Below are positions 1-64,000 of a stretch of 64,000 nt of DNA, piece after piece. The DNA is taken from positions 10,077,795-10,141,794 of the forward strand of contig OZ023265.1 of the NCBI GenBank assembly GCA_964006375.1. Reading direction: 5' to 3'. The stretch comes from Tillus elongatus. Taxonomy: Eukaryota; Arthropoda; Insecta; Coleoptera; Cleridae. The notes below the pieces were generated by a model. It saw only the letters and a program-made list of their open reading frames with translations. It had not been told where the DNA came from and did not search any database. The translations under genes and the position numbers were made by a program. How positions within the stretch are numbered: the stretch's first letter is position 1; each line of letters opens with the position of its first letter.

Positions 1-59
1 TTTGGAAAACAATGATTAAGATCTTCGAATGGGTTAAAAGGAGCATGAAAAAAAGTGTA

Positions 60-530
60 TATCCAAAATATGTTTATATAAAAACTGCAATAGCAGGGCA
101 ATGGGTAAACCCCCTCCCCCATTTCTCCGTTTTTTGCAGTCCTTTTTATAAGTATATTTGAATCAGACTTAGCGAATGAAAATTACTATTTTTCCATTCT
201 TTATGCAGACTATATTTTCTCAGTATTCGATACAAATGTATGCAAAGTAGGCGATTTATTGCAAGATTAACAATAAATTTGACTCCATTAAACACACCCA
301 TGAAATAGAAATTAATAACAAATTATCTTTTCTTGGTGTATTATTGCTCATCAAAAATAGAAACACTTTAGAATTGGACATCCACAGAAGGGAAACCACT
401 GCTTTGAGTTACATTTCGATTGATTCACAATATAGTTTTTCACAAAAAACTTGATTGAACTTTTGAACGTAGCTATTGTGTAATAGTTACTCTGTCTGCT
501 TAGTGGAAAAATTAGTCAATGAACATTGAT
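60..530 (+). pseudogene. Penelope-like element RT/linker fragment
   Basis: Decayed remnant of a PLE reverse transcriptase, readable on the plus strand in shifting frames. Recognisable pieces are a GxPPPPF-type motif B remnant near 98-125, a damaged YxDD region near 205-230 (ADYIF), the EIEINNKLSFL block near 300-330 that follows the catalytic motif in this family, an ETTALSY block near 395-410, and a CLVEKLVNE linker piece near 497-524. The same order with closely similar residues is seen on the minus strand at 32505-33415, so both come from one PLE family. Stops and frame changes make it non-functional. The left end may run out of the window. Confidence 0.75.
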
Positions 531-595
531 TTTTGCTATAGATGTGTGATATATAAATATAATTGAGAATAGAAGAGATGAATTTAAAGAACTCT

Positions 596-880
596 GGACG
601 CAGCAAGTGCGTTATGATAGTGAATTTTAATTATAATGTTTTTAATAGCAAACATGTCTTCTTTTTAGGAAAAGCAGGCATCAAATTTGGTTACCAGTAT
701 AACCTATATAGTAAAAGCAATGTACTATATTTCATCAAAATAAATTTATTGTTTGAAAATGTACAAACATTTTCCAAAAATAAAATGTTCCCGAAAAAAC
801 CGGCTGCCTGGCCAACGATCCTATTGAAATGTGAAGCATTAGATGAAAGTTCGCTACCATAACGCAATTGCTGCGTCTCG
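596..880. repeat. MITE-like inverted-repeat element, copy 1
   Basis: A stretch of about 285 bp bounded by inverted copies of one motif: GGACGCAGCAAGTGCGTTAT at the left end and its complement at the right end (about 847-880). The interior closely matches 42770-43081 and the complement of 39510-39815. No protein is encoded. The right flank (TTTCTTTTCTTACAAACATG) is also shared with the other copies, so this unit is part of, or nested in, a larger repeat. Confidence 0.7.
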
Positions 881-923
881 ATTTTCTTTTCTTACAAACA
901 TGCCATATAACACATATAACACA

Positions 924-1749
924 AGAAACAAAGTAGGGGCTAAAGCTGAACCTTGAGCAACTCCTGCATTAATTGGATACAGTTTAGAGGAATGGCCATC
1001 CATGACAACAGAGATGCTCCGGTTGGAGAGTTTATTAAGCAGCGCTGCGTGCCAGACCTGGTCGAATGCTTTGGGTATGTCCAGAGCGACAATCTGGGAT
1101 TTACCGTGTAGCTCCATAGACTTGTTCCAAGAATGGGTGACAAAGGAAAGGATGTCGGCAGTTGATCTGCGCTGACGGAATCCATACTGCCTGTCGTGGA
1201 TTAGACTGTGTTTTTCAAGAAATTTTAGTAATTCGGTGTTTATATATTTTCCATCAGTTTAGAGACGATTGAAAGGAGAGAAATAGGCCTGTACGTGCTA
1301 GGAAGCGCTTTTGATCCTTTCTTGGGGATGGGTTGTACTCGAGCAGTTTTCCAGTTACTAGGGAATATGCCTTTATTGTAAGATATCTGAAACAGACGAG
1401 TCAGGACAGGAGAAAGTTCGGGTGCGTTTTTTTTTAGAACAATTGCTGGGATCTCGTCAAGACCAGAAGCTTTCCTGGTATTAAGAGAAGAGAGCATCTT
1501 TCGTACCTTTTTAGTTTTGAAAATCATATCCGTCATTTTATGCGAGACATTGGGGACTGTTGGTGGCTGAACATTTGGAGGTGGGTTGAGAGTAGAATTG
1601 CCGGCGAACAACGAGGCAAAAATTTCAGCCTTGCCCAGGGCGGTAGAAACAGTTTCATCCCCTGGGACAAGAGGTGGGAACGTGCTCTTGCAGAAATTAT
1701 TCCCAATAAATTTAGCAAGAGTCCAGAAGGGTTTGCCGCCGTTGGAGCT
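924..1749 (-). pseudogene. LINE (CR1/Jockey-like) RT fragment
   Basis: Part of a non-LTR reverse transcriptase on the minus strand. From 1749 downward it encodes the region before RT and the fingers (SGLDEIPAIVLKK, STYRPISLLSIVSK), then after a frame change the palm with the ALDIPKAFDQVWH block (motif A) and INAGVAQGSALAPTLF (motif B, with A for the usual P). About 20 residues between NKL and SNRSI are deleted relative to the copy at 52108-53265, and the copy stops before the YADD motif. It carries the fingers segment that the larger copy at 50670-53320 has lost. It abuts the MITE copy 1 region on its left. Confidence 0.85.
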
Positions 1750-1777
1750 TTGCGTAGATATAAACATTTTGATTTTT

Positions 1778-1895
1778 GATTTTGATTAAAATCGACCCAT
1801 TGTTTTTTGAGTTATCGGTATTTTTTTATTCAAGATTTGAGATCTCCTCATTAGTGACTTTTCTAAGAAAATTCACTAAAAGAAGAAAACCGTTT
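1778..1895. repeat. Composite repeat, junction without (AT)n
   Basis: Contains the B-arm end (CATTGTTTTTTGAGTTATCG) joined almost directly to the hairpin of the A arm (TTAGTGACTTTT ... AAAATTCACTAAA). Elsewhere in the window the same two arms are separated by 70-110 bp of (AT)n, so this is a copy without the microsatellite. Confidence 0.6.
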
Positions 1896-2570
1896 TTTAG
1901 AGATGGGCAAACTCCATTTTGCTGTTTTGAAATAAGTGTCGTTTTATATCCATTCTTTTGCTGCCTCAAGTGTAGAGATGCTGATATTTTGTCCTTCGAT
2001 GTTGCCTTTGTCTGGAAAACTGAAGATAATAGATGAAATTCAAACTTTGACGATTTCTTATATATTATAGTTTTTGTAATACAAACAAAAAAGTATTAAT
2101 CCTTAAGATGGTTGGAGAGATTTAAAAAACCGTCTGGAAGCCTTTAATGTGTCCTTTATTATGTCGTCCCCAGACGTTTTTCAACTAAATGCCTGGCTTT
2201 TCATACATGAATCTTCTCAATTAGACTGCGCTTAGCTCAGATGTTGGATGACTAAATATTGAGTAATGCCGACCGCACGCATGCTGGTTTGTTTAAATAT
2301 TAGATAAAGCTAATGTAAATATTCATTATAATTATAAAGTAATATCATCACACCTATTTACAGGTCATTTACATAGGTGATGAGGCAATATGAATTTTAG
2401 AAACAAGAAAGGCTACATAAATATACAGCACCTAGTCTCAAAATTTATTAAAAACCAACACAATTAACTTAATCTTTAAAAATTAATTTATGACGAAAAC
2501 GTTTTTAACTGTTAACAAAATATTTTTACAACCACAATCGCCAGCTGAAAACATTGTCTTGGCGTAATTT
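1896..2570. other. No recognised gene
   Basis: AT-rich sequence in which I recognise no coding region, RNA gene or known repeat family. Confidence 0.5.
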
Positions 2571-2694
2571 TAGTGAATTTTCGTGGAAAAAAATCACTAA
2601 GGGGGAGATCCCGACTTTTGAATTTTGAAAAATTTTTTGCAAATGAGCGCGAACTAGGACTTCTCGAACCCATATTCGGGTTCAGTTTCAATTT

Positions 2695-2699
<5 letters not shown>
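2571..2699 (+). repeat. A arm of composite (AT)n repeat
   Basis: Matches the A-arm consensus: AGTGAATTTT hairpin half, GAGATC...GACTTTTGAATTTT, AATGAGCGCGAACTAGG, GAACCCATATTCGGG, then TTTCAATTTTTATATG running directly into (AT)n. Confidence 0.65.

Positions 2700-2772
<73 letters not shown>
2700..2772. repeat. (AT)n microsatellite
   Basis: About 70 bp of almost pure AT dinucleotide repeat, between an A arm and a PLE end fragment. Confidence 0.98.
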
Positions 2773-8030
<5,258 letters not shown>

Positions 8031-9466
8031 TAGCCGCCGGAAGTTGACAATCTGCGGCTAAGCTTAGCCAAAGGATTGGGAAACTTGGGAGACCCTCACC
8101 CCATCGCTAATCACCTGCGCTCATGCGGACGGTTGATATTCGCTCGCATTCCCTACTGTGGCCCTTCACTTTGAGCAAGTGGTGAAACAGGTGGCGCTTT
8201 AGCTGACATCCGAATCTTGCCGCCGTGGCCAGTTAACGCATCTGGGCCTGCTGAGTATCGGTCCCTCTTAACAAAAAGAATTTACAGCGTCTGAATAAGG
8301 AATAATCGACTTTGCACCTTTTCTTAGGACGACCCTCTAATCGACCGGGTTTTACTGCTACCGTAAGGAGATGTGGAGGCTGCTGTCTCTGTTGGAGACC
8401 TGGATATCGTAACAAAAGATTGCTGCAGTGAAATCACAAAATTGTGGGACTATGACTATGCATCATGGAACATTCCTATATCGAGTTTGTTGCAAGAGCT
8501 AGAACATTTACATATTGAACTTGTTGCGAGGGCTAGAATGCAGAATGGCTAGTAATTATGTTGTAAGCCTGAGTAAGATCAGCCTGTGCCCCTAATCTCA
8601 CTGCTGTTGTAAGTGAAACAAACATGATGGTACTCATGAAGCGGCTCTGAAAAAATATTAAATTAGGTGCCCCAGGGTGGACACATACACCCAGGGACCG
8701 GGGAACACAACACGCGTGTTGTCTCCCGTTGTCAGACGGATTGCCACTACCTCCCCTTTCTTACGTGAACATTTTACAAAAACTGCATAACCGCTTACCC
8801 TGCCTGGCGGGGCACTATCTGGGTCCAAACAACAGGTTGACCCGAATATCACCATTTAATATTTACTTAATAATTATAGCAAATTGCCTTGAACATCCTA
8901 ACTTAATATAAGCTAAATGATTATACCAACTTGATCTGAACATCCTAACTTAATATCAACTTAATAATTATACAACCTAAATTAACATAACGATAGCTTA
9001 ATGACTATAGAAACTTCGTGGCAGGAATGTCAAACATGTCACCTCACTAATAACAATAGTACAATAATGGTTCAACTCACCCTTCTGTCCAACGTATGTC
9101 TTATTAATTACATCATAAAACAGAGCATCTTCCGGCGCCCCACTGTCTGAGACGTTTCAGTCACTGAATTATTGTCTATTACTAAAGATTCTGTCAGTCG
9201 GCCCTAACTACACTATTACACCGCAATTTGAGGTTGAGATAACTAGTTCTCAAGTGTTGTCAGGACGGTTCATGTCTGCACAGGGATCGAGGTTAGTTCA
9301 CCAAAACAAAACAAAAACAAAATAAAAACCAAAGGAATCGCGAGTGGAAACCCTCTTTATATGCCCACACATTGAGACTGATTTTCGCCTGGGGTTTTGT
9401 GTGGACAGCAACTTGGCGGGGTAATCACAACTCACAACTGACCACCCAGTCTGCCTGCCCCCATCC
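8031..9466. other. Non-coding segment between ORF3 and 3' LTR
   Basis: About 1.4 kb inside the Gypsy element with no supportable coding region. Short degenerate direct repeats built on CCTAACTTAATAT occur near 8850-9010. The bases just upstream of the 3' LTR in element sense (from 8031 on the plus strand) are not purine-rich, so no obvious polypurine tract is visible. Confidence 0.6.
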
Positions 9467-9826
9467 CTAGCGCTGCTTCATAATCGTCGATTCGTACCGC
9501 ATCTTTCGTTTTTTCGAGCTGCCCCGTCCGCGCCGCTTTCTGTTTGGCTTCTTTTGTTGTTGGTTCGCTCTAGCCTTCTTAATCTGAGCACAACCGAGAA
9601 CTGCCATTTCGAAAAGTCCCTGGAATGCGTCATTGAAGGCCCCTTCTAGATGACGGTCGGTCAACACAAGGGTATCACCGACTTCCTCATTCGTTGCGGT
9701 GGTTTCCCTTTTATTGACCACCTTCGCGGTTTCTACTGCGGCGGCTTCTATCTCGCTAGCCATATTTTCGGTATCGCTATCTTCACCGAACAGTTCCCTA
9801 AAACGCTCCACTACCTTGCTTGCCAT
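9467..9826 (-). CDS. Gypsy ORF3: small protein with acidic start and basic tail
   Basis: A 119-residue reading frame on the element strand, with an ATG start 57 nt after the pol stop. I do not recognise the family. The first 50 residues or so are acidic (ELFGEDSDTENMASEIEAA), the middle may be helical (AFNDAFQGLFEMAVLGCAQI), and the last third is strongly basic (KKPNRKRRGRGSSKKRKMR), resembling a nucleic-acid-binding tail or nuclear localisation signal. No signal peptide or membrane segment is seen, so it is not an envelope. The Gag here has no CCHC knuckle, so a nucleocapsid-like or chaperone role is possible, but that is inference. Expression would need a spliced mRNA, reinitiation or an internal promoter. 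Confidence 0.6.
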   Translation of the reverse strand: MASKVVERFRELFGEDSDTENMASEIEAAAVETAKVVNKRETTATNEEVGDTLVLTDRHLEGAFNDAFQGLFEMAVLGCAQIKKARANQQQKKPNRKRRGRGSSKKRKMRYESTIMKQR

Positions 9827-9883
9827 GTTGCCCTATCGTAGACTGACTGTAGGACGGATTCACGCCCTGTCTTATAATACCCC

Positions 9884-12800
9884 TTATCGCTTAGTATAAT
9901 ATCTTACCAGATTGCTTGTGTTGAAGCATCCCCTCGGCGTCGCCGCCCCGCCCGAGTTGCTGCTAATCTCATATGCGTTAGGATGCACTATCTTCGTTAC
10001 CACAAACGGTCCCTCATATAGCAAGCTAAACTTATGTGTCTGGCCAGTGGCGGAGCACGAGGGTGTGTTTAGTTTAAGGAGCACTACATCCCCGACTTTA
10101 AAAGTGAGTGTAGGTTTCTTCTGTTGCCTCTTTCTCTGTTCTGCCATTTTCTTAAGGTGTGCATGCACACGACTATTTATTTCTTGCGTTGACAGGCGGC
10201 TCTCGGATACATAGTCCCTTAACACAGAGTCCAGAGACAATTCGGGCTTTCGTCCCGTAACAACGTAACTCGGGGGCAGGGACGTGCTCGTATGTGGGGT
10301 AGAATTGAAACAATTTTCCACATTGGAGATATACCGGGCCCAGGAGGAATGACATTCGTTGCAATAGGCCCGAAAGAACCTGCCCAGCTCCCGCATGTAC
10401 CTCTCAGCAGGGTTTGAGCTGGGATGTCGTATCGATGAGAACACTGGTTGAATGTCCATGGCCCGCAGAGCGTCTGTCCAGCGAAGTGATGTAAACTGGG
10501 TCCCATGGTCTGACAGGATCCGTTCCACCTTCATTACACGGCTAAAACCATTCCGTAAGCACTTTAGTGCAGCAGCGGTGGTAGCTCTTCGCAAGGGAAA
10601 CAGCTTGACAAACTTGGAGAAGATATCAACCATGAGAAAAATGTACCTAAACCCGCCCTCAGCTGTGGGAAGGGGTCCGAAAAAATCCACCGCGACCATC
10701 TCGCCGGCTTTGCTTGTAATGATGGGCTGCATTATGCCTTCAAAATTTCGATTCCTCCGTTTCGTCTTTTGGCATAAATCGCATCCTTTAAGCAGACGTC
10801 TCACGTGGTCCTTCATGTTCTTCCAGTGAAAAGCCTCACGCAGCACTGCATATACCTTAGATGGACCAAAATGGCCCAATTCAAAATGGTAGTGCCACAC
10901 AAGCCTTTCACGCAAGTCATCCGGTGTTTCAATCGTGTTGACTCCGCGAAAGTTATCTCGGAAAAGCAACACACCGTCCTCCATTACGTAGCTATCTCCA
11001 CTATTACCCAGCTGTGTGTTACCATCCTGATTACTTTCCTTTGCTAATATTATTTCCCTTATCCTGGCGTCCTGTCTTTGCAACTCCCTTAGCCGACGTA
11101 GGTCCCCTTGTAGTAGCGGCGTATCGTCGACCGCAAACGTGGCAATTGTTACTTGTCCTGTCTCTTGGATGTTCTCTGTCTCAGAAGCTGGATTTCTCGA
11201 AAGAAAGTCAGCCACCTTGTTCTTGCTGCCTTGTATATGCTCGACACTTAAATCAAATTGTTGCAGAAACAACTGCCACCTTAGCATTCTGTCGTTGGTG
11301 AACTTACAGTGTTTCAAGAATGTTAGTGCCTTGTGATCCGTTCTTACGGTGATTTTATTTCCCAACAGGTACACCCTACATTTTTGCAACGCATACACAA
11401 TTGCCAGTAACTCTTTTTCCGTGGTGGTGTAGTTCAGTTCAGGCCCCTGAAGGCTCCGACTCAGAAATGCCACTACACCAACTTCCCCATTTGGCTGTGG
11501 TTGGTATAACACTCCGCCTAGGCCATAATACGAGCTGTCTGTGTCCAGAATAAACTCCTTAGTGAGATCAGGGTGAATAAGTACCACACTCTCGATGAAT
11601 TTCTCTTTCAATTTCTGAAAACACATCTCCTCTTCCTTACCCCATGCCCATCTCACTCCTTTCTTGAGCAAATGTCTCAAACCACGGGTATGTTCACTGT
11701 AGTGTGGACAAAAGCGCCTATAAAATTGACATAGTCCTAGGAAACCGCGCAGCTGCTTCACATTCCTTGGTGCAGGAAACTGTCTAATGGCCACCAATTT
11801 TTCTTGGTCCATCCGGATTCCGGCAGGTGTCAGAACGTGGCCAAGGAATGGCACACTCTCCTTAACAAAGTTTGATTTCTCTAAGTTGACCGTCATTCCT
11901 CCACTCAGGAGCTTCTGAAAGACTTGCGCCAAGTGTATTAGGTGGTCAGAGAAGCTCTCGCTGGCAACCAGCAAGTCGTCAATGTAATTTACCGCAAAAG
12001 AGCGTACATCCGGCCCGAGAACAATATCCATGCACCTGCTGAATCCACTCGTTGCCGTCTTAAGTCCAAAAGCCATAACTTTATAAACGTACGTGCGACC
12101 GTTGTATGAAAATGCCGTGCAGGCTCGACTCTCTGGTGTCAGTGGGATTTGCCAGTATGATGATACCAAATCAATGCTCGAAAGATACTTGCAGTTATGG
12201 AATCGTTGAAGTAACTCCTCAGTTCTAGGTGGAGCCTCCATATCGGCCACTATCTTCTCATTGATGGCCCTTGCGTCAAGACATATTCGGATGTCCCCAG
12301 ACTTCTTCTTCACAACAGTCATGGGACTGCAATAGGGAGACGCTGCCCTTTCAATTACGCCCATCCTTTCCATTTCGGCCAATTTCTTTTCTACCATCGG
12401 TCTCAAGGTGAATGGGATAGGATAGCTTCGCCTCATTACCGGCTCATCGTCCTTGAGTTTCAGCTGTTGCGTGTAGAGGTGCGTTAGACCGGGTCTATCC
12501 TGGAATGCCTCCGAATATTCGAGCAGTAGCTGTCTTAAGAGTTTCTTTTCGGCTTCCGGTAAGTGAGCTGTGGCTGACTTCTCTTTGATCAACATCTCTT
12601 TGCTCTTACATTCGAGAACGAGACATGTCGCAGTGTCTTCGGATGTTCGTTGCATGATTCCTATGCTGTTAGCCGTGTTGCTTGACCTTATCGAGACTGG
12701 TACACATACCACGCCGTTCTCACCCTGTATTGTCAGTTCGTGTTCCTCCAGTGACAGGACACACTTGTTAGTGACAAGCCAGTCAATACCTAATATCAAT

Positions 12801-13354
12801 GGCCTCACCAGTTCTGGAATGACGAGACAGCAAACTTCGTAACTTCTGCCCCCTATTTGCATCGTGAGAAACATCTGGCGGGTTATCCGTCTTGACTTCT
12901 TGCTAAACGCCCCTTGTATCTGCAAAGACTTCAGCGGAAGCACAGGTACGTGCTGCATCGTCTTTTGGAGTCGGTCAGCCAGTTCCTCGGAGATCGCATT
13001 GACCTCAGCGCCCGAGTCAATGAGAGCAGCGATCTCCTCATTGCCGATCTGAACAGTAACCTCCGGCAGTCGAAATGTGTTGGGTTTTAGAATTGATTGA
13101 GCAGACAAATGTGCGATCGTTGGCTCATGCCTACCCAGATGTAGTGTGCCTCTCACATTTACCGTATTTATCGGATCTAGTATGCCCTGTTGAAATTTAC
13201 CCAGTCCATTCCAATCCTCCCATCCCATTTTACGTAACAATCTGTAACCCCTATTGTGCACGGACAGTCTCCTACTGATAGAGGTACCTGTGGGCCAGGG
13301 CTGTGAGCAAGTCGAAGAAGGTGGCCCATCTAGTTCGACTCGTTGGAGTTTCCC
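9884..13354 (-). CDS. pol: Gypsy Pol (G-patch, PR, RT, RNase H, integrase)
   Basis: Polyprotein that copies the element and integrates it. The frame is open from 13396 but has no ATG near its start (the codon at 13259-13261 is GTG). It overlaps the end of gag in the -1 frame and is best explained by frameshifting at 13348-13354. Numbering from the GTG codon: a G-patch-like stretch at residues 5-31 (KMGW...GLGKFQQG...PI), aspartic protease with DSGA at 82-85 and LGIDWL at 157-162, reverse transcriptase with YIDD at 426-429, RNase H acidic residues near D573, E615 and D642, an HHCC finger at about 790-830 (CDLC), integrase D859, D918 and E953, and a YEGPF (GPY/F-type) module near the C-terminus. 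No chromodomain and no stop inside the frame. The length of about 1,125-1,160 residues is normal for Ty3/Gypsy Pol. Confidence 0.95.
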   Translation of the reverse strand, partial: GKLQRVELDGPPSSTCSQPWPTGTSISRRLSVHNRGYRLLRKMGWEDWNGLGKFQQGILDPINTVNVRGTLHLGRHEPTIAHLSAQSILKPNTFRLPEVTVQIGNEEIAALIDSGAEVNAISEELADRLQKTMQHVPVLPLKSLQIQGAFSKKSRRITRQMFLTMQIGGRSYEVCCLVIPELVRPLILGIDWLVTNKCVLSLEEHELTIQGENGVVCVPVSIRSSNTANSIGIMQRTSEDTATCLVLECKSKEMLIKEKSATAHLPEAEKKLLRQLLLEYSEAFQDRPGLTHLYTQQLKLKDDEPVMRRSYPIPFTLRPMVEKKLAEMERMGVIERAASPYCSPMTVVKKKSGDIRICLDARAINEKIVADMEAPPRTEELLQRFHNCKYLSSIDLVSSYWQIPLTPESRACTAFSYNGRTYVYKVMAFGLKTATSGFSRCMDIVLGPDVRSFAVNYIDDLLVASESFSDHLIHLAQVFQKLLSGGMTVNLEKSNFVKESVPFLGHVLTPAGIRMDQEKLVAIRQFPAPRNVKQLRGFLGLCQFYRRFCPHYSEHTRGLRHLLKKGVRWAWGKEEEMCFQKLKEKFIESVVLIHPDLTKEFILDTDSSYYGLGGVLYQPQPNGEVGVVAFLSRSLQGPELNYTTTEKELLAIVYALQKCRVYLLGNKITVRTDHKALTFLKHCKFTNDRMLRWQLFLQQFDLSVEHIQGSKNKVADFLSRNPASETENIQETGQVTIATFAVDDTPLLQGDLRRLRELQRQDARIREIILAKESNQDGNTQLGNSGDSYVMEDGVLLFRDNFRGVNTIETPDDLRERLVWHYHFELGHFGPSKVYAVLREAFHWKNMKDHVRRLLKGCDLCQKTKRRNRNFEGIMQPIITSKAGEMVAVDFFGPLPTAEGGFRYIFLMVDIFSKFVKLFPLRRATTAAALKCLRNGFSRVMKVERILSDHGTQFTSLRWTDALRAMDIQPVFSSIRHPSSNPAERYMRELGRFFRAYCNECHSSWARYISNVENCFNSTPHTSTSLPPSYVVTGRKPELSLDSVLRDYVSESRLSTQEINSRVHAHLKKMAEQRKRQQKKPTLTFKVGDVVLLKLNTPSCSATGQTHKFSLLYEGPFVVTKIVHPNAYEISSNSGGAATPRGCFNTSNLVRYYTKR
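13291..13354 (-). promoter_or_regulatory. -1 ribosomal frameshift signal between gag and pol
   Basis: Seen on the element strand: the slippery heptamer G GGA AAC (plus-strand 13348-13354) lies in the correct gag phase, encoding Gly-Asn nine codons before the gag stop. A 5-nt spacer (13343-13347) follows. Then come stem 1 CGAGTCGAA / TTCGACTTG (13334-13342 with 13308-13316, one G-U pair) and stem 2 TGGGCCA / TGGCCCA (13322-13328 with 13291-13297), interleaved in the order S1-S2-S1'-S2', which is the topology of an H-type pseudoknot. Slipping by -1 enters the open pol frame. X-XXY-YYZ heptamers 5-9 nt before a pseudoknot are the established form of -1 signal; use here is inferred. Confidence 0.85.
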
Positions 13355-14427
13355 GACGCCGGTGTAAACTGTATGGCGTTTACATGGCGAGAATGTCTAT
13401 TTTCCGGAGCGGGAACATGGCGAGAATGTCTATTTTCCGGAGCGGGATAAGGCGAAGCTCGGGCAAGTCGCGTATGGTGGACCCGCACGCGCTCGTCTCG
13501 GTTTAACCTCATTTGGGAATTCTTTCGGAAGTTCACAATGTCTTCCTGACATTTTAGGAATTCAGCCGCCTTGGTCAGGGATGCCTGACCCGTCAAATGC
13601 CACAGCGACTGAACTTGCACCGGAAAGTGGCGCATGAGTTGTTCCACCAAACTCCCCTCTGGGATTGGGGTGGTGAGGAGCCTAGCCAAACTAACATAGT
13701 AGGCGAAGTGTTCGGACATGCTATATTTGTCTGACCAAACGGTCGTTTGTATGAGCTGTCTAAGCTTGTCTTGTTCGAGCGAGGACCAGAAAGTGTTGAG
13801 AAAGTCACGGCGAAAGTCTGCGAACTCAACCCACTGTGTACTATATATGTACGCCCAGTTCCTAGTTGGGCCCTCAAGACACCCTAAAACAATGTCGAGC
13901 TTTTGTGAATCTGGAGTACGCGTCTTGGTGAAGTACCGAGAGAGATCCTCCAGGAAATGAACAGGATTCTCCTCCCGGGGACTGGAAAACTTTGGAGGTG
14001 GCTCAGGATGCGAGACCACTATCTGGGAGGGAGGCAGAGATACTGTGGGACTTCGGTCACCACGGGAAATGCCCTGAAAGTTCTGCGTGTTTGCCCTAAT
14101 TTCACTTCTTAGGGTTTCAAAACCTTCTCGAAATGATCGAGACTGCTGCTGCAGCTCGAGCGACATCTCCGTGAATGTGTTAATGCCTTGTGACAGAATC
14201 TCGCGTTGTGTTTCATATGCAACCGTTTGTCTTTCTAATAGAATGTCAAACATTCCTGCCATTAAGTTACCTTCTCTTGGTGCGCTTCTTGGTGACGCCA
14301 TCGTGGCCTGGTCGTGGATACCAATCTCTCCTTGGCCTTCCTCTAGACATGCCTCCCCAATGACCAGAGAGGCCCCACTTGTCTCGCGTGACTTGTCGTT
14401 TGTGTTCTCGTTTCCTGAAACAGGCAT
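13330..14427 (-). CDS. gag: Gypsy Gag capsid protein
   Basis: A 365-residue structural protein, with ATG at 14425-14427 and TAG at 13330-13332. An N-terminal part with helical segments (LLERQTVAYETQREILSQG) precedes a retrotransposon-gag capsid-type domain at about residues 155-300, recognisable from HFLEDLSRYF, the LEGPTRNWA block, FRRDFLNTFW and KLRQLIQTTVW spacing. The C-terminus has a duplicated 11-residue unit (PAPENRHSRHV twice) and is His/Arg-rich, but I see no CX2CX4HX4C zinc knuckle. Its end overlaps pol by 67 nt in another frame and carries the frameshift signal. Confidence 0.88.
   Translation of the reverse strand: MPVSGNENTNDKSRETSGASLVIGEACLEEGQGEIGIHDQATMASPRSAPREGNLMAGMFDILLERQTVAYETQREILSQGINTFTEMSLELQQQSRSFREGFETLRSEIRANTQNFQGISRGDRSPTVSLPPSQIVVSHPEPPPKFSSPREENPVHFLEDLSRYFTKTRTPDSQKLDIVLGCLEGPTRNWAYIYSTQWVEFADFRRDFLNTFWSSLEQDKLRQLIQTTVWSDKYSMSEHFAYYVSLARLLTTPIPEGSLVEQLMRHFPVQVQSLWHLTGQASLTKAAEFLKCQEDIVNFRKNSQMRLNRDERVRVHHTRLARASPYPAPENRHSRHVPAPENRHSRHVNAIQFTPASGNSNESN
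13385..13451. repeat. 33-bp tandem duplication in gag
   Basis: Two adjacent 33-bp units, each containing GGCGAGAATGTCTATTTTCC, encode the duplicated His/Arg-rich unit at the Gag C-terminus. The size preserves the frame. Confidence 0.9.
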
Positions 14428-14655
14428 TTACCGGTAGTAATCTATAAGGTCTATTTAATTGCGTTTCTCCCTGTTCAAAACTCCAATTTTAAACCATGGC
14501 TATCCCATCACATGCGCCAGTGTAAGCCGCTTAACGGCTTTTAAATTTATAGTAACCCAGAAGAGCTGCAGGTAAGATAAATCATCCGCAAAGTTATTCA
14601 AAATCACGGTAAATTTATTGCAAATCAATTTGATATCCTGGTCACGGCTTTTAAG
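14428..14655 (-). other. Leader between 5' LTR and gag; no clear primer-binding site
   Basis: The 228-nt untranslated region of the element. On the coding strand the sequence after the LTR begins CTTAAAAGCCGTGACCAGG, which does not start with the TGG expected of a tRNA-complementary primer site. I could not match it to a tRNA 3' end by eye. Confidence 0.5.
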
Positions 14656-17600
14656 TGTAATATTTTTCTACCCCCGTACATTTTATAAGCAATTAAATAC
14701 ATAAACAAATAAATAAATAAACAAACCTAGTTGTATAAGCATACTAGTGCTACAGCGGGTACCAGAAATGAGAATATTAAATAAGTATATTGCTCAGCTC
14801 CTCTCATCACAACACATTGACTCTACTTACGGTATGTTGTATAGCGATGAAGGAACCCGAGCCTCACCTACCTTGTTAAGCTCTTTCACCTGCCAATTGC
14901 AGCTTTCTGGGTCACTGCGGTGATTATTTAGCACGTATTCATCTAGTGGGGGTCTACGCCGTAGTAACAAAGCTCAAGCCATGGTATTGGAGAATTGCGG
15001 GATGAAATAATATTCAATCGTTCATTGAAACTAAGTTTATTGAACACAGTACCAATATTTAACAGAATACCAGAGGTGCATTGAGAGTCAGACCCTTAGG
15101 CGCCGCCTATAAACAGCTGAGTGCAAACAAGGCACCCGCTGCATAAAATATCAGCCCTAACCAGTGCAGCAGTTAAGCCAGCCAGACAGCCCGGCGCTTC
15201 TGTAAAACAGGTGATTCTGAAATAGACCACCCTTGCCGCTACTACCAGCTGTGGTATGCAGCATCCCGCTTTCACTCTCGAAGGCAAATGGCCGAGGAGG
15301 ACACATACCAGCATCCACAACTCTGTATCTCTGTTCCAGTGGCGTGCTGATTATAAATTGATAATTTACGTAATATTTAGATTTCGTTTTCAGATTTTCA
15401 TTTTTAGGTTTCATATTCACTTTTTGTTGTTTTTTGCTTTACTGGAAACAGGACACACGATACAGTGGAAGCCCGGTACCCATCCGCTCGGCGCATTACA
15501 CACTTCCCTTCACGTCAATGCATGCATGTCCATCTTCCACGACCTTGAATATTACACACCTAGGCTGCCTTTCCCACTTTCCATAATGCCTAATAGGTTT
15601 TATTTCATGTGGACTTCTTGCCCTGCCCTGTATCGGGTCTTGGAGGTTCGGATTTGGCACTTCAAGAAACGGGAAATTCGCCCAGGCGTCATTTTACCTT
15701 ACACAGAAAGATTACCCTGCACGCTGCAATGTACGTGATGGGAAGGTCAACCTATTGATTTATATCTTCCAAAAGCTCGACTCTACAGATGGAAATAACC
15801 CTAGACTCCCGTTCACTCCCCTTCATGCGGAAATCAAATACGCGAGAACTGAAATGATTTAGGGACCTCCAGGCTGCCATTTCAGACCAATTACGCCTAA
15901 TAGGTTTTATTTCAAGTGGACTTCTTGTCCTTGCCCTGTAGCGGGTCTTAGACGCTTGGATATTGGCACTTCATGGAGTGAAATTTCGCTTGGATGTCCC
16001 TCGAAAACATAACTGCGGGTAGGACCTTTTACAAAATTAGTCACGCATCAGGGGAAGCAATGCAATGCCATTTAAGGCTCATTTTACGGACCTTACTTAA
16101 CTACAAAATTGCATACCACAGCATACCAAGGAAATTACTTTGACTTCAAGTTTCAGATTTAGTAACATGTGTCTCTTTTATATTTGCATTCTAAATTCAG
16201 TTTCAGTATTTTATTTCAGACATATCACCTTTTCATGTTTCTTTTCAAGTTTCAAGTTCTGTTTCAAGACATATTCCCCGCATAGTAGGTTTCAGATTCA
16301 AGATCCTATTTCAGGACATACCCCCCCTTTTACATGGGATTTCAAGCATGAAAAATTTCGGACGTTAGATAAAATCTGTATCTGGATTTATTATTCAAAC
16401 CTATACTCTGTTTAAGATTTGTCGCTTTTAACTCGACAGACTTTAGGGCAAGCTTCGAGGCCAAATGGATCTGACTCAAACGAGACAAAGAACAGGGCAC
16501 TCAAACATTGTTGTCAAACTTAAACTTAGGAAAAACATCATAAATCTACGGGGCATTTCAATTACCCAATCGTTGCTTCAACATTCATCTTATCTGAATT
16601 TTGAAGCTTATTTGAATGTGAACACAACAGGACAAAGTATATCTCTAAGTTATAATATAAACCAATGCAACCTTACTAATTATAACTTTCATTATTCATA
16701 TAAAATCAACGTACGCAGTAATAATGTGACTAAAGACATTCCTATTCTATTAATACTAAATTTAAATCCCCAACTGGTTTCATTTTAATTCCCATGCGGC
16801 CGGCCGCCGTACATCCCTGATCCTAAAATTAACATTATAGTCTAGAATATAAAAAGTCGAGTGAGGCCATGGCAAAATTGTGTTATGAGTGCCTTCCTGC
16901 CTAAAATACTTCTAGATAGAACTACCAAGGCACGCAAGCTTAGCTTGAGGCCAGGCAGTTCTGTGTTACCGATATAACGAGTCATTGCAAGGTTAAACTC
17001 ACCGTTTGTTGAATTGCCTCCCGTCGTGACCGGCTGCTGCTCCGGGGTCTCATCTAGGTGTGTGGACGGTTCCCACATCTTGGATTTCCTGGCAAAGCGG
17101 GGCGAGTTCGAAATGAGCCTGCGTGCAGGGTTTTTCCGCTCTGGGGAACCGTGAAAATTTCCGGGGGAAGGTCCCCGTCTGCGCGCGAGATTATGGCGTA
17201 CAGTGCTTGCCTCAGATCTTCTCCGTTAGTTGGGGAGGATGTTTGGACCGCGATATCAGCAGCAGATTTCCCCTGTTTCCACACTCGCGCGCGTATCTCT
17301 GGCGCTTAGCGTTTACTACAGGCTCTTTCCGCTAGTGATGAAGAACGTTTGAAAGGATGCGATATTACCAGCAGATTTCCCCTGTCTCGGCATTCGCGCT
17401 CGCAAGTCTGGCGCTTAATGCTTACTACAAGTTCTTTCAGTTGGTCAGGGAGGAGAAACCGCGATGTTACCAGCAGATTTCCCTTGTTTCGGCATTCGCG
17501 CTCGCAAGTCTGGCGCTTAATGCTTACTACAAGTTCTTTCAGTTGGTCAGGGAGGAGAAACCGCGATGTTACCAGCAGATTTCCCTTGTTTCGGCATTCG

Positions 17601-19680
17601 CGCTCGCAAGTCTGGCGCTTAATGCTTACTACAAGTTCTTTCAGTTGGTCAGGGAGGAGAAACCGCGACGTTACCAGCAGATTTCCCTTGTTTCGGCATT
17701 CGCGCTCGCAAGTCTGGCGCTTAATGCTTACTACAAGTTCTTTTAGCCGGTCAGGGAGGAGAAACCGCGACGTTACCAGCAGATTTCCCTTGTTTCGGCA
17801 TTCGCGCTCGCAAGTCTGGCGCTTAATGCTTACTACAAGTTCTTTTAGCTGGTCAGGGAGGATTGGGGAGATCAGACCGTTTGAAAGCTCAAACTAGATC
17901 TACCTATCATGCCCACTGGCATCTCCTTATATATCGAATCACTACTCCCACTCGCGTAGGAACAACAATGCAGGCCTCGTCGTTATAGTCGAAGTCACCC
18001 CACGTATGTATATTATAATCGACCTTATTATATCCCGCGTGATAATCAGTACTGTGCTCCCCTACCTTGTATACACGTTTCACCTAACACATCTTCTGTA
18101 CATAACTTTTCGATTTATTTAAATTATAATTGTAATTATCCGTTACTTAGTTTGCGGTGATTACGCTGTGAGCATACCCATGCATGACTCCTTGTCGCCC
18201 TCTCTACCGGAATTTATATCTACAAAGTCACATTCCCACAGCTACGTCAATTACACAACAATAACCATATGCTAAGTGCTATAAACTAAATAAAATATCA
18301 TGTCTTTCATTCTATACCTGATAGATAGGCTGCACTAAATTACCCTATGTAAATTTTATTTACAATTGTATACTAAATATCATGTGCCCAGTCTATTTCC
18401 CTTCTTTTCTCTTATTAATAGATTAACGCACCTGTTTACCTCGACCATGCGATTACAAGAGCTGCAAATATTTGTCATGCGTTTGAATTTTAAGCCCTAC
18501 GTAAATATTTTCTCTCACAAACTCTCTTTTTTTCTTTTAGTTTAGTTTTATTTATCTTAACTATACAAGTGCTAAAAAATATGTAAGGTCCGCCTAACGT
18601 TAGTCTGCCTCCGAGATTTTATCCAGGCACATCGTTAAGTCATGTTAATTTGCTCGGAAAATATTCGCAATTCCTAAACTAGAGATATTGATATTCACCC
18701 TGCAAATATAGAATTGACAGACTGCTATTTATATGCAAATCAAGTCTACCGATAATATACCAAAACTTACAATACATTTATCTACTTGCAAAAGACTTGG
18801 GTAGATTAAACATGTTTGTTTACAGAAGTATGTTCATGTGTACCTTGTAATGCGATTACTACAATTACAAAGTAATCTAATTCGCATAATACTATTTCGA
18901 TTATCGTCATGCTAGAGGCAAACGGCCGTGTTTTTTTTATAAAACCCGTAGGTGTTCATATTGCATTGCTTTGTTTATCTTATTTACATCTGGTGCATTC
19001 AAGTCAGCTGTGTTTGAAGCCAGTTCACACGCTCTTTATCAGCCACCCTCGATTTGTTAGAGAAACTTAATGACGAAAAGCTCTTAGATGCTTGAGATAG
19101 ACACTCCATCCTCTTTAAACGGGGTAATTAATGACAAGTGATCCTCGGTATCTGTAACCTATAACTTGACCTTTCTAGACACTGGCGTGTGAACCTATGC
19201 ATGCTGTGTTTCCCCTTTTTTTTTTCTTAGTATGTTATTGAGATATCTGCGTTAACTCGACTTTAACCTCATGTATTATTTCTTGTGTCACCTAATATTG
19301 AACTTATAAAGAATGCAGTTTTATCTGTATTAAAAATATCCTATCATTACCCGATGCAAATACAACGTGATTGTAGCGACGCAACGCCTGTTTATAGAAC
19401 GTCCCCCTGAGATACGAATAATTACATTGCCAATGTTAAAGTGTTTTCCAATAATTTGAGCAAAATCAAAGAGATGCAAAGGCACATAAAACAAAGAGAC
19501 AACTGTCGACGGTTAGAAATATGCATGATCATTGATAACTTAATTCGCCAATATACCAGGGCCTTCCAACAACAGAACGACATTCTAATGCAGGAGAGTA
19601 TTCAAACAATTGTTCTCACCGAAATGTTAAATATGCATGACTATAACTAATCTTATCTGACGATATTCCCGTACATCATA
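14656..19680 (-). repeat. 5' LTR of the Gypsy element (5,025 bp)
   Basis: Direct repeat of 3006-8030, differing at the one position I found (G at 15386). It should hold the promoter and transcription start of the element, but within 5 kb I cannot place a core promoter with confidence. It is followed at 19681 by TA-rich sequence, consistent with insertion into an AT array. Confidence 0.93.
17256..17880. repeat. 102-bp tandem array inside the 5' LTR
   Basis: Same array as at 5606-6230, with units beginning at 17368, 17470, 17572, 17674 and 17776. No unit differs between the LTRs as far as I could see. Confidence 0.95.
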
Positions 19681-19775
19681 ATATATATATACAACTTTCC
19701 CTATTTAACCGTTTCTTTATCTCTTATAGTTTCTGAGATCCCTTTACATGCATCACCAATTTGGGGCACACAGTA

Positions 19776-19895
<120 letters not shown>

Positions 19896-19897
19896 TA

Positions 19898-20235
19898 TGT
19901 ATCACACTGACAACTCAAAAAATAATAGGCCGATTTTGATCAGATTTGGCATGTACCTTCCTTTTATAAGTGGCTTGAATAAGTTCGTTATCCAGGAAAA
20001 TCGGACGAGGCTTTCCGGAAAAATTTTGAGTTTCCCTTAGAAAAAAAAATTTATCACAAAAAATAAAAAAGCTAACGTAACCTAATTTGGTAGGTAGGTT
20101 TACGATATAAAAAGTAAACTAGACAGTAAAATTTAGTTTTCTGTGTTACAAAAAAAAATTATAATAAAATATTTGGAGCCAGATCATTTCTATGAAACTT
20201 CACTACCATAAAGCACTTTCTGCGTCCAGACTTTT
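19898..20235. repeat. B arm of composite repeat with terminal motif
   Basis: Begins ACACTGACAACTCAAAAAAT next to (AT)n, continues with GGCCGATTTTGATC, GTGGCTTGAATAAGTTCG and a GGAAAAATTTTGAG block, and ends with a copy of the dispersed motif (CTACCATAAAGCACTTTCTG) at about 20200-20235. Compare 38876-39550 and 43082-43811. Confidence 0.7.
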
Positions 20236-21762
20236 TTCTTCTCACTTAATATTTATGCGGACACACTAAAACAAACAGAACACTTATTTTAATGGCGTTT
20301 TCAGGAAAAACGATTATACTTTAATCAGCAGACTTTTATATCCCTATTATCTACAAAGGAATTGAAATCTTTTTAGAATACTCTGACCTGGTCTGACATT
20401 TTTAAAATAAAAGGAAGAGATAAGTTCAAGACAAGTCCTTGAAGTAACCCCTTTCTTTGTGTTTAAACACTTGAGCACTTAGTTGTCCTCATTAAACATA
20501 ATTCTAAGATAGAAGTTTTTTATTGGAAAAAATGTTACGATGCGTATATATGAAATAACATTTTTGCGTGTTTTTTTGTTCGCTAGTGCATGCTGTCAGC
20601 ACCTCCCATTATTTATTATTTTTCCTGCGGCGAACAAAGATTCTGCATGACTGAACGATAAGGCTTAGAAGTAATGATCGCCAAGTTGGACGATGCGTAT
20701 GGCCTACATTGAATGGTAATAACATTTTGTCCAGCATGTAACAGGGTAACGAAACCGAGTTTTCTTTCGCTTGACAACCATGCCTCTTAAGTTATATTAC
20801 TATAGCAAGATTTCCAGCGCGTACTAGTCATAAAATGAAACTCCTAGATGCCTAATTTTTCAGCCATTTCAAAACCGCTTACATTTACGCATGCTCCGAC
20901 TTTCATGTTAGTCATGGTAGTAGTGCAATGCTTCGCTTGTTAGCAATGCACTCGCTCCATCTAGTAGCGACGCCAAATAATAATATCAATGGATTTCGAG
21001 GAGTTTCCCCTGCTGAAGTGGAGGACCGTCCTTTGAAAATGAACAAAAATAGGTGCAAATGGTTAAAGAAGAAGACGAGACTTTGGAACGCCAATTGAAG
21101 CCCGAGCCTTCAGCAACACCACTGGTACCTAATCCTGATCCATCGTCATAACCTTAACCAAGGCGGTTGACACCCTAGTCTGGTCCGTCATCTGTGCCTC
21201 AAGCAAAACATTTGACACCCCCTCCTTGTTCCCCGTCAGAAAGTTATCAAAGATGGGTTGCCTCTATCGCCTCGTTTTTCGCCAAAAAGAAAGACGAAAA
21301 TTTACAATGTGTCATATTATCGGGACACATGTGAAAGTTATTTTGGAACAGCGAGAAATGCATCGGAAAGCTAAAGAAAAAATGAAAGAAGAGCAGGCTG
21401 TAAAATCAAACAAATTTAGTGAAGACTGTAAAAGAAAATTTAACACTAGCGGCAAAAAGCAAGGAAAAACAATTTAAAAATAATTATTTAACCACATTTT
21501 CTGAATCTTATTTGAAACTGAGTATCAAGGAGATATCTACAGTTTTGGATGGTGAGAGAGAGAATGGTTGCATAATATGTACTGGTATTTCTTTAACTCT
21601 TCCTGCTCTTCCTACATTTTCTCAGGATAATCACTGTTTTTGAGATGATATTACTAATAAAGATTTATTCAAAGCCGTTTTACTCAGAGGCATCTAGTTC
21701 TGCTTTTGCATTTTTTATGTTTTTGGTGAATTTTCATTAAGGAAATGCACTAATAGAGAGTT
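20236..21762 (+). other. Unrecognised region with a short Lys-rich reading frame
   Basis: No gene recognised with confidence. Between about 20980 and 21480 the plus strand has a more coding-like composition, ending in a lysine/glutamate-rich frame (KVILEQREMHRKAKEKMKEE at about 21332-21391) that could be a coiled coil. Stops upstream break it, so it may be the 3' part of a decayed transposon ORF or a processed pseudogene. I do not assign a family. Confidence 0.3.
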
Positions 21763-21830
21763 ATCGTTGTTAAGATTTTTGAAAACTTTCTTCAAATGAG
21801 CGCAAATTAGAGTCCCTAGAACCCAAATGC

Positions 21831-21897
<67 letters not shown>
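21763..21897. repeat. A arm and (AT)n bordering the PLE
   Basis: A-arm signature (AATGAGCGCAAATTAGAG, CCTAGAACCCAAATGC) to 21835, then about 62 bp of (AT)n to 21897, where the PLE inverted end begins. Confidence 0.8.
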
Positions 21898-21900
<3 letters not shown>

Positions 21901-22020
21901 CAGAAAGATTTCCGCGGTCTTTAATGTGAGACATGCTTGGTTCTCGGGTTAAACCGCGTCCAGAATTTATGGAAACTCGACGTTTCGGCTCCTGTTTTGG
22001 AGCCATTTTCAAGAGGTAAC

Positions 22021-22370
22021 GGAAATATGTAAGGACACTCTAAGGCCTCAATCTGCCTACTCCTTAGAGTGATGAACAAAGGTGGGTAAAGGAAATATGT
22101 AAGGACACTCTAAGGCCTCAATCTGCCTACTCCTTAGAGTGGCGGACAAAGGTGGGCAAAGGAAATATGTAAGGACACTCTAAGGCCTCAATATGCCTAC
22201 TCCTTAGAGTGATGGACAAAGGTGGGTAAAGGAAATATGTAAGGACACTCTAAGGCCTCAATCTGCCTACTCCTTAGAGTGGTGGACAAAGGTAGGTAAA
22301 GGAAATATGTAAGGACACTCTAACGCCTCAATCTGCCTACTCCTTAGAGCGGTGGATAAAGGTAGGTTGG
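22021..22370. repeat. 70-bp hairpin repeat, five units (left array)
   Basis: Units begin at 22021, 22091, 22161, 22231 and 22301 (GGAAATATGTAAGGACACTC). Each contains a 10-bp self-complementary stem, CACTCTAAGG ... CCTTAGAGTG, with a loop of about 16 nt. The fifth unit carries CTCTAACGCC, which weakens the stem. Confidence 0.95.
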
Positions 22371-24195
22371 GTTGTTGTAGAACGATTACGGGGCCTCAAT
22401 CTGCCTACTCCCCAAATCTCGCCGGAGATCGTCTGTGAGGTCTCAGTGTGTTCAACCCTAGGCCTCAGAGAGATCTGGCAGTTCGTTGCAAGTCTTGTCT
22501 TATATATGTCGTTCCGCCTACCTGTTGCGTCATCAGTGAAAGTAGTGGGGTCACCGTCAATTAAGTGGGGGGCTTTGGTCACGGTATCTAGAAGAGGATT
22601 AAGAGGGTCACCGGCAGTTGTTGAGGCAGATAATGATGCAACAAAATTGTCTGTGGAATTCATTTCCCTTTTGTGTGTTTGCAAAGAAGATATAATAGGT
22701 TTCCAAGTAGTCGGAAGGCGAAGACCATCATCTATCTTATTTAAACAATCGGGACGTTTTTCAATCTCGATTGCTTCGCGGATAATTCTCGTTTTAAAAT
22801 TGTAAACCGGTGCTATTGTTTTGGCATTATCGAAGTCTATTTTGTGCCCTGTATGAATTTGATGCATGGCCAGCGCCGATGAGGGGTCGGATTTTCTAAC
22901 TGCGAGGGTTTGTTCGTATATTCTATTGTGGATGCGTCTGTTTGTTTGTCCTACGTAAGTTCGAGAACAGTCGGAACAAGGAATTTCGTAAACTCCGTGG
23001 GATTCGTTTGGAATCGTATCCTTGGGAGTTTTTATAAGATTTGACAGTTTTTGGTCTGTTGTGAATACGGTTTTGATATTATGGGTTCTGAAAATTCGGC
23101 TGATTTTGTCGGTGACACCCTTAATGTATGGTAAAAAAACGCTGTGTGTTGTTGTGTGGACGCTGTTTGTTCTTGTTGTGGTGTAGTGGTTTGTTGTTGT
23201 GCGTTTCTAATGTTCCGTAGTATGTGATTGTTGTCGTATCCGTTTTCTAGCAATGTCTGTCTAAAAAAGTTTAATTCTGTCTGTTTGTTTTTGTTGTCTG
23301 TTAGTCTAAGGGATCGTGTTACTAATGTTCGAACCACAGAATTTAGTTGCGATGGGTGATGGTGAGATTGGGCGTTAAGATACCGGTTAGTGTGGGTTGG
23401 TTTTCGGTAGACAGTGTAAGAAAATCCTCTGACTGGGTTTTTAGTGATGCGTACATCTAAGAAAGGCAAAGAAAAATTATTTTCCATTTCCATGGTGAAC
23501 TGGATTTGGGGGTTGATCTTATTTAGGTAAGAAAGGAATTCGTCTAGAGATTCTTTGCCGTGTGGCCAGACAGCGAAAATGTCGTCAACGTATCTTAACC
23601 AACACGTTGGTTTAAGTTGGGATGAATTGAGAGCTTGTGTCTCGAAGTTTTCCATGAAAATGTTGGCCAATGCAGGAGAGAGGGGTGAACCCATTGGAGT
23701 ACCTCGAACTTGTTTGTAAAATTTGTTTTGAAAAAGGAAATAAGTGTTAGATGTGCAGTGTTCTACAAGAGCTAAGGTATCGTGGGAAATTTTGTGTTTA
23801 TTTTTGAGAATGTCAAGGGTTTCAGATAGAGGTATATTGGTGAATAAGGAAACTATATCAAAGCTAACTAGGATGTCGTTTTGAGAAATGGTGTTGTTTT
23901 GAAGAAGGTCGATGAAATGGGTGGAGTTTTTGACATAGGATCTAGCGTTTTCTACTAATGGTTGGAGAGTTTTGGCTAGATGTTTTGCAAGTTTTTGTGT
24001 GGGTGAACGGTGGGCACTTACGATAGGGCGAAGGGGAATATCAGGCTTATGGATTTTCGGAAGACCATATTTTCTAGGGATGCGAGATGATTTTTCGCGG
24101 GGGATTAGTTCTTTTTTGAGGTCAGGATTGAGTTGGGAGTTGGCAGATTGAGGCCCCGTAATCGTGCTACAACAACCCAACCTACCTTTATCCAC
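22337..24195 (-). pseudogene. PLE reverse transcriptase / GIY-YIG endonuclease, one frameshift
   Basis: PLE polyprotein that nicks the target and reverse-transcribes there. The RT part (24195 to about 23140) has the early block YGLPKIHKPDIPLRPIVS, motif A SFDIVSLFTNIPL, motif B RGTPMGSPLSPALANIFM, the catalytic YVDD and LPFLDVRITKN, all intact. The endonuclease part lies in another frame (about 23150-22700), with HGVYEIPCSDCSRTYVGQTN as the GIY-YIG core and following Arg/His/Glu positions. The frames are separated by a 1-nt shift around the run of seven A at 23133-23139, which could be a real mutation, a sequencing error or a frameshift site. Both predicted ends run into the terminal arrays, so the true start and stop are uncertain. 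Confidence 0.88.
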
Positions 24196-24535
24196 CGCTC
24201 TAAGGAGTAGGCAGATTGAGGCCTTAGAGTGTCCTTACATATTTCCTTTACCTACCTTTGTCCACCACTCTAAGGAGTAGGTAGATTGAGGCCTTAGAGT
24301 GTCCTTACATATTTCCTTTACCCACCTTTGTCCATCACTCTAAGGAGTAGGCAGATTGGGGCCTTAGAGTGTTCTTACATATTTCCCTTACTCACCTTTG
24401 TCCACCACTCTAAGGAGTAGGCAGATTGAGGCCTTAGAGTGTCCTTACATATTTCCTTTACCCACCTTTGTTCATCACTCTAAGGAGTAGGCAGATTGAG
24501 GCCTTAGAGTGTCCTTACATATTTCCTTTACCTCT
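24170..24535. repeat. 70-bp hairpin repeat, right array (inverted)
   Basis: Five units at 70-bp spacing (ACATATTTCC at 24238, 24308, 24378, 24448 and 24518), the reverse complement of the left array, with the same CACTCTAAGG / CCTTAGAGTG stem. Confidence 0.95.
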
Positions 24536-24615
24536 TGAAAATGGCTCCAAAACAGGAGCCGAAACGTCGAGTTTCCATAAATTCTGGACGCGGTTTAATC
24601 CGAGAACCAAGCATG

Positions 24616-24985
<370 letters not shown>

Positions 24986-25035
24986 TAAAAAATAAATAAT
25001 TTATATAATTTATATGACCTGAAATTACTTCCGAA

Positions 25036-25269
25036 TTGGGTGCCTATAACGATAGACAAGGTCAGACAGATATAACAGGGTTACGCTGCTATTGCAAACA
25101 AATGCTTCAAACGAACAGGCTACAAAAATATTTTTTTCTGTCTGAGAATGCTGTCAAGCAGCACAGAAACGTTGAAGAACATCCTAGAACTGTCAGAATT
25201 CGTAAGGGCCATTTGCTCCAGTTAGCTTACGCGCTGGCTACGTCCTTCGCCTACAAAAACGAAAAGTAA
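25036..25269 (+). other. Unrecognised 77-codon frame
   Basis: An open stretch (CKQMLQTNRLQKYFFLSENA ... ATSFAYKNEK) with no family I recognise and no ATG of clear standing. It may be transposon debris; listed because the stretch is otherwise unexplained. Confidence 0.2.
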
Positions 25270-25489
25270 CCAAGTCTGTATGTAGTACAAAAATATGTCA
25301 AAATAAACAATCAGCGGGCATGCTGTTTGCCAAAACTCTCATCTGAATCTGAAGATGTCAGAAAAATATATAGTAATATAAAAGTTTTAATGAAAGTGAT
25401 TCAATTTGTTTAAAGGCAATCTATAACTACGTTTTATTATGTATAAATATTAAGCTTCCTATTCTTCACGGTATTTAAAAGCCATCTCC

Positions 25490-26650
25490 CTCTCCTAGTT
25501 AAATCTGACAACACCAGCTAGATATTTGTCATTTGTTATTTTGCCAACTGACAACTGACAGCAGGGGCGGAGTCAAATTCGAGGTTAGCTGGTTCTTCTC
25601 CTGCTTCTTCTTTGTTTACGTCATAAACAAAGAAGAAGAAGAAGACAACTTCGAAATTGACTCCGCTAATCTGCTAATACCTTAGAATAAGGTAATTATT
25701 ACTTACTTTTCGTTTTTATTCACTCTTGTATGGAAAATTTGAGGTAAATGAAACTACATAATATCCTACAGTAGTTTAAATTATACGTATGAACAGGTAT
25801 GTTCAGCGTAAATTAATAAAATGTTAATTCCAAAATGTTGTATTGTTTATATTTATTTATTTCATTTTCAAAAAGTATGGATACAGCAAAAGTATTCAAA
25901 ACAGTTTGGGTGCAGCAAGTGCATTATGGTAGTGAATTTTCGTAGAAATATTTCAAATGGTGATAATTCAATTTTCCATTAAACTAGAATCTTCAGTTTT
26001 GATACATACTAAAACCTATATAAAAGCAGCGTGGGTACTAGATATAAAAAATGACACAATGAGCTTCACAGGCAACGACAAATTTGTTTTAGAAAAGCAT
26101 TTTTGTAATTTTGTTTGCAAAAACTTGTTCTGTTGCGGTGACTAAAACGGATGATCCAAGGGACTAATAAGGAAAAATATCTACCACGTTTATAATTTTG
26201 CAGGTACAATCCTTTTGTAAATAAATATTCAATTTTGGGTAAATTTGCTGATTAGCACACGGGGGCTTTTTAGAAAATAAAATTCGAGAAATGCTTAGAT
26301 CTTCTTCTGGATGCACAAACCACAAGAAATATTTCTTGCAAACAGCCCTCAAGAAAGTTACGGTACGAGGAGTGAATAGGGGTGCTGGGCGGGAAAGAAG
26401 ATAAAAAGGAAATGTGAGCGGAATTTGCGAACAAACCAGCTTAGTTGGTCCTGTATAAACTGCCTTTATCCCATTTTGCAGCTATACCTCCTTAAAATTC
26501 TGTTTACCCCGCCCTGAGCCCCTATATTCACCACAGGTACCGTAACTTTCTTGGGGGTTGTTCGCTAGAAAGTTTTCTTGTTTACATTGTTTTTGTTTAT
26601 TCATTGAGGGTGGATGTAGGCATGCAAAAGGGGAAGGAGAGCCCCTACGA
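25490..26650. repeat. Interspersed repeat R1, copy 1
   Basis: About 1.2 kb, found again in reverse complement at 58540-59890. Shared landmarks include TTAAATCTGACAACACCAGC, the GAAGAAGAAG hairpin, a copy of the dispersed motif (GCAGCAAGTGCATTATGG, about 25915-25932), TGTTACCCCATTTCATTTG, and a fold-back segment (26350-26560) in which GAAAGTTACGGTACGAGG is answered by GGTACCGTAACTTTCTTGG. It encodes no protein I recognise. Confidence 0.75.
25560..25680. repeat. Long imperfect hairpin in R1
   Basis: TTCTTCTTTGTTTACG ... ATAAACAAAGAAGAAG forms a strong stem around GTC. It extends outward to GCGGAGTCAA / TTGACTCCGC, so arms of about 50 nt pair imperfectly. The equivalent hairpin is at about 59630-59725. 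Confidence 0.8.
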
Positions 26651-26769
26651 TAAAGCAGCGAACCCAGATTTTCTATTTATGTTTTAATTGTTACCCCATT
26701 TCATTTGGTAAAAATATTTTTCCAAAAATGAAGTTCAGGTTGCCTTGTTTGACAGTCTTACATAGAGAG

Positions 26770-27410
26770 CTACAATATTTCATCATTTTCAAAAAGTGTG
26801 GCTACAGCAACGGTAAATAAGTGTTGAAGCGGGTCTGGGTGCAGCAAATACATTATGGTAGAAAATTTTTGTAAAAATATTTGAATATATTTCCTATTAA
26901 GCTAGTATCTTCAATCTTGAACCATAGTAACACCTATGTAAACGCAGCGTGGGTACTAAATTCGAGAAAAATAACATAATGAGCTTCGCCGATTACTACA
27001 AATTGGTTTTAAAAAACATTTTTGGTTTTGGTTGCAAAAACTAGTTCGATTGTGTAGACTAAAACAAAACCATCCAAGCAATTAAAAGGAAAATACCTGC
27101 CATACTTAGGATTTGGGAGGTGCATTCCCTTTGTAAATAATTTTTTTTCTAGAAAACTTTTGTGACTTGAATGAAATTCGTAACACATTTTTTTAAAGAG
27201 ACTTGCAAGACTTACATATATCTCTACCAAATGATAATTTTCTAGTTCCATAGAAAATAGAAACTTCTTCAAATAGTCGCTAACTGAAACCTCTAAAATC
27301 GGTCTCCCAGATCCATTTAAATTTAAATAATTATTTCTAATAATATCTCTTACTAATAGTGTACAATTCTTATGAAAACTCACTACTATAAGGCACTTGT
27401 TGCGTCTCGA
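26770..27410. repeat. Diverged partial second copy of R1 segment
   Basis: 26770-27160 is a diverged direct copy of 25865-26260: the motif GCAGCAAATACATTATGG, then GCAGCGTGGGTACTA and a TGAGCTTC ... AAATTGGTTTTA block. A reversed dispersed motif (CACTACTATAAGGCACTTGT) closes it near 27380-27410. Confidence 0.65.
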
Positions 27411-27411
27411 A

Positions 27412-28373
27412 CATTTTTTAAAAGCTGTAGGCTAAATTTTTCTGGAAGTATATGAGCCAAGAAGGCATTGTAATGATTCGATGCCCGAAGAACGAGAATT
27501 CGTAATCTGTTTGACAACTTAGTGAATTTTTGAACTAGAAAGGGTTTGCGGACTAAAGGTCGCTGGTGGTGGAACAAATGAAGCAATCTCTGAGAAGCGA
27601 GATGAATATATCAATAGCAGAGGAAATGGTCTTTTGTAATGGAAAGGACTGAGTTTTTTTGTAGACATGGAATTACATAACTTTACCTAAGATTTTTTTT
27701 CATGCGCTCTGTGTATAAATACTATTTTTAAAGCAAAAGGGATCAGAACTAACATAAAACCACGTTATTGTTTCTGTAAGAATCATCTGCCATCTAACTA
27801 AAAATAACAAGCTCACAAAAAAGGCTTATTTCCTCGGTACAACAACTTTCATCCATTTTATCTCAATTTAATGATAAAAGAGAAATGCAGGCATGTAAAC
27901 TGAAAGAGTCTAGCATTAATCTACAAAACAAGGCGACCTAGCTGGTAATTTCAAATTACTGTAAGAATAATAGAGAGCTGACCCAAATGATAACTACAGT
28001 CATAATGTCTGCAAGCAATTATTATTAAAGGAAGTGATATATAATTTTTGTTATGTTTTATTACTCTACATTAAAAGGAAAATAAACCGTCGGCTTTGCT
28101 AATAAGTCTTTATTACACGCATCTAGTCAAAACTATGTCACGCTTGAATTTAAAAAGTGAATTATTGGAAATATCATTAATACAAAATGGTTTTGTATCG
28201 TGTCAATGAACGATAGATGAGGTGCTGAAACAAAAGAACTAGAGTATGGCATTTTTGCTCGTGGCCATATTATGAGCCTGAGAACTTAGACAGATAATTG
28301 AGTTAAATGAAACCAGTTAGCAAATATGGTTTTGTTTTATTTCTGTACAACCATTTCTCATATAATTCTTTAT
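27412..28373. other. No recognised gene
   Basis: About 960 bp of AT-rich sequence. I see no coding region, RNA gene or family repeat that I can name. Confidence 0.5.
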
Positions 28374-28385
28374 AAAAATCATGTT

Positions 28386-30606
28386 CACTATGTGAAAACT
28401 GGAACCTGTGATGAGCACTAATAAGTACACTTGGAGAACACCCAAATCACCACAACACATATTTCAGAGACCTTACGATCGTTTCGTTGACCAAGTCAAC
28501 ATCTTCAGAGGAAGAAAAATTCTAACATAAAAAACTAGATCTCGTATATTTATATCGCGTCAAAGAAAACGAACTAGTCCGAAGGAAGGTTGTCGTCCAA
28601 GAACGATCGTTTGTTTATTGCGCAGTGAAACAGGTCGGAGACCTGCTTTAATCTTTTGGTCGGCAAATTTATGACCCTTATCTAATATAGGTTTAAAAAG
28701 GACCGGCGTTCTTTAAAGAAACAGCACGTTTCCTTTCGATCTAGAACTTTACAATGTGGATATTGGTTTATGCCGATAAAGACATCTGCTGAGATAAACA
28801 ACATAAACTCAAATCATCTCTTTTAAAAATAGAAAACTAAAACCCAGATGTCTGTCTCACCGTGTTACCTTTAACAAAGGAAAAATAGTTCAACTAAAAT
28901 ACTACACAAAAACTAAATATTGATTTTAATTCTACTTAAAAATATTTATATTGACTACATAGATACAAAATCCGAACAGGTATTTAAATCAAGAAAAACA
29001 TAGTGATTAGTATATGTATAAACCGGTCGAGTTATTGACCATAATTTACTTTCTACCAGACTAATTATGAGTATTTAAGCGGTCAAATGCAAAGAGCAAA
29101 CAATGGGCTAGAAATTACAGGTGGCGCACGATTTAATGAAGTTTTGTTCTTAATAGACTTTAATATAAAAATACTTTCTAATGAATCAAGCATAGTTTGA
29201 CGTCTAACATTTTTGACAAGTTTCAAAGTTTCTTTGTCAATGTGGTGATTATTATCCCATATATGTTGTGCCACACAAGATTTGTCTACCGTACCATATC
29301 GTAACTGTGCGAGATGTTCACGAAATCTGGTGGCTGTGTTTCTCCTAGTTTGGCCCACGTATTTAAGATCACAATCTTTGCAACTAATCTCATAATTTCC
29401 GGACATTTCAGTGACTTTGTCTTTGTCTTTCATATTACCCAACAAATTTTTTAAATTACTTTTCGTCGAAAACGTCAAATGTAAATCGGCTTTCTTAAAA
29501 ATACTTTCCAAACCCTTTGTGATTCGTGGTTCATAAGGTAAACAAACAAATTTTTTCTCGATTTTATCATTCTTAAATATCGTACATTCAGATATCAACT
29601 TCTTTGTTCTGTGTTTGTTAACTAATTTGTCTATTAAACCATCCGAGTAACCGTTATATCTCGCCACATGTTTTATGTATTTTAATTCTGTATTAAATCT
29701 ATTTTTACTCAACGGAAAATTTATCAATCTATTTACTAAGAAATTGAATCTTGTGTGGCACAACATATGTGGGATAATCACCACCACATTGACAAAGAAA
29801 ATCTGAAACTTGTCAAAAATGTCAGACATCAAACTATGCTTGATTCATTAGAAAGTATTTTTATATTAAGGTCTATTAAGAACAAAACTTCATTAAATCG
29901 TGCGCCACCTGTAATTTCTAGCCCATTGTTTGCTCTTTGCATTTGACCGCTTAAATACTCATAATTAGTCTGGTAGAAAGTAAATTATGGTCAATAACTC
30001 GACCGGTTTATACATATACTAATCACTATGTTTTTCTTGATTTAAATACCTGTTCGGTTTTTGTATCTATGTAGTCAATATAAATATTTTTACGTAGAAT
30101 TAAAATCAATATTTAGTTTTTGTGTAGTATTTTAGTTGAACTATTTTTCCTTTGTTAAAGGTAACACGGTGAGACAGACATCTGGGTTTTAGTTTTCTAT
30201 TTTTAAAAGAGATGATTTGAGTTTATGTTGTTTATCTCAGCAGATGTCTTTATCGGCATAAACCAATATCCACATTGTAAAGTTCTAGATCGAAAGGAAA
30301 CGTGCTGTTTCTTTAAAGAACGCCGGTCCTTTTTAAACCTATATTAGATAAGGGTCATAAATTTGTCGACCAAAAGATTAAAGCAGGTCTCCGACCTGTT
30401 TCACTGCGCAATAAACAAACGATCGTTCTTGGACGACAACCTTCCTTCGGACTAGTTCGTTTTCTTTGACGCGATATAAATATACGAGATCTAGTTTTTT
30501 ATGTTAGAATTTTTCTTCCTCTGAAGATGTTGACTTGGTCAACGAAACGATCGTAAGGTCTCTGAAATATGTGTTGTGGTGATTTGGGTGTTCTCCAAGT
30601 GTACTT
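28386..30606. mobile_element. Fold-back Penelope-like element with 12-bp target duplication
   Basis: The 3' part of a PLE present as two inverted arms, about 28425-29275 and 29754-30605, around a 478-bp centre (29276-29753) that is single copy. The direct repeat AAAAATCATGTT flanks the whole unit (28374-28385 and 30607-30618), so the inverted structure seems to have arrived as one insertion. Each arm ends in a PLE terminus with the motif CTGAAGATGTTGAC-TTG-GTCAACGAAACGATCG (plus strand about 30518-30551, mirrored at 28480-28513). Confidence 0.88.
29083..29753 (-). pseudogene. PLE linker and GIY-YIG endonuclease, 5'-truncated
   Basis: The C-terminal part of a PLE protein on the minus strand: thumb/linker (NFLVNRLINFPLSKNRF, RYNGYSDGLIDKLVNKH), the FVCLPYEPRITKGLESIFKK block, then the endonuclease core SGNYEISCKDCDLKYVGQTR with RFREHL and HIWDNNHH, and a C-terminus ending SSPLFALCI. 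G-N-Y replaces the usual G-I-Y. The frame stays open past 29753 only because it runs into the inverted arm. The RT domain is missing. Part of this frame is mirrored on the plus strand at 29755-29946. Confidence 0.88.
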
Positions 30607-30639
30607 AAAAATCATGTTGCATAACACACAAAAATTAAT

Positions 30640-30780
30640 ATTTATCTTTTAGTGAATTTTCTTTAAAAAAATGAACTAATGAGGAGATCGCGACTTTTGA
30701 ATTAAAAAAAATATTCAAATCAGCGCGAACTAGGCTTCCTAGAACCCATATTCAGGGCGGTTTCAATTTTTATATTGAGC
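30640..30780 (+). repeat. A arm of composite repeat without (AT)n
   Basis: TAGTGAATTTTCTTT ... AATGAACTAATGAGGAGATC hairpin-derived start, then AGCGCGAACTAGGC and CCTAGAACCCATATTCAGG; it ends at TTTCAATTTTTATATTG with no microsatellite. Confidence 0.7.
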
Positions 30781-30977
30781 GGGACATGTTTTGACATACA
30801 ATTCAACTTTGTCATTTGTCCCATCAACTCCTTAAGGGTGGTGATTACAACTCTTGTATTTTAAATAGGGAACATGGGTCGAGTGTTACATCATTTGAAA
30901 GCTCTTTCTTTTCTGAATTCAGCACACTATTTTTTTTTTGGAAGTTTTATCAACTCGTTTAAAAATTATTCATCCTA

Positions 30978-31265
30978 TATGTTCGGAAAGATTTCCGCGG
31001 TCTTTAATGTGAGACATATGTGGTTTTCGGGTTGAACCGCGTCCAGAATTTATTGAAACTTGACGTTTCGGCTCCTGTTTTGGAGCCATTTTCAAGGGAT
31101 AAAGTAAATATGTAAGGATATGAACTCTAAGGCCTCAATCTCCCTATTTCTCAGAGCGATGGACAAGGGTGGGTTGGATTGTTGTAGCTCGATTACGGGG
31201 TCTCAATCTGCCTACTACCGAAATCTCGGAGGAGATCGTCTCTAAGGTCTCAGTGTGTTCAACCT
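30978..31265 (-). mobile_element. Terminal fragment of the 21.9-24.6 kb PLE family
   Basis: Matches 21898-22455: ATGTTCGGAAAGATTTCCGC, GACGTTTCGGCTCCTGTTTT, and only one degenerate 70-bp unit instead of five, followed by the end of the coding part (TCTCAATCTGCCTAC). It shows that the array length varies among family members. Confidence 0.85.
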
Positions 31266-31764
31266 TTAGAGTCGTAAATATTAATTTTCTATTCCAACAA
31301 CCTGAAAAAATGGTTCAATTTGAGAAAGTGATGAGTTAATGATGTTACTATTCAAAATAATTTCAACCCAAATCCGATTAATTAATTCTCACAAGTTTTT
31401 AGGATTACAACAACTACAGTTCAGTTCCTTGAAAAAGAAATATTTCTTTTAACTAACTACTTTTACTTGCAATGAATTTCACTTTGATCGAATAACCTGC
31501 TCTGGGTTTTATTACGGAGACGTCAATCGCAATTCACGAGAAACTAGACGTCTCTACCATGAATCTTTTTCAAATTGTCGATTACAGTTTCTCTTAAATT
31601 ATGCAAAGGTCCATCGCGAGTTACGTGAAAAAAAAACCTTTCAAATCAAATCGCCCAAGAACTGAGATAACCGAGTGTGTTGAAAAGTAGATCTTAAACG
31701 CTGTGCAAAATAACACCGGGAGAAGTACTTGAAAATTATGAAGATTTGGAAAATCTTCACGCTG

Positions 31765-31995
31765 CCATCATTTGGCGGTTTCTGTGTGAATAGCTTCTTC
31801 ATGGATATCAACGTATGCAGCGTTAACCGCAATAGGATTTTTTGTCATGAAGAAGTTTTTACACATCCTCAACATTCTGTGATGTTGGCTTCTGAAACAG
31901 GCGTAAATGGATTTTTTAATTTACACAACAAAGACATTTAGCAAGAGAAAAATCTTCATGCAATTTAACAAGGGCGACACCAACATCAAGTCTCG
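31765..31995 (+). pseudogene. Mariner transposase fragment (left part of split relic)
   Basis: Diverged copy of 35755-36010. The plus strand reads FGGFCVNSFFMDI, then with frame changes NLHNKD before the region that precedes NVWAGIIG in intact relatives. The sequence ends at AAGTCTCG (31988-31995), which reappears at 33497-33504 followed by the next part of the transposase. The relic was therefore split by the PLE between them. Confidence 0.7.
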
Positions 31996-32044
31996 TAATA
32001 AGTACACTTGGAGAACCCAAATCACCACAACGCATTTTAAAAGA

Positions 32045-32085
32045 CCTGACGATCGTTTCACTAACCAAGTTAGCGTCATCAGAGG
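32045..32085 (-). ncRNA. Hammerhead-like ribozyme motif in PLE terminus
   Basis: On the minus strand: CCT / CTGATGA / C / GCTAAC-TTG-GTTAGT / GAAAC-GATC-GTC / AGG. The boxes CUGAUGA, GAAA and GUC are present, stem II is six pairs (one G-U), stem III is ACGAUCGU (palindromic, only two pairs in cis) and stem I is at least CCU/AGG. An extra base sits between the CUGAUGA box and stem II, unlike the canonical hammerhead, so activity is uncertain. Hammerheads in PLE termini are established. Confidence 0.6.
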
Positions 32086-32504
32086 ATGAAACATTCTAAA
32101 TACTTAAAAAACTAACATCAACTTATATACCGGATCTCAGGTAAAGATATCGAACCGAGATGAGACACTACTCGTAGGCAAATTCCAAAGTGTAATGTAT
32201 TTTTATCGCCGGACCAGGTCTTTGCGCCATCCCTACTGCTTTATCTAAAATGTGACCATCTGTAATATTCTTGAGAAAGTTCAACGACAGCTAAATTAAC
32301 GATTCCTTTGGCGGCAATAACTGTATACTTATGTTATCGGTAAAACGTGCCGAAAACGTGGGAGTTTTATTTAGCAAAGCCATCGATCAAGTGACTCGTA
32401 ATTGGCGCTGGTGAAGTGTTCATACATTTTTTGTTGTAACTATATTTCGCAACATATACGCTCTCGAACCCATTTAGCTGTCCTGGTTTTCTAACATTTT
32501 TTAT

Positions 32505-33415
32505 TCATTTGAGATTATCTTTATCAACGTGATGATTATTATCCCAAATATGTCGGGCGACGGCAGACTTATCTACAGTACCGTAACGTAATTGGGATAT
32601 GTGTTCTTTGAATCTGATTCCAATCGATCTTTTTGTTTGTCCGACGTATTTGAGATTACAATCTTTACAACTAATTTCATAAATTCCCGACATTTTGTTC
32701 ATGCTATCCTTGTCTTTTGGATTGCCTAGCAAGTTTCTAAAGGTATTTGTTGTGGAAAATGTTAGCTGCAAGTCGACTTTTTTAAAAATGCTGTCTAGAC
32801 CCCTCGTGATTCTAGGTTCAAATGGTAAACAAACAAAGTTTTTTTCCGATTTTTCTTTTCTGAACGTCGTTGATTCCGTCAACATTTTCTTTGTTTTCTG
32901 TTTGTTGATTAATTTTTCCACTAGGCAAGCAGTGTATCCGTTATATTCGGCCACGTTCTTAATATAATTTACTTCTTTGGTATATCTACTTTTGTTTAAA
33001 GGAAAATTAATTAACCGATTTACTAAAAAATTCAGACTGGCCATTTTTTGTGCGTACGTATGATGTGAGTCGCTCGGCATGTAGCTTAAGGTAGTGGTTT
33101 CTGTTCTATAGACATCAAATTCTAAAGTGTCTTAATTTTTGATAACTAGTACATCTAGAAAGGGTAGTTTATTATTAATTTCTAATTCGTGGGTAAATTT
33201 TATAGAATCAAATTTATTGTTTAATTTGGCAATAAAATCTTCTATTCCGCAAATGTTTGTGTTAAACACCACGAAAATATCATCCACGTAACGACACCAT
33301 ACTCTAGGAAAATAACCACTTTCACTTTCAAGATCTGTTTCAAATCTGCTCATGAAAAGGTCTGCAATAAATGGCGATAGCGGATTACCCATTGCCGTGC
33401 CTTGTGTTTCTTGAA
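32505..33415 (-). pseudogene. PLE RT C-terminal part and GIY-YIG endonuclease
   Basis: From 33392: MGNPLSPFIADLFMSRFETD (motif B), RVWCRYVDDIFVVFN (catalytic YVDD), INNKLPFLDVLVIKN, then a stop at about 33132. After it comes the thumb/linker (NFLVNRLINFPLNKSRY) and a GIY-YIG core with the canonical spelling SGIYEISCKDCNLKYVGQTK. It ends near NNHHVDKDNLK at 32505. The N-terminal half of RT is absent, so it is not functional. Confidence 0.88.
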
Positions 33416-33496
33416 AAAATTCATTGTTGAATTAAAAAATATTTTGTTTGATGCAAAGGTTTGTTAGAGTTAAATACTCTTTGCAGACACTTAGTG

Positions 33497-33572
33497 AAGT
33501 CTCGTTGAAGGTTTGGGCAGGTATTATAGGTCATGGTTTAATTGAGCCAAGTTTTTACCACAACATTGAATG
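33497..33572 (+). pseudogene. Mariner transposase fragment (middle)
   Basis: Encodes VWAGIIGHGLIEPSFYHNIE on the plus strand, the conserved block between the first and second catalytic acids of insect IS630/mariner transposases. It continues, after the retrozyme-like cluster, at 34907. The uninterrupted equivalent is at 36010-36110. Confidence 0.75.
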
Positions 33573-33604
33573 TAAGGCTATATGGATTCTCACCACAATT
33601 AGAA

Positions 33605-33645
33605 CCGTAGACCAGTTTCGCTCTAATTAGAGCTCGTCAGTACAG
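33605..33645 (-). ncRNA. Hammerhead ribozyme motif 1 (core intact)
   Basis: Minus strand: CTGTA-CTGACGA-GCTCT-AATT-AGAGC-GAAAC-TG-GTC-TACGG. Boxes CUGANGA (N=C), GAAA and GUC are present. Stem II is five perfect pairs adjoining the box directly. Stem I is five pairs including one G-U. Stem III is two pairs in cis with a 2-nt loop, so cleavage may need a dimer. Confidence 0.8.
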
Positions 33646-33923
33646 AATACTAATTGCAGCGAAAATACACCTATGAAGTAATACGGCTATGGCAGCCAGC
33701 CTTCCAAGACTAAGTGAGATATAAGACGCGAAGCACGTGCCGCTATCTCGTTGCGGAACCAAGTAGTGTATTGTCACAGCAGCTCCAAATAACACAGAAT
33801 GTTAAAAAATAGAGACTGTATACAACCAACTAACAATTTAGTAAATTGCCAGGCCTGACCCATTTCTACCCTAATATAGAGACAAAGTATGTAAGGCTAG
33901 ATGCATTCTCACCACAATTAGAA

Positions 33924-33964
33924 CCGTAGACCGGTTTCGCTCCAATTAGAGCTCGTCATTACGG
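33924..33964 (-). ncRNA. Hammerhead motif 2 (core mutated)
   Basis: Same layout one unit (319 bp) away: CCGTA-ATGACGA-GCTCT-AATT-GGAGC-GAAAC-CG-GTC-TACGG. The first core base C is A, which should abolish activity. Stem II keeps a G-U pair, stem I is five perfect pairs, and stem III is the palindrome ACCGGT. Confidence 0.75.
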
Positions 33965-34211
33965 CATACTAACTGCAGCGAAAATACACCTATAAAGTAA
34001 TGGCTATGGTAGCCAGCCTTCCACAACTTGTGGTTGTATACAGTCTCTATTTTTTAACATTCTGTGTTATTTGGATCTCCCGTGACAACATACTACTTGA
34101 TTCCGAAACGAGGTGGCGGCACGTGTTTCTGGTCTTACATCTCACTTAGTTTTGGAAGGCTGGCTACCATAGCCATTACTTTATAGGTGTATTTTCGCTG
34201 TAGTTAGTATG

Positions 34212-34252
34212 CCGTACTGACGAGCTCTAATTAGAGCGAAACCGGTCAACGG
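34212..34252 (+). ncRNA. Hammerhead motif 3, opposite strand
   Basis: Plus strand: CCGTA-CTGACGA-GCTCT-AATT-AGAGC-GAAAC-CG-GTC-AACGG. All core boxes are present, stem II is perfect and stem III is the palindrome ACCGGT. Stem I has an A-A mismatch next to the core, then four pairs. Confidence 0.78.
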
Positions 34253-34465
34253 TTCTAATTGTGGTGAGAATGCATCTAGCCTTACATACTTTGTCCCTAT
34301 ATTGGTGTAGAAATTGGCCAGGGCTGACAATTTACTATATTGTTAGTTGGCTGTATACAGTGACAACATACTACTTGGTTCCGCAACGAGGTGGAGGCAC
34401 TTGTTTCGTGTCTTACATCTCACTTCACTTATGTAAGACTCGATGCATTTTCGCAACAATTAGAA

Positions 34466-34506
34466 CCGTAGACCGGTTTCGCTCTCATTAGAGCTCTTCA
34501 GTACGA
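34466..34506 (-). ncRNA. Hammerhead motif 4 (core intact)
   Basis: Minus strand: TCGTA-CTGAAGA-GCTCT-AATG-AGAGC-GAAAC-CG-GTC-TACGG. The box is CUGANGA with N=A, a tolerated position. Stems I (one G-U) and II are complete and stem III is ACCGGT. This is one of the two best candidates for activity. Confidence 0.8.
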
Positions 34507-34906
34507 CATACTAATTGTAGCAAAAATGCACCAAAAGTAATACGGCTATCGTATAGCCAGTCTTAAAATACTCAGTAAGTGGTGGACGTGCCGCCACCTA
34601 GTTGCGGAACCAAGTAGTATGTTGTCACGCCAGCTCCCAATAACACAAAGTGTTAAAAAAATAGAGACTGGATACAGCTAACTAAGAATTTAGAAAATTG
34701 TCAGCCCTGGCCCATTTCTACCCCAATATAGGGACAAAGTATGCGAAAATGCATCGAGTCTTACATACTTTGTCCCTATATTGGGGTAGAAATGGGCCAG
34801 GGCTGACAATTTTCTAAATTGTTAGTTAGCTGTATCCAGTCTCTATTTTTTTAACACTTTGTGTTATTTGGAGCTGGCATGACAGCATACTACTTGGTTC
34901 TCAGTT

Positions 34907-35060
34907 AACATTGAATGGTTTGAACTTTTTTTAACTTTTGGTAGATGTTTTAGCGATATGCAAAACGTAACTTCGAGCCACTGTCAGATAATGTTGTACG
35001 TAAATAAGGGAACCGGCTGATTTTGCTTTGGTGATTAGATTACACATTTTCGTAATTAAA
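34907..35060 (+). pseudogene. Mariner transposase fragment (right part of split relic)
   Basis: Begins with the second copy of AACATTGAATG and continues the sequence seen uninterrupted at 36078-36200 (GGTTTGAA, CGATATGCAAAACGTA, GCCACTGTCAGATAATGT). Stops are frequent. Confidence 0.65.
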
Positions 35061-35342
35061 CGACAGCGAGAAAACTGTTAGAGATCGAGAAAATTTTCCT
35101 ATCTTAATTTTCCAAGGGCTATCTTATTGTGATAACTGATTGTTGGTACCACGAGTACCAAATTTGTTACCGAGTTAGTGCCATTTTTACAATTTTTAAG
35201 TTGGTACATCATGACAGAAAAGTGATACGAAGGAACCGTAGTAAATGTAACTTCTAAACATTTTTAATAATACATGACATAGTCGACAAAATAAAATTAA
35301 TATTAAAAACAGAAACCGCATTAACTAGAAGCGGTAAAATAT
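35061..35342. other. No recognised gene
   Basis: Unassigned AT-rich stretch between two mariner relics; no coding or repeat signature that I can name. Confidence 0.4.
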
Positions 35343-35745
35343 CAAGTTAGTATTCTAAAAGATGCTGAAAATATCCAACTTTCACCCACAAATAAACAGT
35401 CTGCTTGTTAACTCTTATAACATTATGGGAGGGTTGAGGTGTTATTTCTGAACAAACTTCGTTAATACGATGAGACAGTTCATATAATGCCCACAAACTG
35501 TCCTCAAAACTATGAAATTTACATATCTACGGAAAATAATCAAGGGATGTGAGGTCCAGCGAGCGAGCTGGCCACTCTGTTGGACCTCGACGTCCAATCC
35601 ACCTACTCCGATAAGTATCATCTAAATAATTTTGCAGCCCCCGAAAATAGTGTGGCCGAGCACCACCTTGCTGAAATGTTACATCCAAGTAAAACTCATG
35701 TGGGTTCTGGACAAGAATCTTATTGATATTGGGAGGGATTTTCAC
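35343..35745 (-). pseudogene. Mariner-type transposase C-terminal fragment
   Basis: Minus strand: NPHEFYLDVTFQQGGARPHY (second catalytic Asp region, the usual D read here as G), SRWIGRRGPTEWPARSLDLT (third acid region, usual SPDLTPLD), then FHSFEDSLWALYELSHRINE and a C-terminus ending near 35343. A stop near 35527 interrupts it. It lies head to head with another relic starting at about 35750. Confidence 0.8.
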
Positions 35746-35751
35746 TCGTCA

Positions 35752-36985
35752 TCATTTGGCGGTTTCTGTGTGAATAACTTCTTCATCCATATAACTTTCA
35801 ACGTGTGTAACGTTGACCGCAAAAAGATTTTTTGTCATGAAGACGTCTATATACTTGATCCCAGCAAGAAAGAATTTTCACCTTCTCAACATTTTGTAAT
35901 GTTGGCTTATGAAGCAGGATTACATTGTTTATTTAATTTACACAACAAAAACATTTGTCAAGAGGAAAATATGCATGCAATTTAAGAAGCGTGACACCAA
36001 CATCAATTTTCGTTAAACGTTTGGGCAGGTATTATCGGTCATATTTTAATTGAGCCAAGTTTTTACCACCAACATTGAATGGTTTGAAGTTTATCGACTT
36101 TTTGATAAATGTTTTACCGATACACATGCAAGACGTAGCTTCGCGCCACTGTCAGATAATGTGGTACATGCACAAGTGAACCGGCTCATTTTGCTTTGAT
36201 GATTCGAAATTTTCTTATTCAAACATATCAGAACAGACAGATGGGTAGATGTTTTTTTTAATTTCAACAACACACCACGAGGGCTTACAGCCTAAATACT
36301 ATCGTACCGTGGGTGTTAACAAGGAGGAAAGAGGCAGCTTGTTAATTCTGGACTTGAAGGTTTGGAGGTTCGGAGGAGAAGGAAAAATATGTGCCGGCAA
36401 TGAATTCCACAACTTGGAAGTCCTCGGGACAAAAGAGCGGGCATAACAAGATGTTCTATGCCTGGTGACCTGGACAGTAAAAGGGTGCATTCGCTCTGTT
36501 CCCCTGGTAGAACTGTTGGGGGCAGCAGGTGGGGGAACTATGGAGGAAAGCTCCTCTGAGCAGTGCCCGTGCAGATATCTATAAAAGAGAGAGAGGTCAT
36601 CAACGGCACGTCGGTGGGCAAGGGATGGCAGCCTTTGGGTGAGTGTAGGGTCACCGATGAGACGTATAGCTCTCTTTTGAATGGAGTCCAGGATAGCGAG
36701 TGTAGAGGCGGCAGCGGCACCCCAGATGTGGGAGCAGATGTGGAGTAGTTCGGCTAGATCTCCGAATCTGAACCCCCTTGATTTTTACATGTGGTACCAA
36801 TTGATATCGATAGTCTACTTTAATAAGATTCCCGACTTGGAAACACTACAATCCTGTATTTAAAACGGTTTCAGTCAGATAAGGAAGATGGGTAACATTT
36901 GTAAAAGAGTTCGGCAGTCGCTTGTGAGATGTCTGCATGTTTGTTTAACTGAAAATAATGGTCATTTGCAACATTTATTGTAAGG
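35752..36985 (+). pseudogene. Mariner-type transposase relic split by a LINE tail
   Basis: Plus strand: FGGFCVNNFFIH, FNLHNKNICQEENMHAI (equivalent of the NLHN-HVW-DENPHA block), then NVWAGIIG near 36015-36050, continuing to about 36250. It resumes at 36740 with ARSPNLNPLDFYMWYQLISI (third acid region, D read as N) and a short C-terminus to 36985. Several stops. The interruption at 36262-36737 is LINE sequence in the opposite direction. Confidence 0.75.
36262..36737 (-). pseudogene. LINE 3' fragment (CR1/Jockey-like)
   Basis: The last approximately 475 bp of the LINE family seen at 50670-53320, reversed. It encodes the C-terminus from the LDSIQKRAIRL region to SRINKLPLSSLLTPTVR and includes the 3' UTR (ACCACGAGGGCTTACAGCC). 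One frame change. A short T run at 36252-36259 may be the decayed poly(A). Severe 5' truncation is typical of LINE insertion. Confidence 0.85.
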
Positions 36986-36986
36986 T

Positions 36987-37439
36987 GTTAAGCTTTTTCT
37001 CTGGATAGAAATATTTTCTTGTTTTTGGCGAATTTTTTCTACGAAAGATCGCGATTTTTGAATTTTAAAACATGTTGTTAAATGAGCGCGCAAAACAAAT
37101 TATGCCTATATAAAAAAAAAATCGTATAGCAACAGTCAGTTTCATTCCCATTGCGTTAATTTATTAATTTTTGTGACTTTTAATTTAAATTCACACAATG
37201 TGAGAATTGAGTCGATGTCAGTTTTTAGCCTCAAGGGAGTCGTAATATAACTGCTTTCACATATATAATTGCGTTATTACATCACGCATGAAAAAATTAT
37301 ATAAATACAAATTTATATGGGATCACTCCTCGGTATGTACACAGTGTACAACATGTTTATTTACACATTTGGTGAAATACATCAGTTTTACTTCATACCA
37401 ATTTTTAACCGAATTTTCTCTAATTAAAATGTACATACG
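36987..37439. other. Mostly unassigned, with a degenerate A arm
   Basis: 37010-37090 has an A-arm remnant (GGCGAATTTTTTCTACG, AATGAGCGCG). The rest is AT-rich and unassigned. Confidence 0.4.
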
Positions 37440-37715
<276 letters not shown>

Positions 37716-38870
37716 CAGGGTGTAAACATCATAAATCAAACGTTACACGTAGGTTAGCTCAAGCCATTTCAGAAAAACCCTATATGATATTATCAAAAAG
37801 TTTACGGTTTTCAAGATATTGACAATTTTATGAAAAAAATTAAAATTTTCAAATGTAAAGGTATTTTGCCCCACCACATGCAGTAAAATCATTTCCGGAA
37901 GGTGATTTTTGAGCACGTTAATCCTCAATAATGGCGTTATCGAATCAATCTGAATTATTTTGGATTATTATTCAGAAAATCTGAAGAAAAAAATCAAAAC
38001 GGGACTTTTCTTCCCCAATTTTTATTCATTTTGGAATATACCTCCGTAATGAAAAAAATTTTTAGTAAAATTTACTGCATCATGATTTCAAAAACTTCCC
38101 TGTTTTATGGAGATTCGAAAATGGTATAAAACATTATCAATATCTCTAAAAGTAATTCACTGTCAACGATTGATAATAAATTATGTTATGCTAATAAATA
38201 AAAAAAGATTGTGAAATTTACAAAAATTATTTAATTCATAATAGTTGCTCAAATTAACGACCGTTCTGTCTTATAGATAAAGCACATCGTCTTAAGAACG
38301 ATCCTCTTAGTCTTCTTAGATTGCTTCGTGAAATTCCTTGAGCTGCTGTTCTGATTCTTTGACGTAGCGCCTCTTGATTTCTTATTGGATTTTCATAAAC
38401 TTTATTTTTTAAGCATCCCCAAGGGGGCACAAGATAGGTCCTAGACGGCCAATCCACCTGCCCGGGTATGTCTGATTCAAGTATTGCCTTACTTATAAGG
38501 CATACTGGGTAAGCATCCATCATTTTGAAGCTACATTCTCCTCCGAAGTTCTAATGGGGCGTCTTCCAGCAGTTCTGGCAAATTATCTTGTAAAAACGCA
38601 AAATAATTTTGGCCATTTAACGTAGGATGCAGTTCCACAGGCCACAGAAGTTTTCCGTTAAAAATAGCGGCTCAGAGGTTTATCTTCAATTGATGCTGGG
38701 ACCGATCCTCTCTGAACTCATGTGAATTTTCAATTTTCCAACTATGAAAGTTGTAAAGGTTTATGTATCCATCATTTTTACATGCTGACTCGTCACTCCA
38801 TAAAATTTTTATCGAAGAAATTGGAATCTTGTCTGATTTTTCTTAACATAATTTCGCAAAATCTCTTGCA
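37716..38870 (-). pseudogene. Mariner-type element with broken transposase
   Basis: The left end CAGGGTGTAAAC after TTTA has the form of a mariner terminus with a TA target. On the minus strand (38850 to 38254) the transposase reads SDESACKNDGYINLYNFHSW (first acid region), a stop, IFNGKLLWPVELHPTLNGQN, LPELLEDAPLELRRRM, a stop with frame change, then DIPGQVDWPSRTYLVPPWGC and LKNKVYENPIRNQEALRQRI to the C-terminus. The N-terminal half and right end are missing; a B arm begins at 38876. Confidence 0.82.
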
Positions 38871-38875
38871 TTTTG

Positions 38876-39510
38876 CGTAGTCACACCGATAACTCAAAAA
38901 ATAATGGGCCGATTTTGATCAAAATTGGTTAGTACCTTTCCTCTGAAAGTGGCTTGGATAAGTTCGCTAGCCAGGTTTTCCCGGAAAATTTTGTGTTTTC
39001 TTTCAAAAAATAAAAACGTCAAAGTCGCGATTTAAAACGTCAAAATTCGCAACATTTAGGCAAAGAACCTGAATCTAATACGAGCTATGGAAAGAAAATA
39101 TTTCAAGAAGATTGTTTTACACACCGTGAAGTTTTAGGTTCAACCGTCATTGTCCTTCATTTTACTAAAATGTTTCCAGAAAATTCATTTCAGATAGACC
39201 CTCTCTCTGATACTTTGGAAGTAGTCCTAGCTATAGAGTTTATCATTTAATGGTATATAATTTTGGTCGAATTTTCGTAAAAAATCAATAAAGTTCAATA
39301 TATCCGTTATTATACAAGATACGAAAAAAATGTATACATTAATTATAGGGTGTCTTAAACTGCATCTTAAAAAATTATTTCTACAACCACAGGGTGGCGC
39401 ATAAGTCGTCGGTGATAAAAAAATTCTTTTCTTTTAATCGAACGCCTTATATTATTGCATTTTTGCACTTATATCGAAATAGAATGCGTGTTTGTAAGAA
39501 AAGAAATTCG
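38876..39510. repeat. B arm and body of composite repeat
   Basis: Starts ACACCGATAACTCAAAAAAT, followed by GGGCCGATTTTGATC, GGCTTGGATAAGTTCGC, CCCGGAAAATTTTGTG and a long body (CAATATATCCGTTATTATAC, ATTATAGGGTGTCTTAAAC) ending at the dispersed motif. The same body is at 43082-43811 reversed and in both arms of the palindrome at 46016-51365. Confidence 0.75.
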
Positions 39511-39815
39511 GGACACAGCAAGTGCGTTCTGGTAGCAAATTTTCATTAAATGCTTCAAATTTGAATAGCTCAATTTCCTATTAACCCATAAGGTTGACCA
39601 AGAAACCAGTTTTTTCGGGAACACCTTAGGTTTACTTTCGGAAATTTTTATATATTTTCAAACAATAAAGTTATTTTGATGAAACATGGCACATTGTTTC
39701 TACTATATAGATGATACGTAACCAAATTTGATGCGTACTTTCTTTAAAAAAAACATATTTGCTATGAAAAACATTTGTATGAAAATTCACTACCATAACG
39801 CACTTGCTGCGTCCA
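39510..39815. repeat. MITE-like inverted-repeat element, copy 2
   Basis: About 305 bp between GGACACAGCAAGTGCG and its inverted partner CGCACTTGCTGCGTCC. The interior is the reverse complement of 42770-43081. Confidence 0.75.
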
Positions 39816-40643
39816 GACTTTTTGATAGTCTAATCTTGAAAATAGTTGAACTTAGGTATAAATCATGCTACATGAAACCTGTTTAAAATTTTACGTAGAA
39901 CTAACAAATATAAATATGCAGGATGTTCCATTAAAAAATGTATCACTTAGTCAATGTGGTGACACCCTGACACTCGAATAAAACCCTACAATCTTTGTAT
40001 AACATCTATTTTGTAACATGTAAAATAAAAAAGTTTATAGGGTGGCGACGAATTTTAGGTCCTCATTGTATTACAAAAATTATGTTTCTGCATTAACGGA
40101 TACTTGAGTTCTATGCATTTGAATAGCTTTTATTGAAATTCTCTACCATAAAGCACTTGCTGCACCTGGCCCTCTTAGAAACAAAATAAAACTCGGGACG
40201 CAGCAAGTGCGTTATGGTAGTGAATTTTTATTAAATGCTTCAAATTTAAATAACTCAATTTTCTATAAACTTAGAGAGTTTAATTTCAATACGTAGTAAG
40301 GTTTTTCCTAAGGCAAGATATCCACAAAATTTCATTAAAATAACTTTGTAATTTTCGGAGAAAAAAATTTTTTTCGAAATAAAATTTAAAATTTGAATAA
40401 CTCAATTTTCTCTAAACTTAGAAAGTTGAATTTTGGTACGTAGTAAGGTTGAGGCAACATATATAGTAAATTTCATTGAAACAGCTTTGTTACTTTCGGA
40501 GAAAAAAAATTTTTCGAAAGAAAACTCAAAATTTTTACGGAAAACCCCGTCTGATTTTTCTGGATAACGAACTCATCCAAGCCATTAATAAAAGACAGGC
40601 ACTTGCCAAGTTTCATCGAAATCGGTTAATTATTTTTTGAGTT

Positions 40644-40647
<4 letters not shown>
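39816..40647. repeat. Fragments of the composite family with paired motifs
   Basis: Inverted motifs at about 40145-40175 and 40196-40225 face each other. They are followed by two direct copies of a TAACTCAATTTTCTATAAAC-type segment and a B arm ending at (AT)n (40648). No protein signature. Confidence 0.6.

Positions 40648-40731
<84 letters not shown>
40648..40731. repeat. (AT)n microsatellite
   Basis: About 84 bp, between a B arm and a truncated A arm (AACATATAAAAATTAAACC). Confidence 0.97.
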
Positions 40732-40734
<3 letters not shown>

Positions 40735-40740
40735 ATATAA

Positions 40741-41400
40741 AAATTAAACCTATTTACAAATGAACTTTAATAAGATATTATGCTGTGACAATACATCTCT
40801 CAAGCACCCTAAAATATAATCAAAATGTGCACAGTTATATATGTTTTATTTCTTTTTCCCTTGTCTTAATACACTACATATTTTATGACAAAGGATTTAA
40901 TTTACTTATTTGATTTCATAAATAGTCGGTTAATAGTGACTTGGAATGAAGTAGACACCACATCTTCAAACATATTAAGAGAATATGAGTAAATCAACAG
41001 CAACTGGGAATGAATTCGGTCAGTCGCCCAGCCACGTGGTTAAAAAACACTGTTTGTATGAGTGGTTAGAACTCTAGCTCTAAATAAAAGGACTGTAACA
41101 GCGGCAGAAGCAGAAGTCAATGGAAGGTTTGTGTATTCGGAAAGAAACTATTGACTATTAATAACAACAATTGACTAAAAACGCTGCGAGTTGTAAGGCA
41201 AAAATAGATATACTACAGAGGTGATAAATGATAATACATTACAATAGGGTTATATATAATCGTAAATGCTTCCAATGATTAACAATCAGTGAATTCAGTA
41301 TTATTGACATTTCTCGGAAACTTACAAATGAATTTCATGAGTCAATAAGAAAAGCCTTGACTAACCAACAGCAACCACATACTTATGATTTAAACATAAA
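40741..41400. other. No recognised gene
   Basis: About 660 bp without a recognisable gene, RNA or family repeat. Confidence 0.5.
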
Positions 41401-41920
<520 letters not shown>

Positions 41921-42654
41921 CGGTGGACGAGTTCATAGTTGCAATTTCATTACGACGGACTAGAACAATATGAATTCCGTGCTTTTGTGGTGAGAATAAG
42001 CGACTCTACTTGACCACGAGTGGCAAGTATTATTGTGTGATAAGGCAATTGGAAATCTTAACCGTAGTTTAGTTTAGTAAAAATATAATCCAGAAACCAA
42101 TATAATATAAGCACAAACCCAAATTATATGCCGAATATATATTTTGCCTGCCTTGTTACTTCCTCTTCCTAATAATTCTAACAACGCACATTTCTGTGCG
42201 ATATTGTTGGGCGGAAAATAATTATCTGGATTCAACGAATATCAGGTATAAAGAGACAGGATTGGAAATATGCAGATGGTTACCATACGGCTGGTTTCCG
42301 GCATCATCCGGAGGTTCAGATAATGAACTAACCACTATGCGAAGATTTCAAATTACTAGCAGTAACCACATCCCTACATGGAATTTCGTTACCGAAAGGA
42401 TGAGGTAGATAAGCATAGATAATCAAAGCATGCGGGTTTATCACTAATGCAACTGGGATTTTTGTGGTACTAAAAAACACAAGGTAAAATACGTAAAAGG
42501 GAAGTAATATTACATTAATATCACAGCCCGAGACTTGAAGATGCCGTAAAAGGCGAAACTGGTTGAAGAGAATAAAAAAACCACTTGTGTAGCCAAACTT
42601 TTGTCCTTAGTAAAAAATAAATTTAATTAATTAAACTAAAAGAACATGTAATGC
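41921..42654. other. No recognised gene; ribozyme-like relic
   Basis: No coding region recognised. Near 42535-42570 a short stem plus GAAAC (TTGAAGATGCC GTAAAA GGCGAAAC) resembles the 3' core of a hammerhead, but the first box is not intact. Confidence 0.4.
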
Positions 42655-42690
42655 AACTTCACTAGCATAACGCACTTGCTGCCACCGCAA
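42655..42690 (-). repeat. Isolated dispersed motif
   Basis: CTAGCATAACGCACTTGCTG, reversed copy of the 35-bp motif, about 80 bp from the start of MITE copy 3. Confidence 0.75.
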
Positions 42691-42769
42691 TTTTGCTGTT
42701 GCATTAAAAAGGAGCTAAATAAAATACCGCATCTAGTTTAAATTAATGCATTGAAAAGAACAAAAAGTC

Positions 42770-43081
42770 TGGACGCAGCAAGTGCGTTATGGTAGTGAAT
42801 TTCCATTAAAATGTTTTTAACAGCAAATTGGTGTTTTTTCTTAAGAAAGCAGGCAGCAAATTTGGTTACCAGTATAACCTACACAGTAGAAACAATGTAC
42901 CACATTTCATCAAAATAACTTTATTGTTTGAAAATGTAAAAAAAAAATCCGAAACTAAACTTAAAGTGTTCCCGAAAAAACTGGTTTCTTGGTCAACCTT
43001 ATAGGTTAGTAGCAAAGTGAGCTATTTAAATTTGAATCATTCAATGAAAATTCGCCACCATAACGCACTTGGTGCGTCCCA
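42770..43081. repeat. MITE-like inverted-repeat element, copy 3
   Basis: 312 bp between GGACGCAGCAAGTGCG and CGCACTTGGTGCGTCC. It closely matches copy 1 at 596-880 in the same orientation. Confidence 0.8.
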
Positions 43082-43812
43082 AATTTCTTTTCTTACAAAC
43101 ATGCATTATATTTTGATGGAAAATGCAAAAAAATGTAATAACATAATAACATAAGGCGTGTTCAATAAAAAAAAAGAAAAGATGTAGCTCAAGACAGCCT
43201 ATAATTAATGTATACAATTTTTTTTCGTATCTTGTATAATAACAGATATATTGAGCTTTATTGATTTTTTACGAAAATTCGACAAAAATTATATATCATT
43301 AAACGATAAACTCTATAGGTAAGACTACTGCCAAAACATCAGAGAAAGGGTCTATTTGAAATGAATTTTCTGAAAACATTTTAGTAAAATGAAGGATAAT
43401 GATGGTTGAAACTAAGACTTCAGGGTTTGTAAAGCATTCTTCTTCAGACATGTTCTTTCCATAGCTCGTATTAATTTCAGGTTTTTAAATAGCGACTTTG
43501 ACGTTTTGATGAAAACCCCAATTTATTTTTCTTTACATGCCTATAACTTTTTTGTCTTTCAACTTACAGAGCTAAATTTTGGTGGGTGATTTAGCTATAA
43601 TAATATAAACCCGTGTACAAAATTAAGTTGTCCTTACTTTTAGTTTGTTACTTCCGGAGATATGAATTTTTTTCGAAAGAAAATACAAAATTTTCCGGGA
43701 AAACCTGGGCCGATTTTCCTGGCTAACAAACTTATCCAAGCCACTTGCAAAAGGAAGGTATTCACCAAATTTAATAAAAATCGGCCCATTATTTTTTGAG
43801 TTATCGGTGTGA

Positions 43813-43896
<84 letters not shown>

Positions 43897-44035
43897 AAAT
43901 TGAAACTAACCCCGGATATGTGTTCTAGGGGGCCTAATTAGCGCTCATTTGAATATTTTTTTTCAAAATTCAAGAGTCGAGATCCCGACTTCTCATTAGT
44001 GAATTTTTAAAAAGAAAATTCACTAAAAATTAACG
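43082..44035. repeat. Complete composite repeat: body, B, (AT)n, A
   Basis: Body and B arm 43082-43811 (reverse of 38876-39510), (AT)n 43812-43888, then A arm (AACTAACCCCGGATATG, TAATTAGCGCTCATTTG) ending with the hairpin TTAGTGAATTTTT ... AAAATTCACTAAA near 43995-44030. Confidence 0.85.
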
Positions 44036-44260
44036 GTTTATGTACCCTCCTTTTGTAAGTAGCTTGGATGGGTTCGTTAGCCAGGAAAATAGAACTAGGT
44101 TTTCCGGGAAAATTTTGTGATTTCTTTCAGAAAAAAAAATATCTCAAAAAATAGAAAAGCTATTGCAACCAGATTTGGTAAGTAAGTTTACGATATTAGA
44201 AGGAACCTTTATACCAAAATTTATATTTCTATGTTACAAGAAAAAAATTTATATTAATTA
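44036..44260. repeat. B-arm fragment
   Basis: GTAGCTTGGATGGGTTCG, AGGTTTTCCGGGAAAATT and AAATAGAAAAGCTATTGC match the B arm at 19940-20090; no (AT)n is attached. Confidence 0.6.
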
Positions 44261-44369
44261 TATATTAATATCTGTTGAGTCGCGGACTGCGTTAGGTTAC
44301 ACCACCGGGACCTTCTGCAGAGCGAGTTGAATTAAAAAGAAATAATTTTATTGTAGATACTAAGGAATT

Positions 44370-44510
44370 GTTCACCCTATGATGATGCTAATTCTGTTTG
44401 ACAAACGATAGTCAGGCCCTTAAGAATCTGTTGTGGTCATTTGGGTTCTCCAAGTGTACTTACCAGTGATGATCACAAAGTTCCAATATTCACTTAGTGA
44501 CTTTTATTTT
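44370..44510 (+). mobile_element. PLE terminal fragment with decayed hammerhead
   Basis: CCTATGATGATGCTAATT ... GACAAACGATAGTCAGG is a degenerate version of the PLE-end motif (CUGAUGA and GAAAC both altered), followed by the family tail TTGGGTTCTCCAAGTGTACT and GTGATGATCACAAAGTTCC. Confidence 0.65.
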
Positions 44511-44869
44511 AGTGAAAACTGCTGTTTCACTTTAGTATATCTAAAATTTAATTTATAATTATTACTCACTGCATTGTCCCTTTTTATGTACATTAGTTAA
44601 TTTGGTTTCTCTAAATGACTGAAATCTTTAGACTAAGTAAAAGTCTGTGAAATTCCTAAGTATAACATTGTGTTCATTTCAATTTCTTTGTTATAATTGT
44701 ATCTTTGCTAATGTACAACAAACAAAACTGTCTATATTATTCATTACTAACGTAGAATAAATAACACTGTCTGCACTAATAAACTTTTAATGACCTGCAA
44801 TTAGTACGGTAATTAATTTTGTATGTCATTAAAACTGGTTTGAGGGGTTTCTTCCCGAAAAAAATCTGT
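44511..44869. other. No recognised gene
   Basis: AT-rich stretch without a recognisable coding or repeat signature. Confidence 0.45.
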
Positions 44870-44989
44870 TTTTAGTGAATTTTCTTTAAAAAAATTCACT
44901 AATGAGATCTCGGCTTTTGAATTTTGAAAATATTTCTTCAAATGAGCGCGACCTAGGCCCCCTAGAACCCATATCCAGAGTCAGTTTGA

Positions 44990-45069
<80 letters not shown>
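44870..45069 (+). repeat. A arm plus (AT)n
   Basis: Hairpin TTTAGTGAATTTTC ... AAATTCACTAATGAG, AATGAGCGCGACCTAGG, AGAACCCATATCCAGAG, then about 75 bp of (AT)n (44995-45069), interrupted at 45070 by a solo LTR. Confidence 0.82.
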
Positions 45070-45073
<4 letters not shown>

Positions 45074-45503
45074 ACGTTCTACGAGGTTCTGGATTTGTTG
45101 AAAAACAAAGCTTTTCAAACTACTAATTTATTATAAGCAAGTATTTTCAAACACCAGTATCAAGTAAAATATTTCTCTCTATTATTAAATGTCTATAGAA
45201 CTATATTCCACTATTCGCCTTCTATAATCGTTTCTTATGCACCAACACTTACTACCGACTCGCTTAATACTCTATCATCACTTACTCTGCACCACACTAA
45301 TTGACTACTGAACTAACTTACTCTGTGTATCGCTCGCCTATTTATAATGCCCATAGTGATTCTAGACCTTCTACACTGTTCTACACCAGTCACATCTGGT
45401 CCCTTCTAGAAATATCATTCCAGAGTGTTCGCTGTTACCAACATACCACACCTGACCATAGAAGTAACAAAGTCCATAAACTTAATTCACATAGACAAAT
45501 GTG

Positions 45504-45506
<3 letters not shown>
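45070..45506 (-). mobile_element. Solo LTR inserted in (AT)n
   Basis: 437 bp starting TGTTACGTTC and ending ATGTGACA, so TG...CA with short imperfect inverted ends, flanked on both sides by (AT)n. On the minus strand it has a TATA box TATAAATAGG (plus 45337-45346) and, well downstream, an AATAAA signal within TTATAATAAATT (about 45128-45139), the order expected of an LTR. Its family is not assigned. It is unrelated in sequence to the 5-kb LTRs. Confidence 0.75.

Positions 45507-45578
<72 letters not shown>
45507..45578. repeat. (AT)n, continuation beyond solo LTR
   Basis: About 70 bp of (AT)n, probably continuous with 44995-45069 before the LTR inserted. Confidence 0.95.
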
Positions 45579-45580
<2 letters not shown>

Positions 45581-45685
45581 TTTGGATTGTTGCAATACAC
45601 TGTAATCACTTTTAAATATACACTTTATTTGTTTGCTGTACTTTCAGTGTTTTGCTATTTGGTTATATTGGTATATGTATGTATG

Positions 45686-45766
<81 letters not shown>

Positions 45767-46012
45767 GTTGCAATACACTGTAACCACTTTTAAATATACA
45801 GTTTATTTGTTTGCTATAATTTCAGTGATTTGTTATTCGGTTACGTGGACTGCAGTTTCGAACCGTCCCGGTTCATCTTCAGCGCGCTACTGACTATGAC
45901 CACCCAGGAGCGATCATAGTCAGTCGCGTGCTGAAGATGAAACTGCAGTCCACGTAACCAAATAACAAATCACTGAAAGTACAGCAAACAAATAAAGTAT
46001 ATATATATTTCG
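45579..46012. repeat. Direct repeat, second (AT)n and small palindrome
   Basis: GGATTGTTGCAATACACTGT occurs at about 45584 and 45762, separated by GTAT repeats and (AT)n (45690-45759). The second copy leads into a palindrome (arms about 45795-45897 and 45898-46005) built on TTTATTTGTTTGCT ... GTTACGTGGACTGCAGTTTC. The left arm holds a stem (GAACCGTCCCGGTTC, plus 45855-45869) missing from the right arm. Confidence 0.8.
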
Positions 46013-46015
46013 TCC

Positions 46016-51365
<5,350 letters not shown>

Positions 51366-53320
51366 GGACGAAATGCGGGATTACTTTTCCTCATTTCCAT
51401 GGGCGTCTGTCTGCTTCTCTCATCCTGACCCCTCTGATATCTCACAAAACGTCACCGAAATTATCCAAGCCGGCATGGAATTATTTATTCCACGTACACA
51501 GAAAACCTCTTCAGCCACTCAAAAGCCCTGGTTCTCTAAATCCTGTGACAAGGCCAGACTTGAAAAGGTCAAAGCTCACAAAACGCTTCTACACAATCCC
51601 AGTCAAGAAAATCGTCAAGCATTCAACGACGCAAGAAACCGCTATGTCCACATTCTTTCTGAGGCAAAAAACTCGTTTAATAACCACATCAAAAACAAAG
51701 TCCTCTCAAGCTCCAACGGCGGCAAACCCTTCTGGACTCTTGCTAAGTCTATTGGGAATAATTTCTGCAAGAGCACGTTCCCACCTCTTGTGTCAGGTGA
51801 TGAAATTGTTTCTACCGCCCTGGGAAAGGCTGAACTTTTTGCTTCGTTGTTCGCCGGAAATTCTACTCTCAACCCACCTCCAAATGTTCAACCACCAACA
51901 GTCCCCAATGTCGCGCATAAAATGACTGATATCATTTTCCAAACTAAAAAGGTACGAAAGATGCTCTCTTCTCTTAATACCAGGAAAGCCTAACTACTAA
52001 AATTCCTTGAAAAACACAGTCTAATCCACGACAGGCAGTATGGATTCCGTCAGCGCAGATCGACTGCCGACCTCCTTTCCTTTGTCACCCATTCTTGGAA
52101 CAAGTCTATGGAACAACACGGTGAATCCCAGATTGTTGCTCTAGACATATCCAAAGCATTCGACCAGGTCTGGCACGCAGCGCTGCTTAATAAACTTCCG
52201 GCCTATGGCCTACCACCAAAACTTTGTACCTGGACAGCAAATTTCCTCTCCAACAGGAGCATATCTGTTGTTGTGGATGGCCATTCCTCTAAACTGTATC
52301 CAATTAATGCAGGAGTTCCTCAAGGTTCAGCTTTAGCCCCTACTTTGTTTCTTCTCCACATCAATGACCTCCTCTCTAGCACATCCAACCCAGTTCACAG
52401 TTACGCGGACGACAGCACCCTCCACTCAAACATACAATATTCTAAGCCTGTCTCTTTAGCCCAATTAGATGAGGATCGCAGACTCATGGAGGGTTCTGTC
52501 TCCGTAGACCTCCAAAAAATATTAGACTGGGGAAGTAGAAATCTTGTACAATTCAACCCCACCAAAACTAAGTCTTGCTTTCTTTCTCACAAGAGATACA
52601 GCAGCCCCAGACCCATCACACTGAACAACCAAGTTATTCAAAGTAATGAGTCCTTTTCTCTTGTTGGCATTACTGTGGATCGAAATCTTAATTGGCACCA
52701 ACATGTTACATCAATTGCAGAAGCGGCTGCTAAGAAATTGGGTTTCCTCTTCCGGGCTCGCAAATTCTTTTCACCAACTAATCTCTATACCTTATACACT
52801 TCACAAATAAGGCCAAACCTCGAATACTGCTCCCACATCTGGGGTGCAGCTGCCGCTTCTACACTCGCTATCCTGGACTCCATTCAAAAGAGAGCTATAC
52901 GTCTCATCGGTGAGCCTACCCTCACCCAAAGGCTTCCATCCCTTGCCCACCGACGTGCCGTTGGTGACCTCTCTCTCTTTTATAGATATCTGCACGGGCA
53001 CTGCTCAGAGGAGCTTTCCTCCATAATTCCCCCACCTGCTGCCCCCAGCAGATCTACCAGGGGAACAGAGCGAATGCACCCTTTTAACGTCCAGGTCACC
53101 AGACATAGAACATCTTGTTATGCCCGCTCTTTTGTCCCGAGGTCTTCCAAGTTGTGGATTTCCTTGCCGGCACATGTTTTTCCTTCTCCTCCGAACCTCC
53201 AAACCTTCAAGTCCAGAATTAACAAGCTGCCTCTTTCCTCCTTGTTAACACCCACGGTACGATAGTATTTAGGCTATAAGCCCTCGTGGTGTGTTGTTGA
53301 CATAAAAAAAAAAAAAAAAA

Positions 53321-54345
53321 AATTTCATTAAACATCTGATATTCTATGCTGAAATTAAATTAGGGGTTGAATGTGTGGGGGTGGAATATCAGTGACAGAA
53401 ATTATGAATTTTTTTTGCTAAAACGGCGTAAAAAGTCTCAGAACATATTAAAATTTTGATTCTGAAACGTATTTTTCTTGTCTGTCGACGTGTACGCCTG
53501 TCTGTTAGCAGGTACAATAGCTTTCGAAATAATTGAGATATTATCTTCAAATTTGGTGTGCAGTTAGCACCCGACAAACGAAATGTTCGGATTGTTTTTG
53601 GGTAAAATCTCTGTAGGGGTAGGGGAGAAATGGGGGATAATGAGGAAAGTATGGCAGCGGCGACAAAAATTAAAATTTTGCTTGGCTTAAACGTCGTAAA
53701 AAGTATCAAAACATATTGAAAACATGATTTGGGCACGAAAATTGTTTTTGTCTATAGGTATGTTGGTCTGTCGGCTTGTATGTATGTCTGTTTGTAGCCA
53801 CGATAACTTCAGAACGAATTAAGATATCGTCCTCAAATTTGGTACACAGTTAGCACCTGATGACCGAACGGTTCGGATTGTTTTTGAGTAAAATCGCACC
53901 AGGAGGTAGGGATGAATGGGGGTGCTTGGTGAAAATTCACATTTTTTCGTTAAAACTCGAGTAATATAGCGTTTTAGGGTTTGTTTATTCGAAAATTTTC
54001 AATTTCATCAAACATCTGGTATTCTGTGTTGGAACTAAAATAGGTGTTAAATGTGTAGTGGTGAAACATCGGTGACATAAATTTCGCATTTTTTTTTGTT
54101 GCTAAACGGCGTAAAAAGTCTCAAAACATACAAAAAACTTGTCTGTCGGTCTGCCGTCGGTCGGTCTCTCGGCCTGTAGGTCTGTTTGTTAGTAGGCGCA
54201 ATAACATTCCAACGAATTGAGATATTATCTATAAATTTGGTATCCCGTCAGCAGCCGGCAAGGGAACGTTTCGAGTTGTTTTTGGGTAAGATCGCTTTAG
54301 GGGGTAGGGGATAAATGAGGCGTATTGTAGTAGACTATCGTGGCT
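53321..54345. repeat. Degenerate tandem repeat array
   Basis: Repeated blocks: GGCGTAAAAAGTCTCA at about 53424 and 54108, ACGTCGTAAAAAGTATC at 53690 (and 50390), a GTCTGTCGG / GTCTGTTTG tract, TTGAGATATTATC- or ATCGTCCT-type segments, and GTTAGCACC(C/T)GA. The spacing suggests a two-part unit of about 650-680 bp. The LINE at 50670-53320 sits inside one unit. Confidence 0.75.
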
Positions 54346-54962
54346 TGGATAATGACCGAAGAACAATTTGGAAATAATGCAAACCCAATCACTAAAATAT
54401 ACGAACATGATTACACTGCCTTTAAATTTTGACATCTCTCCAGCTCCTGCAGTTGGTCCTTTTCAAGCATCTTTTGTAACTATTCAGTTTTTACGTGGAA
54501 TCATTACCGGTTTAAAAACACCTAGAAGATCCCCCAAGCATGATAAACAACACCAGAAAACCTATCTATATTGAATATTTCACGATTTGGTTTCAAAATA
54601 ATGTTGATGAATATTCGTTAAAATATTCTGTATCGTAAGAAGCGTACTGAGCTCTTTATAATATACGTCAAGATCTAAATATTGAAAAACGTTGCATTTT
54701 GTTGGGGAAAATAAACATCTCTATTGTCCTGAAGTTCTAGGTAAAAAGCTGACGTAATTCTGATGAAATCTAAAAAATCGGTTAGTAAATGAACAAGTCC
54801 ATTATTGTGGAGGTGTGTATAGAGGACGTTGGTGACTTCGCCAAGGATTTGGGCTCTCGTTCTATCCCATTCGAAGAATGAGGGCGAGAAAGAGCTCGCA
54901 AATGACGACTAACGCTCATAACACTGAAAATTGCGTGCAGCCGAACGCTCTCTGCCTCAGAG
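54346..54962. other. No recognised gene
   Basis: About 600 bp; no coding exon or repeat family that I can support. Confidence 0.45.
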
Positions 54963-55330
54963 GAGTCTAACGCTGACGCCGATGGCGTGAACACCGTTTA
55001 CTTAAGGTGGCTCTCGAATTGTCTTATAAATTGAGTTTTTAATAGTGTTTCTGTTACCTATACTACCTTGTAACATATTCCGTGATTGTTTAAAGTGTTT
55101 TAATAATTTACGAGTTGAAATAAACATAGTTTTCAGCATAAAACGAGAGTCTAACGCTGACGCCTGGGGCGTGAACATCGTTTACTTGAGGTGGCTCTCG
55201 AATTGTCTTATAAACGGGGTTTTTAATTCTTTCTGTGACCTATGCTACCTTGTAACAATATTCCGTGATTGTTTAAAGTGTTTTTAATAATTTTCCAGTT
55301 TAAATAAACATTCTAGTTAGCATAAAAGCG
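54963..55330. repeat. Tandem duplication, two 184-bp units
   Basis: GAGTCTAACGCTGACGCC begins units at 54963 and 55147; both continue through GTGGCTCTCGAATTGTCTTA and TTCCGTGATTGTTTAAAGTG. They differ by small indels and substitutions. Confidence 0.9.
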
Positions 55331-57780
55331 GAACTTAAGTTGTGGTTCTTTGTTTAGACCTCTTGATTTGCTACTTTAAAAAGAATTCCTGGTCATCGCC
55401 GAAGTTTAAGTCAATTCGCAGTGAATTTCGCTAGGGCAAATTCAACGTTTTAATCGTAAATCGCGAAGTTTCCACCAAGCGACTTCAGAATATCAACCTG
55501 GTTGTCAAATGGTTTTGTACACGTGACACAATAAATCCACCGGCTTAGTAACCATCAATGGAAACCATCACTGTTTCTCCCAGCTTCTTTTCTGTTGTTG
55601 TCACTGAGACTTGTGTCAGCTACCAGTACTTCATTCAGTCTGGAGATCGTCCCCAAAGAGTAACCAGGTAATTTAAGGCAGAAGATTCGGTGAGTCAAAA
55701 TTTTTCTCTGAACTAGCAAAGTTTGTCTTACACACTCATCTGGCAACTGAATTTTTATAATCTGAACTTTCAAAGACACTCAATCAAGTTTTAGTTTTGA
55801 ATAACGTCAGGGAGCTACTATTAGAATAATTATGAATTTCCTGTTTTAATCTCTGAAATTATCTGAGTTTTTGTAAATTTAAACACGTCATTTTTTAAAT
55901 TGTAATCAGTGAATCTTGTCTGTAAAAATATTTAACCTGTACATTGTATTTAATATCACCTGTTTTTCAATAATTAGTATAGAGTTTTCACGTAGACATA
56001 CATATATATTCTTAAATTGAGCTTCACTCGAGAACTGGCCAGGATCTAACTAAAAGATTAACAAAATTGATTGACAAACGTCAAATAATTTACATATTAA
56101 TTTGTTTATTTTTGAGCTGCAACACACAGCATCTGATTTTTAATGTATATCTCGATAATACGTGTTTAGATTTCTTTAGTAATAAACAAACCACATTTGT
56201 CTCATTATTCTGTCACATGTTTGTAAATTAACAATTTCTTGTCATTGAAGTTCTTGCTATTTATTTGATTTCTATTTGTGTAAAATTAATGTTTATTTTG
56301 AGAGTTACCCACCATTTAATTTCATTTTATTCACCATTTCGAATTCAATCAATATGAATAAATTCAATATTTTGTTACATGTCTGTCTGATTGAATATTA
56401 ATTCCTCTTTAAACCCATTTGACTTTTTGGTGACAACCAAATTGGGACTCTTTAATATCGCATTCCTAGATATCGAAGAGAAATTTTAAGTAAAAATCAT
56501 CGTGACCAGGCACTAGTTTGGAGCGCTGATAAATATGAGACTTCAGGCAGTGCAACAACACAACAACAGCGTGAGTAGTAGACAATATTAAGATCTTCCA
56601 ACCTTATAAGCTATTTCTAATCTTGCTAGTTATAAATCTGATAGATAGAAACCTTTTAGGGTAGGACTTATAGGAAACAGTGACCTTACTACTGACCAGA
56701 TTTGGGTTCACTTGAGGTCCCGCATATATTACTACCACCGCTTGCCTATTACCGAGTAATAAATTCTTTTATTAAAGGGGGGTTTCACTTTACCCCTGAT
56801 AAAGCCAGCTTTTCTGGCGAAACGCTAGCAAGGAATAAAACTATCTTGTGGTAGATTAGGCCAGTTAGTATTTATTCAATTGCTCATATTTAATTTTAAA
56901 TGTGTCTTTTACTAGCTTCAAGAACATCTATTTTGGGACACCTATTGGCGTGCTGATCTAACTTAGGTGAAATCTAAAGTAGTTGCTATAAACATTAGAC
57001 TAAACACCACATTAGAATAGCTACGTTTCCATTTACTCGTAGCTGATAAGTTAAAATCGATAAACTTGGAACACGGTAGCCATTGGCCTAACAAGGTTTT
57101 ACTATTTATAAACAACATGTGGTAAGATATTGACGTTTCTGCTTTATCTCGCTTTCATTTTTCTAGTTTATCGATAAATATAATAATATAAGTGTGCATA
57201 GTTCATTCACAATTAAAATTTCTTATTTATTTGTGGTTGATTGAAGAAATGAAATGGAGATGTTGGGAATAATACATAATTGCTGAATAAACAAACAATA
57301 ATAAACGAATGGGCTTTTAAAAGCTTTTAAAATTGTTTGCCGTGCAATAAACGATTTGTGAGAAGGGGCGTTGTCTCGCAAAAGGAGCTCAGCTTCGCCC
57401 ACGCAACTTTTTTTTTTATTTCTAGCGTAGTCTAGTCAGCAACCCGCAATAGTATGGCCTCGTAACAGATGTAACTTGTTCGAGAAAATGTAGCATAATT
57501 ATTTCATCTTTGTTCGAGAAAGTTAAAGCAAAAACATCGCCAACCGACTGTTGGGCAGAAAATTTTTTGGGACCGTGGAAAACCGGCATGTTTCCACTTT
57601 TTCGATTGATCGTTAGCCTTTAGATCATAGGTCTCCGAATAGGCCATCAAAAATATATATCGCTTAAGAGCCAACCAGGCATTCTGTCTGGTTAATTTGC
57701 TTAAAATTAAATCAAAAGAATTATTGGGGTTGTATGGAGTATGAAGATATCGACCATCTCATGTAAACATGTATTTAAAA
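55331..57780. other. No recognised gene; ribozyme-like relic
   Basis: About 2.4 kb without a gene that I can identify. At 56796-56830 CTGATAAAGCCAG-CTTTT-CTGGCGAAACGC looks like a hammerhead remnant: stem II and GAAAC are intact but the first box is CUGAUAA. A TTTGGTGACAACCAAATTGG palindrome near 56430 is unexplained. Confidence 0.4.
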
Positions 57781-57920
57781 AAACAAAGTCTGGACGCAGC
57801 AAGTGCCTTATGGTAGTGAATTTTTATTAAAATGTTTTTAACAGCAAATATATCTCTTTGTTCTAAGAAAGCACGTATCAAATTTGGTTAGCAGTATAAC
57901 CGATATAGTAGTGAATGGTA
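57781..57920 (+). repeat. Truncated MITE-like copy
   Basis: TCTGGACGCAGCAAGTGCC, then AAATTTGGTTAGCAGTATAA, matching the left part of copies at 596 and 42770; the right end is missing. Confidence 0.75.
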
Positions 57921-58260
57921 CGAGTTTGCTACCAAAACAACTAATAAATATGACCTTATTCATCCAATGTTGCCTAAAATAATTCCACATATTGTTGAAT
58001 TTAATGTCAAGATTCGGCACTGCTAGAATTACTAGAATGAAGTTTAATCACGGCTGCTTTCCACATCACGTACATAAAATAGGCATTGGTAACAATCCGT
58101 ATTGTAAGCAACACTAATTCGCACAAAAAGCCTCAAGATCTATAATATTCTAATAAAGTTTTTTCGGCAAACAAAAATCAATATTTAGTTTAAACATTAG
58201 CCTTAGTCAAAACTAATATCATTGTAATTTGAGTTTTCCTACTGTCTTACTTATTGTTTT
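57921..58260. other. No recognised gene
   Basis: AT-rich, no recognised signature. Confidence 0.4.
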
Positions 58261-58261
58261 A

Positions 58262-58470
58262 GCGCCGCCGTGGCCGTGTTGGAAAGTCTAGTCAAACTTC
58301 CCAGTTCGGACTCGGGGGACGACGGTTCGAGACTCGCCGGCAGCGTATGATTTTTCAAATCACTTCTGTCGTTGAGCTCGAGCTTAAGGTGTAGGGTAGG
58401 TTAGTTTAGATGACCAAAAAGGGTCAGCATTGGCCTAATTGCCAGTAAGCATCTTACCTTTACCTTTTTT
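58262..58470 (+). mobile_element. tRNA-derived SINE-like element
   Basis: The GC-rich head (58262-58350) has an A-box-like TGGCCGTGTTGG (about 58270) and a B-box-like GGTTCGAGACT (about 58334) at roughly the spacing of an internal RNA polymerase III promoter with a long variable arm. A tRNA-unrelated body (GATGACCAAAAAGGGTCAGC, ATTGGCCTAATTGCCAG) and a short CTTACCTTTACC tail follow. The complement of the 5' end is not restored at the 3' side of the head, so it is not a working tRNA. Confidence 0.55.
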
Positions 58471-58539
58471 ACCTACCTATTGTTTACTATCCCATCTCAT
58501 TAGTTGTCCAGTGTTGTTTGTCACCAAAAAAAAAACGCC

Positions 58540-59890
58540 CCGAAGGACACCTGGGCAAGAACTTGGGAACAACCCACAAGAAAGCTACGGAACATGCGGT
58601 GAATATAGGGGTTCTTGGCGGGATAAACGAAATTTTAAGGAGGTATAGCTGCAAAATGGGATAAAGGCAGCTTATAGAGGTCCAACTAAGCTGTTTTTTC
58701 ACAATTTCCTTTTTATCTTCTTCCCCACCCAACACCCCAATTCACACCTGATCCTATAACTTTCTTGCGGGTTGTTCCCAAGAAACTTTTCTTGTTAACA
58801 TTGTTCTTGTTTATGCATTGAGGGTGGTTGTAGGCATGCAGAAAGAGAGGGGGAAGCCCTGCGACAAAGCAGCGAACCAACATTTTCAATTTATGTTCAA
58901 TTTGTTACCCCATTTCATTTGTTGGGGCTGTTTGCAAGAAATATTTTTTTGTGGTTTCTGCATCCAGAAGGAGATCTATCTAAGCATGTTTCTGAATTTT
59001 TTTCTAAAAAGCTCCGTGTGATAATCTGCAAGTTTACCGACAATTTAATTTTTATTTACAAAAGGAATGTACCTGCCAAATTATAAACATGGCAGGTATT
59101 TTTCTTTATTAGTCGCTTGGATGATCCATTTTAGCCAACACAATCGAACCAGTTGCTGCAAACAAAATATCAAAATGGTTTTCTAAAACAAATTTGTTGT
59201 TGCCTGTAAAGCTCACTGTGTAATTTTTTTATTCTTGTACCCACGCTGCTTTCATATAGGTTTTAGTATGTATCAAAACTGAAGATTTTAGTTTAATGGG
59301 AAATTGAATTATCACCATTTGGAATATTTTTACGAAAATACGCCATCATTAGGCACTTGTTGCACCTAAACTCTTTTCGACACTTATCTACTATTGCTGT
59401 ATCCATACTTTTTGAACATAAAATAAATAAATATAAACAATACAAAATTTTTAAATTAAAAATAAATCATTTACGCTGAACATCTTTTTATAGGCATACT
59501 TTAAACTACTGCATGATATTATGTAGTTTCATTTACCTCAAATTTTCTATATACGAGATGAAGGGTAAATCCAAACTAAAAGTAAACAATAAGTAACTTA
59601 TTCTAAGATGCTAAGGTATTAGCGGCGGGGAAGTCGATTTAGAGGTTGCTTGCTTCTTCTTCTTTGTTTATTACGCCTGTAAACAAAGAAGAAGAAGTTA
59701 ACCTCGAATTCGACTCCCCCCTGCTGCCAGTTGGCAAAATAACAAATGACAAATAGGTAATTGGTGTTGTCAGATTTAACTAGGAGAGCGAGATAGCTTT
59801 TGAAGACCCTAAATTATGGGAAGCTTAATATTTATACATAATAAAACGTAGTTCTAGATTGCCTTTAAACAAAATGAATCGCATTCATTA
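58540..59890. repeat. Interspersed repeat R1, copy 2 (mostly inverted)
   Basis: Reverse complement of 25490-26300 over 59040-59830, with additional shared sequence at 58545-58940. Landmarks: GAACAACCCACAAGAAAGC, TTGTTACCCCATTTCATTTG, reversed dispersed motif near 59345-59375, GAAGAAGAAG hairpin 59650-59702, AGATTTAACTAGGAGAG. Confidence 0.72.
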
Positions 59891-60169
59891 AAAATTTAAA
59901 TTATTACTATATATTTTTCTGATATCTTGAGTTGTTTATCATGAGAATTTCGGCAAATGGCAACCCCGCTGATTTTTTATTGTGACATATTTTTGTAGCC
60001 ACACACACACGAACGTTTTTTAGAAGGTTGCGCTTATATAATGTAGATAATGTAGAGGGAATTTCCGGTAAGCAAGCAGTTAACTTTTTGTCTTGTTTGA
60101 ACCACCCGCAAACGTATAGGCCGAGTACTTGCACATAATATAAACACAGTTTTAGTTGTCAAACATTTA
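59891..60169. other. No recognised gene
   Basis: Unassigned. Confidence 0.4.
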
Positions 60170-60300
60170 GATTTTTTCATCCTCTGATGACGCTAACTTG
60201 GTTAGTGAAACGATCGTCAAGTTTTTTTAATGTGTTGTGGTGATTTGGGTTCTCCAAGTGTACTTATCACTACCCATCACATGTTTCAATATTCACTTAA
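60170..60300 (+). mobile_element. PLE terminal fragment with hammerhead-like motif
   Basis: The motif at 60181-60221 reads CCT / CTGATGA / C / GCTAAC-TTG-GTTAGT / GAAAC-GATC-GTC / AAG. It is identical to 32045-32085 through the core, including the extra C before stem II; stem I is weaker. The shared tail GTGATTTGGGTTCTCCAAGT follows. Confidence 0.7.
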
Positions 60301-61202
60301 TAAGCTAGATCATTTGCAAGTTAAATTAGAATGTTAAATTCAAGTCATCTTCTATAACGCGGCAACGTTGCATTTTCACAGAACAGCAAAAAATCTTATC
60401 ACACAGTTAATGCGGTTAGGGCATACGGTGATAATTATATTTGTTGACCACTTGATACCTGTTTAAATATTTATCAACTCAAACCTTTCCTTGCGTTTTT
60501 ATACAAGGTCCATGTTCCTTTTTCTGGATCAGTGGATAAAATTTTTCGGGACTCTGATTTCACAGAAGGAGCAAAATCATCTCAACCCTGTAATTTTTGA
60601 TTCGACTTTCACTTTATAACATTTCCTTGGAAAGTTAGGATCAACGTATGTCATGGAAGCAAGTTACATCATAAAGACGAGGATCATATTTTACATTTTG
60701 TCTGCTCGCTTGATACGTCAGTTTCTCTGACAAGTCCCTTATTAAATTTCACCTTACCGTATTAATAATATTAACGTGCGTTCCAAGATATTTACTATTT
60801 GGTTTAAGCGCTGTAATTCACATCTGTGGATGGCCTAACTAGCAAAACTAGAGTAATAAAATAAATAAATACACATCTTTTACACAAAATTTTCGTTTTG
60901 TGTACATATTAGTATGGGTGTGCTATAGTTTGGCAGACATTCTCGCTGATAGTTAAAGAATAAAGAAATCTGCTGTTAGAGGGGCAGTGTCTAGGCGATT
61001 GGAACCTCAACCCCTCTTTTGTCGAGACTTTTTGCAGTGACACAGTGCAAGCATATATCACTGTCCAATTACAAGTTTAATGGCAAAATTTCATTCAAAA
61101 TGTTTACAGGTGACAAAAATGACAATTGGTTACTGCAAGGCAAAATTATCCGGTCCGATTAAAAAGCCCGAGAACGGCTTTGGCTTGATTTTTAGGCGTA
61201 CA
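60301..61202. other. No recognised gene
   Basis: About 900 bp; no supportable feature. Confidence 0.5.
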
Positions 61203-61204
61203 TA

Positions 61205-61655
61205 CAGGGTGTTTCAAAAATGATGGTCTATGTTACTGGTGCACATTCAGTACAAAAAATAAGACTATTTTTTCATGTAAACATGGGTCCGCAAATGCTT
61301 AGTTTTTTAAATACAGCGTGTTAAAGTTATTTGTTTTTGTCAGTTTTTCACGAATAAGTCAGAGTCAAATTCAAATTTTGGCGTGAAAATTGGCATGTGG
61401 AGATTTTCGAGGGCAAGAAATTCAAATATGTTATTGTTAATAACACTGCTGGTAGAGGGCGCCACCTGTAAGACTATGCTTGCATTCAATTGGCTATAAT
61501 GTTTTGACACCCAGTAATATCGACCTACTGTATAGCTACATTGCAGCCCTTATCAATTGCAAGCAAAAAATGTATACTTGGTTCAAATCTCTCAGACACA
61601 CCATTTTCGAGATATTTCAATTTTTGTATGTCAGTGTCGCTCAATAATTAATTTT
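61205..61655. repeat. Left terminal inverted repeat of mariner-type element
   Basis: Reverse complement of 63285-63737 with scattered substitutions; much longer than the roughly 30 bp of classical mariner. Confidence 0.9.
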
Positions 61656-61774
61656 TCTCAAGTAATTAATTGTATTTTCTGTAAATGTTAACAACAAATA
61701 AAACAACAAATAGAAAATTTATAACATTTTATGATACCTGACTACAATAAATGTTCAAAATGGCACCGTCAATT

Positions 61775-62860
61775 TCAATACACTTTCGTATTCTGCGGAG
61801 CATACAACGTCGTACTCTGAAATATTTCTGGTGTATTTCTAATTTGTTCGCATCCAAGTACAACTCTTTGCTGCAGATCATCAACATTTTCAACATTTGC
61901 TTCATAAACAATACTTTTCAGATGCCTCCATAAATAAAAGTCCATAGGATTTAAATCAGGGGATCGAGCCGGCCATGGCTGATTTCCACCGCGTCCGATC
62001 CATCTGCGTTCAAAAGTATTGCTTAGGTAATTTCTGACATTTAGGGCGAAATGTGAGGGGGGCTCGTCATGCATAAACCACAGGTTATGTCTTATGTCAA
62101 GAGGTACATTTTCTAATAACCCATTTAGTTGGTTTTGCAGGAATTCAAGATAACTTGTAGCTATGTGAAAACTGGAACCTGACGTGGTCAGTGAAACGAT
62201 CGTAAGGTCTTTGAAATATGTGTTGTGGTAATTTGGGTTTTCCAAGTGTACTTATAAGTTGTAGCATTAAGTCTGTGAGGTAAAAAAATCGGTCCTATCA
62301 AATTACACCCTACAATTCCAGCCCATACATTAAAGGAATATTGCTGTTGATGATGCCTTTCAAAAACTGCGTGGGATTTTCGTCAGCCCAAATATGGCTT
62401 TTACGAAAATTGACGATTCCGTCGCGCCTAAATCCAGACTCGTCAGTGAACAATACACAATTCAACAAGTTCTCTACATTATTATGTTGAAGAAACCATT
62501 GGCAAAATTGTAGGCGAGGAATAAAATCTCTTTCAGGCGATAATGCCTGCACACGTTGGATGTGATATGGAGGCAATTGTTGCTCGTGAATAACCCGCCA
62601 TATCGCTGCATTGGATGCTCCCAGATAATTGGCCATTTCCCTAATATTTATTTTTGGATTTTGTTCAATTTCATCCAGAATAGCCTCTTCAAAATCAGTA
62701 TTTCCTGCACTTCGTTGTCTGCCTCGATCATTAGTAACATTCTTAAGGGTACTTGGTAAAAGAATGTACTATATTCGAAAGAGAGAAATCGGTGTATTAG
62801 ATAATGTAAGTATGTACCTGTTTCTCGCAGGTGGATATCAATCCGTTGAAACATCCTTCT
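61775..62860 (-). pseudogene. Mariner/IS630-type transposase, interrupted
   Basis: DDE/D transposase on the minus strand. The N-terminal helix-turn-helix region (EMANYLGASNAAIWRVIHEQ; LSPERDFIPRLQFCQWFLQH) starts near 62860 with a frame change. FTDESGFRRDG carries the first acid. After it a 1-nt loss in a C run (about 62370-62380) shifts the frame, and a 97-bp PLE fragment is inserted (62162-62258). The C-terminal half (61775 to about 62161) is intact: FMHDEPPSHFALNVRNYL, RRWIGRGG, WPARSPDLNPMDFYLWRHLK. The latter two blocks carry the second and third acids. It is the insect-type family with the WPARSPDL signature. Confidence 0.9.
62162..62258 (+). mobile_element. 97-bp PLE end inserted in transposase
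   Basis: Flanked by TTGTAGC (62155-62161 and 62259-62265). It contains CTATGTGAAAACTGGAACCT, a shortened hammerhead-like stem with GTGAAACGATCG, and TTCCAAGTGTACTTATAAG. The same junction sequence occurs at the left edge of the PLE at 28386. Confidence 0.82.
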
Positions 62861-63284
62861 GTCTGGATCCGATTTGGGAAGACTTCTTCATACAGTGGTT
62901 TCGCCTCATAACAGTTACCAAGCCCGTGAATGCATAACATGCATTTCTGTTAGTTCATTGTTGGTAAGGACTTCCAAATTTAATTAGAAAAATTACGGAC
63001 AATACAACTAATGACTTAAAAATAGTGAGTGGTCTCAAACGTAGAAGTCAAATGTAGTATATGTCACGACGAAAACGCAAAAGTCAAGTGCCGTAACGAT
63101 GGAAACCACTTTGTTAAATGGTTTGTTCAAAGTTTGTTATCATGACTTTTATTTTATCTTCATGATTGTGTCTTGTCTGTTCTTTTTTCTGGTAAGATTT
63201 TAATTTTTAACTAGAGAATAAGAAAATTAAGTTTATACATACTGATAGCAATTAAAAGGTTAAAAATGTATTCCTATCATTTGT

Positions 63285-63737
63285 CGCAGAATTAATTTTT
63301 GAGCGACATCGACATACAAAAATTGAAATATCTCGAAAATGGTGTGTCTGAGATATTTAAATCAAGTATACATTTTTTGCTTAAAATTGATAAGGGCTGC
63401 AATGTAGCTATACGGTAGGTCGATATTACTGGGTGTCAAAACATTATAGCCAATTGAATGCAAGCAGTCTTGCAGGTGGCGCCCTCTGCCAGCAGTGTTA
63501 TTAACAATAACATATTTAAATTTCTTGCCCTCGAAAACCACCACATGCCAATTTTCACGCCAAAATTTTAATTTGACTCGGACTTATTCGTGAAAAACTG
63601 ACAAAAATAAATAAATTTAACACGCTGTATTTAAAAAACTAAGCATTTGCAGATCCATATTTATATGAAAAAATAGTCTTATTTTTTTGTACTGAATGTG
63701 CACCTGTAACATAGACCATCATTTTTGAAACACCCTG
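63285..63737. repeat. Right terminal inverted repeat of mariner-type element
   Basis: Pairs with 61205-61655; ends ACACCCTG before TA. Confidence 0.9.
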
Positions 63738-63739
63738 TA

Positions 63740-64000
63740 TAGTTTTGTCAGAATTTACTAGCAATGAATACTACAAATATGTAAGAAAATATATGAAGAA
63801 TCTGAGATTTTAGGGCAATAAAGTATCTCTATTAAAAACTATAAATTCTAATTTGCTGGAACAATCTTTTTTTTTGGGATCATTCAGGCTATCAATAAAG
63901 GAAACACAAACACATGTTCTTTAGTAATAATTATGATAAACAATATGTTATTGAATTTAACCAAACAAACATTCCCAGACAGTTGGTAATATCATACATA
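63740..64000. other. No recognised gene at window end
   Basis: AT-rich flank of the mariner-type insertion; nothing recognised. Confidence 0.45.

Follow-up and report, generated by a model that had tools for sequence, protein, structure and literature searches.

Head-to-head retrozyme insertions with two preferred ends in the genome of the beetle Tillus elongatus

Introduction

Non-LTR retrozymes of metazoans, as portrayed in the main text of PMC7229834, are units of about 300 bp with low GC content and no coding sequence that carry a type-I hammerhead ribozyme; they range from single copies to long tandem arrays, have target duplications of more than 4 bp, and coexist with PLEs. How such animal retrozymes move was open. 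The same text calls PLEs "a strong candidate" for the helper, pointing out that both carry hammerheads, both occur in tandem, and the two coexist. The plant LTR retrozymes (PMC4918200) are likewise non-autonomous and hammerhead bearing, with a circular RNA as the proposed intermediate, but they have type-III hammerheads, LTRs, and, by the summary in PMC7229834, 4-bp duplications, none of which was seen here.

Penelope/Poseidon-type PLEs resemble the element described below in other respects. The relevant sections of PMC3846280 report their head-to-head inverted ends and suggest self-priming on an antisense template. From what is described of them, these PLEs also share with our element duplications (about 8 to 13 bp in PLEs), two reverse transcription start sites, a tail at one end, and a hammerhead near the 3' end. 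They differ in that PLEs encode reverse transcriptase (RT) and GIY-YIG, whereas the retrozyme codes for nothing, and in the spacing of the start sites, which is about 31 to 36 nt in the PLE A family of this genome and about 180 nt in the retrozyme. In PMC11167929, purified anole PLE protein nicked and extended both strands, with internal starts; the PLE tail was the stretch between two RNA start sites, and the start sites used in vitro did not differ between strands.

Here we analyze a retrozyme cluster in a 64,000-nucleotide stretch of DNA (the window) and its relatives across the host genome. PMC7229834 describes tandem repeats, and the word "inverted" has 0 occurrences in its main text, whereas head-to-head pairs were the commonest form among the insertions that we sampled. 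Among 25 listed papers of 112, none that used the word "retrozymes" contained "head-to-head"; within the literature searched, mostly open access, the head-to-head, two-ended retrozyme insertion appears to be new.

Results and Discussion

Layout of the cluster and its target site

The cluster and its surroundings comprise the features below, in which P1 and P2 are the two unit positions where outer ends gather.

31741..31996, plus: target mariner, left part; old copy, ends in the 9-bp duplication of PLE B, AAGTCTCGT
33497..33561, plus: mariner between PLE B and the retrozyme, 65 bp, from PLE B to TSD1
33562..33572, unstranded: target duplication TSD1, left copy, AACATTGAATG
33573..34023, minus: retrozyme arm S1, U-type, about 1.4 laps; outer (sense 3') end at P1
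33615..33640, minus: hammerhead core of S1a (first lap), intact
33907..33977, minus: hammerhead of S1b; core C3 reads A
34024..34030, unstranded: S1/S2 head junction, 7 unassigned bases CAACTTG, within a 6-bp palindrome
34031..34425, plus: retrozyme arm S2, U-type; outer end at P2; 39-nt internal deletion near 34360
34217..34242, plus: hammerhead core of S2, by core pattern match
34418..34429, unstranded: TSD2, proposed left copy, TCTCACTTCACT; decayed, 9/12 against the right copy
34430..34743, minus: retrozyme arm S3, V-type, one lap; outer end at P1
34476..34501, minus: hammerhead core of S3, intact
34742..34900, plus: retrozyme arm S4, V-type, about 0.5 lap; stops at unit position 136-137, not at P2
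34899..34910, unstranded: TSD2, proposed right copy, TCTCAGTTAACA; overlaps TSD1
34907..34917, unstranded: TSD1, right copy, AACATTGAATG
34918..35400, plus: target mariner, right part, from alignment with the paralogue
35738..36207, plus: paralogous mariner with both sites empty, from alignment

The insert runs from 33573 to 34906 with AACATTGAATG at both borders, as the original prediction had it. The 11-bp duplication announced there is present, but the final ATG of its left copy is unit sequence too, so that its length is 8 to 11 bp. The old mariner said to be continuous across an empty site was also found: the only further copy of AACATTGAATG lies, once, at the empty paralogue (36071-36081), and the flanks joined across the retrozyme insertion are 84% identical to 36010-36207. 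With PLE B also removed, the mariner is 78% identical to 35738-36207.

The insert contains, as foreseen, only copies of a noncoding, retrozyme-like unit of about 319 bp with a type-I hammerhead. Its significant matches within the window all fall inside the insert itself, its longest stop-free stretch is 86 codons, and a unit of S1 measures 319 nt, one of S3 310 nt. The sense 3' ends point outward in both S1-S2 and S3-S4. The inverted joins are real as well (arms 33815-34028/34148-34361, 93%, and 34607-34743/34764-34900, 97%), and they do call for an explanation.

The explanation first offered was that S1 to S4 entered as one block and that the inverted joins are template switches within one reverse transcription. 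A single perfect 11-bp duplication does flank all four segments, and another minus-plus-minus-plus cluster, L021, lies within one 12-bp duplication. L021, however, has the same head junction twice and therefore looks like an internal duplication with a different history. In the window, S1-S2 already ends at P1 and P2, the two standard ends, and is thus complete, while S3-S4 belongs to another subfamily: U-type and V-type arms are about 80% identical, compared with 97% for S3 and S4. Genomic matches spanning S3 and S4 reach 92 to 96% identity (one is at 81%), higher than the 82 to 87% of the nine longest matches spanning the S1/S2 join. The bases beside S3 and S4 also fit a second duplication, TCTCACTTCACT (12 bases left of S3) matching TCTCAGTTAACA (right of S4) at 9 of 12 positions, a level found in 0.6% of random pairs, in a stretch that was chosen by eye. 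Given its position, its different subfamily, its higher genomic identity, and the fit of TSD2, S3-S4 would be a second, later insertion, and the cluster is probably two nested insertions, with a V-type S3-S4 that may have inserted later at the right border of an older U-type S1-S2. Insertion as one block seems unlikely to us, and template switching is not needed when the head-to-head pair is the commonest sampled form and its outer ends cluster at two fixed sites. The stop of S4 at 136-137 instead of P2 reflects either a deletion or another start.

Two simpler histories were considered and dropped. One was that S1-S2 is an error-free copy of one circle; S1a and S1b differ by 9%, which one circle would not give, and S1b and S2 share changes that are absent from S1a. 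The other was that S3-S4 is mobile as a fixed inverted form, other loci matching it whole. At L009 to L012, picked by their likeness to the query, the head junctions lie within about 20 nt of the S3/S4 junction, yet their sequence is different at each locus.

The retrozyme unit and its hammerhead

The unit is 307 to 319 nt long with 41% GC, within the 150 to 450 bp and low GC content of retrozymes, and it occurs in tandem, neighbors on the same strand being spaced 304 to 309 in 32 of 33 cases. It encodes no protein, its longest stop-free run being 44 codons. The borders of the insert showed no direct repeat resembling an LTR, and the insert has no long open frame of the kind that encodes the RT and GIY-YIG of PLEs. 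Scans of viral_contigs and genome_contigs found nothing.

The hammerhead has the core CUGANGAG-helix II-CGAAAC, and its cleavage triplet is GUC. Helix III is minimal, and in predicted folds helix I is long and contains an internal loop; helices I, II, and III together give a predicted canonical type-I form. Cleavage after CGGUU was rejected, as it would leave a nine-base bulge; GAAACCGGUC^UACGG was kept and fits the canonical type-I form. The core pattern had one exact match and none in 100 shuffles. Rfam model RF02275 matched four hammerhead copies with E values of 0.0001 to 0.004 in a 1.7-kb search (23.9 to 28.9 bits, below its gathering score of 52) and of 0.0039 to 0.16 over the whole window; at Rfam gathering scores, no hammerhead in the window passes. 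Looser Rfam searches also gave miRNA-like hits, which we take for the S3/S4 hairpin.

Over 34 copies, 95.1% of cells in the hammerhead structure were paired, against 34 to 48% for slid versions. Agreement in the core and helix II is by construction, because the 30 genomic copies were picked by the core pattern and many of them by helix II as well; the two parts of helix I, which were not selected for, had 94.1% and 95.1% of cells paired. Covariation in these 34 copies was not above that of column shuffles. In the window, the cores of S1a, S2, and S3 are intact, with one change beside the cleavage site in S2, whereas S1b has lost C3 and is probably inactive, judging from its sequence.

Another reading takes the unit for a solo terminal repeat (pLTR) of a PLE and not for a retrozyme. 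PLE ends carry hammerheads too, and the pLTRs treated in PMC3846280 are found both in direct and in inverted arrangement, together with duplications. A 9-mer, TTGTGGTGA, is also common to the U-type unit and PLE 3' ends; we rate it as a weak link to PLEs, since it lies in helix I and is missing from the V and W units, which have TTGTTGCGA. The insert, moreover, matches nothing else in the window despite the several PLE 3' ends there, and the unit, which stands in tandem without coding sequence, has a predicted hammerhead fold in which helix I is long. On this evidence a solo pLTR is very unlikely.

Copies across the host genome

A search of the host genome (1.72 Gb, 30 contigs) found 16,489 exact hammerhead cores and 0 matches to the reversed pattern, which marks this noncoding RNA of 307 to 319 nt as very successful within one genome. 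Extrapolated from the first 7.5 Mb of contig C1, taken as typical, the cores would form about 8,900 clusters. Two samples were drawn. The positional sample took the first 100 cores by position, which, beyond the intact core, were not selected by likeness; it covers 34 of the 54 listed clusters, from loci L048 to L077 and L078 to L090, counts a stretch when a core is present, and, requiring the exact 26-base core, leans to intact-core copies. The similarity-ranked sample holds 42 stretches in 40 loci, 34 of them two-armed, with an inclusion limit of 150 bp.

Among the 36 hammerhead-bearing stretches of the positional sample, 23 are two-armed in the order minus-plus and 13 are one-armed (8 plus only, 5 minus only); plus-then-minus insertions number 0. 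Neighboring cores no more than 1.2 kb apart follow each other as minus-minus 19 times, plus-plus 14 times, minus-plus 13 times, and plus-minus 0 times. In these counts L054 and L055 may be inverted duplicates of each other, L078 and L079 are near-identical places 24 kb apart, and L077 and L090, the latter a long homogeneous array of at least 14 cores, extend beyond the stretch fetched.

Two preferred outer ends and target duplications

The outer ends concentrate at two positions of the unit, P1 (…CTTA/CAT, a slash marking the end) and P2 (…CACTTAGT/), the classes being set at unit positions 312-319 or 1-12 for P1 and 172-198 for P2. The two samples together hold 57 two-armed insertions, and in 40 both ends are at these sites: 39 have one of each, none has P1 twice, and a single one has P2 twice, a division with a binomial P of 7e-11 under independent choice. 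The P2/P2 case is L054, the possible mirrored duplicate. Taken separately, the 23 positional two-armed insertions comprise 18 P1/P2, 0 P1/P1, and 1 P2/P2, with an end elsewhere in 4, and the 34 similarity-ranked ones comprise 21, 0, and 0, with an end elsewhere in 13, including the window cluster; an end away from P1 and P2 is thus seen in 17 of the 57. Counted by eye on printed junctions, 13 of 16 two-armed insertions have both ends about 10 nt or less from P1 and P2, the exceptions being L056, L073, and L085.

Target duplications were scored in 39 insertions, namely the 38 P1/P2 pairs in minus-plus order together with L021. Where duplications fix the junctions, these read …UAGUCUU(ACAU)/ and …CACUUAGU(GUUU)/. 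A duplication score of at least 8 was reached by 34 of the 39, compared with 2.8% of mismatched flank pairs (n = 1482), and a score of at least 10 by 29 of the 39, compared with 0.34% (n = 1482). The duplications are mostly 11 to 15 bp, beyond the 4 bp that retrozyme duplications exceed where they are present. A second copy with its own duplication, on which the original prediction had been staked, is therefore amply found. Larger coding elements that include the unit, which would have spoken against it, were not seen: between the duplications lies only unit sequence, the flanks of the sampled insertions being annotated in part. Some copies do sit in, or contain, PLE pieces as nested insertions (L021, L024, L078).

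These ends bear on two further explanations. Satellite fragments or unit circles might have been captured as DNA, by ligation into breaks, and long homogeneous arrays such as L090 do exist. Preferred ends and duplications in 34 of 39 insertions, though, require a defined starting point and staggered cleavage, and capture at the DNA level is scarcely credible to us. Self-priming, in which the cDNA or RNA doubles back to serve as its own primer and yields a palindrome, agrees with the 6-bp palindrome at the S1/S2 junction, and the proposal made in PMC3846280 fits the palindromic PLE junctions treated there. Fold-back predicts arms in register from the turn, however, and what we see is two preferred ends with inner ends that differ. 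We regard it as improbable.

PLEs with the same form in the same genome

Four PLE insertions in the window can be compared with the retrozyme.

21898-24620, unstranded: PLE G, another type by sequence; tail of about 30 nt at the left end only, between (TA)n stretches
28386..30605, unstranded: PLE A, head-to-head inverted, tail at the left end only; 13-bp duplication TAAAAATCATGTT at 28373-28385/30606-30618
31997..33496, minus: PLE B, 5'-truncated; RT piece, GIY-YIG piece, minimal hammerhead, no tail; 9-bp duplication, in the same mariner as the retrozyme
about 62162-62258, unstranded: PLE D, short pair; inverted tail left, tail-less end right, 7-bp repeat at the borders

PLE G has 70-bp tandem repeats in both of its inverted ends. 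Among the matches listed for the PLE A family, which comprise at least 40 ends (one of 41 matches, a 45-base piece, was left out), there are 7 clean pairs in head-to-head arrangement along with a multi-copy cluster, and in 8 of these 8 paired insertions one outer end has a tail and the other has none. In the multi-copy cluster, neighboring inner ends are also tail/tail, and 22 of the 40 ends have no partner within 8 kb among the matches listed. Two more short PLE pairs of the one-tail kind are at L057 and L078, the latter inside a retrozyme. The retrozyme likewise has two start sites, one for each outer end of the head-to-head pair.

A shared end motif was also considered. The tails of PLEs A, C, and E have 5, 7, and 10 bases in common with the P2 stretch, values reached by 6210, 230, and 3 of 20,000 shuffles. 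The 1505 PLE tails were found with a pattern containing CACTTAGTG; of seven tail ends observed independently of it (A, C, D, E, and F in the window, plus L057 and L078), 2 have the full motif. An end motif common to PLE tails and the P2 stretch is only suggestive on these sequences.

PLE and retrozyme sequences also meet in other ways. At L078 (1780-2110) and L079, a retrozyme contains a short head-to-head PLE insertion bordered on each side by a copy of unit positions 238-251. At G000:C1:75618774-75618827, a PLE 3' end is joined directly to reversed retrozyme sequence, which may reflect a nested insertion or one of mixed PLE and retrozyme origin.

A LINE might copy the retrozyme in place of a PLE, with inversion by twin priming. 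Twin priming inverts LINE copies, and as in the insertions studied here, two reverse transcriptions are joined inverted at one target. LINE-like open frames are present in the window at 50752-53265, the label being our own reading (Pfam had no match for a related piece at 36299-36784). In twin priming, however, the second start is incidental and internal and the RNA 3' end is left at one border only, whereas here both starts are preferred and both are at borders, with sense 3' ends at each, as in the PLEs of this genome. We give copying by a LINE little chance.

The template: arms, laps, and inner ends

Arm lengths and inner ends were taken from the 38 P1/P2 pairs in minus-plus order. Arms exceed 310 nt in 26 of 38 cases on the P1 side and in 17 of 38 on the P2 side. 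Of the 76 inner ends, 2 fall no more than 5 nt from the cleavage site, against 2.6 expected. These sequence features indicate that the template was not a cleaved linear monomer. At the heads, the two arms overlap by 0 to 5 nt in 24 insertions and by more in 4, and filler separates them in 10.

Within single insertions, laps can be nearly identical (0/960 differences at L064, 0/1812 at L077, and 14/31353 at L090), as can arms (0/285 at L075, 0/1449 at L077, and 3/756 at L064), pairs with fewer than 60 shared positions being skipped; the nearest other sampled locus differs from these insertions by 1.0 to 1.7%. At L060, in contrast, the arms differ at 11/497 positions and the laps at only 1/170, and the arms of L080 differ at 5/117, so that the arms need not derive from one molecule; perhaps two RNA molecules were used at one target in these cases. 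Older insertions differ more (laps up to 13/95, arms up to 7/72), for which age alone may account. From the agreement of laps and arms and its exceptions, the template would have been either circular or a multimer derived from a uniform array, with two molecules used in some cases.

A predicted helix joining P1 and P2

The circular fold of the W unit has a predicted energy of −107.5 kcal/mol, compared with −71.9 (SD 5.0) for 60 shuffles. In the predicted circular folds of W and V, P1 lies opposite P2 in one helix, AGUCUUA with UAAGACU; the U-type unit S1a does not form it in its minimum-energy fold. The cells of the helix were 92.9% paired, against 19 to 55% for slid versions, a share that is partly by construction, the copies having been picked by loose patterns at both strands. 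One of the helix pairs reads A-U in 20, G-C in 15, and G-U in 5 of 40 copies and is broken in none (the patterns allowed all four combinations there, and two of 42 copies, L039 and L040, were left out for a P2 stretch unlike the others). The covariation score was reached by 0 of 500 shuffles; it rests on this one pair, and, the copies being related, it may reflect a single compensatory change with a G-U intermediate. One of the seven pairs is unformed in 18 of 40 copies. We read the modeled helix as support, not proof. A helix joining the two start sites of PLEs was looked for and not found.

A proposed mechanism

At the level of sequence, then, the insertions have a head-to-head architecture, two preferred ends, target duplications, and arms of several laps, and the PLEs of the same genome have the same form. 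We think it likely that the element is a non-autonomous animal retrozyme whose uncleaved circular or multimeric RNA is reverse transcribed in the manner of PLEs, with both strands of the target serving as primers. A staggered break would be made in the target, and target-primed reverse transcription would start on both strands, as PLE proteins do, at RNA site P1 on one strand and at P2 on the other. Each RT would run a variable distance, often more than one round of the unit; the cDNA ends would be joined head to head, mostly with 0 to 5 nt of overlap, and filling of the stagger would leave the duplication, mostly of 11 to 15 bp. The copying enzyme may well be that of a PLE, and the template may be circular rather than multimeric. 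If so, the two-armed insertions point to PLEs as the long-sought helper of animal retrozymes, and their PLE-type signature can be counted in any retrozyme-bearing genome.

The use of one P1 and one P2 end in each insertion does not follow from the experiment with the anole protein, because the start sites there were the same on both strands. It would be explained if P1 and P2 are the two strands of one helix, as predicted. We put forward more tentatively, at somewhat less than even confidence, that the circle is a two-headed template, with a PLE dimer seated on the P1:P2 helix and both target strands primed at once. The two RTs, one per strand of the helix, may then chase each other round the circle. 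If true, the 39 of 40 insertions with one of each end would be the footprint of such a dimeric complex, and the PLE tail at one end only would be explained too; the one-of-each rule bears in any case on head-to-head PLE copies with an optional tail at one end.

Other features of the window

Three further features were noted. On the minus strand at 45882 is a hammerhead-like core with a helix II of 5 to 6 bp and GUC, unlike both the retrozyme and the PLEs by eye. At 46007-51374 is a perfect palindrome, with arms of 2684 nt at 100% identity and no spacer, that holds LINE-like open frames; it looks like an assembly or library artifact. Between 3006 and about 19000, a pol-like open frame (9884-13396) is flanked by repeats that are 100% identical where measured; they are spaced at 11,650 bp and are probably very long LTRs.
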